64,000 nucleotides of DNA from Roseiflexus sp. RS-1 (GTDB lineage Bacteria > Chloroflexota > Chloroflexia > Chloroflexales > Roseiflexaceae), in contig NC_009523.1 in the NCBI RefSeq assembly GCF_000016665.1, forward strand, positions 3,162,001 to 3,226,000. The letters are read 5' to 3'. The notes beneath the pieces are model-generated. The model was not told where the DNA came from and ran no database searches. It saw nothing but the letters and a program-made list of their open reading frames with translations. The stretch's first letter is position 1; each line of letters starts with the position of its first letter. This document shows positions 1 through 64,000 of this stretch, piece after piece. Made by a program: the position numbers and the translations under genes.

Positions 1-640
1 TGGTCGCATTAGCGGAGTGCAGGTCATACGCCGCACCGCGCACCACCAGTTCAACATAGCAGATGCCCTTTGCGCCGCACGCAATGGTGGGTTGCTCAAG
101 CGCATTCACTCCGCCGGTTTCCCACAGACACCCATCGGCGCGCAACAGTTCAGGATGGCTCTGGCAGAATGACTCGAGATTGACCGACCCGATCTCTTCT
201 TCTCCTTCGACGAGAAAGTTGATGCGGCAGGGGAGATCGCCCTGCGTGGCGAGCCATGACTCGATAGCCTGAATGCGGAGCATCAGGTTGCCCTTGTTAT
301 CCGCAACACCACGCGCGTACAGTTTGCCGTCGCGCAAGGTCGGCTCAAAAGGCGGGGAATGCCACAGATCGAGCGGTTCCGGCGGCTGAACATCATAGTG
401 GTCGTAGACCAGGAGCGTCCGCGCGCCGTCGCCAATGCTGCCGTACACCACCGGCGCCGCGCCGGGCATGCGGAATATCTCCACCTGCGCACCAAGCCGT
501 TCGAGCCGCTGCGCCACCAGCATCGCCGTCTCTTCAATGCCAATACCCTGAGCCGCAATCGACGGTTGACGCAGCAGCGTGCAGAGTTCATCGAAATAGC
601 GTCCCTTGTTCTCTTCGATGTGCGCATCAAAGCGGTTCAT
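1..640 (-). CDS. M20-family metallopeptidase (dipeptidase-like), partial at window edge
   Basis: The reading frame opens with ATG at 640 and stays open to base 1, so the C-terminus lies outside the window. The translation begins MNRFDAHIEENKGRYFDEL, followed by an LRQPSIA stretch. It then shows VYDHYDVQPPEP, the M20 metal-ligand motif with His and Asp, then WHSPPFEP and ARGVADNKGN, and the acidic EGEEEIGS motif with the general-base and metal-binding glutamates. This order is that of M20/M28-clan zinc dipeptidases (PepV/CNDP-like), which hydrolyse dipeptides or N-acyl amino acids in the cytosol. About 213 residues are visible out of a usual 450 or so. The upstream region is shared with a divergent PHP-domain gene. 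The substrate cannot be read from the sequence. Confidence 0.85.
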   Translation of the reverse strand, partial: MNRFDAHIEENKGRYFDELCTLLRQPSIAAQGIGIEETAMLVAQRLERLGAQVEIFRMPGAAPVVYGSIGDGARTLLVYDHYDVQPPEPLDLWHSPPFEPTLRDGKLYARGVADNKGNLMLRIQAIESWLATQGDLPCRINFLVEGEEEIGSVNLESFCQSHPELLRADGCLWETGGVNALEQPTIACGAKGICYVELVVRGAAYDLHSANAT

Positions 641-744
641 AGCACGACACCTTTACAAAAGAACCTCACAAAAGGTGCAACGATCCTTCTCAGAAGCCAC
701 TGATGATCGTTTATACTATTGCCGCACAGTGTACCACGGTTCCC

Positions 745-820
745 GATTCTTGGTTCTCAGTTCTCGGTTCTCGGCTCTCAGTTCCCCGTTCTCAGTTCTC
801 AGTTTTCGGTTCTTGGTTCT
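745..820. repeat. Low-complexity repeat of TTCTCAG/TTCTCGG units
   Basis: About ten degenerate copies of a 7-10 bp unit (TTCTCAGTTC, TTCTCGGTTC, TTCTTGGTTC) run directly up to the ATG of the PHP-domain gene. The array stays open in the PHP frame, which makes an artificial upstream extension of that gene possible. It is more likely part of the 5' untranslated region. Confidence 0.75.
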
Positions 821-1879
821 ATGTACCACTACCCTGGCGCGCTCCACATGCACACCCGCTTCTCCGACGGCAGCGGCAGCGTCGAAGACCTGGCGCGCGC
901 GGCGTGTGATGCCGGGTTGCGCTGGATTATCATCACCGACCACGATGATCTCCAGGCGAAGCAGTATGAGGGCTGGCTGCACGATGTGCTGGTGATCGTC
1001 GGTCATGAGATCACGCCGCCGCGTAATCATTTTCTTGCGCTCGGCATTGATCGCGTCATCGACAATCGCCTGCCGCCCCAGACGTTCATCGATCAGGTGT
1101 ACGACGCTGGCGGATTCGGCATCATCGCCCATCCCGACGAGCGGGTGAAGAACAGTTTCAAGGACATCTACCGCTGGGACGATTGGGGCATCGACGGTCC
1201 GCGCCACCGCAACGGGCGCACCGTCGGGATCGAACTGTGGAACCTGATGAGCGACTGGGGCGAGCATCTCACACCACGCAACAAGGAACTGATCTATTTT
1301 TTTCCGCGACTCGGCATCAGCGGTCCGACCCCGGAAACCCTGGCATGGTGGGACCGGCTCAACATGGCGGGGCGGCGCACCTTTGGCGTCGGTGGGGTTG
1401 ACGCGCATGCCTTCATCCGTCAAACGTTCTGGGGGAAGGTCGAAGTCTTTCCCTACCGCTGGATGTTTGGCACGTTGACCAACTATGTGATCCTGCCAGA
1501 ACGTTTGCCGCTCGATCCGGCCGCAGCAATTCACACCATCCTCGACGCTCTGGCGAACGGGCGATCCTATTTCGTCAATCGTCTCGACGGCGATTGCCCG
1601 GACCTGACGTTTCACGCAGTACGCGGCGCCGAACGCTGGCATCCGGGTGACACCGCCAGCCTGCACGGCGGACCGCTCACCTTCGTCGCCGATGTAGGAT
1701 GCGACGCTGAAGTGCATCTAATCCACGACGGACGCATCCTGGCGCGCGGGCTGCGCATCCTGCGGCACTCCGTCATCCTGCCCGGCGTCTATCGTCTGGA
1801 AGCGTATCGTCGCGGGATGCCGTGGCTGTACACCAATCCGGTATATGTGACAGGTAAGAGGCGAGAGGGGATGAGGTGA
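821..1879 (+). CDS. PHP-domain metal-dependent phosphoesterase
   Basis: A 352-residue protein. The PHP signature is seen near the N-terminus: His9-x-His11 in LHMHTRFSDGSG, then TDHDD, HEIT and IIAHPDE, with a further Asp-x-His (GVDAHAF) towards the C-terminus. These are the usual metal ligands of PHP phosphoesterases, which hydrolyse phosphoester bonds in nucleotides or small molecules. The C-terminal part is beta-rich, probably an added sandwich domain. The ATG at 821 was chosen because the conserved HxH begins eight residues later. An in-frame start at 719 would only add translated low-complexity repeat. A TATACT hexamer at 712-717 is a possible -10 element. The true substrate is unknown. 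Confidence 0.8.
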   Translation: MYHYPGALHMHTRFSDGSGSVEDLARAACDAGLRWIIITDHDDLQAKQYEGWLHDVLVIVGHEITPPRNHFLALGIDRVIDNRLPPQTFIDQVYDAGGFGIIAHPDERVKNSFKDIYRWDDWGIDGPRHRNGRTVGIELWNLMSDWGEHLTPRNKELIYFFPRLGISGPTPETLAWWDRLNMAGRRTFGVGGVDAHAFIRQTFWGKVEVFPYRWMFGTLTNYVILPERLPLDPAAAIHTILDALANGRSYFVNRLDGDCPDLTFHAVRGAERWHPGDTASLHGGPLTFVADVGCDAEVHLIHDGRILARGLRILRHSVILPGVYRLEAYRRGMPWLYTNPVYVTGKRREGMR

Positions 1880-2217
1880 GAGGGGATCAGGCGTGAGGCG
1901 AGAGGGGTTGAAGGTTGAACGTTGCACGTTGAACGTCGGACGCCGACTCGTGTGATTTGGGCGTCGCACATCCTGAGGTTGAGGGTTGAACGTTGCACGT
2001 TGAACGTCGGACGCCGACTCGTGTGATTTGGGCGTCGCACATCCTGAGGTTGAGGGTTGAACGTTGCACATTGAACGTCGGACGACAACGTGTAGGGGTA
2101 CACCGACATGTGCGCCCGCACCGGCAGCGGGGGCAGTCGTATCACGTGTATACCCGGCGCCCCCGCTGCCTCACAGGAGTAGATTTTTTGGCAAGCCCCT
2201 GCGTGCCATCTCCCGTT
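1880..2217. repeat. Intergenic repeat region: three 71-bp tandem units followed by a dispersed repeat copy
   Basis: No gene is seen here. At 1915, 1986 and 2057 the string TTGAACGTTGCACGTTGAAC (or a one-base variant) recurs at exactly 71-bp spacing; the first two units are complete and the third is truncated after about 30 bp. From about 2175 a copy of the window-wide repeat family (see the separate entry at 2175-2309) begins and extends into the 3' end of the next gene. GAGAGGGG-type simple repeats occupy 1857-1910. Confidence 0.8.
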
Positions 2218-2309
2218 TCAGCCATCAGGACGCCCAAACTCCCCCTTCTCCCCCTGTGGGAGAAGGGGGCAGGGGGGATGAGGGGCAACGGCGCACGGGA
2301 ATGCAGAAC
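2175..2309. repeat. Dispersed repeat family A, copy 1
   Basis: The segment has a central near-palindrome (CCCCTTCTCCC ... GGGAGAAGGGG), a following GGGGGGATGAGGGGC block and a GGGAATGCAGAA tail. Related copies lie at 39140-39229, 59655-59757 and 59764-59903, and a fragment at about 37618-37660. The hairpin could act as a transcription terminator or simply be the core of a mobile repeat. This copy overlaps the 3' end of the minus-strand gene ending at 2218 and supplies its last residues. Confidence 0.75.
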
Positions 2310-3348
2310 ATCGCTCATCTCTCCCAAAAACTCTACACGTGAGAGGCCCCCGCTGCGCCCACCACACCACCGCAGACGCACCAACCGCAGCCAGGGTAAT
2401 CTGCGGCATACGAGCGCTTATCCACAGAATGCTGCGCAACAGCGCGCGAAAGCGTTCGACCTGCATCGCTTCACGCACCGGTAGATCAACCGGCGCGTCC
2501 CAATCGAACGAGCGCAAACGCTCCAGATACCCCGCGCGCACACATCCTTCCAGACTGAAAACGGCAATCGTATCGCACAGACGGTGTGCAAGGCGCAGAT
2601 CGCGCGCCAGTTCTTCCCACGACAGCGGCGCGATCCGGTCAGCGCCGCCGACGCTCACCCCGCCGCCTGTGCTGCCGACCGCCAGCGCCTGCACGTCGCG
2701 CCCGTAGATCCACAGCACGCCCGCACCAAAGGGACGCAGAAAACTACTGTAGAGCATGGGCAGTTCGCGGTCAACCGGCACATCCAACAACCCGGTAAGG
2801 CGTTGCAGTAACGTCGCACCGATGCGCCGCTCATCGAGTGCGAACGGCAGGATGTAGCTTTCAGTCTGGTACCCGTCTGCGCGGATCCGCTCCGCCAGCG
2901 CGTGATACGCGGCAACCGCCCGGCGCCGACGCTGGTGATCGAACAGGTTGCGCAGCATCACCCGCGCCATCTGGCGACGATCCGCGAGAATAGCGCGCAG
3001 ATCGCGCATGTCGAACTCGATATCCAGCCCAATCGCGCGCCAGATCAGCCCGTGTTCCGCCGTCCATTCCTGGAACGCAGCGTAGCGCGCAACCGCTTCA
3101 CGATAATTGTTGATATTGAACCAGTACCCCTGATCCTCTGGCAGCAATAGCCAGGCAGTCAGCGGAACGCCCGCTTTGCTCAGACGACGCAGCACTGCTG
3201 CCCGTTCCGCGCTCAGGTCCAGCACACCGACGCAGACTCCTGCCTCCAACGCCCGCACATGATCGACAACCGTCGGTTCGGCGAAAAGCCGGGCGAACGC
3301 TGCCCTCTCGAGTTCGCAGAAGAATGTCAGGCGCGGCGCGGCAGTCAT
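2218..3348 (-). CDS. Hypothetical protein with a C-terminal membrane segment and repeat-derived tail
   Basis: A 376-residue protein that I do not assign to a named family. Its start codon overlaps the purC stop as ATGA (3345-3348), so the two are translationally coupled. Alternating hydrophobic strands such as VCVGVLDLS, LTAWLLLP and IGLDIEFD hint at a barrel-like fold, with acidic DIE/D residues that could be catalytic; this is only a suggestion. A hydrophobic stretch near residues 305-330 (ITLAAVGASAVVWW) may be a single membrane segment. The last 25 or so residues, ending PLLPQGEKGEFGRPDG, are translated from dispersed repeat A. The original stop has therefore probably been replaced by repeat insertion. 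Confidence 0.65.
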   Translation of the reverse strand: MTAAPRLTFFCELERAAFARLFAEPTVVDHVRALEAGVCVGVLDLSAERAAVLRRLSKAGVPLTAWLLLPEDQGYWFNINNYREAVARYAAFQEWTAEHGLIWRAIGLDIEFDMRDLRAILADRRQMARVMLRNLFDHQRRRRAVAAYHALAERIRADGYQTESYILPFALDERRIGATLLQRLTGLLDVPVDRELPMLYSSFLRPFGAGVLWIYGRDVQALAVGSTGGGVSVGGADRIAPLSWEELARDLRLAHRLCDTIAVFSLEGCVRAGYLERLRSFDWDAPVDLPVREAMQVERFRALLRSILWISARMPQITLAAVGASAVVWWAQRGPLTCRVFGRDERCSAFPCAVAPHPPCPLLPQGEKGEFGRPDG

Positions 3349-4094
3349 TGGTTGACCCAGGCATCGGTGCGCTGCGCTACTTCTTCGTACAACCGGCGCA
3401 CCTGTTCCAAACCCTCGTCGGTGACAACCGGCATATTGCGGTATACCTGCTTGTCGAGCATACGCTCCTTGACCCCGCCGGGCCAGATGCGCCACGAGTC
3501 GTTGTCGATCACATCGGCGACCAGCAACCGGCCCGACGTGTCGCGCCCGAACTCGATCTTCAGGTCGCACAGCACGACATCCTGCGCCGCCCATGCCTCT
3601 TCGATCAGCAGAAAGACGCGCCGCGACTCGGACGCCATCTGCTCGACTTCATCGGCGCTGGCGATCCCCTGCGCGATGATCTCGTCCGGCGTCATCTGCG
3701 GATCGTGCCGCGCATCGTCCTTCAGGAAAAACTCGAGCAGCGGCGGATCGAAGCGCGTTCCTTCAGCGACATCGGGATTCCGCCGGATGTACGATCCGGT
3801 TGCGATCCGCCGGTTCACCACTTCGAGCGGGATCATGGCGCAACGGTACACAACCATTACCGATGGCTCGGGTGCAGCGACGAAGTGGGTAGCGACACCG
3901 GCGCGGTTGAGCATGGTGAACACATTGGCGGTGGTGCGCCCGCTCAGCGCCCCTTTGCCGGGAATGGTATGACGACGGGCGCCATCGCCCGCGCTGATCC
4001 CGTCTTTGTGAACAATGATCGCCAGCGTCGGATCGGTAGGGTGCGCATAGACGATTTTGGTCTTGCCTTCAGCAAGTTTCTCTCCCAGATTCAT
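3345..4094 (-). CDS. purC: Phosphoribosylaminoimidazole-succinocarboxamide synthase (SAICAR synthetase)
   Basis: A 249-residue protein, the usual length for bacterial PurC. It carries the family's N-terminal EGKTKIVY ATP-grasp-like strand, SVMVVYRCAMIPLEVVNRRIATGS (the substrate loop with ENRIATGS-like residues), and the C-terminal LCDLKIEFGRD and DVIDNDSWRIWP motifs. PurC ligates aspartate to CAIR using ATP in purine biosynthesis. The start overlaps the stop of the upstream Uma2-family gene (ATGA at 4091-4094), and its own stop overlaps the next start in the same way. Co-transcription with purM upstream is likely. A longer in-frame extension to 4391 lacks homology and lies inside the Uma2 gene. 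Confidence 0.95.
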   Translation of the reverse strand: MNLGEKLAEGKTKIVYAHPTDPTLAIIVHKDGISAGDGARRHTIPGKGALSGRTTANVFTMLNRAGVATHFVAAPEPSVMVVYRCAMIPLEVVNRRIATGSYIRRNPDVAEGTRFDPPLLEFFLKDDARHDPQMTPDEIIAQGIASADEVEQMASESRRVFLLIEEAWAAQDVVLCDLKIEFGRDTSGRLLVADVIDNDSWRIWPGGVKERMLDKQVYRNMPVVTDEGLEQVRRLYEEVAQRTDAWVNQ

Positions 4095-4837
4095 CGGTCG
4101 CTCCTTTTGCGCAGACGCGCCAGTTCCTCTTCGAGCGCCGCAACCCGCGCGGCGAGCGCCTCGGCGCGCTGTCGCTCCGCCTCTTCCGGCAGCAGCACGA
4201 GTGAACCATCGGCGTGAAACAGACGCGGCCAGGTATGCTCCTCTCCCAGATACACACCTCGCCACGGACCGATCCAGAAACCGAGTTGCTCGCTCCACAA
4301 CCGCCCATGCTCGTTCGGCGCCAGCGGATGGTAGCGCATATCCGGTCCCAACCGCCACCCCAGAAGACGCTCGACCTCCGGCGCAATGCAAAAGTACTCA
4401 GGAGTGCGAAACCGCTGTTCGTACAGGTCCTTCTTCGCCCCAAGATCAACGCTCTCTGTACCTGGCGACAACAGTTCGACGATGACATCGGGATACCGCC
4501 CGTCCTCATCCCAGATGGCCCAGTAGAGCCGCGGCTTTGTGCCGTCCACCCCTTTCACGACGTAGAGATCGGGGCCACGGTATTCGTCGTTGCGGATCTG
4601 CTTCCAGCTGTAGTACACGAACATGTTGACGCCGATGTAGTAGTCGGTCATCACGCCGCCATGCGCCGCAACATAGGCGGCTTTGAGGATCACGGCGCTG
4701 TGCGCATGCCAGGGCGACTCCATACGTCCTCCATCGTCGTATGGCAGGTCGCCCGGCGGCGGCGAGATCAGCACCCCCCACGGCAATTGAGTCTCGGTGT
4801 GGGGCGCCGCCGGATCGGTTGCGGTTGAAGCGCTCAT
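4091..4837 (-). CDS. Uma2-family (DUF820) putative restriction-endonuclease-like protein
   Basis: A 248-residue protein with the Uma2 core: GPDLYVV, then RYPDVIVELLSPGTESVDLGAKKDLYEQ and PEYFCIAPE. The Asp and Glu in PDVIVELLSP together with the downstream Lys resemble the D...ExK active site of PD-(D/E)XK nucleases, to which this family is related. The last 30 residues form a short coiled coil rich in Arg, Glu and Ala. Uma2 proteins are abundant in cyanobacteria and Chloroflexota and have no settled function. The gene lies between purM and purC on the same strand and is stop-start coupled to purC, an odd place for it. Confidence 0.8.
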   Translation of the reverse strand: MSASTATDPAAPHTETQLPWGVLISPPPGDLPYDDGGRMESPWHAHSAVILKAAYVAAHGGVMTDYYIGVNMFVYYSWKQIRNDEYRGPDLYVVKGVDGTKPRLYWAIWDEDGRYPDVIVELLSPGTESVDLGAKKDLYEQRFRTPEYFCIAPEVERLLGWRLGPDMRYHPLAPNEHGRLWSEQLGFWIGPWRGVYLGEEHTWPRLFHADGSLVLLPEEAERQRAEALAARVAALEEELARLRKRSDR

Positions 4838-4917
4838 TGGCTGTTGCTCCTGTGCCTGCCACGTCTACACGAAGAAGTGTATCATAGAAGCGGCAGGTTG
4901 TCAAACATATGTTCGCA

Positions 4918-5943
4918 TCAGTCAATCAACCGGACATCGCCGCCGGTGACGACTTCACCGACCGGCGATGCTTCGGGAACGGCGCGTCGCGCGGCGTCGG
5001 CGGCGTCCGATGGGACGATCACCAGCATGCCGAGTCCCATGTTCAGGGTGCGGAATGCTTCGCGTTCATCGAGACCGGCAGCCTGCACCACGAGGGTGCA
5101 GATCGGCGGGATCGTCCAGGTTCGGCGTCGGATGACGGCGCCACATCCCTCTGGAAGCACACGCGGCAGGTTCTCGTAGATGCCGCCGCCGGTGATGTGC
5201 GCCATTGCATGCACCGCGACGCCAGCCGCTTCAAGTTGCTCGAAGGCGCGCAGGTAGACGCGGTGCGGTTCGAGCAACGCTTCGCCGATGCTTCTGCCGT
5301 TCAGTTCAGCCGGTCGTGCATCGTAGCCCCAGGCGCTGCCGCGACCCAGCACCCGCCGCGCCAGGGAGTACCCGTTTGTGTGCAATCCGCTCGACGGCAG
5401 CGCCAGGATCACATCGCCCGCCGCAACGTTGCGCGGGAGCATCTGCGCCCGTCGGACAACACCGACGATCGTTCCTGCCAGTTCGAATGCTCCCTCACGG
5501 TACACATCCGGCATCTGAGCGGTTTCGCCGCCAAGCAGGACGCATCCGACCTCACGGCACGCCGCTGCAACACTCGCCACCAGCGTTGCCGCACGCTGCG
5601 GATCGAGGCGATCAACTGCCAGATAGTCGAGCAGGAACAACGGACGCGCTCCCTGCACCAGAATATCGTTGACGCAGTGGTTGACCAGATCGTAGCCGAG
5701 GGTTTCATAGCGACCGAGCGCTGCCGCCACGAGCGTTTTGGTGCCGACGCTGTCCGTCGATGCTACCAGAACAACATCGTCGGTCTGGTCCCCCACAGCG
5801 GCGTGCAGGTCGAAACATCCGCCGAACGCTCCGATACCTGCCAGGACTGCGGCTGAGTAGGTCGAGCGGACGGCTTCCGCCATCAACTGTCTGGCGCGCG
5901 CAGCCGCATCGATATCGACGCCTGCTTCACGATACACGGTCAT
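4918..5943 (-). CDS. purM: Phosphoribosylformylglycinamidine cyclo-ligase (AIR synthetase)
   Basis: A 341-residue protein of normal PurM length. Diagnostic segments are GIGAFGG near residue 37, VLVASTDSVGTK, the NHCVNDILVQGARPLFLLDYLA block, VLLGGETAQMPDVY, LPSSGLHTNGYSLAR and HITGGGIYENLPRVLP. The enzyme closes FGAM to AIR with ATP in purine biosynthesis. It is the first gene of a minus-strand cluster with Uma2, purC and a hypothetical gene. A divergent gene starts 113 bp away on the other strand. Confidence 0.96.
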   Translation of the reverse strand: MTVYREAGVDIDAAARARQLMAEAVRSTYSAAVLAGIGAFGGCFDLHAAVGDQTDDVVLVASTDSVGTKTLVAAALGRYETLGYDLVNHCVNDILVQGARPLFLLDYLAVDRLDPQRAATLVASVAAACREVGCVLLGGETAQMPDVYREGAFELAGTIVGVVRRAQMLPRNVAAGDVILALPSSGLHTNGYSLARRVLGRGSAWGYDARPAELNGRSIGEALLEPHRVYLRAFEQLEAAGVAVHAMAHITGGGIYENLPRVLPEGCGAVIRRRTWTIPPICTLVVQAAGLDEREAFRTLNMGLGMLVIVPSDAADAARRAVPEASPVGEVVTGGDVRLID

Positions 5944-6016
5944 GCCGATACTCCGTCAGGGTGATTGATCGCTTCCTGTATCTTACCACGAACATGTCGC
6001 TCCCAACGCCGTATGC

Positions 6017-6022
6017 TATACT
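6017..6022 (+). promoter_or_regulatory. Possible -10 element (TATACT) in the purM divergent region
   Basis: TATACT lies 35 bp before the ATG at 6057 in the 113-bp region between divergent genes. The best -35 candidate at 17-bp spacing (ATGTCG, 5994-5999) matches the consensus weakly, so this rests mainly on the -10 hexamer. Confidence 0.3.
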
Positions 6023-6056
6023 GTCCGCGTCCTGCGAAATGGCGAGGAGGTCAATC

Positions 6057-6713
6057 ATGGCGCAGAAGACGTCGAACCATCGACCTGGATTGCTCGACCG
6101 GTTGCTGCGGATCGAGCGGTCAGAGTCGCACGATCATATCGAATCCGAAGTTGTTGAATTGCAGAATGTGTCGATCGGATCGGTCGATGCACAGAAGGCG
6201 ACGGTATCACGTGCGCTGGTACGGGCGGTGACTGCGCAGGATGACGTTGCGATGACGCTGAGCAGCGCACTGTCGGTGCGTGCCGGCGGCGATGTGAGTA
6301 TGGCCGGAAGCGCGTCTCCGCTGGTGATGGCTGCGCGTGATGTGCGGCTGAACAATTCCTCGGCAGCAGTTATGACTGCCCGTGAGGCGCGTGTTGAGTC
6401 GGGCATGGTTGGGGTCTTGCTGGCAGGTTCGGCAACACTCGGCGATCAGACGCGCGTGGTGCTGAGCGGACGTGATGCGCTGCTGTTTGGCGCAGCCATC
6501 GGTATCTTCTTCCCACTGGTCGCCTATCTGTTGCGCCGTTTCGCTCCGCCGCCAAAAGAACAGGAACCACGCCCCTGGTATACCCGCGCCGGTCTCTGGG
6601 CGCTGCGACAAACCATCGTGCTTGGCGGCGCTGCGCTGCTCGGATGGGTCGCCTACCGCACACTGCGCAACCGTGTGATGCGCCTGCTGCCTGGCATGAT
6701 GATCCATCGGTGA
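6057..6713 (+). CDS. Hypothetical protein with repetitive beta-like core and two C-terminal membrane segments
   Basis: A 218-residue protein preceded by GCGAGGAGG at 6042-6050, a strong ribosome binding site that favours the ATG at 6057 over one at 6039. Residues 30-135 are a run of short strand-like segments rich in Ala, Val and Ser (VELQNVSIGSV, ALSVRAGGDVSMAGS, AVMTAREARV), suggesting a beta-helical or bactofilin-like repeat. This is followed by a hydrophobic stretch LFGAAIGIFFPLVAYLL, a basic/proline linker and a second hydrophobic stretch. It ends 9 bp before hypF. I do not recognise a named family. Confidence 0.65.
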   Translation: MAQKTSNHRPGLLDRLLRIERSESHDHIESEVVELQNVSIGSVDAQKATVSRALVRAVTAQDDVAMTLSSALSVRAGGDVSMAGSASPLVMAARDVRLNNSSAAVMTAREARVESGMVGVLLAGSATLGDQTRVVLSGRDALLFGAAIGIFFPLVAYLLRRFAPPPKEQEPRPWYTRAGLWALRQTIVLGGAALLGWVAYRTLRNRVMRLLPGMMIHR

Positions 6714-6722
6714 ACGAACAAT

Positions 6723-9053
6723 ATGGAATCCTGGCAGCAATCGGTTGTCGCCCGTCGCCGCCTGGTGGTGCGCGGCATTGTGCAGGGGGTCGGTTTTCGT
6801 CCCTTCGTCTACGGGCTGGCGCAGCGCTTCGGGTTGGGCGGGTTCGTGTTCAACGACAGCGACGGCGTTACCCTGGAGATCGAGGGTTCCGTCAGCGCGC
6901 TCGATGCGTTCGAGCAGACGTTGCGCAGCGCACCGCCGCCATTGGCGCGGATCGACGCAGTGATCGCCACAACGGTCGCGCCGCGTGGTGAAACATCCTT
7001 TCATATCGAAACGAGCCGCGCCGCAGCCGCACGCAATGCCCTCATCTCGCCGGATGTCGCTACGTGCGATGATTGCCTGCGTGAGTTGTTCGATCCGAAT
7101 GACCGGCGCTTCGGTTACCCGTTTATCAACTGCACGAATTGCGGTCCGAGATTCACAATTGTGCTCGATGTGCCGTATGACCGGGCGCAGACGACGATGC
7201 GCGTCTTTCCGATGTGCCCGGCATGCCAGGCGGAGTATGATGATCCCCTGAACCGCCGCTTCCACGCGCAACCCAACGCCTGCGCTGTGTGCGGTCCTTC
7301 ACTGACGTTTCACTGGTGGTCGCCGGCGCCGCTCCCGAACCTTCCCGCCGCTGCGTCTCCGCTCGAACAGGCGGTGTTCGCACTGGCGCATGGCGCAATC
7401 CTGGCGATCAAGGGGCTGGGCGGGTACCATCTGGCGTGCAATGCGCTCGATCATGATGCGGTCGCGCGCCTGCGCGCCCGGAAACAGCGCGAAGCCAGAC
7501 CGTTCGCGCTGATGGCGCCCGACCTGGCGACAATCCGGCAGTTATGTTATGTCAAACCAGAAGAGGCGACGCTCCTCGAAGCGCGCCAGCGTCCAATCGT
7601 ATTGCTCGACGCGCTGCCCGGTGCGCCAGTTGCACCGTCCGTTGCGCCAGGGTACACAACGCTCGGCATCATGCTGCCGTACACACCGCTGCACCATCTG
7701 CTGCTGCGCGCATACGCGGCTGCAATGCCAGATCAACCGGCGGTGCTGGTGATGACCAGCGGTAATCTGAGTGATGAACCGATCGCCTACCGCGACGACG
7801 ATGCCGCAGTGCGACTGAGGTCGATCGCCGATGGCGCGCTGACCCACAATCGCGACATTCATATGCGCTGCGACGACTCGGTGGCGCGCATCGTTGCGGG
7901 CGGAGTGCAACTGCTGCGCCGGTCGCGCGGGTATGCTCCCGAACCGGTGACGCTGACGCTCAACGTTCCCAAACCGATCCTGGCGACCGGCGGACACTTG
8001 AAGAACACCTTCTGCCTGGCGAAAGGGCGCGATGCGTTTCTCAGCCATCACATTGGCGATCTGGAAAACCTGGAGACGCTGACGTCCTTCCGTGAAGGGG
8101 TGCGGCATTTTGCCAGGCTTTTCGATTGCGAACCAGAAGTTGTGGCATACGACCTGCATCCTGAGTATCTGGCGACCAAAGAGGCGCTGGCGTCGGACAT
8201 TCCACTGAAGATCGGGGTGCAGCATCATCATGCCCACATTGCCAGCGTTCTGGCAGAACATGGCATCGCGGGACCGGTCATCGGCGTGGCGGCGGATGGC
8301 ACAGGGTACGGTCTCGATGGCGCAATCTGGGGATGCGAGGTGCTGATCGTCGATCTGCGCGACTTCACCCGTTTTGCGCACCTGGCGTATGTGCCGTTGC
8401 CTGGCGGTGATGCAGCCGTGCGGCAGGTCTGGCGGATCGGCGCGACGTATCTGCACCGCGCCTTCGGTAATGGGTTCCTTGACCTGGACATCCCGTTCGT
8501 GCGGCGGATCGACCGCGAACAGTGGCGACTGATCGCCCGCATGATCGAGCGCGGCATCAACGCGCCACCAACCTCGAGCCTGGGACGCCTGTTCGATGCG
8601 ATTGCCGCGATCGCTGGCATCCGTGATGTTGCGTTGTACGAGGGTCAGGCGGCAATCGAATTGGAGACGACAGCGACCCCCGATCCGCATCCCTATCCGT
8701 TTGCGTTGCTTCCGGGAACGCCAATGCGCATCGATGTCACGCCGACCATTCACGCAATTGTGGAGGATATCCGGGCGGGCGCGCCGGTCGCGCGGGTCGG
8801 CGGGCGATTTCACTGCACAGTAGCCGACATGCTGGCGCAGGCGTGCGAACAGGCGCGCGCGACCGGCGCGCCCGATGTGGTGGCGCTCAGCGGCGGCGTT
8901 TTTCAGAACCGGCATCTGACCGAACTGCTGGTGCAGCGCCTGGAACGCGCCGGTTTTCGTGTGCTGCTCAACCGGCGCGTCCCGCCAAACGACGGCGGTC
9001 TCTGCCTGGGGCAGGCGGCCGTCGCTGCGGCGCGTTTGCTGGAGCAGGGTTGA
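6723..9053 (+). CDS. hypF: [NiFe] hydrogenase maturation carbamoyltransferase HypF
   Basis: A 776-residue protein with the full HypF domain order. There is an N-terminal acylphosphatase ([15 protein letters not shown], residues about 17-31) and two zinc-finger-like segments (CDDC at about 116, CTNC, CPAC and CAVC, spanning about 116-195). A YrdC-like domain follows ([17 protein letters not shown] onward). Last comes a Kae1-like carbamoyltransferase domain with the metal-binding HHHAH at 501-505 and [10 protein letters not shown]. HypF turns carbamoyl phosphate into the thiocarboxamide on HypE that gives the CN ligands of the NiFe site. No hypA-E or hydrogenase genes are near it in this window, so partners must lie elsewhere. 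The gene ends 26 bp before the dihydroorotase gene. Confidence 0.95.
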
Positions 9054-9079
9054 AGCAATTCGCATATGCGAGAACACAT

Positions 9080-10099
9080 ATGGAACACACGCTCATTTCA
9101 CCGCTCGACATGCACATCCACTTCCGTGAAGGCGCCATGTTGCAGACGGTTGCGCCCCTGTCGGCGCACGACTTTGCCGGCGGCGTCATCATGCCCAATC
9201 TGGTTCCACCGGTGGACAACCTCGAACGCCTGCTGCACTACCGGGCTGAGATTGACGCGGCGATAAGCGGCACGGGATTTACTCCCTACATGACGCTGTT
9301 CTTCCGCGCCTACAGCGAGGCCGAGTTGCGCGCCGCACGACCGCATATCATCGGGATCAAACTCTACCCGGCAGGCGTCACGACCAACAGCCAGGCGGGG
9401 GTGCAGCGCATCCGCGACGCCGAGCCGACCCTGGCTACGATGGAGGAACTCGGCATTCCGCTCCTGGTTCATGGCGAAACCAGCGGCTTCGTGCTTGATC
9501 GCGAGCGCGAATTCTTGCCGATCTATGCACATCTGGCGCGGCGCTTTCCGCGCCTGACCATCGTGATGGAGCATATTACCACCCGCGAAGCCGTTGCGCT
9601 GCTCGATGAGCACCCCAACCTGTACGCCACGATCACCCTGCACCATCTGCAGATCACCCTCGACGACGTGGCGGGTGGATTGTTGCAACCACACCTGTTC
9701 TGCAAACCGATTGCCAAACGCCCTGAGGACCGCGACGCACTGCTACGTGCCGCACTTGCACCCCACCCGAAAGTCATGTTCGGCAGCGACTCCGCACCCC
9801 ATCCGGTCAGCGCCAAGGAAGCCGCCGCCTGCGCAGCCGGGATTTTCAGCGCACCGGTTGCGCTGCCGCTGCTGACCGAGATCTTTGCGCAGCACGACGC
9901 GCTCGACCGGTTGCAAACGTTCGTGTCGGACAATGCGCAGCGGATCTATGGCATAACACCGCCGCAGAAAACCGTGCTCCTCCGACGTGAGGAATGGAGC
10001 GTTCCGCTGCGGTACGGCGATGTGACGCCATACCGTGCCGGGTGTACGGTCGCGTGGCGGGTGGTGATGAGCCGCTACGATCCTGTTGGTCACTCCTGA
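9080..10099 (+). CDS. pyrC: Dihydroorotase, type II (PyrC-like)
   Basis: A 339-residue protein. The N-terminal His12-x-His14 ([10 protein letters not shown]) binds the binuclear zinc, IGIKLYPAG contains the lysine (Lys94) carbamylated in this family, and LLVHGET, MEHITT and FGSDSAPHP supply the remaining ligands and the catalytic Asp. Type II dihydroorotases of 340-350 residues match this length. The enzyme closes carbamoyl-aspartate to dihydroorotate in pyrimidine synthesis. The ATG at 9080 directly precedes the conserved start ([14 protein letters not shown]); the longer open frame upstream lies inside hypF. Confidence 0.93.
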
Positions 10100-10300
10100 A
10101 ACCGTTCACCGATGCGGAGCAGCGGGGAGAGTTCGCCAAAATTATGGAGATTGCGAATTATAGCAGTTCTCACAAAGATTGGTCTTGTTGGACAGGGTTG
10201 CACCCGCCATCGAAAGCAGACGCCTTGTGCAACATCCCTCCGCGTGCTCCGCGTCTCCGCGTGCATCGGACCGGCTCACGCGGAGTAACTGTGTTGCTTG

Positions 10301-11263
10301 TCAAGGGGCGCTCGTATGCACAGCCGGATCCCAGGGCTTTTGCTGACGCAATATTGCGCCGAGAATAGTCAGCAGCTTGCGCATCGCAGCGACGATGGCG
10401 ACCTTGCGCGGCTTGCCAGCTTGACACAGGCGCTGATCGAAGGCGCGCCTGACCAGACGGCGCCGCGTGGCCGCCAGGGTCGCCATGTACAACACGCTGC
10501 GCACATCCCTCCTGCCGCCGGAGCTATGCCGGGGTTTGTGCTGTGCGCCGCTCTGATTGGCATACGGCGCAACGCCCACAACGGCCGCCGCTTCCTTGCG
10601 ATTGATGGTCCCCAGTTCGGGCAGGCGGAGCAGCAGGTTCCGTGCGGTGATCGCGCCGATGCCGGGCACGCTTTCGCGCAGCTCCCGTTTCCGGCGCACC
10701 TCGTCGGTGCGCTCCGCCTCGTTGTCGCGTTCCTGCTCAAGCGCACGGATCTCCTGATCCAGCCAATCAATATGCTTCTGGATGCCCGGGCGGAGGTTCG
10801 GCGCGGCAGCCGTCAACCGATTGATCTCAGCCGTCCGCATCTGAATCACCTGCTCCCGCCGGACCAGCAGGTCGCGCAAGGATGCGCGCTGCTCGTCCGT
10901 CGCTTGGTGGTGCGGCGGGCGCACCCGTTCGGCAAAGCGGGCGAGCAACCGGGCATCCAGGCGGTCGGTCTTCGCCTGGCGTCCTTCCGCGTGCGCCAGG
11001 GCGCGCACGCGGCGTGGCTGCACCCGCGCCGTCGGCACGCCAGCCTGGAGCAGTTGGGCGAACACCATGCGCTCCAGCCCGCCGGTCGCCTCCAGCACAA
11101 TCAGGGTCGGCTGCAGGCGCTGGAGTCGCGTGACCAGGAGCTGGACACCTTCGTCGGTAGACGGTATCGTCTCGAGTGGCGCGTGCGGGTCGGCGCCAAA
11201 CGCCACATCCAGCGTCTGTTTGGAGACATCAATGCCGATAAAGAGCGACTCACGGGAAGCCAT
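10301..11263 (-). CDS. IS110-family transposase (DEDD recombinase)
   Basis: A 320-residue protein with the two IS110 domains. The N-terminal DEDD/RuvC-like part shows Asp12 in FIGIDVSK, Glu58 in VLEATGG, and Asp100 and Asp103 in KTDRLDARLLARF. A central Arg/Glu-rich helical region follows. The C-terminal Transposase_20 part shows SVPGIGAITARNLL, VVGVAPYANQSG and a conserved serine-containing RHSSGGRRDVRSVLYMA segment. These enzymes move circular intermediates with guidance from an element-encoded RNA. The frame is intact, so the copy could be active. It lies inside the inverted-repeat element at 10158-11636. Confidence 0.93.
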   Translation of the reverse strand: MASRESLFIGIDVSKQTLDVAFGADPHAPLETIPSTDEGVQLLVTRLQRLQPTLIVLEATGGLERMVFAQLLQAGVPTARVQPRRVRALAHAEGRQAKTDRLDARLLARFAERVRPPHHQATDEQRASLRDLLVRREQVIQMRTAEINRLTAAAPNLRPGIQKHIDWLDQEIRALEQERDNEAERTDEVRRKRELRESVPGIGAITARNLLLRLPELGTINRKEAAAVVGVAPYANQSGAQHKPRHSSGGRRDVRSVLYMATLAATRRRLVRRAFDQRLCQAGKPRKVAIVAAMRKLLTILGAILRQQKPWDPAVHTSAP

Positions 11264-11440
11264 ACACAGAACCTCCTGAGGAAAACGGCGCCAGCCTTGC
11301 TAGCATATGCGGGTTTGAGGGCCCAGATAACTGTTCGGCTTGGTCGCGTTGAAGGACACGGCTACCCAACACTCCGCGGCGATCTCGTGAACCTGGCGCA
11401 GAACGGTATACCGTGTCCCGTTAGATTATACTAGGCGCGG
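11264..11440 (-). ncRNA. Candidate IS110 bridge-RNA region upstream of the transposase
   Basis: About 175 bp lie between the transposase start and sequence that looks like the host repeat; no gene is seen. In characterised IS110-group elements the non-coding left end upstream of the transposase specifies a structured bridge RNA of similar size. I did not fold it or define the element ends, so this rests on position and family knowledge only. Confidence 0.25.
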
Positions 11441-11533
11441 AGAGCGCGCGCAGGTCTTGCAAGGTCTGTCAGACGAGGCTGCACCCGTCGCTGGAAACGA
11501 GCGCTTCACGTGCCACCTCGAGGCGGCGCCGTG

Positions 11534-11557
11534 GGGGGCACGGCATGCCGTGCCCCC
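11534..11557. repeat. 24-bp perfect palindrome centred on GGCATGCC
   Basis: A perfect palindrome (G-run, CACGGCATGCCGTG, C-run) inside the right part of the inverted-repeat element. A 22-bp version with the same core lies at 32652-32673. It could form a cruciform or hairpin; the function is unknown. Confidence 0.7.
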
Positions 11558-11636
11558 ACACCCGTCGCTGGAAGTGGGCGCCTCGCGCAACGCGGCAGAC
11601 CCGGACGAGGGTCAACGTATTTGAGAACTGCTATAA

Positions 11637-12020
11637 ACCGCTCTACCGAACGAGCCGTGGAGCTGAAGCCCTCGGCTATGCAATGCGAAGCCCACCTGTG
11701 CGGGCAAGAGCGGAATAATTACTCTTACTCAAAGACCATCAGCCCGCCAGAGGCACTCTCCTGTCGATTATCGTCTATCGGCTATTCCTCAGCCCCACGG
11801 CAAGCTCTCTTATCGGCTATCAGCTATCGGCTATCGGCTATCAGCTATCGGCTATCGGCTATCGGCTATTTATTTCGGCATGGGTCTGGGCAGACATCCG
11901 GTTTGTGCCGTCCGTCACATTGCGTCTCGTAACTTGCTGTGATACACTAAGGGTGCATAAAACGTTAAGAATGCATCGCTCCGCAACGAACGCACCGCCC
12001 TGCGCTCGACGGGGAAGAGT
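11637..12020. repeat. Intergenic region with dispersed repeat B and an ATCGGCT simple repeat; LacI promoter at its end
   Basis: At about 11655-11715 there is a copy of repeat family B (GCCGTGGAGCTGAAGCCCTC, then CGGCTATGCAATGCGAAGCC). From 11811 to 11871 TATCGGCTATCAGC-type units are repeated; the same unit in the other orientation makes up 45233-45412. No gene is seen. The last 100 bp contains the likely promoter of the LacI-family gene. Confidence 0.7.
11920..11948 (+). promoter_or_regulatory. Predicted sigma-70-type promoter of the LacI-family gene
   Basis: TTGCGT at 11920-11925 and TACACT at 11943-11948 are separated by 17 bp. The start codon is at 12021. An AACGTT palindrome centred at 11963/11964 lies just downstream of the expected transcription start. 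It resembles the centre of many LacI-family operators, so autoregulation is possible but the flanking symmetry is poor. Confidence 0.4.
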
Positions 12021-13097
12021 ATGTCGACAAAACGCACAGCGCCGCGTAAGGTGACAATCAGCCAGATCGCAAAAGAAGCCGGCGTTTCAAAAACGGCGGT
12101 ATCTTTTGCGTTCAACGATCCGTCGCAACTCTCGCCTGCTACGGTTAACCACATTCGTGCTATTGCCGAACGGTTGGGCTATTCGCCCGATCCGATTGCG
12201 CGCAGTATGACGACGCGCCGGACTAATGCGCTCGGCGTGTTGCTGCCGCTGGACATTGCGGCGACGATGGCAAATCCCTTCTTCCCGCTGTTTCTGCGTG
12301 GCGTCGGTGCAGTGTGCGGCGCTACGGGAATGACATTGATGCTGGTGCCGCCGTTGTGGGGTTCGATGCTCAAGGCTATTCCGCACGCAACCGTCGATGG
12401 TTTCATCGTAATCGGGCTGGAAATTGACCGTGGCGAAGTGCAGCAACTGCGACGGCGGCGCGTGCCTTTCGTGATGGTTGACGGCGACGCCCCGGAGGAC
12501 ATTCCCGCAATCAACGTCGATGACCGCCGGGGTGCGCGCGCCGCGATAATGCACATCCTGAGCCTCGGTCACCGCCGGATCGGGATCGTCTCGCTGGAGT
12601 CCTGGCATCATCGCTATGAGGATTTTACCGGCACGCTCGCAGCCCGCTTCGCCGGGTATCGCGAAGGGCTGGCGGAGTATGGTCGCACAATCGACGATCC
12701 CGATATTCAGGTGGTGACGGTTTCGACCAGTCGCGCGGGCGGGGTTGAGGCATTCACCCGCCTCTGGCGCTCTGAGTCACCGCCGACCGCGATTGTGGCG
12801 ATGAGTGATATTACAGCGCTGGGTGTGCTCGAAGCGGCGAAGGCGCACGGAGTGCGCGTACCGGATGAACTTTCGATTGTGGGATTCGATGACCTGCCGG
12901 AAGCCGCATATGCAACACCGCCCCTGACGACGGTGCACCAACCGATTGAAGAGAAGGGACGACTCGCGGCGGAGATGCTGGTGGCGGCGCTTGATGATGA
13001 GGAGAGTGAGCCGGTCCACCATCTTCTGCCCACTGAATTGCTCGTGCGCGGTTCAACCTGCGCACCGGTCTGGTCTGCTCAACCTGTGTCCACCTAG
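12021..13097 (+). CDS. LacI-family transcriptional regulator
   Basis: A 358-residue protein with the typical LacI layout. The N-terminal helix-turn-helix (VTISQIAKEAGVSKTAVSFAFN, about residues 11-32) and hinge helix (PIARSMTTRRTNALGVLLP) are followed by a periplasmic-binding-protein-like sugar/effector domain with HILSLGHRRIGIVS, AIVAMSDITALGVLEAAKAHG and the SIVGFDDLPEA motif. It likely represses sugar or nucleoside genes by binding a palindromic operator. The only adjacent gene on the same strand is a small membrane protein, so the target is not evident. Confidence 0.93.
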   Translation: MSTKRTAPRKVTISQIAKEAGVSKTAVSFAFNDPSQLSPATVNHIRAIAERLGYSPDPIARSMTTRRTNALGVLLPLDIAATMANPFFPLFLRGVGAVCGATGMTLMLVPPLWGSMLKAIPHATVDGFIVIGLEIDRGEVQQLRRRRVPFVMVDGDAPEDIPAINVDDRRGARAAIMHILSLGHRRIGIVSLESWHHRYEDFTGTLAARFAGYREGLAEYGRTIDDPDIQVVTVSTSRAGGVEAFTRLWRSESPPTAIVAMSDITALGVLEAAKAHGVRVPDELSIVGFDDLPEAAYATPPLTTVHQPIEEKGRLAAEMLVAALDDEESEPVHHLLPTELLVRGSTCAPVWSAQPVST

Positions 13098-13109
13098 AAA
13101 GGGATTCTC

Positions 13110-13361
13110 ATGTTCATCCTCGGCGTGCTCATCGCAATAGGCGCGGCAGTGGCATTCGCTGCGCTCGGTCTGGCGACACTGTTCGGCGGCGCCCGTTCGA
13201 CGAGCGAACAGATCATTCCCGGCTTCGCTCCCGACCGACCGGGAAGCGCTGAGCGCACGCTGACTCTTATTGCCGTGTGGGTTCCGGTGGTTGTTGTGAC
13301 AATCTTCGGCGTCTACGCGGCATACCGGATCATTGAGATGGTCATTCAGGCGCTGGCGTAG
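13110..13361 (+). CDS. Small membrane protein, hypothetical
   Basis: An 83-residue protein 12 bp after the LacI gene, with a plausible ribosome binding site (AGAAAGGGA, 13096-13104). It has two hydrophobic segments, residues 1-27 (MFILGVLIAIGAAVAFAALGLATLF) and about 51-72 (LTLIAVWVPVVVVTIFGVYAAY), with a short polar loop between. No family recognised. Its last 20 bp overlap the 3' end of the convergent opcA gene. Confidence 0.6.
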   Translation: MFILGVLIAIGAAVAFAALGLATLFGGARSTSEQIIPGFAPDRPGSAERTLTLIAVWVPVVVVTIFGVYAAYRIIEMVIQALA

Positions 13362-14475
13362 GCTGCTGTTTCGCCAGGTCGAGCGCCTGGCGCAGCGCCG
13401 CCTCGTAGATCGGGTCGTGGTGCGCCAGGCGCAGTTCGTCCGCGATAAGCGTTGCTGCGTCGAGCGTCGGCAGATGCACAGCGCGCTCGATGGGCGTCAG
13501 GTCGTCGATAATGGCGCAGGCTACGAGATGACTCCCCGTCGCGCTGCGAGTCACAGTAAACCGGGCATCAGTCGTTTCCAATGCCGCCGACACCAGATCG
13601 TCGGCGGTTTCTGTTGCAACTTCCACCCGCTCGATCCGCACCGATCCGCCATCAGGTCGTGACAGAACAGCGCCGGTATGGTGCACCTTGGACGGGCGCC
13701 AGTCGAGACGCGCGGCAATCCAACCGACGAGCAACAGCGCGGCAGTCGCTCCACGCGGAACGTGCGAAATCGTGACGCGCTCAATCGATCGCAGACGCCG
13801 GAGCGCAGGCGGTGCATCGAACAGTTGCGCAATCTGTTCCCGCCACGGGGTCAGACGCCCCCACACAAAGTCGCCCACCGCGACTCCCGCATCGATCAAC
13901 GACCGCACTGCGTGCAGCGTGTCCACTCCCCCAGGCATCCGCGCCGTGTCCAGGATCAGACGATCCGCGACGGGTTGCAGATTCGCCAGCAGCGCATGGT
14001 CGGGGAGACGGTCGAGTGTCCACCACAGAACCACCGGCACATCCGGTTCCAGCAGTGAGAGCACAATCCCCGGAATGTACGGACCGGCGGCGCGTGGCGC
14101 CATAATCGTAATCTGCTCACCACACACCTGTGGACGACCCGGCGGCGCAAGCGTGCAGTGCGCCTGCACCCAGGCTTCCAGTCGCGGTTGAGGCGCAGTC
14201 GCGTCGTCATCGCCGTCAAGCGCCGCCACGATAGCTCGATGAGGTCGCAGCGCCGTCAGTCGCGCAATGATATTGGTGACAGGTGCAACATGGGCAGCGT
14301 CGGTCAGGACGACCAGATTGAAGACACACGCGCGCATGAGTGCGACGCCGCCCGTCTGTTCGGTCTTCGTCGCTGCACTCCACAGGCGCGCCAGTTCGCG
14401 CTCGATGGCGCCAGCATCGACCTGAGTCAATCGCATCGAGGGTGTGGTGAATAGATCGGTCACAACCGCCTCCAT
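13342..14475 (-). CDS. opcA: Glucose-6-phosphate dehydrogenase assembly protein OpcA
   Basis: A 377-residue protein. Features of OpcA are the central [21 protein letters not shown] strand-loop, a [13 protein letters not shown] segment and the [20 protein letters not shown] block. OpcA is an allosteric or assembly factor of glucose-6-phosphate dehydrogenase in cyanobacteria and actinobacteria. The identity is strongly supported by the gene following zwf with a 16-bp overlap on the same strand. A slightly shorter start (ATG at 14439) is possible. Confidence 0.9.
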
Positions 14476-16001
14476 TTCGCCCCGGCGGACGCGATCAGAT
14501 CATCGGCGCGCGCGGGTCCCCAACTCCCTGCGCTGTAATTGGGGAACGCTGGCGGCGGCGCTGCCGCCCACCCCTCGAGCACCGGATCGAGCAACGACCA
14601 CATGGCTTCAACCTCGTCGCTCCGGATGAACAGCGTCGAGTCGCCCAGCAGGGCATCCAGCAGCAATCTTTCATACGCTTCGGGAGACTCGACGCCGAAT
14701 GCTGCGTTATAGCGAAAGTTCATCATGACCGGACGGATGATGTTCGACTGACCGGGAACTTTGGACGCGAACCGCAGCGAGATCCCTTCATCTGGCTGGA
14801 TGTTGATCGCCAGCACATTCGGCTCGATGCCGCTGAGAGGACCATTTTCGAACAGCATGAGCGGCGCCATTTTGAATTGAATAGCAATCTCACTGACACG
14901 TTTGGGCAACCGTTTACCGGTGCGCAAAAAGAATGGCACCCCTGCCCAGCGCCAGCTCTCGATGTACAACCGCAGCGCCACAAACGTCTCGGTATGCGAA
15001 TCGGGAGCGACCCCCGGCTCTTCACGATACCCCGGCACAGGCACGCCGCCAACCGCTCCGGCGCCGTACTGCCCGCGCACCGTCGCCTGCTCGACCTCCG
15101 TCGGCTCTATCGGACGAACTGCGCGCAACACTTTGACCTTCTCATCCCGCACTGCATCGGCGCGGTATCCAACGGGCGGCTCCATCGCGGTCAACGAGAG
15201 CAGTTGCAACAAATGGTTCTGCACCATATCGCGCAGGGCGCCGGTGCGGTCGTAGTAACCGCCGCGACCTTCGACGCCGACGCTTTCGGCAACGGTGATC
15301 TGCACATGATCGACGTAGCGGCGATTCCAGAGCGGCTCGAAAATACCGTTGGCAAAGCGAAACACCAGGATATTCTGAACGGTCTCCTTGCCCAGGTAGT
15401 GATCGATCCGATAGATCTGCCGTTCCTCGAACACCTGATGCACCACGCGGTCGAGCGCCTTTGCACTCTCCAGATCCGACCCAAACGGTTTCTCGATGAT
15501 GATGCGCGTCCATCCGCCGTTCGGCGAGCGGTTCAGACCGGCTTCACCCAATCGCTGCACGATTTCGGCATACGACTCAGGCGGCGTCGCCAGGTAGAAG
15601 AGGCGGTTACCGCCTGTGCCCCGCGCAGCATCGAGTTGATCGAGGCGACCGGCAAGCGCCATATATCCCTGCGGGTCGTCGAACGCCGAACGAATGTAGA
15701 AACAACCGGCAGCGAAGCCCTGCCACAACGCATCATCGATACCAGCGCGCGCATGCTGGCGCGCGCTCTGCAACAACGACTCGCGAAAATAGTCGTCGCT
15801 CCAGTCGCGCCGGGCAAACCCTACGACGCTGAATCCCGGCGGAAGCAACCGTTCTCGCTGAAGTTGATACAGCGCCGGGATGAGTTTCCGATGGGTCAGA
15901 TCGCCCGTCGCGCCAAAGATGACCACCGTGCATGGCGGCGGTGTGCGTTGCATCCGTATGCCCGAACGCAACGGATTGACGGTGAGTGCAGGCGTGTTCA
16001 T
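14460..16001 (-). CDS. zwf: Glucose-6-phosphate 1-dehydrogenase
   Basis: A 513-residue protein of standard length. The N-terminal nucleotide-binding motif is [18 protein letters not shown] (about residues 28-45). [14 protein letters not shown] and the active-site RIDHYLGKE (about 198-206, catalytic His near 201) follow, then the C-terminal [18 protein letters not shown] and [25 protein letters not shown] segments. It oxidises glucose-6-phosphate to 6-phosphogluconolactone with NADP in the oxidative pentose phosphate pathway. It sits between the PP2C-like gene (21 bp upstream) and opcA, as one probable operon. Confidence 0.97.
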
Positions 16002-16022
16002 CCTCTCGTTCCTGTGATGTGT

Positions 16023-18626
16023 TTATGGCTCGATAGTCGGCGTTGGCGCTGCCGGTTCACGGAAGGGACGCGGTCGATCAGGCAACGATCCGCGCAGGAT
16101 CTGACCGCCATTGACCATGTAGATCACCGGTCGACTGCCGCTCTCATCGACAAAGATGCTGAGCAACTGATCGAGCGCGAGCGGACCATCGGGCGGAGCG
16201 CTGATCTGCTGAACAAACTCGCCAGTCTGCTTGTCGATCTGAATGATACGCCCGTTGAAACTATCGACCAGAAAGATCGAGCCGCTATCGGGCGGACCGG
16301 TGACAAAAAAGCGGGTCGCGGTCACCAGCGGCGGACGTATCTGAGGAGCAGGGATTTCTCGCTCAAATGCGCGCTCTCCGGCGCTATTGGTTGCAAAGAT
16401 CAACACGCGACCGTCGGGCAGCAGAAGATTGATCTTGCCATCGACTGCCAGATCGATGGCGCTTTCTACCTCGCGTCCACCGTCATTCTGAATCCAGGGG
16501 AGAGGAAAAGCGCCATACTCGCCGCTCAGGTAGCGCAGGACATTGTTGCGCGAAGCGCCGAGGACGTACAGGTTCCCTTCGTAGTTGACCGCGCGAAAAC
16601 GCGCACCGACGCGCCCCCATTCCTCACTTCCCGCCAGAATGCTGTATCGCCATTCATTGCCGCTGCGAAAATAGAATGTGAACGGACCACTCTCGCCGCT
16701 CTGCGCCACCGCCACAATATTATCGATGCGCCAGGCTGTGGCGCGCACACGCCCGACGCTCAGCGGTCCAATCGTATCTTCAGGGCGGAGGAACGGCTGC
16801 GCCACGCCGCCGGTGCGTGACGCCCGATACAGAACGCCCGCATTTGCATCAAGCATATAGATGGCGCCGAACGATTCGGTATCGGTCACAGTGCGGGGCG
16901 GCGGCGGCACAACCACAGTATCGAACAGCCCACCCGGCAACGGATGGCGCGTGACTTCGGTCAAATCCTCGAAGTAGGTTTGTTTTTGCACGGCTGCCAG
17001 CGCCCTGACATACTCACGCATCAACTCATCGTAGCGCTGGCGATTTGCCGTCGTTGCCGTAATCACTTCCGAACTGCGCAGCGCAGCCAGCGCTTCTTCG
17101 GCTGCGATCAGGCGTTCCTGCGCGGTTGCTTCATCGTGTGCATCACGAATCGCAGCGACCGACTGTTCGGCTTCGGTCAGCGCATTATCCGCTTCACGCA
17201 GTGCATTCTCGCGGCTCAGGGTCATGCCGTACAGAATGAGCAGACTGATGAGCGAGACCAGCAGCAGCAACAGCGCCCACGGAAAAGGCGGACTCTGCCG
17301 CCGGTAACTGAGACCGGCAGGACGGTACTGACGCGGCAATGCGCGTGGCGGCGCAGACGGGCGCGGGCGCACACGCCGGACGATCGCATCGCTGAAGCGC
17401 GTGAACGGGCTTGCCAGTCGCTCGAATGCGCCTGAAGACGGTGACGGTCGTCCTGTCGCTCTTCCCATCCGTCGTCGCTGCGCAAATGTGATTTCTACTG
17501 GAGCATCGCCCAGATCGAGCACCCGTTCTGGCGCTGGCGTGTCGCGAAACGACACTTCTCCCAGCAATGCACTGGGAGTCATTGGCGCTGGCGAGGGTGG
17601 GCGTCCGATTGCCGGTGCGGAGCGATGGTTCGTATCCGGGCGCAGCGGCTCGCCAGGATCGAGTGGTCGCGGAACCGGCGGCGGATCGGGTGAGTAGGGC
17701 GGTTCTTCATAGGGGCGTTCCAGGCGCGCCTCTTCCTCTGCCAGGCGGGCGCGGGCAACTTCGCGTCGCTTGCGCGCTTCACGCTCCGCCGGACCGCGCA
17801 CCAGCCAGACCAGATCGGCGCTGGCGCGCGCAAAGCGGGCTGCTATCCCGCTGAGCGCCAGTTTCGTCCGCTCATTGACGCCGGCTGCGCTGAATGGCGA
17901 CGCCTGAGCAGCGGGACTCAACCGCGCAAAGGTCATGGCAACGATGCCATGCGCGTCGGTAACCTGGTGATGGCGACACAGCGCCGTGATCGCTGCAACT
18001 GCATCGTCCGGCTCCGGCGACCGGAGCAGGCGAGTGACTTCTTCGCGCGAGAAAAGGTCGGACAGATTGCTGGTGCAGATAATAACGCCATCGCCGGGGC
18101 GCAAAACAGCGCGGTACAGGTCTGGTTCGACGGTGAGGCTTGCGCCGAGTGCGCGTGAGCGGAAGAGCGTTGCTGTTCCGCCCCAGGCGACATTCATCGG
18201 CAGGGCGCGCAACCGTCCCTCTGCCATCACATACGCCTGCGCTGGCGCGACCTGCGCAATGAACAGGTCACGATCCTTCATGACGGCACACGTCAGACCC
18301 ACGACAGCGCGTTTTTGCGGCGGTGCATTGAAGTTCTGCTGGTACAGCACGCGATTGGCAGCCAGGATCGCCTTGCGCAACGAAGATGTCACCGAGAACG
18401 ACGGATCCTCGTAGAACACCCTGCGGATCGTGCGCATGACGAGCAGGCAGGCGTCGCGCCCGCGTGACACATCCTGGTCGGCTTCGACCACGATATGCAG
18501 TTGCCCCTTGCGTGCTTCAGGGGCAAAGGGGTTGGACGGCGCGGCTATGAGCGTCAGGTCGCTCCCTGACTGTGGAATGCCGCTCACCAGTCCGAACGGA
18601 CTGGATCGTGTGACGTTCCCGGACAT
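16023..18626 (-). CDS. Membrane protein with degenerate PP2C-like N-terminus and C-terminal propeller-like domain
   Basis: An 867-residue protein. Residues 1-245 or so resemble PP2C phosphatases in fold pattern (LRPGDGVIICTSNLSDLFS, then HGIVAMTFARL). The metal-binding signatures DGxGG and SDG are not seen, the latter being replaced by TSNLSD, so catalytic activity is doubtful. A long Pro/Arg-rich linker follows, then one membrane segment near residue 450 (PWALLLLLVSLISLLILYG), an Ala/Glu coiled coil, and a C-terminal region with repeating strand motifs (GAIYMLDANAGVLYRAS, GSIFLVDSFNGRIIQIDK) like a beta-propeller. The ATG at 18626 has an AGAAGAGA site upstream. It heads the zwf-opcA cluster and may be a sensory or scaffold protein. 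Confidence 0.7.
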   Translation of the reverse strand: MSGNVTRSSPFGLVSGIPQSGSDLTLIAAPSNPFAPEARKGQLHIVVEADQDVSRGRDACLLVMRTIRRVFYEDPSFSVTSSLRKAILAANRVLYQQNFNAPPQKRAVVGLTCAVMKDRDLFIAQVAPAQAYVMAEGRLRALPMNVAWGGTATLFRSRALGASLTVEPDLYRAVLRPGDGVIICTSNLSDLFSREEVTRLLRSPEPDDAVAAITALCRHHQVTDAHGIVAMTFARLSPAAQASPFSAAGVNERTKLALSGIAARFARASADLVWLVRGPAEREARKRREVARARLAEEEARLERPYEEPPYSPDPPPVPRPLDPGEPLRPDTNHRSAPAIGRPPSPAPMTPSALLGEVSFRDTPAPERVLDLGDAPVEITFAQRRRMGRATGRPSPSSGAFERLASPFTRFSDAIVRRVRPRPSAPPRALPRQYRPAGLSYRRQSPPFPWALLLLLVSLISLLILYGMTLSRENALREADNALTEAEQSVAAIRDAHDEATAQERLIAAEEALAALRSSEVITATTANRQRYDELMREYVRALAAVQKQTYFEDLTEVTRHPLPGGLFDTVVVPPPPRTVTDTESFGAIYMLDANAGVLYRASRTGGVAQPFLRPEDTIGPLSVGRVRATAWRIDNIVAVAQSGESGPFTFYFRSGNEWRYSILAGSEEWGRVGARFRAVNYEGNLYVLGASRNNVLRYLSGEYGAFPLPWIQNDGGREVESAIDLAVDGKINLLLPDGRVLIFATNSAGERAFEREIPAPQIRPPLVTATRFFVTGPPDSGSIFLVDSFNGRIIQIDKQTGEFVQQISAPPDGPLALDQLLSIFVDESGSRPVIYMVNGGQILRGSLPDRPRPFREPAAPTPTIEP

Positions 18627-18657
18627 GAAATCTCTTCTCTGCTTCAATCCGTACTGA

Positions 18658-18663
18658 ATTATA
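18658..18663 (-). promoter_or_regulatory. Consensus -10 element (TATAAT) upstream of the PP2C-like/zwf/opcA cluster
   Basis: On the minus strand TATAAT is found 32-37 bp before the ATG at 18626, in a 79-bp divergent spacer. No good -35 hexamer is seen at 16-18 bp, so the call depends on the -10 match and position. Confidence 0.35.
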
Positions 18664-18705
18664 GCACGCAAAATTGATACAGAACCTGACCGGGAGTTGC
18701 GCTCT

Positions 18706-18990
18706 ATGGCTCGAGCAATCTGGAATGGCGTCGTCATCGCAGAAAGCGATGCGACCATCGTCGTCGAAGGGAACCACTACTTTCCGCCGGAGTCGGTCAA
18801 GCAGGAGTATCTGCGCGAAAGCGCCACACATACGGTATGTAGCTGGAAAGGGGTTGCGAGTTACTACGATGTGGTCGTCAACGATGCGGTGAACCGCGAC
18901 GCTGCGTGGTACTACCCGGAACCGAAGGAAGGCGCACGCCGGATTGCCGGGTATATCGCCTTCTGGCGCGGCGTGAAAGTTGAAGCCTGA
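18706..18990 (+). CDS. DUF427 domain protein
   Basis: A 94-residue protein. The DUF427 pattern is clear: ARAIWNGVVIAESDATIVVEGNHYFP, SVKQEYLRES, THTVCSWKGVASYYDVVV and AWYYPEPKEGARRIAGYIAFW. These are small single-domain beta proteins, common in bacteria and fungi, without an established reaction. The ATG at 18706 begins the conserved region. It is transcribed divergently from the PP2C-like gene and has no close partner. Confidence 0.9.
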   Translation: MARAIWNGVVIAESDATIVVEGNHYFPPESVKQEYLRESATHTVCSWKGVASYYDVVVNDAVNRDAAWYYPEPKEGARRIAGYIAFWRGVKVEA

Positions 18991-19034
18991 GCATCGCCTG
19001 TCCCGACGTTGCCGGTGGAACGTGTGCGATGCTC
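18989..19034. terminator. Possible bidirectional terminator hairpin between convergent genes
   Basis: GAGCATCGC at 18989-18997 pairs perfectly with GCGATGCTC at 19026-19034. It lies right after the DUF427 stop and before the 3' end of the convergent LutC-like gene. The loop is long (28 nt) and there is no clear T-tract. A second, longer inverted repeat (ACCACAGAG ... CTCTGTGGT) follows at about 19050-19125. Confidence 0.35.
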
Positions 19035-19144
19035 CTCTACGAGAAAAACACACCACAGAGACGCCAGGCGCGAAGCGTTTTTCATCGATCGCTCGCTGCG
19101 TGCTCTGCGCCACTCTGTGGTGAAATGACCTCTTCGCAGGAGAC

Positions 19145-19846
19145 TCAAATAATTATTGTGTGCACTTCGCGCGGTCCGTGGACACCGAGCGTCAGAGTCA
19201 GTTCGATGTCAGCCGTGCGACTCGGACCGGTGATCAGGGTGAGAGCGCTGGCATCGGCAAACACATCGCCATACGTCTGTTTGATGCGCTCAATCGCTTC
19301 ACCCAACCCGCGCACGAACTGATCCCGACGCACAACGGCGATAAACACTGGCGCGAGCAGCGATGCCATCCGCGGTCGTCCGGCGCCGCTGTGAATGACC
19401 AGGGTTGCGCTCTCGGCAATCGCTACATCGACCCCGGAGATACATACCGGTGCGCGCTCGTGCGCCTGCAACAGCGCCGCGCGCTGCTCCGACACACCTG
19501 CAACCTGTCCATCAAGACAGGTCACCCCGCGCTGCTGGAGCAGTTCAGCGAGACCAGGCAGATTGATCCGCTCGAAGTCCCATGCAATAACTTCCCGCGC
19601 CTGATGCTGCTGAAGCACATCGGCGATGACCTCCAGCGCCGCTTCGTCATCGGCGCAGAAATGCGGGTATGCCTGGAGTTTCGTCAGTTCGGCGGCGAAC
19701 TGTTGCGCCAGGTCATCGTGGGTGACGGGATGGACGAAGGGAGGTGGGGTGTGCGGCGCGCGCGCCGATTCGGTGTCCAGAAACGGGCGGGTGGTGCGCA
19801 ACCCGGCGCGGATGCGCTCAATGATGCGTTCGCGGCTGTTGTTCAT
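19145..19846 (-). CDS. LutC/YkgG-type LUD-domain protein (lactate utilisation)
   Basis: A 233-residue protein with LUD-domain hallmarks: an N-terminal helical MNNSRERIIERIRAGL, then the GVDVAIAESATLVIHSGAGRPRMASLLAPVFIAVVRRDQFV block and the C-terminal LITGPSRTADIELTLTLGVHGPREVHTII segment, the most conserved region of LutC. LutC works with LutA and LutB in oxidation of L-lactate to pyruvate. Neither partner is adjacent here, so the gene appears alone and its role is less certain than its family. Confidence 0.88.
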   Translation of the reverse strand: MNNSRERIIERIRAGLRTTRPFLDTESARAPHTPPPFVHPVTHDDLAQQFAAELTKLQAYPHFCADDEAALEVIADVLQQHQAREVIAWDFERINLPGLAELLQQRGVTCLDGQVAGVSEQRAALLQAHERAPVCISGVDVAIAESATLVIHSGAGRPRMASLLAPVFIAVVRRDQFVRGLGEAIERIKQTYGDVFADASALTLITGPSRTADIELTLTLGVHGPREVHTIII

Positions 19847-19998
19847 ACCTGTGCTCGCTATCGAAAGGAAACAATGTGTGCAATACCATTATAGAATAGA
19901 TCAGGTTTCGTATGCGTTTCATCATAGCGATACCGGATGCGGCGTGATAGAATGCAACGATGAGAAGTGCAGTCGCGCTGTCGCCGGAGGGTTTTGCT

Positions 19999-21087
19999 AT
20001 GAGACGCCTGATCGCCGCCTTCACCCACGTTAACGCGCGCTCCCCCGATAAACGACGACGCGGACGTATTCTGGTCACCATCTGTTTTGGCGTTGTGGCG
20101 CTTTTGCTGAGTGTCGGCATGGGATTGACCCTGATGCAACCGTCTGTCGGGCGGTTTGTCAATCTGGGGCTTGCCGTGCTGGTGTTTACTGTGGCGGGAG
20201 TGTTGGGACGCAAGGGATTCGTTGGCGTCGGAGCGTATGTGCTGATTGTCGTCAGCATCATTGGTGCGATCAGTGGTGTGATTCTTAATCCTACATCACC
20301 GTTCAATACGTTCTATCTCATTGTCAGCGTGTTGCTCGCCAGCGTTCTTCTCCCTCCGCGTCAGATCTGGATCGTGCTCGGCGTCTGTCTGGCAGCGCTT
20401 GCGGGTGTTGTGACAGTGGTTCCTCCTGAGATCCGCGCCGCTTCCAGGCTCAACCTGGCGGCTGCGAACCTGACCGTCCTGCTGATCGTCAGCGCGTTTA
20501 TTTCCTTCATTGGATCGCAGAGCCTTTCGGAGGCGCTGGCAGCGGCGGACGACGCCCGTCAGCGCGCCGAGGAAGCGAACCGGCAACTTGAGATTGCCAA
20601 TGCGACGCTGGAGTCGCGGGTCGAAGAACGAACGGCGGAGTTGCGCCGTCTCACCGATGAGCAGCAGGCAGCTCTCGCCCGCCTGGAAGAGAGCCTCGAG
20701 GCGCAGCAGCGCCTGAACCAGATGATCGCAGAACTTGCGGCGCCGGTCATTCCTGTCACCGACGACACGCTCATTATCCCGCTGATCGGCAACATCGACA
20801 GCGCCCGGGTGTACCACCTGCTCAACTCGGCGCTTCAATCGATCGAGCAGACCCGCGCTCGCACCCTGATCATCGACATTACCGGCGTGGCAGTCATTGA
20901 CAGTCACGTTGCCGCTGCGCTGGTGCAGGTGGCGGAGGCGGCTCGTCTGATGGGCGCCGAAACCATTCTTGCCGGGATTCGCCCCGAAGTTGCGCAGACG
21001 CTCATCGGGCTTGGCGCGTCACTGGCGGGGCTGCGCACTGCGGCGACATTGCAGGCGGCGTTGAAACCCAGCCGAAACGGCAGATAG
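19999..21087 (+). CDS. Membrane-anchored STAS-domain protein (RsbR-like regulator)
   Basis: A 362-residue protein. Residues 25-175 hold about five to six hydrophobic segments (ILVTICFGVVALLLSVGMG, LGLAVLVFTVAGVLG, AYVLIVVSIIGAISGVIL and others). A long coiled coil follows (residues about 180-250, with ESRVEERTAELRRLTDEQ typical of sensor linkers), then a C-terminal STAS domain (PVIPVTDDTLIIPLIGNIDS ... TLIIDITGVAVIDSHVAAALV). RsbR-type STAS proteins act in stressosome-like partner switching, with Ser/Thr phosphorylation on the STAS helix. The ATG at 19999 has GGAGG ten bases upstream; an ATG at 19960 is in frame but has no site. No kinase or phosphatase partner is next to it. Confidence 0.85.
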   Translation: MRRLIAAFTHVNARSPDKRRRGRILVTICFGVVALLLSVGMGLTLMQPSVGRFVNLGLAVLVFTVAGVLGRKGFVGVGAYVLIVVSIIGAISGVILNPTSPFNTFYLIVSVLLASVLLPPRQIWIVLGVCLAALAGVVTVVPPEIRAASRLNLAAANLTVLLIVSAFISFIGSQSLSEALAAADDARQRAEEANRQLEIANATLESRVEERTAELRRLTDEQQAALARLEESLEAQQRLNQMIAELAAPVIPVTDDTLIIPLIGNIDSARVYHLLNSALQSIEQTRARTLIIDITGVAVIDSHVAAALVQVAEAARLMGAETILAGIRPEVAQTLIGLGASLAGLRTAATLQAALKPSRNGR

Positions 21088-21206
21088 CGTCGATTCTGTA
21101 TCATGTGGTTACATCAATTAACTATATCGGTAAGGTGGCACATATATCCGGCAGCAAGTTGATGCGCCGTAGGAGCGCAGCGGCGCTGCGCCCCTGCAAC
21201 GCCCGA

Positions 21207-22316
21207 TCACCGGGTTCGATACGATCCCAGGTAGCGTTGAACCAGGCTCAGCCCAAACTCGTTCTGGAGCATGGTGCGTGCGCCTTCGGCGGTCGCTTCA
21301 AGCGCGCGCCCGGTCTGACGACAGATGGCGTCCGCCAGGAATTGGGGTAGCGGCTCCTGGAGCGCCCCCAGGCGGAGCGCTGCGCGGAATGTCGCCAGCA
21401 CCGCCCCAAGCGGCTCGCGGGCGATCAGGGCGGACGGCAGTTCGATGCGGTAGGCTGGCGCAGCAGCGTCGGGGCGGTAGTAGATGACGTACAACTGACC
21501 ATACGCCTGTTCGATGACAGCCCGGCGTTCGGCAAAATCCTTCAGACGCGGCGAACGATACCCGGTCAGTAAATGGGGGCGATCACGGCGGATGAGCGGC
21601 ACCGGCAGCGTATACTCCCCCGGTTCCAGCACCGTGCTCCACAACGTCCGGTCGGTTACCGTCCCTGAGAGATGCGGCGCGAGTTGCGCCACGTCGTCGG
21701 CGGCGGTCGCCAGTTTGGGATGGGCGATGACTCGACGGGAAGAAAGCACCGCGCGCCAGTCTTCGTCGGCAAAAAACGCGGTCAGCATATCGTCGAATGG
21801 CGTCCACCACGCCGCCATGCGCCCACGACGGGCATCCTGCGCGTGACGCACCAGCAGACGGTTGATCTCCAGCAGCACCGAATAGAATGACCCATCGAGA
21901 ATGAAGAGGCCGCTGGTTGTAGCACGGATGCGCTTTGCCAGCAGGCGCAGTTCCATCACCGTGCGTGCGCCGCCGATGATCGTCTCCAGTTCTTCGACCG
22001 GCGGCATCAACTGCACCAGCACGTCCTGATCGGTCAGTGTAGCGTCCTCGACCGCAACCGCAGCAATTGCGGCGAACGTTGCACCAGCAGCCGGCACCAT
22101 CGCGTGGGCGCCATCGACGGCGCACAGGCGGCGCACCGGTCCGTCCGGTGCAGGATGAATGCGGCGCGCCAGCGCACCCCGCAAACGGTCACGATCCCCT
22201 TCAAGCTGAATCAGTGTGGCGCGGCACGCCCCGACGCAGGCGTTGATTGCGCTCAGGACCGCAGCCGGAAGGTCGGCAGTGGTGAGCGAGGGTTTGACTG
22301 GAGAAGGCGTGGTCAT
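21207..22316 (-). CDS. nurA: NurA-domain 5'-3' nuclease
   Basis: A 369-residue protein. NurA signatures are an N-terminal AVDGAH motif (about residue 67), a second LFILDGSFYSVL (Asp near 139) and the late HLLTGYRSPRLKDFAE and QLYVIYYRP segments. NurA nucleases use a metal bound by these Asp residues and work with the HerA/FtsK-like helicase in end resection. No herA is seen next to it. A truncated nucleotidyltransferase lies just upstream on the same strand. Confidence 0.8.
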   Translation of the reverse strand: MTTPSPVKPSLTTADLPAAVLSAINACVGACRATLIQLEGDRDRLRGALARRIHPAPDGPVRRLCAVDGAHAMVPAAGATFAAIAAVAVEDATLTDQDVLVQLMPPVEELETIIGGARTVMELRLLAKRIRATTSGLFILDGSFYSVLLEINRLLVRHAQDARRGRMAAWWTPFDDMLTAFFADEDWRAVLSSRRVIAHPKLATAADDVAQLAPHLSGTVTDRTLWSTVLEPGEYTLPVPLIRRDRPHLLTGYRSPRLKDFAERRAVIEQAYGQLYVIYYRPDAAAPAYRIELPSALIAREPLGAVLATFRAALRLGALQEPLPQFLADAICRQTGRALEATAEGARTMLQNEFGLSLVQRYLGSYRTR

Positions 22317-22347
22317 AAGCGTTGCCGGGCGCAGGCTTGCGCTTCAG

Positions 22348-22497
22348 TCATCTTCCTGGCGGGGCGGACACATCCACGTCGCTGTCGGGGCGGAAGTCGT
22401 CCCGCAGGGCCGAGCCGAAGATCGCGAGTTCTCTGATCCCCCAGCGCTGGCAGAAGGCGGCGATCTCGTCATGCGGGATGTCGATCTTGAGCGGCAT
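22348..22497 (-). pseudogene. Truncated minimal nucleotidyltransferase (MNT-like)
   Basis: Only 49 residues: [15 protein letters not shown], followed by [16 protein letters not shown] and [12 protein letters not shown]. The [16 protein letters not shown] segment is the polymerase-beta-fold GSx10DxD signature of MNT antitoxin-type enzymes, which are normally about 100 residues. The frame stops right after the DxD, so the third acidic residue and the C-terminal strands are missing. No HEPN partner follows. An upstream ATG at 22554 would add 19 residues. Read as a remnant of a MNT/HEPN-type module. Confidence 0.6.
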
Positions 22498-22846
22498 ACC
22501 GGCAACTTCTCTATAACGCAGGATGTGGTGTGCATTGTAGAGCAAACGTGCCATGATTGCAACGTTACCGGGTCACAGCAACCTTTCCAGGCATGATCTT
22601 TCGACAGATCAAGACGCCGTTCGACTATACCGAACATCGATCTGGAAGTCCGGCGGGATTGGTGGTAGCCTTAAGCCATCACGACAACTTCATCTCAACC
22701 AATCGTCTCCGCGCACATCATTTCGTCTACGCAATGAATGAACGTAAGGAGGTGGCACAGTGCCGCGAGGCAGGCGGCTACGGCTGGTATTCCCTTTCCA
22801 CTGAACGGCGTCAATGGAGATAGTGCGAGCAAAGGGAGGTCAACGA

Positions 22847-24412
22847 ATGACCGTCGAAACAGTAGAGCGAACGACACTGCCCCTCACCGGCGAGGAGTAT
22901 CTGGAAAGTCTGCGGGATGGGCGCGAAATCTGGATCTATGGCGAGCGAGTCAAAGATATCACCACCCATCCGGCGTTCCGCAACGCAACCCGTATGGTTG
23001 CCCGCCTCTACGATGCACTGCATGACCCTGAGAAGCAGGCGGTGCTGACCTGTCCGACCGATACCGGCAACGGCGGCTTTACGCACAAGTTTTTCCGCGC
23101 GTCGCGCAGCGCGGAGGAATTGGTTGGCGCACGCGATGCAATTGCCGAGTGGGCGCGGTTGACGTATGGCTGGATGGGGCGCAGTCCTGATTACAAAGCC
23201 GCCTTTCTGGCGACGCTCGGCGCGAATGCGGAGTTCTACACCCCCTATCAGGAAAATGCACGCCGCTGGTACCGCGAGTCGCAGGAGCGAGTGCTCTACT
23301 TCAACCATGCGATTGTCAACCCGCCGATTGATCGCAACCGCTCCCCGGATGAAGTCCGTGACGTGTACATGCACGTCGAGCGCGAGACCGATGCCGGATT
23401 GATCGTCAGCGGCGCCAAGGTGGTCGCCACCGGCTCGGCGCTGACCCACTACAATTTCATTGCCCACTACGGTCCACTGCCGATCAAGAGCAAAGAGTTC
23501 GCCCTGATCTTCATCGTGCCGATGGATGCGCCGGGCGTCAAACTGATCGCCCGCCCGTCGTATGAGATGGCGGCGGAGGTGATGGGCAGCCCATTCGATT
23601 ATCCGCTTTCGAGTCGCCTCGATGAGAATGACTCGGTGATGGTCTTCGACCAGGTGCTGATCCCCTGGGAGAATGTCTTTGTCTACGGCGATGTTGAGAA
23701 GGTGAATGCCTTCTTCCCGCTCTCCGGCTTTATTCCGCGCTTCACGTTCCACGGCTGCACCCGCATGGCGGTGAAACTCGACTTTATCGCCGGTCTGTTC
23801 CTGAAGGCGATCGACGCAACAGGGGCGAAGGATTTTCGCGGCGTTCAGGCGCGCGTCGGCGAGGTGCTTGCCTGGCGGAACCTGTTCTGGGCGATCAGCG
23901 ACGCCATGGCGCGCACGCCGATTCCCTGGAACGAGGGGGCGGTGCTGCCGAATCTGGATTACGGTCTGGCGTATCGCGTCTTCGCCACCGTCGCGTATCC
24001 GCGCATCAAGGAACTGATCGAGAATGATGTCGCCAGCGCGCTCATCTATCTCAACTCGCACGCCGTCGATTTCAAGACGCCGGAAATACGCGGCTACCTG
24101 GATAAGTATCTGCGCGGGTCGAACGGCTACTCGTCGCTGGATCGCGTCAAACTGATGAAGTTGTTGTGGGATGCGATCGGTTCGGAGTTTGGCGGACGGC
24201 ACGAACTCTATGAGCGGAACTATGCCGGCAACCACGAGAACATTCGCCTGGAAGTGTTGCTGACGGCGATGGCAACCGGCGCTGCCGATCGCTACAAAGG
24301 ATTCGCCGATCAGTGTCTCAACGAGTACGATCTCGACGGCTGGACGGTTCCCGATCTGATCAACCCCGACGATGTGAATATCGTGATGCAACGGTTCGGC
24401 GCCAGACAGTAG
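22847..24412 (+). CDS. HpaB-type flavin-dependent aromatic monooxygenase, oxygenase component
   Basis: A 521-residue protein of the 4-hydroxyphenylacetate 3-monooxygenase/HpaB family. Recognisable parts are the N-terminal [23 protein letters not shown], the central [18 protein letters not shown] and [16 protein letters not shown]/substrate regions, and the C-terminal [28 protein letters not shown]-like block. Such enzymes use FADH2 from a separate reductase to ortho-hydroxylate phenols. A flavin reductase gene is at 28310 in the same operon, fitting a two-component system. AAAGGGAGG lies 5 bp before the ATG at 22847. The product would feed the next gene, catechol 2,3-dioxygenase; phenol or a substituted phenol is the likely substrate. 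Confidence 0.9.
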
Positions 24413-24440
24413 GAGTTCCTGCAAAGAAGGAGGACAGACC

Positions 24441-25448
24441 ATGACTGACCACAAAGAACCGATCTTTGATGTCGCGCAACTGGCGCACGTCGAAATCCTC
24501 ACGCCAAAACTGAACGACACCCTCTGGTTCTTCAAAGATCTGCTGGGTCTCGAAGAGACGGAGCGCTCCGGGAAGTCAGTCTATTTGCGCGCGTATGAGG
24601 ATTATTACCATCACAGCCTGAAGGTTACCGAGGCGGATCAGCCCGGTTTGGGGCATGTCGCTTGGCGGGTGACGTCGCCGCAGGCGCTCGAGCGCCGGGT
24701 GCAGGCGATTGAAGCGGTTGGTCTGGGGCGCGGGTGGATCGATGGCGATCATGGGCATGGGCGCGCCTATCAGTTCACCACCCCCGATGGGCATATGATG
24801 GAACTGTTCTGGGATGTGGAGTATTTCCAGGCGCCCGAAACGATGCGCACGGAACTGCTCAATCGTCCGCAGAAACGCCCGCTGCGCGGCGTGCCGGTGC
24901 GCCGGATCGATCACGTCAACCTGCTGTGCCAGAACGTCACGCCCAACAAGCAGTTCCTGATGGATCAACTCGGTTTTCGCCTGCGCGAGCACATTATTCT
25001 GAACGATGGCTCCGAAGCCGGCGCCTGGCTCAGCGTCAGCCCGCTCGTTCACGAGATAGCGACCATGCGTGACGCAACCGGCGCGAAGGGTCGCCTGCAC
25101 CACATCTGCTACTGGTACGGCATTCCGCAGCACCTCTCAGACATTGCCGACGTGTTCTCCGATTACGGTATTACAATTGAAGCCGGACCGGGCAAGCACG
25201 GGATCAGTCAGGCGCTCTTCATGTATGTGTTCGAGCCGGGCGGCAACCGCGTCGAACTGTTCGGCGACGCTGGCTACCTGATCTTCGATCCGGACTGGAA
25301 GCCGATCACCTGGCACGAGTCGAACCTGGCGAAGGGCATCATCTGGTTCGGTTCGCCGCTGCCTGCCGAGTATTTCATGTACGGCACGCCGCCGGTGCAG
25401 AAGGAGTCGCAGGAGCGCGCCGAGGAGGAGCTGGTCGGGGCGAATTGA
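24441..25448 (+). CDS. Catechol 2,3-dioxygenase (two-domain type I extradiol dioxygenase)
   Basis: A 335-residue protein with two vicinal-oxygen-chelate domains. Metal ligands are read as His158 (RIDHVNLL), His220 or 221 (GRLHHICYW) and Glu272 (NRVELFG), spaced as in XylE-type enzymes. The N-terminal domain keeps [22 protein letters not shown]. The C-terminus continues past the metal Glu with [15 protein letters not shown] and a Glu-rich tail. It opens catechol between C2 and C3 to 2-hydroxymuconic semialdehyde using Fe(II). It lies 28 bp after the hpaB-like gene, with a GAAGGAGG site. Confidence 0.93.
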
Positions 25449-25604
25449 TCCCCCTGACGAAGGTGATGGTTCCATCGGATGTCGGGGCGCCCCCCGTGGG
25501 CGCCCGGATGTCGGGGCGCCTCTTGTGGACGCCTCCTGCGAGTCCCCGAATATGACCGTCACCAGAATGTGTACGCAACCAACAGGAACAAAGGTGTACC
25601 TGCC

Positions 25605-26381
25605 ATGCTCCAGACACTCCAGAAAGCCGTCGAAGTTCTGAGTCTCTTCTCACCGACGCATCCTGAGTGGACGGTCGGTGACATCGCTCGCGCGCTTGAA
25701 CAGCCAAAATCGAGCACCTCGGAGTTGTTGAGCAGCATGGCGGGACAGGGATTACTGCGCCGCACCGGTCCAGGACGGTACCGTCTGGGGTGGCGGTTGC
25801 TCGAATTCGGTCAGACCCTGCTCAAGACGACCGAGTTCCGCGCCGAGGCGCGCCAGGTGATGGAAGAGGTTGTGGCGCGTTGGGGCGAAACGATGCACCT
25901 TGCAGTTCTGGAGAACGGTCAGGTCATCTACATTGAAAAACTCGAAGGAACGCATGCGGTTCACATTTCGCTTTCGGGGGTCGGTGCGCGTCTGCCGGCG
26001 CACTGTAGCGGCGTTGGCAAAGTGTTGCTCGCGCATGCGCCGTGGAGCGAGGTCGCGCAGATCCTCGAACAGCAGGGCATGCAAGCATTCACGCCCAACA
26101 CCATCACCACCCCGGAAGAACTGGCACGCGAACTGGATCAGGTGCGGCAACGCGGCTATGCGTGCGATCAGGAAGAAATTTCGATCGGTCTGTGTTGCGT
26201 TGCCGCGCCGATCTACAACTTTGAAGGGCGTGTGATCGCAGCGATGAGCATTTCGCTGCCGACGCATCGCTTCCAGGCGCAGCGCGCCGGTTATGTTGCA
26301 CTCATTGTAGAGGCGGCTCAGCGTGTCTCCGAAAACCTGGGCTACCACAGAGGAATGCCTCGATGGGCGATGAAACGATAA
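25605..26381 (+). CDS. IclR-family transcriptional regulator
   Basis: A 258-residue protein with an N-terminal winged helix ([36 protein letters not shown], residues about 2-60) and the C-terminal IclR effector domain ([45 protein letters not shown]). IclR members often control aromatic catabolism. This gene is inside the meta-cleavage operon on the same strand, and its stop overlaps the start of the acetaldehyde dehydrogenase gene by 19 bp. The 156 bp before it hold two GATGTCGGGGCGCC-type direct repeats (25478-25545) but no clear operator. Confidence 0.92.
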
Positions 26382-27280
26382 AGGTTGCCATCCTCGGATC
26401 CGGCAATATCGGAACCGACCTCATGTACAAACTGCTCGATCACCCCGGTTCAATGGAACTTGTGCTGCTGGCAGGGATCGATCCGCACTCCGAAGGATTG
26501 GCGCGCGCGCGCAGCCTCGGAGTGGCGACCAGCGATCAGGGTATCGCAGCAGTGCTGGAACGACCAGAGATCCAGATCGTTTTCGATGCGACCAGCGCAA
26601 AAGCGCACGTTCGCCATGCGAAACTGTTGCATGAAACCGGGCGGATTGCGATTGACCTGACGCCCGCTGCGCGCGGACCCTACGTTGTGCCGCCGGTCAA
26701 TCTCACGCAGCACCTCGATGCGCTGAATGTCAACCTGATCACCTGCGGCGGTCAGGCGACGATTCCGCTCGTCTATGCCGTGAGCCGTGTGACGCCGGTA
26801 TGCTATGCCGAGATCGTCAGTACGGTCGCCAGTCGTTCTGCAGGACCAGGCACACGCCAGAATATCGATGAGTTCACCTTTACCACCGCGCACGGTCTGG
26901 AGGTTATCGGCGGCGCGCAGCAGGGGAAGGCGATCATCATCCTCAACCCGGCGGAACCGCCGATCCTGATGCGGAACACGGTCTATGCCATCCCGGCAGG
27001 CGATTTCGATCCGGCGCAGGTGCGCGATTCCATCGAGGCGATAGTCGCTGAGGTGCAGCAGTATGTACCGGGATACCGGCTCACGAACCCGCCGGTCTTC
27101 AATATGCGCGAAACGCCATGGGGACGGAAGCCGGTGGTGACGGCGCTGCTGGAAGTCGAGGGGGCGGGACACTTTCTGCCGACCTATGCGGGGAACCTGG
27201 ACATTATGACCGCTTCGGCGCGCCGGGTTGGCGAGGTGTTCGCACAACAATTGCTGAGTCGTCGGGAGGTGCTCGTATGA
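26363..27280 (+). CDS. mhpF: Acetaldehyde dehydrogenase (acylating)
   Basis: A 305-residue protein. The N-terminal Rossmann motif is [18 protein letters not shown], and the catalytic cysteine is Cys128 in [18 protein letters not shown]. It also has the family segments [20 protein letters not shown] and [13 protein letters not shown]. It turns acetaldehyde into acetyl-CoA with NAD and CoA and normally forms a channelling complex with the aldolase encoded next. The stop overlaps the aldolase start as ATGA (27277-27280). Confidence 0.96.
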
Positions 27281-28293
27281 ACGCGCCGCGCCTGACCGAT
27301 ACGACCCTCCGTGATGGATCGCACGCACTGGCGCATACCTTTACCCGTCAGCAGGTGCGTGATATTGTTCGCGCGCTGGATCGCGCCGGTGTGCCGGTGA
27401 TCGAAGTGACCCACGGCGATGGGTTGGCCGGTTCATCGCTCCAGTACGGTTTTTCGCGCGTGCCGGACCTCGACCTGATTGCCGAGGCGCGTGAGACGGC
27501 GGAACGGGCGCGTATTGCCGCGTTACTCCTCCCCGGCATTGGCACGCGCCGCGAACTGAGGGCCGCCGTCGAACGCGGCGTTCAGGTACTGCGGATCGCA
27601 ACCCAGTGCACAGAAGCGGATATCAGCGAAGAGCACTTCAAAATGGCGAAAGACATGGGGCTGGAGACAGTCGGCTTTCTGATGATGTCGCATATGAGAC
27701 CTCCTGAATTCCTTGCAGAACAGGCGCGTCTGATGGAGTCGTATGGCGCCGATTGCGTCTACGTGGTGGACTCGGCGGGCGCCATGCTGCCGCATGATGC
27801 GGCGGCGCGCGTCCAGGCGCTCAAGGCGGCGCTCACGGTGCAGGTCGGTTTCCATGCCCACAACAATCTGGGGTTGGGGATCGGCAACACCCTGGCGGCG
27901 CTGGAAGCAGGCGCAGACCAGATTGATGGATGTCTGCGGGGGTTGGGCGCCGGTGCGGGCAACGCCGCCACCGAGGTGCTGGCGGCGGTGCTCGACCGGC
28001 TGGGGATCAACCCTGGTCTCGATGTGCTGGCGCTCATGGACGCTGCCGAGTATGTGGTGGCGCCGATCATGCCATTTCAGCCCTTCCCCGACCGCGATGC
28101 AATCACGATCGGGTATGCCGGGGTCTACTCGACCTTTCTGCTGCATGCCAGGCGGATCGGAGAACAGTTGGGCGTCGATCCGCGCGCCATCCTGATTGAA
28201 CTGGGACGGCGTCAGACGGTTGCCGGGCAGGAAGACTGGATTCTTGATGTGGCGCTCGAACTGGTGCGCCAGCAGCAGACCACGCCAGTATGA
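27277..28293 (+). CDS. mhpE: 4-hydroxy-2-oxovalerate aldolase
   Basis: A 338-residue protein of the DmpG/MhpE type. [17 protein letters not shown] near the N-terminus gives the catalytic Arg-Asp pair, and [12 protein letters not shown] (His193, His195) gives the metal-binding Hx[20 protein letters not shown] is also typical. It splits 4-hydroxy-2-oxovalerate into pyruvate and acetaldehyde, which the previous gene's product converts. Together they complete meta-cleavage to pyruvate and acetyl-CoA. Confidence 0.96.
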
Positions 28294-28309
28294 ACCTCTG
28301 GAGAAATGC

Positions 28310-28855
28310 ATGACCGCACCAACCGACATCGCACCTGTCGCGTCTGTTCCGTTCGACTCGCGCCAGTTCCGCGCGACGATGGGCAAATTCGCTACCGGTG
28401 TCACGATTGTAACCACATACCACGAAGGGCAGTCGCACGGCATGACGGCAAACTCGTTTCTGTCGGTGTCGCTCGACCCGCCGCTGGTGCTGGTATCGGT
28501 CGCCACGCGCGCTCGCCTGCACGCGCTGCTGGCGCCGGGTTGTCATTATGGCGTCAGCGTCCTGGCGGATGACCAGGAGGCGCTGAGTCGTCACTTCGCC
28601 GGGCGTCCAATCGAAGGGCTGCACATTCCTTTCGTCTGGAAGCATGGCGTTCCGCTGATCGACAACGCACTGGCGCATGTCGTTGCGCGGGTGGTCGATG
28701 CGCATCCGGCAGGCGATCACACCCTGTACATCGGTCAGGTCGAGTATCTTTCGAGCCGTGATGGACCGCCGCTGCTCTTCTTTGCCGGAAAGTACGGGCG
28801 GATGGAGACGATCAGTGACGCCGGGGCGGAAGGTCCTTTCTGGTATCTCTGGTAG
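28310..28855 (+). CDS. Flavin reductase (HpaC/DIM6-NTAB type)
   Basis: A 181-residue flavin-reductase-like split-barrel protein: FRATMGKFATGVTIVTT, SHGMTANSFLSVSLDPPLVLVSVA, YGVSVLADDQEALSRHFAG and the C-terminal PLLFFAGKYGRM. These reductases supply reduced flavin to two-component monooxygenases. Location in the operon makes it the partner of the HpaB-like gene at 22847, although unusually it is six genes away from it. An upstream GGAGAAATG region supports the ATG at 28310. Confidence 0.92.
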   Translation: MTAPTDIAPVASVPFDSRQFRATMGKFATGVTIVTTYHEGQSHGMTANSFLSVSLDPPLVLVSVATRARLHALLAPGCHYGVSVLADDQEALSRHFAGRPIEGLHIPFVWKHGVPLIDNALAHVVARVVDAHPAGDHTLYIGQVEYLSSRDGPPLLFFAGKYGRMETISDAGAEGPFWYLW

Positions 28856-28867
28856 CAGGAGCGTCTC

Positions 28868-29080
28868 ATGCTGGTATTGCGGGTAACGATGGTCGAAGGG
28901 CGAACGGCGGAGCAGCGCGCGACGCTGATGCAGCGTCTTTCGGAGTGCGCCGCGCGCCACTTCGACCTGCCCCTGGAAGAAGTTCGCCTGGTGATCTATG
29001 AAATCCCAAAGACGCACTGGGGCGTTGGTGGGCGGTCACTGGCGGAGCGTGAGGGAGCAAGTCATGGAACTGAGCGCTGA
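28868..29080 (+). CDS. 4-oxalocrotonate tautomerase-like protein lacking Pro1
   Basis: A 70-residue protein with the 4-OT pattern MLVLRVTMVEGRTAEQR, then VRLVIYEIPKTHWGVGGRSLAER. The family's catalytic residue is Pro1, exposed after removal of Met. Here codon 2 is CTG (Leu) where CCG would be expected, so the canonical base is absent. The downstream conserved Arg and the WGVGG segment are kept. A second 4-OT-like gene with an intact Met-Pro start is at 32051 in the same operon. It may be a non-catalytic subunit of a heteromer, a changed-function enzyme, or use another start. Its 3' end overlaps the next gene by 17 bp. Confidence 0.8.
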   Translation: MLVLRVTMVEGRTAEQRATLMQRLSECAARHFDLPLEEVRLVIYEIPKTHWGVGGRSLAEREGASHGTER

Positions 29081-29798
29081 TGCGCTGGCGTTGCTGGAAG
29101 ATGTGCGCCAGGCGCGCGCGAGTCGGCGCACGATTGTCAGTCGCGGCGGTGCGCGTGGTGTCGATCTTGCGGCGGCGTATGCGATCCAGGCGGCACTGGG
29201 CGAAGGATTGCCGGTCAAAGGGTACAAACTGGGGTTGCTCAGCCCGGCGAAGCAGGCGCAGATGGGCATCGATTCTCCGATCTACGGGCGAATCTATCCC
29301 GCGATGATGCTTGAAAGTCCGGTGCGTCTCACTCGTTTCATTCAGCCGCACGTTGAGCCGGAACTTGCGGCGGTGCTGCGCGCGCCGGTGATGCCGGATG
29401 CCACCCCCGGCGCAGCGGCAGCCGCGATTGGCGGATGGTTTTTGGGCGTCGATCTGCTCGATAGTGTGTGGGAAGGGTACCGCTTCAGCGCCGCCGAAGT
29501 CGTTGCCGATAACAGTTCAGGCGGCGGATTTCTGATCGGCGGGCGCCTGATCGACCAGCAACCCAACGGCGTCCTGCGTCTCTATCTCAATGGAACGCTG
29601 CGCGCCGAAGGCGATCTGCGGGCGCTTGGCGATCTGCACGAGCGCCTGTGCTGGCTGGCCACAATGGTCGGCGGGTTGAGCGCCGGGCAGGTGGTGTTCT
29701 TCGGTTCGCCGGCTGCCGCGACGCCTGCCGAACCGGGGGCGCTGGAAGTTATCGGACCAGGCGCAGACTGCCTGATTGCTCGATTGGAGGCTGAGTGA
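29064..29798 (+). CDS. 4-oxalocrotonate decarboxylase (fumarylacetoacetate hydrolase/hydratase superfamily)
   Basis: A 244-residue protein. It shows GYKLGLLSPAKQAQMGIDSPIYGRI, HVEPELAAVLRAPV (metal-binding Glu pair), GVDLLDSVWEGYRF and VADNSSGGGFLIGG, matching the DmpH/NahK and DmpE family. Assignment as decarboxylase, not hydratase, is by comparison with the second paralogue at 31234 and by operon order. DmpH and DmpE normally form a complex. It decarboxylates 2-oxohex-3-enedioate to 2-hydroxypenta-2,4-dienoate. The ATG at 29064 has a GAGGGAG site. Its stop overlaps the aldehyde dehydrogenase start. Confidence 0.82.
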   Translation: MELSADALALLEDVRQARASRRTIVSRGGARGVDLAAAYAIQAALGEGLPVKGYKLGLLSPAKQAQMGIDSPIYGRIYPAMMLESPVRLTRFIQPHVEPELAAVLRAPVMPDATPGAAAAAIGGWFLGVDLLDSVWEGYRFSAAEVVADNSSGGGFLIGGRLIDQQPNGVLRLYLNGTLRAEGDLRALGDLHERLCWLATMVGGLSAGQVVFFGSPAAATPAEPGALEVIGPGADCLIARLEAE

Positions 29799-31252
29799 TG
29801 GATCATCCATCGTTTCATGTGCAACACTATATCGATGGCGCGTTCGTCGAAGGAACACGCCGCTTCGAGATTTTTTATCCCGCGACGAACCAGGTGATCG
29901 GCAGTGCGCCGGAGGGTCGGGAGGAAGAGGTCGACGCGGCTGTGCAGGCGGCGACGCGGGCGTTTGCATCGTGGGGGCGCGCCAGCGCCGCCGAGCGGCG
30001 GCGTGTGCTGCGGGCGTTTGCCGATGCCATTCGCGCGCACACTGCGGAGCTCGAACTGATCGAAACCTGGGATGTCGGCAGACCGATCCGCGAGAATCGC
30101 GCCGGGTATGTGCAGCGCCTCGCCGCCAATATCGAGTTCTTCGCCGATGTTGCCGTGACCCACGGCAGTGAAGCGTACCCGATGGATAGCGGCTACATCA
30201 ACTACGTGCTGCGTCACCCGGTTGGCGTGGCGGCGCTGATCACCCCCTGGAACGTGCCGATGCTCCAGGCGACCTGGAAGATCGGACCGGCGCTCGCCTT
30301 TGGCAACACTGTCGTGCTCAAACCTGCCGAGTTCACTCCGATCGGCGCATGGAAACTGGCGCAGATTGCGCACAGCGCCGGTCTGCCGCCAGGAGTTCTC
30401 AACGTCGTCCACGGGTTCGGTCCTGAGTCGGCGGGGGCGTTGCTGACGCAGCATCCGGGGGTGCATCTCATCTCATTTACGGGTGAAAGCGGCACCGGCA
30501 AGACGATCATGGGCGTGGCGGCGCGCACATTGAAGCGTCTGTCGTTCGAGTTGGGCGGCAAAGGCGCAAATATCATTTTTGCCGACGCCGACCTGGATCG
30601 GGCCGTGGCGATCAGTTTGCGGTCGTCGTTCTTCAACCAGGGCGAGTTCTGCCTGGCCGGTCCGCGTCTGCTCGTCGAGCGCCCGATCTACGACCGGTTT
30701 TTGCAGCGCTTCATTGCCGCCACGCAACAGTTGCGCGTCGGCGATCCTATGGATCCGGAGACGACGGTGGGGGCGCTGATTGCGCCGGAGCATCTCCAGC
30801 GCGTCAGCAGTTATATCGACATTGCGCGCGGTACGCAGGCGGAGATTGTGCTGGGCGGCGACCGCCCCAATCTGCCCGCGCCCTTCAACCGTGGCAACTT
30901 CCTCAATCCAACGATCATCGTCGGCGTTCAGCCGCAGGATCGCGTGTGCCAGGAAGAAATCTTCGGTCCGGTCGTCACAGTTGCGCCATTCGATGGCGAA
31001 GACGAAGCCATTGCCATCGCCAACGGCGTGGCGTATGGTCTCTCGGCGGTTGTGCAGACGCGCGACGTAGGGCGCGCCGTGCGCGTCGCTGGCGCCATCG
31101 ATGCGGGGACTGTCTGGGTCAACGACTTCTTCGTGCGTGATCTGCGCGTTCCATTCGGCGGCATGAAGCAGAGCGGCATTGGGCGCGAAGGCGGGCATTA
31201 CAGCCTGGAGTTCTTCACGGAGGCGAAGACGGTATGCCTGAGCAATCAGTAG
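29798..31252 (+). CDS. 2-hydroxymuconic semialdehyde dehydrogenase
   Basis: A 484-residue aldehyde dehydrogenase. It has ITPWNVPMLQATWKIGPALAFGNTVVLKPAE (NAD and active-site Asn region), catalytic Glu251 in FELGGKGANII and nucleophile Cys285 in FFNQGEFCLAGPR, a normal 34-residue spacing. The FGGMKQSGIGREGG C-terminal motif is typical of the DmpC/XylG/HpaE group. It oxidises the ring-fission semialdehyde to 2-hydroxymuconate, the entry to the oxalocrotonate branch. Its ATG at 29798 overlaps the previous stop. Confidence 0.93.
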   Translation: MDHPSFHVQHYIDGAFVEGTRRFEIFYPATNQVIGSAPEGREEEVDAAVQAATRAFASWGRASAAERRRVLRAFADAIRAHTAELELIETWDVGRPIRENRAGYVQRLAANIEFFADVAVTHGSEAYPMDSGYINYVLRHPVGVAALITPWNVPMLQATWKIGPALAFGNTVVLKPAEFTPIGAWKLAQIAHSAGLPPGVLNVVHGFGPESAGALLTQHPGVHLISFTGESGTGKTIMGVAARTLKRLSFELGGKGANIIFADADLDRAVAISLRSSFFNQGEFCLAGPRLLVERPIYDRFLQRFIAATQQLRVGDPMDPETTVGALIAPEHLQRVSSYIDIARGTQAEIVLGGDRPNLPAPFNRGNFLNPTIIVGVQPQDRVCQEEIFGPVVTVAPFDGEDEAIAIANGVAYGLSAVVQTRDVGRAVRVAGAIDAGTVWVNDFFVRDLRVPFGGMKQSGIGREGGHYSLEFFTEAKTVCLSNQ

Positions 31253-32064
31253 GCGGCATGGACATCGAAGCGGTAGCGCGGCGACTCGATGCCGCCTGGG
31301 AGCAGCGCCAGCCGATCGCGCCGCTGAGCGAGAGCATGGTATTGACGGCTGACCAGGCATATGCCGTGCAGACGCGCTGGACGGAACTGCGCCAGGCGCG
31401 CGGCGAGCGCGTCGTCGGGCGCAAAATCGGGTTGACCAGCCGCGCCATCCAGCAGCAACTGGGGGTCAACGAGCCGGACTACGGCAGTTTGTGGGAGTCG
31501 CGCTATTTCCCGGCGGTCGATGGGCGTGTCGATGTGCCAGCAGATCTGTTTGTGCAGGCGCGTGTCGAGGGTGAACTTGCCTTTCTCATCGGGCGCTCGT
31601 TGCGTGAACCGGGCGTGACCCTTCAGGATGTCCTGGCGGCGACCGAGGCGGTTGCTGCCGCCATCGAAATCGTGGACAGCCGGATCGCCGACTGGCGCAT
31701 CAAACTGGTGGATACCGTGGCGGACAACGCATCGTATGGCGGATTTACGCTGGGACCCTGGAGCCGCGCCATGCGCAACGTCGATCTGCGCACGGTGGGT
31801 ATGCTGCTGCACCACAATGGCGAACCTGTGGTTCAGGGGATCGGTGCGGCGGCGCTGGGGCACCCGGCGCGCGCGGTTGCGTGGCTGGCGAATAAACTGA
31901 TCTCATTCGGGGTGAGTCTCGAACCCGGCGATATTGTGCTGTCTGGTTCGCTCGGTCCCGCCATCCCGATTCGCGCGGGCGATGTATTCACCCTTGAAAT
32001 GCACGGACAACCGCCGTTGAGCATGCGATTCGTTGAGGAGAAGATGGGCAATGCCACTCCTTGA
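31234..32064 (+). CDS. 2-oxopent-4-enoate (2-hydroxypentadienoate) hydratase
   Basis: A 276-residue protein of the DmpE/MhpD type, with VVGRKIGLTSRAIQQQLGVNEPDYGSL, ARVEGELAFLIGRSL (metal-binding Glu residues), EIVDSRIADWRIKLVDTVADNAS and NKLISFGVSLEPGDIVLSGSLGPAIP. It hydrates 2-hydroxypenta-2,4-dienoate to 4-hydroxy-2-oxovalerate. It is the paralogue of the gene at 29064. The chosen ATG overlaps the dehydrogenase gene by 19 bp and has GGAGG upstream; an ATG at 31258 is an alternative. Confidence 0.88.
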   Translation: MPEQSVGGMDIEAVARRLDAAWEQRQPIAPLSESMVLTADQAYAVQTRWTELRQARGERVVGRKIGLTSRAIQQQLGVNEPDYGSLWESRYFPAVDGRVDVPADLFVQARVEGELAFLIGRSLREPGVTLQDVLAATEAVAAAIEIVDSRIADWRIKLVDTVADNASYGGFTLGPWSRAMRNVDLRTVGMLLHHNGEPVVQGIGAAALGHPARAVAWLANKLISFGVSLEPGDIVLSGSLGPAIPIRAGDVFTLEMHGQPPLSMRFVEEKMGNATP

Positions 32065-32266
32065 AGTTCTCTACGCCAGCGACGAACCATTGTCGCTGGA
32101 GCGCAAACGCGCATTTGCGCGCGAAGCAGTCGCCATCTTTCACGAGGTGTTGGGGACGCCGCCGGGCAGGCTGCGCCTGGTCATTCATCACCTGAAGCCG
32201 GACGACAGCCTGGGATTGCTCGAAGATGGCGACGCGGGTGAGGCGCCGCAAGGAACGGACCGGTGA
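32051..32266 (+). CDS. 4-oxalocrotonate tautomerase-like protein with Pro1
   Basis: A 71-residue protein starting MPLLEVLYASDEPLSLERK, so Pro1 is present after Met removal. The later RLRLVIHHLKPDDSLGLLEDG part is weaker than in classical 4-OT and lacks the WGIGG segment. It overlaps the hydratase gene by 14 bp and closes the operon. With the Leu2 homologue at 28868 it could make a two-subunit tautomerase; Chloroflexus is known for a heterohexameric 4-OT. Divergence makes the exact reaction uncertain. Confidence 0.72.
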   Translation: MPLLEVLYASDEPLSLERKRAFAREAVAIFHEVLGTPPGRLRLVIHHLKPDDSLGLLEDGDAGEAPQGTDR

Positions 32267-32896
32267 GTGTAATATCAAATCTGGTAGAACGCACTGTACG
32301 TTCCACCAGTATTCGTTCACCATCCGCGCTGTTTGCCACGGAGCGAGGGCGAGACGCGCGTACTTATGCGGGCGAGACGTCCGCGCACCCAGGCGGCGCT
32401 TGGGCGAGCGAGACCCGCGCACCTGGTTGTCACTTATGCGGGCGAGACGCCCGCGCACCCAGGCGGCGCTTGGGCGGGCGAGACCCGCGCACCTGGTTGT
32501 CACTTATGCGGGCGAGACGCCCGCGCACCCAGGCGGCGCTTGGGCGGGCGCGACGCGCGGGGGCCGATGTGTAAACGACCTGCGCGCCGCTTTCCAAGAC
32601 GCCCCAGGGCGCTGCGCGCGGGAGCCGATGACCGCGCGTTGTCGAACATGGGGGGCACGGCATGCCGTGCCCCTCTCATTCGTCATCGAAACGACGATAT
32701 GTTGCGCTCCGGCAGGAATGCACCCTCTTGTTCCCCTCATTCTCGAGGATTTGGCGAAGACCTGTCGTTGTCTGAAAGTCTGCCGTCTGAATCTATGTTG
32801 GCGCGCCTGCCTGACTCCCACTGTGATAGAATTGCATGTCTGTATCCGGGAACCGGATATGATGAGCACTGATCATCGTTGAGAGGAGGCGACAGT
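32267..32896. repeat. Intergenic region with three 70-bp tandem repeats and a 22-bp palindrome
   Basis: CTTATGCGGGCGAGACG begins at 32363, 32433 and 32503, an exact 70-bp period. The first two units are full and the third diverges after about 55 bp. There is no spacer variation, so this is not a CRISPR array. A 22-bp palindrome centred on GGCATGCC lies at 32652-32673, matching that at 11534. I see no gene; the last 50 bp contain the leader of the DJ-1-like gene. Confidence 0.8.
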
Positions 32897-33421
32897 ATGC
32901 GTCTGGCAGGCAGGCGAATCGCCATTCTGCTGGCTGAAGGAGTGGAAGACCTTGAGTTTTACGTTCCGCTGATGCGGTTGCAGGAAGAAGGCGCCGAGGT
33001 GGTGGCGGCTGGTCTCGACATGCGCCCGGTGCGCGGGAAGAACGGGCTTGAGATCACGCCCACCGCCACTGTTGCAGACCTGCGCGCTGATGATCTCTTC
33101 GCGCTGGTGATCCCCGGCGGATGGGCGCCGGATAAACTGCGCCGCTATCCGGCAGTGACCGATCTGGTGCGGGCGATGGACGAAGCCGGCAAGGTGATCG
33201 GGATTATCTGTCATGGCGGCTCGGTCGCCATCTCGGCGGGGATTGTCCGTGGTCGACCGGCGACCGGTTCAACCGGCATCAAGGATGATCTGATCAATGC
33301 CGGGGCCACCTGGGTCGATGCAGCAGCCTTGCGTGATGGGCATCTGGTCTGGGGGCGAGTGGTCGCCGATATTCCCGCTTTCTGTCGCGAGTTGGTGGCA
33401 GCATTGGTGGAACGGGCGTGA
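32897..33421 (+). CDS. DJ-1/PfpI-family protein
   Basis: A 174-residue single-domain protein: RIAILLAEGVEDLEFYVPLMRL (with conserved Glu), ALVIPGGWAPDKLRRY and the nucleophile elbow GIICHGGSVAISAG with Cys105 followed by His106. The typical PfpI/YhbO length is 170-180. Members act as proteases, glyoxalases/deglycases or chaperones in stress defence. GAGAGGAGG before the ATG at 32897 supports the start. No partner gene is evident. Confidence 0.9.
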   Translation: MRLAGRRIAILLAEGVEDLEFYVPLMRLQEEGAEVVAAGLDMRPVRGKNGLEITPTATVADLRADDLFALVIPGGWAPDKLRRYPAVTDLVRAMDEAGKVIGIICHGGSVAISAGIVRGRPATGSTGIKDDLINAGATWVDAAALRDGHLVWGRVVADIPAFCRELVAALVERA

Positions 33422-33534
33422 TGATGTGGATCATCCACTCGTCGGTGATAAAGGTGGCAGACAGGACGTTCTATTAACGATAGATACTACCAGTTTCATT
33501 GATAAGCGGCTCACCTGCGTTCCGAGAATCGCTC

Positions 33535-36500
33535 ATGGCATCGATCCCGCCTTCTTTTCGCATTATTCTCCTGGGTGATATTCGCTTCGAGGTTGCAGAG
33601 GCACATACGGTTTTGCCACAGCGCGAGAGTTTGCGCCGCCTGGCAGTGCACCTGGCGCTCCAACCTCGTCAGCCGCTTGCGCGCAAACAACTGGCGTTCA
33701 CCCTCTGGCCCGACGATGATCCCGCCAGTGCACTGGCAAACCTGCGCCGTCATCTGCATCTGTTGCGCACGCTCCTGCCGCCTGTCGCCCGTGAGTGGCT
33801 GGTTGTTTCGAGCCAGCACGTTGTCTGGAATGCTCCGCCTGACTGCTATGTCGATGTGCATGCGTTCGAGCGCGAATGGGCGACTGTGCAGGACATGGAG
33901 GCTGCCGCCGGACTCTATCGTGGTGAACTGGCGCCGGGCATCGACACCGACGACGATATTCTCGTTCGACGTGAGGAGTTGCGGCAGCGCTACCTGGCGC
34001 TGCTGCGATCACTGGCGCACGCCTGGATGGAGCGCGGCGATTGGGATCGCGCCGGGCGGTGGGCGCGCCGGTTGGTGACGCACGAGCCGTGGGACGAAGA
34101 CGCAGTGCGCCTGGCGATGACTGCTATGGCGCGTGCGGGCAACCGCACTGCAGCGCTCGACATGTACCAGACGCTGGCGCGCGATCTGCAACGTGAGTTG
34201 CACGTCCAACCGGCGCCGGAGACGACTGCGCTCTACCACGACATCCTGCACCGCCGCCTGACGTGTGCCGCGCAGCCTGATCGTTCAACAGTTCCCGTGT
34301 TTATCGGCCGCGCCGATGAACTCCGCCAGTTGACCGATCTGATGCGCAGCGCCGTGCAGGGGCAGGGACGAATCGTGTTCGTCTCAGGTCAGCCCGGCGT
34401 GGGCAAAACATCGCTGGTGCAGGAGGCGATCCGGAGGTTTGTCGATCTGAACAAAGCGCAACCGGTGCATGTGTTCTACGGGTATTGTCAACCAATGAGC
34501 AATGCCCGCGATGACCGCCCGTATGCACCGTGGCGACATATCCTGACCGCAGCGGCGACACACCTTGCCCAAAGCGCGGGGAGCGCCGCAGAGTGGCTCA
34601 GTCGCCTGTTGCCGCTCGTCCCTGATCTGGCGGCGCTGCGTCCTGAACTGATCGCGTCGTCTCAACCGGATGCCGCCGCGCTGTGTTCCGCCATACGCCG
34701 GAGTGTGCAGGCGCTTGCGCTGCGCCGACCACTGTTTCTGATCATCGAGGATGTGCACTGGATCGATACCTGGTCGCTCGATGCGCTGATCGATCTGGCT
34801 GATGTCTGTCTCTCGCTCCCGCTGCTGATCATTGTCACCCACCGATCCGGTTTCATGATGCCCTCGTTGCTGTCCGCCAAACGAACCCTGCGCCGTCAGC
34901 GTTGCGCGTTCGACCTCCATGTCCAGCCACTCACGCCGTCTGAAGCCAACCGCTTGCTGGAACAGGCGCTCGGAAGCGCCATTGATGCCGCGACGCTCGA
35001 AGAGATCAGGCGCTATGCTGGCGGTATACCACTCTTTTTGCGCGAGGCGATTGACAGTCTGCGCGAATCGCAGCAGCAGCGTCTGTCGAAGGAAAAGGGT
35101 CTGGCAGGATTGCGTGATTCGCTCAGGCTGCGACTGCGCGATATTGGCGAGCGCAACCGTCATATGCTGGAAGCGGCGGCTATCCTGGGTTTCTCGTTCG
35201 CCGATGACGAATTGCGGCACATGCTCAACTGGTTGCCATCGGCGTACGCATCGGCGCTGGACGACCTGATCGCCCGCCGGTTGTTGATCGATACGGTCAC
35301 TCACGGCAGCGATGAGTACACGTTTTCGCACCATCTTATCCATCATCTGATTCTGAGCGACATTCCTGCCGAACGAGCCGCCCACCTCCATGAACAGGCT
35401 GCCCGCAGTCTGGAGATGGTTCATGCTGGTCGGAGCGGATACGCTGCCAGGATCGCTACGCATTACGAGACGGCAGGGTGTGCGCTTGCAGCAGCGCGTT
35501 TCTGGATGGTGCATGCCCGCGAGAGCACCGATCTGGCGGCATTCGATCAGGCATTGAAGTCCGTTGCGCACGCCGAATCGCTGCTGGCGGGAACGAGTCG
35601 TGAGGTGCGCGAAGTGCAGGCGCAGGCTGCCGTGCAACGCGGGGTGATTGCACTGCATCGGGGCGAGACGGCGTCGGCGCTCAGTTTGTTGCAGCACGCA
35701 ATCGAGCGGAGTCGTGCGTTTCCTTCGCTCTATATGTACGCGCTGGTCACCCATGCCTACGCGCTCTCCACCCGCGATCACGCTGAAGAAGCGTATGCAA
35801 CCGCGTCGCAGGCGCTCGAACTGGCAACGCTGTTGCACGACACCGCCAGCATCGTGCGCGCGCTCAATATTCGCGGCGTCAGCGCCCTGATGCTTGGTCG
35901 GGTGCATGACGCCATCGAGGACTTGCAGCATGCCTGCGCCAGCATTGATCAGATGCGTCAGGATGATGCCGATCTCCGCAGTGTGGTCGCACAGACGACG
36001 CAAAGCCTGAATCATCTCGGAACGGCGCTGGTCTTCGCGCAGGAGTACACACAGGCGCGCAAGATACTCGATCAGACGGTTGCGATGGCGCAGCACAGCG
36101 GTCTGCGCCGATTAGAAGCGGCTGCGCTGACCATGATCGGTCAGATGACGCTCAACTGCGGTCGCTACGACGACGCGGTTCAGATCTATACCCGATCAAT
36201 CGACGTGGCAGGCGAGTCGTACAAACCCGGTATGTGGGGGAAATATGCCGGGCGTGGCTGGGCATATGTGAGAATGGGCGAATGCGCCGCAGCCCGTCAG
36301 GATTTCACACTGGGTTTACAGGTCGCAGAACAGGTGAACAGCCAGTACGGGACGCTGCTGATGCAGACCTACCTGACCTTCGTCGATCTTGCGCAGGGGC
36401 GCATGCCCGCAATGTCACTGACGCACCTGGCAGCGCTCGCCAGTGACGCTCAGATTCATCCGGTCGTGTATATCGCCAGTCTGCTGGCGGGTCATCTCTG

Positions 36501-37086
36501 GCGTCTGCTGGGGGATCCACACCGGGCGATGGAAATGCACGAACGCGCATTACAGGCGGCATACGCGGCAAACGTGCCTTCATTTGTGCTGCACGCCCGC
36601 GCCCAGCAGGTCTGCGACCAGTTGCTGGCTGCGCCCGACGCCGCTGGATTTGCCGGGGCGGATGCGATCATCGAGCAGGCGCGGTGCGCCGATGAACGCC
36701 CGATCCAATCGCTCGGATGGCTGGCGCGCGCTGGCGGTCTCTTTCGGCTCGGCCAGATCGATGAAGCCGTACTGTCGGTGGAGAAGGGTGTGATCATGGC
36801 GCGCGCCTGCCCCGATCAACCGCTGATCGGCGAGGGATTGGCGCTGCTGACGCAAATCCGGGCTGCCTCCGATCGCTCTGCGGCATACAACGCAGAACTG
36901 GCTGAAGCGCGGTTGATCGCTGAACGATACTTTGCCCCGCTCGCCATCCCCCTGACTATGCCGCAGGCGCATGCATTGCGCAGGATGTGCCTGGAAGTTC
37001 TCCTCCCGTCAAGCGCGCAATGCGTATCTGCCAGCAATCAACCGGCAGTCATTAACGTTTCCCGGAAACGCCGCGCAATGTCGTAA
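33535..37086 (+). CDS. Large SARP-type transcriptional activator (winged helix-BTAD-AAA/STAND-TPR)
   Basis: A 1183-residue protein. Residues about 8-95 resemble an OmpR-like DNA-binding winged helix (IRFEVAEAHTVLPQRESLRRLAVHLAL, LRRHLHLLRTLLP). About 100-245 is a bacterial transcriptional activator (BTAD) domain (WARRLVTHEPWDEDAVRLAMTAMARAGNRTAALDMYQTLARDLQRELHVQPAPET). A STAND/AAA ATPase follows, with Walker A GQPGVGKT at 285-292 and Walker B near FLIIEDVHWID. The C-terminal 550 residues are TPR-like helices. Such MalT/AfsR-like proteins sense ligands through ATPase and TPR arms. The ATG at 33535 was preferred to 33499 because the conserved region starts soon after. Target genes are unknown. 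Confidence 0.85.
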   Translation: MASIPPSFRIILLGDIRFEVAEAHTVLPQRESLRRLAVHLALQPRQPLARKQLAFTLWPDDDPASALANLRRHLHLLRTLLPPVAREWLVVSSQHVVWNAPPDCYVDVHAFEREWATVQDMEAAAGLYRGELAPGIDTDDDILVRREELRQRYLALLRSLAHAWMERGDWDRAGRWARRLVTHEPWDEDAVRLAMTAMARAGNRTAALDMYQTLARDLQRELHVQPAPETTALYHDILHRRLTCAAQPDRSTVPVFIGRADELRQLTDLMRSAVQGQGRIVFVSGQPGVGKTSLVQEAIRRFVDLNKAQPVHVFYGYCQPMSNARDDRPYAPWRHILTAAATHLAQSAGSAAEWLSRLLPLVPDLAALRPELIASSQPDAAALCSAIRRSVQALALRRPLFLIIEDVHWIDTWSLDALIDLADVCLSLPLLIIVTHRSGFMMPSLLSAKRTLRRQRCAFDLHVQPLTPSEANRLLEQALGSAIDAATLEEIRRYAGGIPLFLREAIDSLRESQQQRLSKEKGLAGLRDSLRLRLRDIGERNRHMLEAAAILGFSFADDELRHMLNWLPSAYASALDDLIARRLLIDTVTHGSDEYTFSHHLIHHLILSDIPAERAAHLHEQAARSLEMVHAGRSGYAARIATHYETAGCALAAARFWMVHARESTDLAAFDQALKSVAHAESLLAGTSREVREVQAQAAVQRGVIALHRGETASALSLLQHAIERSRAFPSLYMYALVTHAYALSTRDHAEEAYATASQALELATLLHDTASIVRALNIRGVSALMLGRVHDAIEDLQHACASIDQMRQDDADLRSVVAQTTQSLNHLGTALVFAQEYTQARKILDQTVAMAQHSGLRRLEAAALTMIGQMTLNCGRYDDAVQIYTRSIDVAGESYKPGMWGKYAGRGWAYVRMGECAAARQDFTLGLQVAEQVNSQYGTLLMQTYLTFVDLAQGRMPAMSLTHLAALASDAQIHPVVYIASLLAGHLWRLLGDPHRAMEMHERALQAAYAANVPSFVLHARAQQVCDQLLAAPDAAGFAGADAIIEQARCADERPIQSLGWLARAGGLFRLGQIDEAVLSVEKGVIMARACPDQPLIGEGLALLTQIRAASDRSAAYNAELAEARLIAERYFAPLAIPLTMPQAHALRRMCLEVLLPSSAQCVSASNQPAVINVSRKRRAMS

Positions 37087-37847
37087 TTCGGCGTCATTGC
37101 GACAGGGGCGCCCCTTTCCAGGGATTCTGGCACGTCCCTGCGCTGCCGCATCCGTCTCAGGCATCAGGGCGCCCGCACGCTCGCCCGACGGTGATGGTCT
37201 TTGAATACATAATCCGGTATAGCCCGCGCAGGCGGGCTTCGCCTTGCATAGCCGAGGGCTTCAGCCCCACGGCTAGCGCGGGAGAGCGGAATAAATTCTC
37301 AATCTCCATCAGCCCCACGGCTAGCGCGGGAGAGCGGATTTATAGCAGTTCTCAGATACGTTGATCCCTGTCCGGGTCTGCCGTGTCGTGCGAGATGCCC
37401 GCGTCCAGCGGGGTGTAGACCGAAATTTATTTCGGTCACCGTGTCGGGAGCGCGATTCTGGGAGCGTTCAACCCTGTCCAATTGGTTCAACCTCTATGAG
37501 AACCGCTATAATTTTCAATCTCCATAACCGTCGGGCTGAGGTGATGAAGGGCGCGTCAGCGCCCTGCGCCACCCGGTGCGGAACCGGCGCTATGCACCCG
37601 CGTCTGCGCAAGCAGGCAGGGTTTGGGGGGATGAGGGGTAAAAGCCCACGGGAATCTGGTGAGGACGTTTTGAGGACGCTCGATTGCTATGATACAGATT
37701 GCCTGGATCTGATCGCAGACCAGATTAGCGCCTATCCGAATAACCCGGCGGCACGCACGGCAATCACGCCACAGGCGAAACGGTTACAGTTTTGCGGATA
37801 GGCTCTTATTACCGTTCGTGTCATTCAACCAGTTCAGAGGTGCTTTC
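37087..37847. repeat. Gene-free region with repeat families A and B and a 173-bp inverted-repeat element
   Basis: Repeat family B occurs at about 37210-37285 (TAGCCGAGGGCTTCAGCCCC) with a partial second copy at 37305-37338. The 173-bp element is at 37340-37512 (own entry), and a family A fragment (GGGGGGATGAGGGGTAAAAG, CGGGAATCT) is at 37625-37662. The small open frames here look accidental. The last 40 bp precede the lipoprotein gene, with an AGAGG site. Confidence 0.7.
37340..37512. mobile_element. MITE-like element sharing ends with the 10158-11636 element
   Basis: TTATAGCAGTTCTCA at 37340-37354 and TGAGAACCGCTATAA at 37498-37512 form a 15-bp inverted repeat with one mismatch. About 50 bp next to each end resembles the corresponding (inverted) ends of the larger element, including GTCCGGGTCTGCCG and GGACAGGGTTG. 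It has no coding capacity. An ACCGAAATTTATTTCGGT inverted repeat lies inside at 37419-37436. Confidence 0.7.
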
Positions 37848-38891
37848 ATGCAACGAACCGCGCATCACTTGCTACTCCTGCTTGCCGTCCTGTTCATCCT
37901 ATCCGCCTGTACGTCCGGCGGCGGCGCTGGCGCTCCCACGCAGCCGCCAGCAGGTAACGCTACCACGCCCACGCAGCCGCCAGCAGGTAACGCTACCACG
38001 CCCACGCAGCTGCCGTCCGCCGCCTCTCCCGCTCCAACCCAGGCGCCCGTCGCTGCCGGTCCGATCAATCCCCGGACAAGCGAACCGTGCGCCGTTTTGA
38101 ATGCGGAGGCCATGGCAGGCATCGTCGGTTCATCGTTGATCACGACCGTTCCTCTCAAATCTGGATTTATCCTCACCTGTTCGTATGAATTTGGCGACCA
38201 GAAACGGATCGATTTCGAGATGGACCTGCTCAACCCCGGCAAAGAGGCCTACGACAGGGTAATCGCATCACAGGCGACATCAGGCGCTACGGTCGAGCCG
38301 GTCAATCTGGGCGACGTCGCTGCGGTGAAAGAACGCAGCGGCGACGTCTCGCTGTACATGGTGGTCAACGGCTGGTATGCCGTGTTGTACGGGTATGGCA
38401 TCGAACGGCAAACCGTGATCGATATCGGCCGGCTGCTGACGGATCGAGTGATTGCGTTCACGCCGACATCCCTGGGTGACCTTGTGCCGACGCCTGTTCC
38501 CCAACCCGGTACACTGATCGGGATGGAGGTCGTGATCGAAACGCCCAAAGAGATGGCGGGAGTAACCACACTGGAGAGCCTGAAGATCGTCTCAATCGCA
38601 GGATTTGCCATGTGCTCATCCACACCATTAGCAGATCCCTTCATCGTCACGTTCATTGCACCGCCTGGTCAGGATCCGCCGACGCCGGTCGGCTCCTTTA
38701 GTCTCGTGGTCAACGGCGGAGTCACGGTGAACCAACCAACCCCGGCAAGAATCGATGTCGGTCTCGGCCGATCTGATGCTGCCGAAATGCGGGGCGGCGA
38801 GGGGACAGTCATTGTCGCGGCCGATGGAAAGTCAGGAACCTTCGAGGCTGGCCAAATCAAGGGACGGTGGACATGCACGGTCTCTGAGTAG
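37848..38891 (+). CDS. Predicted lipoprotein, hypothetical
   Basis: A 347-residue protein. It starts with a short basic n-region, LLLLLAVLFILSAC lipobox and Cys21, so it should be lipid-anchored outside the cytoplasmic membrane. A Thr/Pro/Gly-rich linker follows with two identical 33-bp units encoding PTQPPAGNATT, then a globular part (EPCAVLNAEAMAGIVGSS onward) that looks like a DUF3558-type folded domain. A second beta-rich domain (GFAMCSSTPLADPFIVTFIAPP) with paired cysteines completes it. No enzymatic motif is seen. Confidence 0.75.
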   Translation: MQRTAHHLLLLLAVLFILSACTSGGGAGAPTQPPAGNATTPTQPPAGNATTPTQLPSAASPAPTQAPVAAGPINPRTSEPCAVLNAEAMAGIVGSSLITTVPLKSGFILTCSYEFGDQKRIDFEMDLLNPGKEAYDRVIASQATSGATVEPVNLGDVAAVKERSGDVSLYMVVNGWYAVLYGYGIERQTVIDIGRLLTDRVIAFTPTSLGDLVPTPVPQPGTLIGMEVVIETPKEMAGVTTLESLKIVSIAGFAMCSSTPLADPFIVTFIAPPGQDPPTPVGSFSLVVNGGVTVNQPTPARIDVGLGRSDAAEMRGGEGTVIVAADGKSGTFEAGQIKGRWTCTVSE

Positions 38892-38944
38892 CGGTCTGGT
38901 GAAGGGTGGAGCGCTGATCGTTCATCCAGCGGCTGCGTTAGCGT

Positions 38945-38981
38945 AGCGCCGATCTCCGGCAGAGCAATGCGGATCGGCGCT
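38945..38981 (+). terminator. Terminator-like hairpin after the lipoprotein gene
   Basis: AGCGCCGATC at 38945-38954 pairs perfectly with GATCGGCGCT at 38972-38981, with a 17-nt loop, 54 bp after the lipoprotein stop. There is no long T-tract, so it may be Rho-assisted or a processing structure. Confidence 0.45.
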
Positions 38982-39340
38982 GTGCTGTCTCTGAAGACCG
39001 CCAGACGCCCATGCGTCGCATCGGCTCACGAACTATGCTCTTCTTGGCGACAGCGCGACGCTCAGGAACACCATCATCGCCGACAGTGGAAACGGCGGCG
39101 AATGTGTGGGCACGCTCAGCGGCACGAAAAATAATAATAGGGCGTCCGAACGCCCAAACGCCCCCTTCTCCCCTTGTGGGAGAAGGAGGTTGGGGGGATG
39201 AGGGGCGAAAGCGCGCGGGAATGTAGAAAATCGCAGTAGAGTTGCCTCCTGGGGCGGGGTGGCTTATACTTTCATCGATTGGGAGCGATTGCTTTGCATT
39301 CCATCATTGCAGGGCGCCGTCTGTTCGTCTCGACGGTACG

Positions 39341-39368
39341 TTTGCGCAGCAGGGTCGCATGCTATAAT
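39341..39368 (+). promoter_or_regulatory. Predicted promoter of the CHAT-NB-ARC-TPR operon
   Basis: A perfect TATAAT at 39363-39368 is preceded by TTTGCG at 39341-39346 with a 16-bp spacer. Transcription would start about 85 bp before the ATG at 39462. Confidence 0.5.
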
Positions 39369-39461
39369 TGCGGTATTCAAGCGAATGGGCAGAGATGCAC
39401 TCGTTGATTATTCTGAGTGTCCACGACTTCATTGCAATCTCGTCAGCCTGATGAGGACTGC

Positions 39462-42400
39462 ATGCCGATCACGATCTCTTTCCAGCGGACCGCCATTGAT
39501 CGCGTGGAAGCGCAGATTGATGCGCAGCTGGCGGCATCCTTCGAGCCGGCGGCCCTGATGGTTGATCAGCCCCTCTTTTCACAACGCCCGGCGCCCGCCG
39601 ATCCACGGGCGTATGGGCAGCGCCTGTTCGCCGCATTGGGCGGTGATACGTTCCGCGCTGCGCTGGCGCGCCTGCCGCGCGCCCCGCATATGGATAGCCT
39701 GATCGCCATCCAGACCGCCGATGCGGAACTGGCGTCCATTCCCTGGGAGTACCTGCACGACGGCGCCGATTTCCTGATCCTCAACTATCTGCTGGTGCGC
39801 GAGGTGCCCGATGCGCCGCTTCCTGCGCCGCCTGCGCCTGACCTGCCCTGGCGGCTGGTGGTCATGGGCAGCGACCCGCTGGTACAGGAGGTGCGTGATC
39901 CGAAAACAGGGTTGTTCACCGGCTATGCGCCGATGCAGCGGCTCAAGGTTGTGCAGGAACTCGACCTGCTGCGCGATGACCTGCTGCGCCAGAACCCGCC
40001 CGCGCCGATCCGCTGGCAGCGCATCGCGCCGACCCGCCAGGCGCTGATTGACGATCTCGACCCGCGCGAACCGATCCTGTTCCACTATACCGGTCACGGC
40101 GACGTTGAGAACGGGGCGCCGGTGCTCTGCTTCGACGACGGTACCGGCTGTATGGACCCGCGTCCGGTGAACGACCTGGCCGCCGATCTGCGCGGATTGG
40201 TCTATCTTGCCTTCCTGAACGCCTGCCGCACCGCCGATAGCCGCGAGCCGGGGGCGAATCTGGCGCTGGCGCTGGTGCAACACGGCATTCCGGCGGTGCT
40301 GGGAACCCAGTACCAGGTGCTCGACGAAGCTGCTGCCCATGTTGCCCGTACCTTCTATCGCTTGCTCGCGTCAGGCCAGCATCCGGCGCAGGCCCTCTAT
40401 CGGGCGCGTTTGCAGCTCAAGAACCAGTTTCGCAGCGAGCCGCGCGAGTGGGCGATTCCCGTGCTTTACCTTGCCCAGAACTATGCCTGGCAGGTGCAAC
40501 GCCCGGTCCTGAATGAGCCGCTGCGCCCGCTGGAACCGCCTGTACCACACACCACACAACTGCGCGCCCCCGATCAATCAGCCGGGCGTTTCGTTGGCCG
40601 GAACAAGGAACTGCTGGATCTGGCGCGCCTCTTCATCAACGAGCAGCGAAGGATCGTCACGATTCGCGGCGCGGGCGGGATGGGTAAGACAGCCCTGGTC
40701 AACGCGCTTGCCGAACGGCTGCGCTTTCACTTCCGCGATGGAATCGTGGCGGTGAGCCTGTTCCTGCCCGGCGAAAACGCGCCGTTGCGCGCGGCTCAGG
40801 TGCGCCGCGACCTTGCGACGCTGCTGGGTCTCCAGCATCCGGCGTTCGATCTGCCTGACGCGGTGAAAGAGCAGGAACTCGCGCTGGTCGAGGCCGCGCG
40901 CGCCCGACCGCGCCTGCTGCTGATCTGGGACAACTACGAGACCGTGCTCTGGCGACTGGGGCGTGAAGCGAGCGACCCGAGCAGCGCCCCCTTCGATGAA
41001 GCGCAACGCACCGAAGCGGCGGCTGTGCAGCGCCTGGTGCGGTTGCTGGCCGACAAGGGCGTGCACCTGATCTTTACCTCGCGCCAGTCGCCGGTCGGGC
41101 TGGCAGGCGAAACCTTCTACCCGCCCGCCGAACGGGGCCACCAGCTCGGCGGGCTGGACCCGAACGATAGCGTGCGCCTGCTGCGCATGCGGGTCGGGCA
41201 GCGCCTCCCTTCAACGACATTTCTCGAACAGCTGGCAGCCGCCGTCGGCTACAACCCGCTGGCGATGAACCTGGCCGCCGCCCGCTGGGCGAACAGCCAG
41301 GACGATGAACCGACCTTCATTGCCAACCTGCGTGACGAACTGAGCAAAGCGCGCGACCCCGCCGCCCCGATGTACCAGCAGTCATCGGTCGAAATCAACG
41401 TGCGCCTCTCGCTCAATGCGCTGCCTGCCGACCTGCGCGCCGATCTGCTGGCGTTGACGATCATCGCCAACCCGGTCATCATCCCCCGGCACGGCGCGGT
41501 GATCTGGGGGCTGGAAGATGAAACCCAATGGTTTGACGACCAGGCCCACACCCGCCTGGAGCAGTTGCATCAGGCGTCGCTCCTGCAGGGCCAGGGCTAT
41601 GACGAGCAGCGTAACCGCGCGCACGCCTACAGCCTGCACCCACTGATCGCCAGCGTGCTGAGCCGGCTGGCGCAGGAGCTCGACCTGAGCGACGCGCGCG
41701 CGCGCTATGCTGCCTGGAGCGATCACCTGGTGAGCCGGGCATACGATCCGGAACACGGCATCGACGCCGACCCTGCTGTGGCGGCGCAGACACAATTCTT
41801 GCTCGCCGACATCGCCGCCGCTGTTCCATACCTGCCCCCCGAACAGCGTGGCTGGGCAGCCTGGCGGGCAGCCTCGGTCTTCGAGCGCCTGGGCCAGCCT
41901 GAACAGGCGTACCAGAGCATTACACTGGCAGAGGCAACTGCAAGAGAAACTGAGAATCAGGAGCTGCTTAGCCGGGTCTACCACCAGCGGGCAACCTTGC
42001 TGGAGACGCGCGGCGACCTCGACGGGGCGATGCGCCTCTACGAGCAGTCCCTCGCCATCCAGGAAAGCCTGGGCGATGTGCGCGGCACGAGCGCCACGCT
42101 CCACGCGATGGCCGGCGTGCTGGTGACGCGCGGCGACCTCGACGGGGCGATGCGCCTCTACGAGCAGTCCCTCGCCATCAAGGAAAGCCTGGGCGATGTG
42201 CGCGGCAAGAGCGCCACGCTCCACCAAATGGCCGGCGTGCTGGTGACGCGCGGCGACCTCGACGGGGCGATGCGCCTCTACGAGCAGTCCCTCGCCATCC
42301 AGGAAAGCCTGGGCGATGTGCGCGGCAAGAGCGCCACGCTCCACCAAATGGCCGGCGTGCTGGTGACGCGCGGCGACCTCGACGGGGCGATGCGCCTCTA

Positions 42401-44606
42401 CGAGCAGTCCCTCGCCATCAAGGAAAGCCTGGGCGATGTGCGCGGCAAGAGCGCCACGCTCCACGCGATGGCCGGCGTGCTGGTGACGCGCGGCGACCTC
42501 GACGGGGCGATGCGCCTCTACGAGCAGTCCCTCGCCATCCAGGAAAGCCTGGGCGATGTGCGCGGCAAGAGCGCCACGCTCCACGCGATGGCCGGCGTGC
42601 TGGTGACGCGCGGCGACCTCGACGGGGCGATGCGCCTCTACGAGCAGTCCCTCGCCTCTGATGAAAGCCTGGGCGATGTGCGCGGCACGAGCGCCACGCT
42701 CCATAATATGGCACACGTGCTGGAGACGCGCGGCGACCTCGACGGGGCGATGCGCCTCTACGAGCAGTCCCTCGCCATCCAGGAAAGCCTGGGCGATGTG
42801 CGCGGCAAGAGCGCCACGCTCCACGCGATGGCCGGCGTGCTGGAGACGCGCGGCGACCTCGACGGGGCGATGCGCCTCTACGAGCAGTCCCTCGCCATCA
42901 AGGAAAGCCTGGGCGATGTGCGCGGCACGAGCGCCACGCTCCACCAAATGGCCGGCGTGCTGGTGACGCGCGGCGACCTCGACGGGGCGATGCGCCTCTA
43001 CGAGCAGTCCCTCGCCATCCAGGAAAGCCTGGGCGATGTGCGCGGCAAGAGCGCCACGCTCCACCAAATGGCCGGCGTGCTGGTGACGCGCGGCGACCTC
43101 GACGGGGCGATGCGCCTCTACGAGCAGTCCCTCGCCATCCAGGAAAGCCTGGGCGATGTGCGCGGCAAGAGCGCCACGCTGGTGATGATGGCACAGATAC
43201 AGTTTGCACGGGGTGATCACGAAACGGCGCTGCGCAATGCGCGCGAGAGCCTGCGCCTGCTTCAGGCGATGGGCGCGGCGCCTGATGCGGCAAAGGTGGC
43301 TGAGATTGTTCAGCAAATGGAAGCGGCGCTGGCCGGTGGCGCGTCGCCCCAACCTGCGGCGTTCACCCCTGCCCGGCTGGTCGGTGCGCTCATCGGGGCA
43401 GTGGTGCGTGTTCAGCGTGGCCAGATGCCGGCTGCGGATCTGCGGGCCGATCTTGAGCGGCTGTCAGCTGAAGCAACGTTGACGCCAATCACCACCGCGC
43501 TGCTGGCGGCGCTTGATGGCGCTGCCGATGCCGCGGCGACGCTGCTGGTCGCTGCTGAGCCGCTGCTGGCTCAGGGCGCCGCCGCTGAACGCGCCGATGC
43601 GCTGGCGGGCATCGGCAACCTGGCGGCGCTGCTCGATGACCACGCAACGGAATTGCGCGCGCGTGAAGCGGCCGTGGCGGCCTTCCGCGCGGCGGGTGAC
43701 GACCGGCAATCCCTGGTGAACCTGAGCATTGCGCTGTACAATCTGGCGATGCTGTATGCCCGTCAGGGCAACCATGCCGCAGCCGTGCCCTTGCTCGAAG
43801 AGGTCGTTGCCCTTGACGAGCGCACCGGTCACCCTGATCTGGCGAGCGACCGGGCGAAACTGGAAGAGATGCGCCGGCACGCTGCCGGTCTGCCGGAGGT
43901 ATCGCTGGTTGATGTTATCGCCGAATGGCGCGATGGGGACCGCGATCACGAGCAATTTGTGAACCTGCTCAACCTGGTCTGCAACCTGTATGTCCAGACG
44001 ATGAGCGATGGCAGCAGCGATCAGCGTGAGCGGCTGGCGGAGGATCTGGCGCACCTGCGGGCGATCCGTCCCCTGCCCGTCGCCGGGGCGAACGACTTCC
44101 TGGCGGTGCTTCAGCTCCGTCTGCGCGATGAACCGGGGATGACAGAACGGGCGGCGCGGATCGCGGCGACACTCCCGGCGCAACTGGCGCAGGCGCTGGC
44201 TATGATGGATCAGGCGATCAGCGGTGAACCTGTCGCGCCGCCAGCGGATAGCGATGAGCAGGAGGCTGCGGCAGCGATGGCGGCGATGTTGAGCGGCCTG
44301 CCGCCGGAGCAGCGCGCCGAACTCCAGATACTGGCACAGGTGGTGCCGCTGGTGCTGCATGGCATCGGTCTGCTCCGGCAACCTGATCTCACCGCCGCCG
44401 AACGCGGGCGGTTCGCGGAGGTTCTTGAACAGGCGGCGAGCCAGGCTGAAACCGGCGAAACGGCCGGTTCACCCTGGCTGGCGGCGGCGGGTGTCCTGCG
44501 CCAGGTCGCGGGCTGGTTGAAGGGCGCCCCTGCCGCGCCTGATACCCTGCCTGAGCCGTACCGGAGCCTGGTGATGCGGATGCTGGAGGGCGCTGGCGAT
44601 GAGTAA
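39462..44606 (+). CDS. CHAT protease - NB-ARC ATPase - TPR protein
   Basis: A 1714-residue protein. Residues about 1-340 form a CHAT (caspase-like) peptidase domain: ELASIPWEYLHDG, catalytic His212 in FHYTGHGDVENG and catalytic Cys255 in LAFLNACRTADS. An NB-ARC/STAND ATPase follows, with FVGRNKELLDLARLF, Walker A GAGGMGKT at 403-410, LLLIWDNYETVLW (Walker B) and LIFTSRQSP (sensor). Residues 847-1246 are exactly ten 40-residue TPR-like units, nearly identical in DNA, followed by more degenerate helical repeats to the end. The architecture suggests a ligand-gated protease: TPR sensing, ATP-driven oligomerisation, CHAT cleavage. It overlaps the zinc-ribbon gene by 8 bp and likely forms an operon with it and a membrane protein. 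An upstream GTG at 39417 is less likely. Confidence 0.92.
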   Translation: MPITISFQRTAIDRVEAQIDAQLAASFEPAALMVDQPLFSQRPAPADPRAYGQRLFAALGGDTFRAALARLPRAPHMDSLIAIQTADAELASIPWEYLHDGADFLILNYLLVREVPDAPLPAPPAPDLPWRLVVMGSDPLVQEVRDPKTGLFTGYAPMQRLKVVQELDLLRDDLLRQNPPAPIRWQRIAPTRQALIDDLDPREPILFHYTGHGDVENGAPVLCFDDGTGCMDPRPVNDLAADLRGLVYLAFLNACRTADSREPGANLALALVQHGIPAVLGTQYQVLDEAAAHVARTFYRLLASGQHPAQALYRARLQLKNQFRSEPREWAIPVLYLAQNYAWQVQRPVLNEPLRPLEPPVPHTTQLRAPDQSAGRFVGRNKELLDLARLFINEQRRIVTIRGAGGMGKTALVNALAERLRFHFRDGIVAVSLFLPGENAPLRAAQVRRDLATLLGLQHPAFDLPDAVKEQELALVEAARARPRLLLIWDNYETVLWRLGREASDPSSAPFDEAQRTEAAAVQRLVRLLADKGVHLIFTSRQSPVGLAGETFYPPAERGHQLGGLDPNDSVRLLRMRVGQRLPSTTFLEQLAAAVGYNPLAMNLAAARWANSQDDEPTFIANLRDELSKARDPAAPMYQQSSVEINVRLSLNALPADLRADLLALTIIANPVIIPRHGAVIWGLEDETQWFDDQAHTRLEQLHQASLLQGQGYDEQRNRAHAYSLHPLIASVLSRLAQELDLSDARARYAAWSDHLVSRAYDPEHGIDADPAVAAQTQFLLADIAAAVPYLPPEQRGWAAWRAASVFERLGQPEQAYQSITLAEATARETENQELLSRVYHQRATLLETRGDLDGAMRLYEQSLAIQESLGDVRGTSATLHAMAGVLVTRGDLDGAMRLYEQSLAIKESLGDVRGKSATLHQMAGVLVTRGDLDGAMRLYEQSLAIQESLGDVRGKSATLHQMAGVLVTRGDLDGAMRLYEQSLAIKESLGDVRGKSATLHAMAGVLVTRGDLDGAMRLYEQSLAIQESLGDVRGKSATLHAMAGVLVTRGDLDGAMRLYEQSLASDESLGDVRGTSATLHNMAHVLETRGDLDGAMRLYEQSLAIQESLGDVRGKSATLHAMAGVLETRGDLDGAMRLYEQSLAIKESLGDVRGTSATLHQMAGVLVTRGDLDGAMRLYEQSLAIQESLGDVRGKSATLHQMAGVLVTRGDLDGAMRLYEQSLAIQESLGDVRGKSATLVMMAQIQFARGDHETALRNARESLRLLQAMGAAPDAAKVAEIVQQMEAALAGGASPQPAAFTPARLVGALIGAVVRVQRGQMPAADLRADLERLSAEATLTPITTALLAALDGAADAAATLLVAAEPLLAQGAAAERADALAGIGNLAALLDDHATELRAREAAVAAFRAAGDDRQSLVNLSIALYNLAMLYARQGNHAAAVPLLEEVVALDERTGHPDLASDRAKLEEMRRHAAGLPEVSLVDVIAEWRDGDRDHEQFVNLLNLVCNLYVQTMSDGSSDQRERLAEDLAHLRAIRPLPVAGANDFLAVLQLRLRDEPGMTERAARIAATLPAQLAQALAMMDQAISGEPVAPPADSDEQEAAAAMAAMLSGLPPEQRAELQILAQVVPLVLHGIGLLRQPDLTAAERGRFAEVLEQAASQAETGETAGSPWLAAAGVLRQVAGWLKGAPAAPDTLPEPYRSLVMRMLEGAGDE
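42000..43199 (+). repeat. Ten tandem 120-bp units encoding TPR repeats
   Basis: The 120-bp period is exact and the frame is kept. All ten units share GGCGACCTCGACGGGGCG and the following bases almost without change. Differences are limited to a few codons: Leu-Val or Leu-Glu at the start, AIQE / AIKE / ASDE in the middle, GTS / GKS, and HAM / HQM / HNM near the end. They recur in different combinations between units. The low synonymous divergence indicates recent duplication or ongoing gene conversion. Confidence 0.97.
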
Positions 44607-44796
44607 CGACGAAACTGAGCGATACACCTGTCCGAAATGCGGCTATCTCAACGTCTGGACGCGGAACGAAATCCTCCAGCGCGGGCAGGAGGTGATCTAC
44701 CGTGGTGATGACGAAGTCGTGTACAGCCTGCGCTGCAAGAACCCGGCTGGCTGTAACGAGCGTATGCGCATCGCGGTGAAACGCCGGGAGAAGTAG
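44599..44796 (+). CDS. Small zinc-ribbon protein
   Basis: A 65-residue protein with Cys11-x2-Cys14 (YTCPKCGYLNVW) and Cys46-x5-Cys52 (LRCKNPAGCNERM), a likely single zinc site. The middle is acidic and polar. It overlaps the CHAT gene's end by 8 bp and ends 2 bp before the membrane-protein gene, so the three are probably translated together. It may be a CHAT substrate, adaptor or nucleic-acid-binding partner; nothing in the sequence decides this. Confidence 0.78.
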   Translation: MSNDETERYTCPKCGYLNVWTRNEILQRGQEVIYRGDDEVVYSLRCKNPAGCNERMRIAVKRREK

Positions 44797-44798
44797 CC

Positions 44799-45227
44799 AT
44801 GCGCATCCTTGGACCCGAAACCGCCGATGAACGGGAGCTGCGCGAGTGGTTCGAGAGCCAGGAGCGCGGCAATATTGAGCGCCTGGAGGCAGGCGCGCAG
44901 ACGATTATTCAGCTGGTGACCGGGCTGTATGGCGTGCTCTTTGCGGTGCTGGCGCTGAGTGACCAGCCGGCGTATCTGCAAAACCCGATTGTGCAATGGG
45001 CGGGTACGGTCGGCGTGTGCGCATTTTTTGGCTCGCTCCTGGCAGCCATGCTGGTGGCGATACCCCGTCGTGTTGTCTATCAGAAGGACAATCTGACCGA
45101 GATGCAGCGGATGTATGGTCGTCTTCAGCGGCGAAAGGCGACCCTGCTGCGAACTGCACAGATTGTGTTTCTGATCGGAACGGCGTGTCTGGTCACTGTG
45201 ATCCTGGCTATCCTCTGGAAGGTCTGA
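44799..45227 (+). CDS. Small multi-pass membrane protein of the CHAT operon
   Basis: A 142-residue protein. The N-terminal 30 residues are acidic (ETADERELREWFESQERGN). Three hydrophobic segments follow: about 36-55 (IIQLVTGLYGVLFAVLALS), about 67-88 (WAGTVGVCAFFGSLLAAMLVA) and about 118-141 (AQIVFLIGTACLVTVILAILW). A basic, Arg/Lys-rich segment lies between the second and third. It could be the membrane-acting effector or target of the CHAT/STAND protein, as in other proposed conflict systems; this is inference from context. Confidence 0.75.
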   Translation: MRILGPETADERELREWFESQERGNIERLEAGAQTIIQLVTGLYGVLFAVLALSDQPAYLQNPIVQWAGTVGVCAFFGSLLAAMLVAIPRRVVYQKDNLTEMQRMYGRLQRRKATLLRTAQIVFLIGTACLVTVILAILWKV

Positions 45228-45232
45228 CTCAA

Positions 45233-45412
45233 ATAGGCGATAGGTGATAGCCAATAGGCGATAGGTGATAGCCGATAGGCGATAACTGATAGCCGATAGG
45301 CGATAACTGATAGCCGATAGGCGATAGGTGATAGCCGATAGGTGATAGCCGATAGGCGATAGCTGATAGCCGATAGGTGATAGCCGATAGGCGATAGCTG
45401 ATAGCCGATAGG
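45233..45412. repeat. GATAGCCGATAGGCGATA simple repeat array
   Basis: About 180 bp of 8-10 bp units (GATAGGC, GATAGGT, GATAGCC, GATAACT) in mixed order, directly after the CHAT operon. It is the complement of the unit at 11811-11871. The units are too short and the array has no spacers, so it is not CRISPR. Confidence 0.85.
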
Positions 45413-45888
45413 AGCGCTGGACGTCGGCCAGGCAAGGCGAAGCCCGCCTGCGCGGGCGCGACGTTGCACGTGCGGGCTGAAGCCCTCCCTGAGCGCGTGG
45501 AAGCCCCTGCGGGGCTCTGGCGTTCTCACCGCTGAGAGCGATGGGCGGCATAATCAACCACGTGCGTCCTGGGTGCGCGGGCGTCCCCGCCCGCATGCAG
45601 AGACTGCGGGCTGATGGAGAGTGAGCAATAAATCCGCTATCCCGCGCCAGCCGTGGGGCCCAAGCCCTCGGCTATGCAAGGCGAAGCCCGCCTGCGCGGG
45701 CTATGCCAGACATAATTTCAAACTCAAACATCCGCGCCCATCCGTTGCATCCGTGCCGATCCGTGTTCTATTCCGCCATCCACACTCCCTTGCGGCGCAC
45801 AATCGGACCGGCTACGACAATACAGCGGTTGCAGCGTAACCCACAGCGATACACAACGCGCAGGTTCTCACTCCTCACTCCTCACCTC
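45413..45888. repeat. Gene-free region with two copies of repeat family B
   Basis: AGGCAAGGCGAAGCCCGCC at about 45430 and GCAAGGCGAAGCCCGCCTGC at about 45675 belong to family B, which also includes GCCGTGGGGCC and AAGCCCTCGGC. A CTCACTCCTCACTCCTCACC simple repeat (45868-45898) adjoins the 3' end of the permease gene. No gene seen. Confidence 0.65.
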
Positions 45889-48489
45889 TCACTCCTCCCG
45901 CAGCGCCAGCGCCGGCGACGTTCGCCCCATGCGCCATGCCGGGTACAGCCCCGCCAGCAGCGCAGCAACGACGGCCACTGCCACCGCCTGCACAAACAGC
46001 GCGCCGTTCAACTCGAAGAGCAGCGTCCATCCGAATGAGCGGCGGTTGATGACGTACACCAGTACAGCCGCCATCATTACCCCCACCGGAATCGCCAGCA
46101 CCCCCGCGAACAACCCCATAAGCTCGGTTTGCCCGATGACCAGCCCCCACAACTGGCGCGGCGTCAGCCCGTTGGCACGCAGCACGCCCATGTCGCGCGC
46201 CCGTTCGAGTTGCAGCGCCATGAGCGCCGCAAGAATGCCGATGAAGGCTACAATCGTCGCCAGCAGTTGCAGCACCGTTGTAATCGCAAATGTGCGATCA
46301 AAAATCGCCATCGATGTCTCGCGCAGCCCACGGTTCGAGACGATATTGACCGCAAGACCGGGCGGCATCCGCGCGCGCAGATCGCGCACCAGTTCATCGA
46401 CATCCACTCCTGGCGCAACATACAGTCCGAGCGATGAGAGTCGCTGGTCGTCCCACAGTTCGCGGTACACCGCAAGGTCGATCATCGCCACACCCTGATC
46501 GCTGCCGTAATCGTAGAAGACGCCGGCAATCGGAAATTGCCGTTCACCGCGGTCGGTCAGCAGCGTGAGCGTATCACCGGGGCACAGGTTGTGGCGGTAC
46601 GCCAGCGGCTCCGAGATCAGCGCCGCGCCCCCGGCGAACGCCTGCCAGACAGCAGACTCATCGACAGCGCCGACCCACTGGAACACCCGATGATCCGCTG
46701 GCGCCACATCCAGCGCAATCGTCAACAGCGGTCCAACGCTGCTCTCGATGGTGGCGCTGCGGTAGCGCCGGTACCGCTCGATGCCCGGCGCTTCGAGAAT
46801 GCGCTGGATCGCTTCTTCCGGCAATGGCGAGTCGAGGCGGTTACCGCGCGCACTCGGCGCAGACACGAATATATCCGCGCGAATGGTATTCTCCAGCCAG
46901 CGTTCAACCGTCGTGCGGAAACTGCTCACCATCAGACCGACGCCAATCGTTACGGAGACAGCAATCATGAGCGCGGCGACAGCGACCGAGGTACGACTGA
47001 GGGATGCCACGATGTCACGCGCTGCCATGCGCCCCAGCAAGCCGAAGATGCGTCCGGCGACCGGTCGTGTCACAGTGGCAAGTCCCTGCATCACCAGCGG
47101 CGTCAACGCTGCTGCGCCGACGGTCAACGCCAGCAATCCGCCAAAACTCAGCGTCAGACTGCGCCCCGGCACGGTGAGCAGACCCAACCCGATCAGCATG
47201 AGCGCCACACCTGCCAGCGCCGCCAGTTGCACCGCGCGACGCGCCCGATCCTCATACGATGAGCGGCGCAGCACGGTGCGCGGCGGCGTCAGCGTCGCTT
47301 CGGCAGCAGGAACCGCCGCAGCCGCCAGCGTCGCCGCAACGCCGAGCGCGAACCCTTTGAGAAGCACGCCGGGCGCGACATCAACCGAACGCACCGTGAC
47401 GGCAAAATAGAGGTCGTTGATCGTCTGCGTCACCAACCCGACCAGACCGCGCCCCAGCGCCACCCCCAGCGCCAGACCCGCCAGCGCGCCGATCAACCCG
47501 ATCAGCAGCGCTTCTCCCAGCGTCAGCGCCAGTATCTGCCGCTGCGATACGCCGATGCAGCGCAGCGTTCCGATCATGCCGCGCCGCTGCACCACCGAGA
47601 AGGTCATGGTGTTGTAGATCAGAAACGTGCCAACGACCAGCGCCAGCAGACTGAGCGCCGAAAGGTTGAGTTCGAATGCTGCTGTCATCTGTTGCACGGC
47701 GTTGCTGCGCTCTTCGGGGCGCTCGATGCGCACACCCGGCGGCAACACGGCGGTCATGCGCTGCACCAGCGCCTCCCCTTCAGCGCCATCGGGAATGATC
47801 AGGTCGATGGTGCTCAATCTGCCGACGCTTCCCATCCACTCCTGCGCCGTGGCAATATCAACGATCAGCAAGCCGTCAAGCGCGCGCCGGCTGGCATCGT
47901 CGGCTGGCTCCAGCAACCCCACAATTTCCGCCTCGACCGTCGTTGCGCCGATCATGAGCGGCAGGCGCGCACCGCTGACAATGCCGGCTTCACGCGCAGT
48001 TTCCGCCGAAATGAGCGCTGCGTTGGGGCGCGTCATCAGTATGCTGTAGCACCCAAAACCCTGGCACCCCTCCTGCGCCGACGGCGTGCGGTCGAGTCCG
48101 GCGTTATCACCGGATGCGCCGGTGATCCAGGGGCGGAATGGCGCCTCCACCACCGGGTCGATCCCCAGAATGCGCAGCGTCAGTCCGCTACGATCCCGCG
48201 CAACCGCTTCACCTTCAACCAGCGGCGCCGCCAGACGCACCCCCAATTCAAGCCGCAACCGGCGGTACACCTCCTCCGGCACACCTGATGGACCACCGGT
48301 GATGCGGTGGGTTGTGCGACCGGTGAGCGTCTCGGTTGAGAGCAGAAATGCCCGGCGCGCGCTATCGTTCGCCAGGTCGATCGAGACGACAACCGCGACC
48401 CCGAGCGCAACTCCCAGGATCGCCAGACCAAACTGCCACGGATGGCGCACAATGTAGCGGATCGACGTTTTCAGAAGTGTCAACGGCAT
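45889..48489 (-). CDS. ABC transporter permease, FtsX/MacB type
   Basis: An 866-residue protein. It starts with a membrane helix (FGLAILGVALGVAVVVSID), followed by a large extracytoplasmic MacB-like domain. Two FtsX permease blocks follow (LALVVGTFLIYNTMTFSVVQRRGMIGTLRCIGVSQRQI near 270-330 and ATIVAFIGILAALMALQLERARDMGVLRANGLTPRQLW near 740-800), with eight to ten predicted segments overall. This is the double-FtsX layout of LolC/DevC-like exporters of lipoproteins or peptides. The ATPase partner is not adjacent in the window. It begins 16 bp after the amidohydrolase gene on the same strand. Confidence 0.88.
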   Translation of the reverse strand: MPLTLLKTSIRYIVRHPWQFGLAILGVALGVAVVVSIDLANDSARRAFLLSTETLTGRTTHRITGGPSGVPEEVYRRLRLELGVRLAAPLVEGEAVARDRSGLTLRILGIDPVVEAPFRPWITGASGDNAGLDRTPSAQEGCQGFGCYSILMTRPNAALISAETAREAGIVSGARLPLMIGATTVEAEIVGLLEPADDASRRALDGLLIVDIATAQEWMGSVGRLSTIDLIIPDGAEGEALVQRMTAVLPPGVRIERPEERSNAVQQMTAAFELNLSALSLLALVVGTFLIYNTMTFSVVQRRGMIGTLRCIGVSQRQILALTLGEALLIGLIGALAGLALGVALGRGLVGLVTQTINDLYFAVTVRSVDVAPGVLLKGFALGVAATLAAAAVPAAEATLTPPRTVLRRSSYEDRARRAVQLAALAGVALMLIGLGLLTVPGRSLTLSFGGLLALTVGAAALTPLVMQGLATVTRPVAGRIFGLLGRMAARDIVASLSRTSVAVAALMIAVSVTIGVGLMVSSFRTTVERWLENTIRADIFVSAPSARGNRLDSPLPEEAIQRILEAPGIERYRRYRSATIESSVGPLLTIALDVAPADHRVFQWVGAVDESAVWQAFAGGAALISEPLAYRHNLCPGDTLTLLTDRGERQFPIAGVFYDYGSDQGVAMIDLAVYRELWDDQRLSSLGLYVAPGVDVDELVRDLRARMPPGLAVNIVSNRGLRETSMAIFDRTFAITTVLQLLATIVAFIGILAALMALQLERARDMGVLRANGLTPRQLWGLVIGQTELMGLFAGVLAIPVGVMMAAVLVYVINRRSFGWTLLFELNGALFVQAVAVAVVAALLAGLYPAWRMGRTSPALALREE

Positions 48490-48505
48490 CGTTCACCCAC
48501 ACACA

Positions 48506-50119
48506 CTATTGTTCATACACAACCGTCCCGCCAGCGACGGTCATCACAACCGGAACACGAGCACTACGCTCCGGTTCGACATCCAGCAGGCTCTCGCTGA
48601 GAACGGCAATATCGGCGTACCTGCCGGGCGCCAGCGCCCCCTGATCGCGTTCGGCGAACGCGGCATAGGCGCTGCCCCACGTATAACTACGGATCGCATC
48701 CATCAAACCGATTGCCTGATGTGGGGCAATACGGCGACCATTGTGCGCCATGCGCGTCACCGCCGCCGCGATTCCCTGCAACGGCGCAAAATCCGGCAAC
48801 ACCGGGTTATCCGAACCGTTCGCCAGCACAACGCCAGCGCGCTGCAATGCGCCCCAGGCGTGTCCCCAGGGCGCCAGTTCCGGTCCCAACCGGGTCACGT
48901 CCCCCTCTTCCCAAAAGGTAAAACAGGACTGTATAGCAGCGACGACTCGCAGACGCGCGAAACGTTCCGGCAGACCGGGATGGATGACCTCGACATGTTC
49001 GATGCGGTGGCGATGATCGGAACGAGGAAGCACGGTCAGTGCGCGCTCATATGCGTCGAGCGCCATGGTCACGGCTGCGTCGCCAATGGCGTGGATCGCC
49101 ACCTGAAACCCGGCGCGGTGCGCGCGGAGCACTCGCGCATCGAGTTCCTCCGCCGCCAGCAGCGGAAAACCGCGATTGCCCGGCTCATCGCCATACTCTT
49201 CGGTCAGCCACGCCGTGCCGCCGCCAAGCGTTCCGTCTGCAAAATACTTGATCGCGCCAAAGCGCAACCACCCGTCGTCACGCCACACCTCGCGCCATGC
49301 GCCTGCTTCGGCAGCCTCCAGCATCTGCGCTGCGACATCGCCATACGCCATTACATACATCCGCAGACCGATCCCGCCGCCACGGATCGCATCAGCGACG
49401 ATCTCCAGATCGCGCACCCCGTTGACATGCCCCAACGCCGCCTCGCCGACAGCGACGATACCGCGCCGGTGATACTCGCGCGCTGCATCGCGCAACCCGC
49501 TCTGCCAGTCGATAGCGGGCGCTTCGACTGCACCGGCTACCAGCGACATCGCCGCTTCGAGCAGAACGCCGGTCAGGTTGCCATGGTCATCGCGCTCGAT
49601 GCGCCCTCCCGGCGGATCGGGAGTCGCTGGCGTCACCCCGGCGCGCGCCAGCGCCATCGAATTCGCCAGCGCCATGTGGTTGCAGGCGCGATAGACCAGC
49701 AACGGATGCGCGGGAACGGCAGCATCGAGTTCCGCCAGCGTCGGATGGCGACGTTCCGCCAGCCGCCCCTGGTCGTGCCCGACGGCGACAATCCACGATC
49801 CGGCGGGGCGACGTTCCGCAGCCGCGCGCAGGCGCTCCAGCAGCGCCGGAATGCTGGTCGTATCCCACAGCGGCACGCGAGTGCGGCTGCGCACATAACT
49901 CAGCAAATGCTGGTGCGAATCGTGGAACGCCGGGAGGACGGCATACTCCGGCGGAAGACGAACCACCCGCGTGGAGGCTCCCGCCAGCGCCTCGACAGCC
50001 TCAGATCGCCCGACTGCAAGAATACGGTCGTCGCCAATCGCAACCGCGCCGTCACGGATCGGCTCAGCGATGATCGGATAGACCGTCGCACCGGTAAGGA
50101 TGAGACGGGGTGTCTTCAT
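48506..50119 (-). CDS. Amidohydrolase family protein (YtcJ/exoenzyme-regulatory type)
   Basis: A 537-residue metal-dependent hydrolase of the amidohydrolase_3 group: FHDSHQHLLSYV (HxH metal ligands), VGHDQGRLAERRHPTL, FADGTLGGGTAWLTEEY, HAIGDAAVTMALDAYE, RIEHVEVIHP and VLANGSDNPV with the late Asp. The C-terminal GALAPGRYADIAVLSE strand-loop is usual. The substrate is unknown. Its start overlaps the stop of the RAMP gene as ATGA (50116-50119), so it seems translationally coupled to the CRISPR operon. Confidence 0.9.
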   Translation of the reverse strand: MKTPRLILTGATVYPIIAEPIRDGAVAIGDDRILAVGRSEAVEALAGASTRVVRLPPEYAVLPAFHDSHQHLLSYVRSRTRVPLWDTTSIPALLERLRAAAERRPAGSWIVAVGHDQGRLAERRHPTLAELDAAVPAHPLLVYRACNHMALANSMALARAGVTPATPDPPGGRIERDDHGNLTGVLLEAAMSLVAGAVEAPAIDWQSGLRDAAREYHRRGIVAVGEAALGHVNGVRDLEIVADAIRGGGIGLRMYVMAYGDVAAQMLEAAEAGAWREVWRDDGWLRFGAIKYFADGTLGGGTAWLTEEYGDEPGNRGFPLLAAEELDARVLRAHRAGFQVAIHAIGDAAVTMALDAYERALTVLPRSDHRHRIEHVEVIHPGLPERFARLRVVAAIQSCFTFWEEGDVTRLGPELAPWGHAWGALQRAGVVLANGSDNPVLPDFAPLQGIAAAVTRMAHNGRRIAPHQAIGLMDAIRSYTWGSAYAAFAERDQGALAPGRYADIAVLSESLLDVEPERSARVPVVMTVAGGTVVYEQ

Positions 50120-50949
50120 GGTTGCTTCTGCCACAGACCAAACGATTCGACCGCGAAACAATGTTCATTCGTTGCTATGCCGCCCGGCGCATAGACGACC
50201 CCAAAATGGGTTATGGAGGCGCCTGCGCCGCTGTTGGTATGCCACTCGCGCCCTACCAGCGGCTCGACCTCGCCTGCGATCATTATCTGATCCGGCTTCG
50301 TGTGGGCGAGCAGGCGTTTGTCTTGCGGAACGGTTATAACAGGGCGACGACCGCTACAATCAACGGTGCAACTGAAGGCATCGTCTGTCTTCTCAAGACT
50401 CACCAATTCTGTCTTACCCCAGCCGTAGCCGCGTTCGCCGCCGAATTGCAGACGTGTCAGTGCGTCGTGCCAGGGAAGCGAACAATCTTTGTGCGCAAAC
50501 ACATACCCGATCAGGTAAACTGGATCGGCGGTATCGAGCGTGTGGGGCGAGAGAAACTCTATCTCGTGCAGTGACCCTTCGGCGGCTGAATGCTCCGGAT
50601 AAACCAGCGCAGTAGATTGATAACTGCTCAGGAAACGTCGGCGAAAGGTGCGTTCATCATCCCACGGCCAGACCACCTGATAGTCATTGCCCGATTGTAG
50701 CGCCGGGTAAAAGTAGGTGAACGCCAGGTATTCGTTCACTTGATGACCGCTCTCGTGATAATCGTTCGAGGTGGTTGCCTTCTGTCCCTTTTGCGCCGCT
50801 GTATCACGCGCCAGGCGTTCGGTCAGCGCCCCCCAGAAGGAGCGACCGGTGAGGTAGGGGCGAGTGACCTGCACATTGCCAACCTTGCGCCAGCCGATGT
50901 GCAACGGTGAGTGCAAACGAAAAACAACGCGATACCCGATCCAGTTCAT
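50116..50949 (-). CDS. RAMP-superfamily CRISPR type III subunit, unassigned (possible Cmr3/Cas5-like or Csx10-like)
   Basis: A 277-residue protein. It opens VVFRLHSPLHIGWRKVGNVQV and RPYLTGRSFWGALTERLARD, the N-terminal strand and helix of RAMP proteins, and has the glycine-rich GGERGYGWGKTEL loop near residue 175. It fits the position of the remaining RAMP subunit needed beside Cmr1-, Cmr4- and Cmr6-like genes, where a Cmr3-like Cas5 would cap the crRNA. I cannot settle the exact subunit by eye. The start overlaps the Cmr5-like stop. Confidence 0.72.
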   Translation of the reverse strand: MNWIGYRVVFRLHSPLHIGWRKVGNVQVTRPYLTGRSFWGALTERLARDTAAQKGQKATTSNDYHESGHQVNEYLAFTYFYPALQSGNDYQVVWPWDDERTFRRRFLSSYQSTALVYPEHSAAEGSLHEIEFLSPHTLDTADPVYLIGYVFAHKDCSLPWHDALTRLQFGGERGYGWGKTELVSLEKTDDAFSCTVDCSGRRPVITVPQDKRLLAHTKPDQIMIAGEVEPLVGREWHTNSGAGASITHFGVVYAPGGIATNEHCFAVESFGLWQKQP

Positions 50950-51362
50950 GATGATTCTCCTGGCGCCTCGCTTCCCCCCTTGTCACGCGCTTTTGCACCA
51001 TAGCGTGCATAGATCAGCATCTGTTCCAGCACCTCACGCGCCAGCAACAGGCGATCCAGGTCTTTCGTCACCTGTTCACTGATGAAGGGTAGTATCTCGC
51101 TATTATTCGTTGGCTTCTGCCAACCGAACGGTAGACTACTTAACAGATTGAGCATTTCATCAACGACAACAGCACCGTTCTCCTTCTCTCTGGCGAGCAA
51201 GTAGAGAAAGCAGGCATAGACCCCGTCTTCCTGAAGCACACCTAGCGCTTTAGTGATCGTGTTTTCGATGTCAGAAGCCTTCTTGTCCTTCGTCTTCTGG
51301 ATGATGGTCTGTGCATATTTTGCAGCCAGGTAGTCAAGATTGATCGAAGTCGTGTTGGTCAT
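50946..51362 (-). CDS. cmr5: Cmr5-like small subunit of a type III CRISPR complex
   Basis: A 138-residue all-helical protein: LDYLAAKYAQTIIQKTKDKK, KALGVLQEDGVYACFLYLLARE and RLLLAREVLEQMLIYARYGAKARDKGGSE. The length and the N-terminal Ala/Lys-helix plus C-terminal ALEALLYLKRFA-like helix match Cmr5/Csm2-type small subunits, which line the belly of the complex along target RNA. Placement between the Cmr4-like and last RAMP genes supports it. Confidence 0.78.
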   Translation of the reverse strand: MTNTTSINLDYLAAKYAQTIIQKTKDKKASDIENTITKALGVLQEDGVYACFLYLLAREKENGAVVVDEMLNLLSSLPFGWQKPTNNSEILPFISEQVTKDLDRLLLAREVLEQMLIYARYGAKARDKGGSEAPGESS

Positions 51363-51376
51363 GGTTGCTCCTCGCT

Positions 51377-52369
51377 TTACGGCGTTGTCGCTCCTTCACC
51401 GGATGGTGACTGCGCAGCATTGGACTGCTGACCATAATCCTCTTCCTGAGGCTGACCGACAATGGCGATCCGTCCGAAGCCGCGTGTGCCCATACCGCCA
51501 ACGCCCAGCCACTCGATCAGACGCAGACCGGCATCGAGCACATCGAGCGGCGATTGCCAGACGGCATTGCTGGGTAGAGAGTTTTTATTTTGCGAAACTG
51601 ATTCGAATTTCGCTCGATAGTCATCCAGCACCACTTCAGCGGTTAGAAACGTGGCGCGGGGGATGGCTTCATAAGTGAAGAGCGCCTTATCCTCGGCAGC
51701 GCCGGTTTCGGGGTTGATACTCACCGAGGTGCGCACTTCGAGGTTGCTGTTGACGATGTGGCTGAAGATGGACTCATGTACCAATGCGATCTTGTTCTCA
51801 ATCGCGTTCCAGCGATCGGTCTGCCAGTTAGTCGGCGCATTCACGGTGACCTGCCCGCCCCTGTTGAGCATCAACCATCCCAGGTTGAGCGGATCTCGGC
51901 GCGCAAATGTTAACAGTGCCACCTCCTTTGCCCACCCATCGGGCACGTTGCTCATTTCAAAACCTGCCTCACGCAACCGCTCGACCGTGCCGACCCACAC
52001 CGGTCCAACCAGCGAATGCACCGGGAAGAGCACGATGTGCGCGTCGAAGACGTTGACCACGCCAGAGTAGGCTTTGACGTCTTGTCCGTTATTGCTTTTC
52101 TTGATGTAGCCAAAGGTATAACACACTGGATTCTGCTCAGGATTGGTCACCGTGTCGTGCGTTTGACCAGCAGCTTCGGGCGTTTCATACAGTTGGGCAG
52201 CGTAAGAGCGAGCCGCGCCGTGGAGACTGGTACCGGGGATTTTCGGCACCCGTGTGCCCGGCTCGCGCACGATGCTGTTGTCCACACGCCCCAGGCGGTA
52301 GCTGCCAGCGCCAATGTGCACCGGATCAAGGGTCATTAAGAGATAACGTCGTCGCTTGTAGATCGCCAT
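51377..52369 (-). CDS. cmr4: Cmr4-like backbone RAMP subunit (Cas7)
   Basis: A 330-residue protein. The N-terminus DPVHIGAGSYRLGRVDNSIV and PKIPGTSLHGAARSYAAQLYE follow the Cmr4 pattern of HxGxGS, an Asp on a loop, then PGSSLKGALR. Asp30 (GRVD) corresponds to the catalytic Asp that cleaves target RNA at 6-nt steps. The C-terminal GVGGMGTRGFGRI is the RAMP G-rich loop. With Cas10 apparently lacking cyclase residues, RNA cleavage by this subunit may be the main activity. It starts 6 bp after the large-subunit gene. Confidence 0.86.
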   Translation of the reverse strand: MAIYKRRRYLLMTLDPVHIGAGSYRLGRVDNSIVREPGTRVPKIPGTSLHGAARSYAAQLYETPEAAGQTHDTVTNPEQNPVCYTFGYIKKSNNGQDVKAYSGVVNVFDAHIVLFPVHSLVGPVWVGTVERLREAGFEMSNVPDGWAKEVALLTFARRDPLNLGWLMLNRGGQVTVNAPTNWQTDRWNAIENKIALVHESIFSHIVNSNLEVRTSVSINPETGAAEDKALFTYEAIPRATFLTAEVVLDDYRAKFESVSQNKNSLPSNAVWQSPLDVLDAGLRLIEWLGVGGMGTRGFGRIAIVGQPQEEDYGQQSNAAQSPSGEGATTP

Positions 52370-52375
52370 AACCGT

Positions 52376-55207
52376 TCATTCCTCCTTCAGAATCTCCATC
52401 CGCAGTTCGAGCAGATCGGCCAGCTCCCCTTTTGTTCCAGCAGCGACAAGCTGGGCACGGATGTTCTGCGACAGCGCCTTCCAATCCCATTCAGCGCCAG
52501 CCAGCGTGTCATGCACAAATTGCCTGAACACCTGATCGGTGACCGACGTGCCACCATGATCCTGCCCAAACCATTCCTCACGAGTCGCCTCGATCATGCG
52601 CACCACCTGATGGCGCTGAGTGGTGCTCAGGCGTAGGAACACCTCCCAGAGCCTATCGAACCGCTCCAGGTCGTCGAGGTAAAACGGTCGGGTGTGTCGG
52701 TTTGCTCGTCGTCCATTAGTGTCGTAGTGAATCTCGAAGCGGCGAGTGGTTGTATCAAGGAACTCAAAATCGAACGTTGCTGGCGCGAACCATACCTGAT
52801 CGCCGACCTGCAACTCAGCGGCGTGAACCAGCCAGCCATCGCAACCCTTCCACGGATTGCGACTCTTGAAATACCGTTTGCGCGTCGTCGGTTCTACCTG
52901 ATCGTCCAGAAAGACGTAAGGGTACCAGAGGTCTTCGGTCTGACTGTCACCCATTAAAGCCGGAATATGCCAGGTCAGGCGCTGGTCGTCCTTCTGCAGG
53001 GTTACTTCGTACCACTCAGCGAATTGACCCGCCTGATCAGGCTGGAAGCGCGCGGGCAGCGAGTCGCCTTTGCTTACCATTTTCTGTGCACAGCACAATA
53101 CCTCCCACACGCTGGCCACTGTCTGGCGCTCCAGCATCGCCCGCCCGGCGTCAAGCACAGCGCGCAGTGGGGTGGGGCGTGGCGCAAACACCACGCCCAG
53201 GTGCAGCGGCAGGCGATTACGCACCTTGCCCATCTCGCGTTCGTACTTTGTTTTGATCTGTCTGATCACCTCCAACGCCCTATCCGCCGGTACAAGCGCC
53301 ATGAAGACCCGTGGTTCGGCGAGGAGGGGCAGGGCAGGAACAAAGGAGCCGTTGGCAATCGGCACTGCATCCTGGCTGAGCGTGATGTTTCCCAATTGAC
53401 GACGCTTGCCGGTATCATCAGATGCTTCGATCAGAAAGGTCTTACCTTGTTTCAGGATATCCTGAATCTTTCCCGATCGCATAAGACCGTTCAGGTATGT
53501 CAGATTGTCGCAGGTGACAAAACCGTTCCCATCCCACAACACGCTGAGCCTGATACCTTCAGGTAGCACCAGTTCATACGTATGATAGGGCACCAATGTC
53601 TGAACGTTCAGGCTACACTTAATCTCCAACCGTGGTTCGGCGCGCCCCACCACGCGACCAATCACCGCGTCTGACAACATGCCCGGCTCTGTCGATCCGA
53701 CCTGTTGCCAGAATGCGTACGTCGTTTCCCAGATTCGGCGCAGACGGGCGAAGGAGGGATTTTTGGAAACCTTGTCAGTGGTACGATTCTTGTTATCTGG
53801 TTGACGAACAACCAGGGTGCGCACCAGATCACCCGCGAGCCAGCCGCTTAGATCGAACGCACCGACGATGAGCGCATAGCGACCATGGATATCAGTCAGG
53901 TCATCAATCCAGATAGTCGGATGATCACCACAACGCAGCGTGCCTACCCACTGCTGCGCTCGATCAGTACGTCGCTGTTCGCATGTATCACAGACCTTGC
54001 GCTCCTGCGCTTTGGGATCGGGTCCTTGCGGACGCAGACCGCAGACAGTGCATACTTCGGCATTCTGACCACGCCAGAGTGTTTCGAGCCATTGAGGGTC
54101 AGTAGTTTCGCGTATGTCCCGTTTGAGATGGTTCACAATCGGTGGCAACTCCTGTGGAGCCGGCTGACCCTTCCACGGCTTGTCATCCAGATAGAGTTCA
54201 GGCACACGTTCGTGCCGTATGGCGAGAGATGAATCATTCTTTACTGTTCCGGCAGCAAATGCATCTCGAATAAGATCTCTCAGGGTCTTTCTCTCTCCAC
54301 CATCTTGAGCAACTTGGGATTCATCCAGCAGGTTCTCAATGTCTGGCACGACGAAGACCGGTCCATTCTCGTCGCGATACACCTCCAACCCTAGCGGGTA
54401 GGTTTCTTCAATCAGCGTTTGCACTCGGTTCCACGCATCGCTTAGCAACTCGCGACGCGCCAGCAAGTCGGGAATACGTGAGACTGAAAGTAGGTATTGC
54501 AGTCCGTCAACACGAATACTCAGTAAACGCCAGGCAACATCTGAAGGACTGCGTTGTTGGGTGGTAAGCACACATCGAGCCAGTTCAGCCTTGTAGAGCG
54601 CAGCAACAATCGAAGACCAGTCCCACAGTGTGACTTCATTGATCGGGCGGCGAGTGTCGCCCCATGCCTCTGCGAAGACACTTTGGAGTGAGACGAGAAT
54701 TTTTTTCCGTGCGATGGCACTGAAGTTTTTCAAAAGCGTTTTTGGCTCTCCTAGAAGCCGCTTCAGTAAGTTGTCAGGCTGGATAGGTTCCCACCCAAAC
54801 GGGGAAGCAATCCAATCTGTAGCTTGATCTTTTGACTCATGATCACCAAGTTCTTTCTCAACATGACTAACATCATGTGATTGTCCCAAGACTCGGATGA
54901 GATGGTTTGACGAGCTTCTCGCCTGGGATGGTTGTCGTCCTAGCTCGGCGATTTCTTTGATATTATTCCCCGAAACACAGAGATTCGGAACGAGTTTTTC
55001 CAGAACATCCGCAAAATCCCCTGGCTTTAGTGTTGTACCTCTTTGCTGCCAATTGCGAATTTTTACTTTGTTTACATTTGGATTGTTGTTCCAATCGGAG
55101 GCGACCTTCATATCGATACATTTCTGCCAGTCATGCACCCATGCTGCTACCTCTGCCAGTAGCAGATTATCCTGTGCTGTAACCAATTTGTTCAAATCGT
55201 AGCTCAT
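52376..55207 (-). CDS. Csx11/Cas10-like large subunit, HD present, GGDD not seen (type III-C-like)
   Basis: A 943-residue protein. It starts with the Cas10 HD dyad: AEVAAWVHDWQK (His25, Asp26), the ssDNA nuclease site. A zinc finger follows, CTVC (386-389) and CDTC (406-409). The two palm regions are recognisable (GRYALIVGAFDLSGWLAG; ALVPADRALEVIRQIKTKYE; RLPLHLGVVFAPRPTPLRAVLDAGRAML). Where the cyclase GGDD should precede ALVPAD, around residues 625-635, the sequence reads LLAEPRVFMALVP, so oligoadenylate synthesis is not expected. A cyclase-dead large subunit with Cmr-type RAMPs is the description of subtype III-C (MTH326/Csx11-like). The ATG at 55207 was preferred over 55234. Confidence 0.88.
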   Translation of the reverse strand: MSYDLNKLVTAQDNLLLAEVAAWVHDWQKCIDMKVASDWNNNPNVNKVKIRNWQQRGTTLKPGDFADVLEKLVPNLCVSGNNIKEIAELGRQPSQARSSSNHLIRVLGQSHDVSHVEKELGDHESKDQATDWIASPFGWEPIQPDNLLKRLLGEPKTLLKNFSAIARKKILVSLQSVFAEAWGDTRRPINEVTLWDWSSIVAALYKAELARCVLTTQQRSPSDVAWRLLSIRVDGLQYLLSVSRIPDLLARRELLSDAWNRVQTLIEETYPLGLEVYRDENGPVFVVPDIENLLDESQVAQDGGERKTLRDLIRDAFAAGTVKNDSSLAIRHERVPELYLDDKPWKGQPAPQELPPIVNHLKRDIRETTDPQWLETLWRGQNAEVCTVCGLRPQGPDPKAQERKVCDTCEQRRTDRAQQWVGTLRCGDHPTIWIDDLTDIHGRYALIVGAFDLSGWLAGDLVRTLVVRQPDNKNRTTDKVSKNPSFARLRRIWETTYAFWQQVGSTEPGMLSDAVIGRVVGRAEPRLEIKCSLNVQTLVPYHTYELVLPEGIRLSVLWDGNGFVTCDNLTYLNGLMRSGKIQDILKQGKTFLIEASDDTGKRRQLGNITLSQDAVPIANGSFVPALPLLAEPRVFMALVPADRALEVIRQIKTKYEREMGKVRNRLPLHLGVVFAPRPTPLRAVLDAGRAMLERQTVASVWEVLCCAQKMVSKGDSLPARFQPDQAGQFAEWYEVTLQKDDQRLTWHIPALMGDSQTEDLWYPYVFLDDQVEPTTRKRYFKSRNPWKGCDGWLVHAAELQVGDQVWFAPATFDFEFLDTTTRRFEIHYDTNGRRANRHTRPFYLDDLERFDRLWEVFLRLSTTQRHQVVRMIEATREEWFGQDHGGTSVTDQVFRQFVHDTLAGAEWDWKALSQNIRAQLVAAGTKGELADLLELRMEILKEE

Positions 55208-55391
55208 GGGCCTGTTCCTCTGAATACCTGTCACAATTGCCGATAGGTATCGAACGTACCCATTCTGTAGGCGCAGCAGCGCTGCGCCCCTACCGTGATG
55301 TATTGTTGTACCCTGTGCGCAGCACCTCCGTGCAACGCGCCAGTTCGGCTTCGAGCCTGGCGTGCTGCAATCGGATCGGATAGCGGTGGCA
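55208..55391. other. 184-bp spacer in the CRISPR operon
   Basis: This is the only sizeable gap inside an otherwise tightly packed operon. It holds a GTAGGCGCAGCAGCGCTGCG imperfect palindrome (55269-55294), a relative of the one at 21173-21196, and on the minus strand a short open stretch (about 55310-55370) that looks like a decayed coding fragment. It may be a scar of gene loss or an internal promoter region. Confidence 0.4.
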
Positions 55392-56387
55392 TTAGGGCGT
55401 GGTCTTCAGCCAATGTTCTACCTCTACTGCCAGATCACTCAGCCGTTTTCCCTTCAGGGAAAGTGTCTTTGTCATGATACGTATCTCGCCATCCACCAGG
55501 TCATCTGCGGCTATGCCGAAGCCGCTGCTGGTCTTCGCCCCAAAGCCATAGGTGCTCAGCATCGCCTGAATGCCCTGCGCAACGACCACGAGGTCGTCGG
55601 CGCTCTGCTGCGCATCGACCGCCGTGCCGGTTGGCACATAGAGCAGCATCAACGCACCCTGTGCGCCAGCGGGTACGCATTCCAGCAAAATCGGACCACG
55701 TGCGCCAACCCCCTTTTCCCGGTCGTGCGGGTTGATCACCTCCAGACCGAGGCGGTCGAAGAAGGTGGGGAAGAACTGCACAAACCCGGCGCAAAATGCC
55801 TCTTCGTCACCCCTGATATTGCCGAACAGCCGCACCATCTGCGAGTCGTTCGCTTCCTGTTCCGGGGTGGTATACCCGCGCATCTGGCGCAGCGCGGCAC
55901 GCAGGGCGCCTTTCCATCCCGACGGCGCAACGTAGGGAACATCAAAGACCCACTCCTTCTTCACCGGATTTTCCAGCAGGTGAAAGAGACGGTCGTCTCT
56001 GCTCAGATACGGCTTGCTCAGGGTGAAGGTGAGACGCAATGCCCATGCGCCAGACGGGAGGGTTGCCAGGTCGGGCAGCGTCGGTTCCAGACCGAGTTGC
56101 TGCATCGTAGCGCGTTGGCGGGCAAGGAATGCTGCCGCGTCCTGCTCAACCCACAGGCGGTAACCGCCAGCTTGCGTGCGAGTGCCACTGCGCGCGCGTT
56201 CGAGTTGAGGTGTGATCATTGCCTGCGCCAGCACTGCCAGCCGTGCGGTCGGGTCACGCAGCAAGCGCAGATCACCCCAACGTTTCGGCAGTTCCGGTGT
56301 CTCGCCAGCAAGCCATTGCAGGGCAAATGCCTGCACGGTGCCATCTTGAAGAGCATAAGGAAAGTAAGCATGGAATTCGTAACTCAT
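55392..56387 (-). CDS. Cmr6-like RAMP subunit (Cas7)
   Basis: A 331-residue protein. It has VPYVAPSGWKGALRAALRQMRG (RAMP helix with the PGSSLKG-like motif, residues about 150-172) and the C-terminal GFGAKTSSGFGIA loop characteristic of Cmr6-type proteins (GxGAKTxxGYG). The N-terminal part (ALQDGTVQAFALQWLAG onward) is longer and less typical. Cmr6 sits near the 3' end of the crRNA in the complex. The start shares one base with the stop of the TOPRIM gene (TAATG). Confidence 0.78.
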   Translation of the reverse strand: MSYEFHAYFPYALQDGTVQAFALQWLAGETPELPKRWGDLRLLRDPTARLAVLAQAMITPQLERARSGTRTQAGGYRLWVEQDAAAFLARQRATMQQLGLEPTLPDLATLPSGAWALRLTFTLSKPYLSRDDRLFHLLENPVKKEWVFDVPYVAPSGWKGALRAALRQMRGYTTPEQEANDSQMVRLFGNIRGDEEAFCAGFVQFFPTFFDRLGLEVINPHDREKGVGARGPILLECVPAGAQGALMLLYVPTGTAVDAQQSADDLVVVAQGIQAMLSTYGFGAKTSSGFGIAADDLVDGEIRIMTKTLSLKGKRLSDLAVEVEHWLKTTP

Positions 56388-57094
56388 TAAAGCGCCCTGA
56401 TTGCTGCAATAATCGACGCAAAGTTCTGTTGCACAAGATTATTATTCGCGCTTGCCAGCACATTTGCAGCGAACACTGGCGGTGAGGTATGCATCCGAAG
56501 CACGGCTGCGTACAGGCGCACATAATCTTTGGCTTCTGACAGAGGTGGAAAGCCGTTCCGTTGCAGCAGTGCCGGTATTTCTTGCGTCACTTTTTGAATA
56601 ATAACCTGTCCTCTTACATTCAAACTCTGCCTTTGCGCAAGATTAGCGGCTACATTTTGATTAAGTGCCAATCGCAACACCAGATCGTCGATAGTACATT
56701 TCGTAAGCCCGGAAAGCGAGCGGCGAGATGCAATGTGAATGACTAAACGGAAGTCTATACTCGGCGCATCCCAGACAAAGGCATTCCAAACACCGGTAAC
56801 ACGCTGGAATTGTAACGATGTGTTAATACCACGTTGCTTCAGGATTCCTTTCAATCCATTGTCGACACTCTGAATAATTCGCGCAATGGTCTCTCCTGAA
56901 TCCTTATCGCGCAGAATGAGCGCCCGAACCGGCTGTTGTCCTACAAGTGGGCCGAGTTTAGTGACGATTTCACTGTTAATTTTGTCCTTTCCCTTGCAAT
57001 CGAAGGTCTGAAAGGCAAAACCAGGAAAAAATTGCTTTAACCTTTCAATCACCTTCTCTTCAGTTTTACCTTCAGCAAAGACTAGGATCTTCAT
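56387..57094 (-). CDS. TOPRIM-domain protein paired with the AAA ATPase
   Basis: A 235-residue protein. The first strand KILVFAEGKTEEKVIERL gives the TOPRIM glutamate (Glu8), and RALILRDKDSGETIARI gives the D-x-D motif (Asp63, Asp65). This is the metal site of OLD-family and topoisomerase-primase nucleases. The C-terminal half is helical. It resembles stand-alone TOPRIM families (DUF3226, DUF4276, DUF4435); I cannot choose among them. The start lies 23 bp inside the ATPase gene, so the two are translated together, like a split OLD or AriA-AriB pair. Located inside the CRISPR operon. Confidence 0.78.
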   Translation of the reverse strand: MKILVFAEGKTEEKVIERLKQFFPGFAFQTFDCKGKDKINSEIVTKLGPLVGQQPVRALILRDKDSGETIARIIQSVDNGLKGILKQRGINTSLQFQRVTGVWNAFVWDAPSIDFRLVIHIASRRSLSGLTKCTIDDLVLRLALNQNVAANLAQRQSLNVRGQVIIQKVTQEIPALLQRNGFPPLSEAKDYVRLYAAVLRMHTSPPVFAANVLASANNNLVQQNFASIIAAIRAL

Positions 57095-58361
57095 GAACTT
57101 CCTCTCGCAGTTGAAACTGAAGCGGCGCATCAATGTCTTCAAGAACACGCGGATCGAGGCCCGATTCAAGCCAGGAAGCCAGATTTTCGCGATTGAACCA
57201 CGATGATCTGAGCACCCCATCACGCAGGTTCAGGCGAAACGCCAGCGTCTGTTCGGGCGATAAGACGTTGTGCTGGAGCATACGGGTAACATGGGCGATG
57301 ACTTCCAGGCTTTGGGTAGACATGAAAACCTGCACCGGCTTCCCTGCCACCAGCCGGGCAACTTCATCGAGCAATCGGCCCAGGGTGGCGGGGTGCATAA
57401 ATAACTCCGGGTCTTCCCACAAGAACAATCCCGGCTCTTGCTGTTCGGCACGATCAACCAGTGCAATCAGGGCAGCCAGCACCTTGAACGCATGACGGGC
57501 GCCATCGCCGAACTGATCGATCTCAAGCGGCAGGGTGCGGTCAGGAAGTTCCAGGTAACCGCCCCAGGTCGTGCCGGTCGGGGTTGGTTTCACATTCACC
57601 CGCATCCCCGCCATATCCGGGAATACTCGCGCCATGCTCTGCGCAATGCGCTCTTCCCACTTGCTCACCGTGCGATAGCAGCGTTGCGCAAAGGCGCCTT
57701 CAAAGTGGGCATGAGCAGTGTGAAAATCAAAGAAGAGCACATGCTCCGCCCTCCCATCGCCAGCCTCCGCCCATATCGCCAGTCGATCCAGGGGATGGGT
57801 ATCGTTCCAGCGGTACACCCAGCGTTGATCCCAGACATAGTGCCAGCGCTGATAGGGAAGATCTGGGCGATGGGTGGCGAGGAGCGGCGGGATAAACTCT
57901 GGCGGTGCATGATCTGGTTGCACGAGCGAAAACAGAATGGTGCGTTGTACGTCAGTCTTGCGCAACCAGTCCGGCGCTTCGGCAGCCAGACGAAATCGAT
58001 GCAACGGGTATGTTGCCGGAAGATCGGGCAGCTCCAGGATGAGATTCTGTTCTTTGTCCAGATCGATCAAGAAGGAATCCGTCTCACGCAATGCATATCC
58101 ATGGCGCCAACGGAGCCGTTCGGTTGGCGCATACGATAGAAAATCTCGTGTGACAAGCATTGTCGCCGCATGAACGGGAGGATCAATGGTTTTGGTGATG
58201 AGCTGGCAGGTTCGTCTGCTCAGGCTGCCCAGGTAGAGCAATTCCAGCAGCGCAGACTTGCCGCTATTGTTCGGACCGATCAAGACGTTGAATACCCGTA
58301 AGTTTTTGATTACGCCCTCGCGAATACCACGAAAGCGATGGATGGTCAGAGATCGAATCAT
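57072..58361 (-). CDS. AAA ATPase (OLD/AriA-like, AAA_15/AAA_21 type)
   Basis: A 429-residue protein. SLTIHRFRGIREGVIKNLRVFNVLIGPNNSGKS holds Walker A (GPNNSGKS, 29-36). FLWEDPELFMHP holds Walker B (Trp-Glu-Asp-Pro-Glu, Asp317), with the D-loop-like HPATLGRLLDEVARLV following. The usual switch histidine of STHS is Gln here (FMSTQSLEVIAHV). This is an ABC/SMC-type ATPase as used by OLD nucleases and PARIS AriA. The start overlaps the stop of the Cmr1-like gene as ATGA (58358-58361). Its product is expected to work with the TOPRIM protein encoded next. Confidence 0.86.
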   Translation of the reverse strand: MIRSLTIHRFRGIREGVIKNLRVFNVLIGPNNSGKSALLELLYLGSLSRRTCQLITKTIDPPVHAATMLVTRDFLSYAPTERLRWRHGYALRETDSFLIDLDKEQNLILELPDLPATYPLHRFRLAAEAPDWLRKTDVQRTILFSLVQPDHAPPEFIPPLLATHRPDLPYQRWHYVWDQRWVYRWNDTHPLDRLAIWAEAGDGRAEHVLFFDFHTAHAHFEGAFAQRCYRTVSKWEERIAQSMARVFPDMAGMRVNVKPTPTGTTWGGYLELPDRTLPLEIDQFGDGARHAFKVLAALIALVDRAEQQEPGLFLWEDPELFMHPATLGRLLDEVARLVAGKPVQVFMSTQSLEVIAHVTRMLQHNVLSPEQTLAFRLNLRDGVLRSSWFNRENLASWLESGLDPRVLEDIDAPLQFQLREEVHEDPSLC

Positions 58362-59428
58362 TGCAGTGCTCCCTGTAGCAGTTGCTGCACATCCTGAATT
58401 GTTTGCGGTGTTTGTTGGATCAGTGTGCCCTGGACACTCAACGTCTGATTCCAGGTTGTTGCATTACCTAACGTCTGAGTCAGCGTACTTGCTGTTTGCA
58501 ATTGTGCAGGCAACCATGCCCACCCACGAACACACCACTGTTTGCTATCGATACGATATGCCCACGTTGCTGCGATCCGTCCCCGGCGGCGGTCGGGATG
58601 GCTGGCGCCAAAAATAATCCGCTCATCATTGAGCTTCCATTGCCGACCAGAGCGCCATGCGTTTTTCAATGCCGGTGTTACTGGTACGACGCTGTAGCGC
58701 TGTACCAATGGTTGCACCTGAATGCTGACGCGACTTATCCCTGGAATGTCTGTCCACCAGCCTGGCTGGACAGGCGTGAAATCGAACTGGAAGAACAGAA
58801 ATCGCCGTAAATCAGGATAATCAGGGTGAGGACGAAGACGTTGTGGCGCTCGAGTCGTATTCCAATTCACCTTCCTCGCCTCTACAAGCACATCGATGAG
58901 ATTGGCTACGCGAAATGCGCCATACCCCAATTGTGCTCTGGCACCCAGGTTGCCCCAGCGTTCCAGAAACAGGAGCAGTGCCGCGATACGTTGCACTGCC
59001 TCAGGGTCGCCGGTCAGTCGCAAGGTGAAGGCGCCCATTCGACTCTGCGGTAAAAACCACCCCCGTGTGCGACCCGGTGAACGAGCACTCAACCGATCAC
59101 CCGCCGAGATCGGTCGAGTCTGATCATCAACCACCGTCAAACGAAACCGTCGCCGCCAGCCGGTCGCGCCAAAGACCTGGCACGCATCGCACAGTCCAGC
59201 ATCGCGCAGGCGTTGCGAAGGAGTGCTGGCTAAGGATTGCTTATACTTCTCAGCGTCGAAGGTGCACTTGCTCTGACTCGGATCGCATGCCTCACCGCCC
59301 AACCCACGCACAATCGCTTCATACCACCAGCGCAGGCTGCCGAGCAGACCGCTTTCGTGCAGCCGGTCGGTCGTCCCATCCACGCCACCGGTCCAGAGAG
59401 GGGTCAGGGTTGTGATCTGCACATCCAT
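58358..59428 (-). CDS. cmr1: Cmr1-like RAMP subunit
   Basis: A 356-residue protein. ITTLTPLWTGGVDGTTDRLHESGLLGSLRWWYEAIVRGLGG is a close match to the Cmr1 N-terminus (TP...GG..., R-x-S-x-LRGxLRWW). Other features are CDACQVFGATGWRRRFRLTV, with cysteines at about 82-100 as in Cmr1, and NLGARAQLGYGAFRV as the G-rich loop (residues about 180-195). Cmr1 caps the 3' side of the crRNA. It is the first gene of the cas operon. An in-frame ATG at 59440 is an alternative start. The gene upstream is repeat-rich non-coding DNA. Confidence 0.88.
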   Translation of the reverse strand: MDVQITTLTPLWTGGVDGTTDRLHESGLLGSLRWWYEAIVRGLGGEACDPSQSKCTFDAEKYKQSLASTPSQRLRDAGLCDACQVFGATGWRRRFRLTVVDDQTRPISAGDRLSARSPGRTRGWFLPQSRMGAFTLRLTGDPEAVQRIAALLLFLERWGNLGARAQLGYGAFRVANLIDVLVEARKVNWNTTRAPQRLRPHPDYPDLRRFLFFQFDFTPVQPGWWTDIPGISRVSIQVQPLVQRYSVVPVTPALKNAWRSGRQWKLNDERIIFGASHPDRRRGRIAATWAYRIDSKQWCVRGWAWLPAQLQTASTLTQTLGNATTWNQTLSVQGTLIQQTPQTIQDVQQLLQGALQ

Positions 59429-59615
59429 AGCGCTCTCCAACGCTGCTGCAGAATGCCAGGCGCCAGCTGTGGTCGCCGTGATGAGGTGGTAAGACTCGAA
59501 TCTGATCTGCCGTACCCAGAGACCATTGCCCGCCCATCGAGTTTACCGGACGAAACATCCCGCTGTGAACGCGAAGGGCTTCCATACCGATTTGATAAGA
59601 AGGCGCTAAAGCCAG

Positions 59616-59621
59616 ATTATA
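59616..59621 (-). promoter_or_regulatory. Possible -10 element (TATAAT) of the cas operon
   Basis: On the minus strand TATAAT is found about 190 bp before the Cmr1-like ATG. No convincing -35 sequence is seen upstream, where dispersed repeat A begins about 34 bp away. If real, the repeat insertion abuts the promoter and the operon has a long leader. Confidence 0.3.
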
Positions 59622-59654
59622 GCAAATATCCGCCTGGGGCGCGGGCACCCTTGC

Positions 59655-59903
59655 AGGGGTAGGCTTTTGGGGAAGCCCCTGCGTGCCATCTTCCGTTTCA
59701 GGCATCAGGACGCCCAACCTCCCCCTTCTCCCCGTGTGGGAGAAGGGGGCAGGGGTATCTCACAGGGGTAGGTTTTTGGGGAAGCCCCTGCGTGCCATCT
59801 TCCGTTTCAGGCATCAGGACGCCCAACCTCCCCCTTCTCCCCGTGTGGGAGAAGGGGGCAGGGGGGATGAGGGGCAAAAGGCGCGGGAATGCAGCAAACC
59901 GCG
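59655..59903. repeat. Dispersed repeat family A, copies 3 and 4 in tandem (109-bp offset)
   Basis: AGGGGTAGGCTTTTGGGGAA at 59655 and AGGGGTAGGTTTTTGGGGAA at 59764 start two copies. Each continues with CGTGCCATCTTCCGTTTCAG, the GGGAGAAGGGGGCAGGGG hairpin arm, and (copy 4) the GGGGGGATGAGGGGC and GGGAATGCAGCA tail. Copy 3 is cut short at 59757. The rest of the 59429-60135 spacer holds no recognised gene. Confidence 0.8.
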
Positions 59904-60135
59904 CATTGCTCCTCAGAACTCTGCCCTTGAGCGGCGCAGGCGTCTCGCCCGCATCCAGCCGGGTGCACAGACGCCGACGAGAGCGGGACGCTCTCGCTCC
60001 GTGGCAAACAGCGTAGGTGGCGCTGCGCCTCTCTCGCCACCCATCCATCTTCCACGATAATGCCCTCATTGATCTCCTGTGCTACACTGACATCATCAGC
60101 GATCATTGTGCTTTGACCAGACAGGGAGGACGCCT

Positions 60136-61572
60136 GTGCCAGCAGAGTATTCGACGCCAGAGTACGTGGATGTGATTCGTCGTGGGATCGTACCAGCGTT
60201 TGGTCCACCATCGCGCCCAAAGCGGGTGATTATCGTCGGTGCCGGGGTTGCCGGGCTGGTTGCTGGCTACGAACTGCTGCGCGCCGGGCATGATCCCCTG
60301 ATCCTGGAGGCGCGCAACCGCGTCGGCGGGCGGATCTGCACCCTCCGCGAACCTTTCTCCAACGGATTGTACGGCGAAGCCGGGGCAATGCGCATTCCGC
60401 GTGCGCATACCCTGACGATGATGTATATCGACCGATTTGGCTTGCCGACCACCGATTTCATGATGGAAAGCGATCAGACCTGGGTGCATATCGGCGGGGT
60501 CAAACGTCGTCTGGCGGAGGTGCGGTCCAACCCCGATGCGCTCGGGTTCGAAACGGCGCCAGCGGAGAAAGGCAGACTCGCTGGCGACATCTGGGCGGAA
60601 ACTATTCGTCCGCTGGTAGCGCAGATCGAGCGGGATGGGCAGGCGGGCTGGGATGCGATCTATGCAGAGTACGACGCATACTCGGTGCGCGAGTTCCTCG
60701 AACTCAAGGGGTGGTCGGAAGGACTGATCGAGATGTTCGGTCTGCTGAACAACCAGGAAGCGCTGATGAATTCCTCCTTCCTGGAACTCTTCCGCGAAGA
60801 AGCCGGCAACTACTACACCAATATGTGCCAGATCGTCGGTGGGATGGACCGCTTCGTCCATGCGTTCCTGCCGGAACTCGAAGGGCGCATTCGCTATGGC
60901 GCGCGTATGGTTGCGCTCGACCAGACGCCCGATCAGGCGATTGTCCATTACCAGACGATGGCAGGGCGCTTTCAGGCAGTGGGCGATGATGCCGTCATCA
61001 CCGCGCCGTTCCCGGTGCTGCGGCACATCGAGGTGATCAAACCCTTCTCGCGCGCAAAACAGCGCGCTATCCGCCAGTTGCACTACGATGCCGCCGCCAA
61101 GATTTTCTTCCAGTGCCGTCGCCGCTTCTGGGAAACTGACGACGGAATCTATGGCGGCGGAACGGTGACGGATATGCCCATCCGCAATCTGTACTACACC
61201 GATTGGGGCAAAGAGACTGGACGCGGCGTGCTGCTCGCCAGTTATACCTGGTCGGAGGACGCGCAACGCTGGGGGTCGCTCACACCGCGCGACCGTATTG
61301 AGCAGGCGTTGGAGAATGTCGCCGTCATTCATCCGCAGATCACCACAGAGTTCGAGGTCGGCGCTTCGTATATGTGGCACGATGATGAGTTTGCCGGTGG
61401 CGCGTTCGCGCTCTTTGAACCAGGACAGCAGACATTGCTTCACGATGCGATTATCGAACCGGAGGGGCGCTTCCATTTTGCCGGTGAACATGCATCGCTG
61501 TACCATGCCTGGATCCAGGGGGCGATTGAGTCCGGCTTGCGCGCGGCGATTGCAGTGCACCGGGCGCCATAG
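60136..61572 (+). CDS. Flavin-containing amine oxidase
   Basis: A 478-residue protein with a GTG start at 60136 and an AGGGAGGA site 6-13 bp upstream. FAD-binding motif RVIIVGAGVAGLVAGYELLRAGHDPLILEARNRVGGRI is followed by YGEAGAMRIP (substrate side) and the C-terminal FHFAGEHASLYHAWIQGAIESGLRAA FAD loop. This is the monoamine oxidase/L-amino-acid oxidase fold. It oxidatively deaminates an amine or amino acid with release of hydrogen peroxide; the substrate is not evident. Upstream is the cas operon in the opposite direction, and the next gene is 11 bp downstream. Confidence 0.92.
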   Translation: MPAEYSTPEYVDVIRRGIVPAFGPPSRPKRVIIVGAGVAGLVAGYELLRAGHDPLILEARNRVGGRICTLREPFSNGLYGEAGAMRIPRAHTLTMMYIDRFGLPTTDFMMESDQTWVHIGGVKRRLAEVRSNPDALGFETAPAEKGRLAGDIWAETIRPLVAQIERDGQAGWDAIYAEYDAYSVREFLELKGWSEGLIEMFGLLNNQEALMNSSFLELFREEAGNYYTNMCQIVGGMDRFVHAFLPELEGRIRYGARMVALDQTPDQAIVHYQTMAGRFQAVGDDAVITAPFPVLRHIEVIKPFSRAKQRAIRQLHYDAAAKIFFQCRRRFWETDDGIYGGGTVTDMPIRNLYYTDWGKETGRGVLLASYTWSEDAQRWGSLTPRDRIEQALENVAVIHPQITTEFEVGASYMWHDDEFAGGAFALFEPGQQTLLHDAIIEPEGRFHFAGEHASLYHAWIQGAIESGLRAAIAVHRAP

Positions 61573-61583
61573 GGAGATTCGTT

Positions 61584-62201
61584 ATGACAACGGTCACACG
61601 CAACTCACCCTTGCTGCTGGTGCGTGAAACGGATGGCGTCACCATCGATCTTGCACCGTTGCAGGGTCTCTGGACAGTCGATCAGTATCTGAAACTGACC
61701 GATTATACGCGCTGTCTGGTGGAGTTTTCTCATGGCAACCTGGAGGTGCTGCCGATGCCTACACAACGCCACCAGATGATTCTGGCGTTTTTGTACCGCG
61801 TGTTCTTCGCGTTCCTGCAACCACGCGGCGGGTTGGTCCTCTTCGCGCCGCTCCGATTGCGAGTCAGTCCGGCAGCGTTCCGTGAGCCGGACCTGTTGCT
61901 CCTGTTGCACGCCGACGATCCGCGAGCACAAAACCGCTACTGGTCCGGCGCCGATCTGGTGCTGGACGTGGTGAGTGAGGACGATCCGGAATGTGATACG
62001 GTCGATAAGGTGCACGACTACGCTGGCGCAGGAATACCCGAATACTGGATTGTCAATCCACTGGACGAGACGATCACCGTTCTGTCGCTTGCTGGCGACG
62101 GCTACGAACCTCACGGCATCTTCCGGCGCGGCGATCAGGCGGATTCGGCGCTGCTCGAGGGCTTCAGTGTGAGTGTCGATGCAGTTTTTGATGCATCATA
62201 A
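61584..62201 (+). CDS. Uma2-family (DUF820) protein, second copy
   Basis: A 205-residue protein. It has the Uma2 order WTVDQYLKL, LVEFSHGNLEVLPMPT, EPDLLLLLHADD, DLVLDVVSEDDPECDTVDKVHDYAGAGIPEYWIVNP, with the D...EXD/K-like residues of a restriction-endonuclease fold. It is only distantly similar to the one at 4091-4837. Position between an amine oxidase and a kinase gives no clue to its role. Confidence 0.86.
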   Translation: MTTVTRNSPLLLVRETDGVTIDLAPLQGLWTVDQYLKLTDYTRCLVEFSHGNLEVLPMPTQRHQMILAFLYRVFFAFLQPRGGLVLFAPLRLRVSPAAFREPDLLLLLHADDPRAQNRYWSGADLVLDVVSEDDPECDTVDKVHDYAGAGIPEYWIVNPLDETITVLSLAGDGYEPHGIFRRGDQADSALLEGFSVSVDAVFDAS

Positions 62202-62221
62202 ATGGAACACCTCCAGAGTCG

Positions 62222-63784
62222 ATGAAACCGGACATGCCCATCCTGGCAATTGACCTTGGCACCTCTGGTCCCAAAGTTGCGCTGGTGACGGTTGCGGGCG
62301 AGATTCTGGCGTGGGAGTTCGAGCCGGTGCGATTGACGCTGCTTCCGAACGGCGGCGCCGAGCAGCACGCAGAGGAGTGGTGGGAGGCGATCGGGCGGGC
62401 TGCGCGCCGTTTGACCGCCGCCACCGGCATCACCCGCGTTGCCGCCGTCAGTGCAACGGCACAGTGGTCGGGAACGGTCGCCGTCGGTGGCGACAATCAA
62501 CCACTCGCCAGTGCAATCATCTGGATGGACTCGCGCGGTGCGCCGGATATCCGCACGCTGGTTGCCGGTCGTCCGACGATTGCGGGGTACGGCGCCGCAA
62601 AACTGATAACCTGGATACGTCTCACCGGCGGCGCGCCCGGTCTTGCCGGCAAGGACCCGCTGGCGCACATCCTGTACCTGCGCCGCGCCCATCCCGATGT
62701 GTACCGCGCAACCAGCGTCTTTCTCGAACCGAAGGATTATATCAACCTGCGCCTGACCGGGGTGCGCGCTGCGTCGTTCGACTCGATCACCCTTCACTGG
62801 TTGACCGACAATCGTGCAATTGATCGGGTGGATTATGCACCGCAACTGCTGGCGCTGACCGGCGTCGAACGGGCGAAGTTGCCCGACCTGCGACGCGCGA
62901 TCGATATCCTCGGACCGCTGACTGCCGACGCCGCTATGCATCTCGGAATCGAACCGGGCGCGCCGGTCGCGGTTGGCTCATCGGATATTCATTCGGCGGC
63001 GGTGGGCGCTGGCGCAGTGCGCGACTACGATGCCAACCTGTACGTTGGCACCTCATCGTGGCTCGTCTGCCACGTGCCGTTCAAGCGCACCGACCTGATC
63101 CACAATATGGCATCGCTGCCGTCGGCAATTCCGGGAAAATATCTGCTCACCAACGAACAGGAGTGCGCCGGCGCGTGCATCACCTTCCTGCGCGACAATC
63201 TGCTCTTCCCCGATGATGAGTTCACAACGTCGCGTCCTGAGCGCTTTTATGACCTGCTGGATCGAATAGTGGAACGCGAAGCGCCCGGAAGCGGTGGCGT
63301 GATCTTCACCCCCTGGCTCTACGGCGAACGCACGCCGGTCGAAGATCACACGGTGCGCGGCGGGTTCCATAACCTGTCGCTGACAACCACACGCGCCCAA
63401 ATGATGCGCGCCGTGATGGAAGGGGTCGCTTACAATATGCGCTGGCTGCGCGACGCAGTGCAGCGCTGCCTGCGACGTCCGCCTGGCGCGATCATCATCA
63501 CCGGCGGCGGCGCACAGTCAGCCGTGTGGGGGCAGATCTTCGCCGATGTGCTGGGGCGCCCGATCCATCAGGCGTCCCACCCGATCCTGGCGAATGCGCG
63601 TGGAGCGGCGCTGATCGCAGCCGTTGCGATTGGACGACGTTCGTTCAGCGATATTGTCGCGCCGATCGCTGCCGTCCACCGTCCGCACCCTGAGTATACG
63701 CGCATCTACGACGAACTGTTTCGTGCGTTCATTCGGATCTATCGCCAGAATCGGGACATTTACGCCCGACTGAACCGGAGGTGA
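62222..63784 (+). CDS. FGGY-family carbohydrate kinase (xylulokinase-like)
   Basis: A 520-residue protein. Phosphate-1 loop ILAIDLGTSGPKVALV is at the N-terminus. SAIIWMDSRGAPDI provides the sugar-contacting Asp, EPKDYINLRLTG the adenosine-side region, and the C-terminal IITGGGAQSAVWGQIFADVLGRPI the ATP-binding motif. The length and motifs match FGGY kinases of the xylulose/gluconate type. A shorter start at 62234 is possible. The gene follows the Uma2 gene by 20 bp. The exact sugar is uncertain. Confidence 0.9.
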   Translation: MKPDMPILAIDLGTSGPKVALVTVAGEILAWEFEPVRLTLLPNGGAEQHAEEWWEAIGRAARRLTAATGITRVAAVSATAQWSGTVAVGGDNQPLASAIIWMDSRGAPDIRTLVAGRPTIAGYGAAKLITWIRLTGGAPGLAGKDPLAHILYLRRAHPDVYRATSVFLEPKDYINLRLTGVRAASFDSITLHWLTDNRAIDRVDYAPQLLALTGVERAKLPDLRRAIDILGPLTADAAMHLGIEPGAPVAVGSSDIHSAAVGAGAVRDYDANLYVGTSSWLVCHVPFKRTDLIHNMASLPSAIPGKYLLTNEQECAGACITFLRDNLLFPDDEFTTSRPERFYDLLDRIVEREAPGSGGVIFTPWLYGERTPVEDHTVRGGFHNLSLTTTRAQMMRAVMEGVAYNMRWLRDAVQRCLRRPPGAIIITGGGAQSAVWGQIFADVLGRPIHQASHPILANARGAALIAAVAIGRRSFSDIVAPIAAVHRPHPEYTRIYDELFRAFIRIYRQNRDIYARLNRR

Positions 63785-63785
63785 T

Positions 63786-64000
63786 ATGGCCCGTTCCCGC
63801 CTTCGCCAGATCATCAACCCGCTGGGCGCGCGTGCCGCTGCCGCATTTGAGGCGGCGCTGCGGCGCATTCCGGCGGTTCAGCGACGGCTCGAAGCGCAGT
63901 ATGCTGCACTGCTTGCCGATATTGAACCATCGCTCAAACCATACCGCCACGAATTTCCGGCATATACCCGCCTCCCGCCGGTCGGACGCAACCGCGATGA
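63786..64000 (+). CDS. Unidentified protein, partial at window edge
   Basis: The frame opens with ATG at 63786, with its upstream RBS region inside the kinase end (GGAGGTGAT), and stays open for 71 residues: MARSRLRQIINPLGARAAAA, then LEAQYAALLADIEPSLKPY and EFPAYTRLPPVGRNRDE. The Pro/Arg-rich EFPAYTRLPPVGRNRD is reminiscent of the N-terminus of pyridoxal-phosphate decarboxylase/aminotransferase-like proteins. Without the rest the identity cannot be fixed. Confidence 0.5.
   Translation, partial: MARSRLRQIINPLGARAAAAFEAALRRIPAVQRRLEAQYAALLADIEPSLKPYRHEFPAYTRLPPVGRNRD

Follow-up and report, generated by a model that had tools for sequence, protein, structure and literature searches.

An ATPase/TOPRIM gene pair embedded in type III-C CRISPR operons as a candidate OLD-like effector

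Nucleases of the OLD family comprise OLD itself (class 1), GajA (class 2), retron Eco8 (class 3) and PARIS (class 4), in which AriA senses Ocr. The HEC-01 and mad3/mad4 pairs are embedded in larger defense systems, and some TOPRIM proteins, RNase M5 among them, process RNA. Type III CRISPR systems usually alarm the cell through a nucleotide that the Cas10 cyclase produces, and in type III-E systems with TPR-CHAT (Craspase), the complex switches on its partner effector by direct protein contact. A 2024 survey described type III-C without cyclase active sites and without known effectors (PMC11229360). A recognizable HD nuclease is present in only half of the III-C loci.

We analyzed a 64,000-nt window (contig NC_009523.1, positions 3,162,001 to 3,226,000) of the closed genome of Roseiflexus sp. 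RS-1 (5,801,598 bases). A complete operon occupies window positions 59440-50116 on the minus strand in the order cmr1–ATPase–TOPRIM–cmr6–cas10c/csx11–cmr4–cmr5–cmr3 (Table 1), and the combination of a Csx11-type Cas10 with Cmr1, 3, 4, 5 and 6 (TIGR02682, PADLOC) assigns it to type III-C. A preliminary description of this DNA had given the coordinates of the ATPase/TOPRIM pair correctly and had proposed that it is stop-start coupled between cmr1 and cmr6. The junctions bear this out: the cmr1 stop overlaps the ATPase start by 4 nt (ATGA), the ATPase and TOPRIM genes overlap by 23 nt, and TOPRIM meets cmr6 with a 1-nt overlap (TAATG).

Table 1. Genes of the type III-C operon, with coordinates in the window.
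Feature	Position	Strand	Evidence and remarks
cmr1 (RAMP, Cas7-type)	58358..59440	-	PADLOC Cmr1 2.3e-19, TIGR01894 5.3e-15; upstream neighbor of the ATPase
OLD/AAA_21-type ABC ATPase, 429 aa	57072..58361	-	AAA_21 3.6e-17
TOPRIM nuclease (putative), 235 aa	56387..57094	-	ATG at 57094, within the ATPase gene; AF2 model
cmr6	55392..56387	-	PADLOC Cmr6 1.1e-71; downstream neighbor of TOPRIM
cas10c/csx11	52376..55234	-	TIGR02682 2.7e-134, PADLOC Cas10c E 0
cmr4 (Cas7 backbone)	51377..52369	-	PADLOC 8.1e-42; putative RNA-cleaving Asp kept (RVDNS)
cmr5 (small subunit)	50946..51362	-	PADLOC 1.1e-47
cmr3 (Cas5-type)	50116..50949	-	PADLOC 3.2e-85

A simple repeat scan found no CRISPR array in the window, and the locus has neither an array nor a cas6 gene of its own. 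Together with the membership of RNase M5 in the TOPRIM family, this would fit a pair that handles crRNA or assembles the complex, perhaps as an RNase M5-like maturase with a remodeling ATPase, and that has no effector function. We regard such a role as very improbable: arrays are absent from most III-C loci (PMC12669027), cas6 is encoded at two places elsewhere in the genome (and cas1 at four), and III-C loci without the pair keep the same subunits. Other repeats do occur in the window. Two 102-nt direct repeats, 99% alike, lie upstream of the operon (59654-59864), and a tandem array of short GATAGGC/GATAGCC-like units (45212-45433) gives YRLSAI-type repeats when read through on the minus strand. 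A plus-strand gene for a 1729-aa CHAT-protease/NACHT-like/TPR protein (39417-44606) carries 120-nt-spaced repeats, many of them 91-96% alike.

The first protein of the pair has the elements of an ABC-type ATPase, as expected of an OLD-like enzyme in the broad sense: Walker A (GPNNSGKS, residues 29-36), signature (FGDGARH, 284-290), Walker B (WEDPE, 315-319) and an H-loop glutamine (Q350). Walker A and the glutamine in the switch position are as previously described; 16 relatives all retain Walker A, the GDG-x-R signature and E316, and have either Gln or His at position 350. The expected Walker B acid is also present, but the role had been assigned to Asp317, which varies between Asp and Glu, and the invariant acid is Glu316 (WE-D/E-PE). 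The single-chain AF2 model (pLDDT 86.9) resembles Rad50/SMC heads and PtuA defense ATPases, with Z about 15-17.

The second protein has a TOPRIM fold with the conserved Glu and DxD of a broadly defined OLD-like nuclease, position 65 being Asp or Glu. The Glu8 and Asp63-x-Asp65 originally read from its sequence are confirmed. E8, T11, E12, D63, H120 and D136, as well as the EGxTE neighborhood, are invariant in 16 relatives, and position 65 is Asp in 10/16 (type A) and Glu in 6/16 (type B). The single-chain AF2 model (pLDDT 94.4) matches PH0156 (2p62; VIA Z 13.8, 2.9 Å over 196 residues) and, in two OLD nucleases, the C-terminal TOPRIM domain (Z 9.8-10.8, with 6nk8 at VIA Z 10.8, 4.3 Å over 171 residues), so both residues and fold align with known TOPRIM proteins. 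Retrons Eco2 and Eco8 appear lower in the fold list, amid unrelated rows; AriB and GajA chains are not among the matches listed, an absence that proves nothing.

By sequence, the TOPRIM protein has no strong match in any library. Family members weakly match DUF3226, OLD-like_TOPRIM, HEC-01B (6/11 members, best 1.1e-7) and mad4 (2.9e-4; 9e-4 for the window protein). A PDB sequence search with the TOPRIM profile returned chance matches only, and in Foldseek no viral model matched below 1e-3. Neither protein of the pair contains a CARF or SAVED sensor domain (Pfam, E<=1), as would be expected of a cOA-activated type III ancillary effector. A specific kinship to PARIS is not supported, since AriB matches none of 11 TOPRIM members (PADLOC, Pfam, E<=0.1) and the best AriA match of the ATPase is to a model whose length and coordinates are those of the generic Pfam AAA_21 domain. 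Relative to the nearest homologues, dN/dS is 0.19 for the ATPase and 0.51 for TOPRIM, indicating that both genes are constrained, the nuclease less so.

Thirteen other readable III-C loci (14 with the window), from Chloroflexota, Cyanobacteria, Desulfobacteraceae, Rhodothermota and Lokiarchaeota, carry the pair between cmr1 and cmr6 in an unchanged order; in 23 others, cmr1 directly precedes cmr6 and the pair is absent. Because position and order are the same in those 13 loci, the pair is not a chance insertion, and this recurrence, the motifs and the TOPRIM fold support the initial proposal that a III-C locus recruited a split OLD-like ATPase/TOPRIM pair. Among the 13 are the loci of seven Chloroflexia genomes, three of whose contigs stop before all downstream cmr genes or inside cas10c. 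Scanning 84,980 species genomes with an ATPase alignment adds pair loci from Anaerolineales, Lokiarchaeota, Desulfobacteraceae, Spirulina, Microcoleus and Rhodothermus, and two contig-edge cases (Thermodesulfatator and Desulfotomaculum) in which cmr1 adjoins the ATPase. A scan of genome contigs with a single TOPRIM sequence gave no matches, whereas the ATPase alignment did find relatives. The Spirulina locus has two further genes between TOPRIM and cmr6. In one Lokiarchaeota locus (L069:7947-10046), ATPase and TOPRIM form one 699-aa frame, by natural fusion or assembly error; we did not use the single frame as evidence because the contig has about 2x coverage (per its name) and its cmr4 is also broken.

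In the genomes searched, the co-occurrence is near-exclusive to III-C. Across 400 Chloroflexota genomes, csx11 is present in 22 and TOPRIM in 8, all eight within that group of 22 and inside III-C operons (hypergeometric p 2e-11 by genome and 2e-5 by genus, both optimistic owing to shared ancestry). In the phylum of the Desulfobacteraceae relative, 1/297 genomes encodes TOPRIM, likewise in III-C. Two distant pairs do occur outside III-C, in Myxococcota (L074:6000-8437) and Blastocatellia (L072:2-1949, on a contig that starts inside the ATPase, its upstream side unseen), in genomes that show no csx11, and the module may therefore be able to function where there is no Cmr complex. These pairs favor a rival reading in which the two genes form an autonomous OLD-like defense system that acts independently of the crRNA complex and rides along in the operon to be co-expressed; OLD enzymes of classes 1 and 2 also act without CRISPR (PMC10568477). 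We nevertheless judge autonomy improbable. In about 700 genomes of Chloroflexota and the Desulfobacteraceae phylum there are no TOPRIM relatives outside III-C, plasmid collections hold no close relative of ATPase or TOPRIM and phage collections, searched with the ATPase, none of that protein, and the position is fixed across phyla. The Myxococcota pair shares its contig with a SIR2-domain gene, and the ATPases of both distant pairs group with those of cyanobacterial III-C loci.

How the pair came to be distributed is partly visible in the core genes. A tree of Cmr4, Cmr3 and Cas10c joins nine pair loci from five phyla in one clade (92/90), with pair locus L015 apart (L064, whose contig ends before the cmr1–cmr6 site, was left out of this careful tree). 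A single clade for all pair loci is rejected (p 0.008), and the distribution thus calls for no fewer than two changes (gains or losses). Two types can be distinguished among the TOPRIM proteins, and the ATPase tree conflicts with the TOPRIM tree because of cassette exchange, which can be seen directly in Roseiflexus-group loci. L010 and L013 mostly share 80-93% DNA identity over cmr1 and the ATPase gene up to its last third, and again from the start of cmr6, but only 39-59% over that C-terminal third and the entire TOPRIM. Correspondingly, their ATPases are 86% identical in the N-part and 35% in the C-part, and the C-part of L013 resembles type-B loci from other phyla more closely (51-55%). 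L010 and L011 differ by a smaller exchange, located in the first half of the TOPRIM gene. The C-third of the ATPase and the nuclease thus form a matched cassette that moves as one, the remainder of the operon staying in place, and this block exchange points to a modular effector.

Other parts of the operon also vary. The window Cas10c (52376-55234) shares only 54% identity with the Cas10c of the closest relative (L009:10316-13174), compared with 91-94% for cmr4, cmr5 and cmr6, which suggests that cas10c too was exchanged. The gap between cmr6 and cas10c is a second insertion hotspot: MNT-HEPN-like insertions (nucleotidyltransferase and/or HEPN genes) occur there in several III-C loci, some carrying the pair and some not (L011:5615-6550; L013:9496-9849; L071:12270-13060; L049:7334-8364), and the window has only a ~160-nt gap. 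Right after cmr3, the closest relative has four 72-nt near-identical tandem units (L009:15469-15757), which are not a CRISPR array because the would-be spacers are identical.

Rapid exchange of the nuclease cassette fits an arms race and, with it, the main rival to an effector role: a guard or back-up module whose ATPase senses a phage protein (e.g., an anti-CRISPR) or Cmr damage and releases TOPRIM when CRISPR is blocked. Embedding in the operon would tie such a guard to the guarded complex, and HEC-01 and mad3/mad4, the nearest TOPRIM matches, are also pairs of larger defense systems. OLD-ABC/TOPRIM back-up effectors are found in BREX and BREX-related loci, and PARIS answers anti-restriction proteins (PMC12839542, PMC12409363). 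Even so, a core role is favored by the strict cmr1–cmr6 position, by the overlapping starts and stops and by the fact that III-C has no other known effector, and we consider a guard function unlikely, if worth serious attention.

The remaining subunits bear on how a core effector might act. The window Cas10c keeps its HD motif (VHDWQKC), the cyclase GGDD is replaced by LVPAD, and no Cas10c that can be read at this position has GGDD, in agreement with the 2024 survey (PMC11229360). This loss is consistent with the "instead of oligoadenylates" part of the earlier suggestion, in which the pair would perhaps be gated by the crRNA complex. The HD motif is intact in 8/13 pair loci, the window included, and in 5/16 pair-less loci; the pair is therefore not simply an HD replacement, and we rejected it as a general substitute for a lost HD nuclease. 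In the five pair loci that have lost the motif (L012, L015, L069, L070, L073), TOPRIM is the sole evident nuclease besides the RAMP backbone. As Cmr4 keeps its putative catalytic Asp, cleavage of target RNA probably persists.

Cmr6 offers a lead for contact between pair and complex. An N-terminal region of ~110 aa carrying a GGYxxWVE motif is conserved in 12/14 pair loci and recognizable in 1/23 others, a distribution that common descent could explain and that was obtained with a profile built from pair loci. The region is a possible docking element. The cyanobacterial pair loci lack it, and the idea that it is exclusive to pair loci is weakened by a relative of its second half in the pair-less L191.

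So, is the pair the missing weapon of III-C? It is a good candidate, because it is a two-gene module like those of stand-alone anti-phage systems, is built into an operon that lost the usual alarm-signal enzyme and recurs in other phyla. Starting from the composition of the operon, the conserved position, the intact motifs, the near-exclusive co-occurrence with III-C and the matched cassette, we give an even chance to the reading that the pair is a two-subunit OLD-like nuclease and the built-in effector of a III-C subclade, gating by the crRNA complex included. The crRNA-loaded Cmr complex would bind a phage transcript and, perhaps through Cmr6 or Cmr1, contact the ATPase and change its nucleotide state. 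The ATPase C-terminal part, matched to the TOPRIM type, would then release or activate the nuclease, which would cut DNA or RNA and stop the infected cell. The contact, the direction of the signal and the substrate are parts that we infer. Contact with the crRNA complex, and not a nucleotide messenger, is the probable mode of activation; no diffusible messenger would be needed. Somewhat more tentatively, and just short of even, we propose a messenger-free form of type III CRISPR in which the III-C crRNA complex directly switches on a docked ATPase/TOPRIM nuclease, the cassette being exchanged while RNA recognition stays put.

With a conserved nuclease module in the operon, the question of how III-C stops phage becomes directly testable. 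If the model is true, CRISPR joins Gabija, retrons and PARIS as a setting of OLD/TOPRIM effectors, which suggests that sensors and OLD-like effectors are recombinable. OLD-family effectors and the III-C subtype are themselves known; the OLD-like pair built into III-C was not found described in the open-access papers searched, a scope beyond which supplements and closed-access surveys may already list it. Neither the 2024 type III survey nor the 2025 classification mentions TOPRIM in its main text.

Like other type III-C systems, the operon has the complete subunit set in the usual order and an inactive cyclase; it differs by the two extra genes between cmr1 and cmr6, without which many other III-C loci occur. 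The PADLOC candidates HEC-01A/B, MADS mad3/mad4 and PDC-M38 likewise combine an ATPase with a small TOPRIM gene, but similarity to HEC-01 and MADS is weak, and the operon shows no sign of Hma or MADS genes. PARIS also encodes its ATPase and TOPRIM as separate, adjacent genes, and its AriA forms a hexamer that holds AriB until a phage trigger releases it; unlike the pair, it is not embedded in CRISPR, and the trigger and tRNA target of AriB are not transferable. Craspase likewise joins a type III complex to a partner effector, with different effector chemistry and a different complex, and gating is shown there and inferred here. The parallel with the OLD family is an OLD/ABC-type ATPase coupled to TOPRIM, the TOPRIM model matching OLD C-terminal domains. 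Here, however, the two are separate genes in a Cmr operon, belong to their own sequence families and have no helicase or reverse transcriptase partner. Within that family, retron Eco8 (class 3) provides a precedent for an effector that works with a nucleic-acid-bearing complex.
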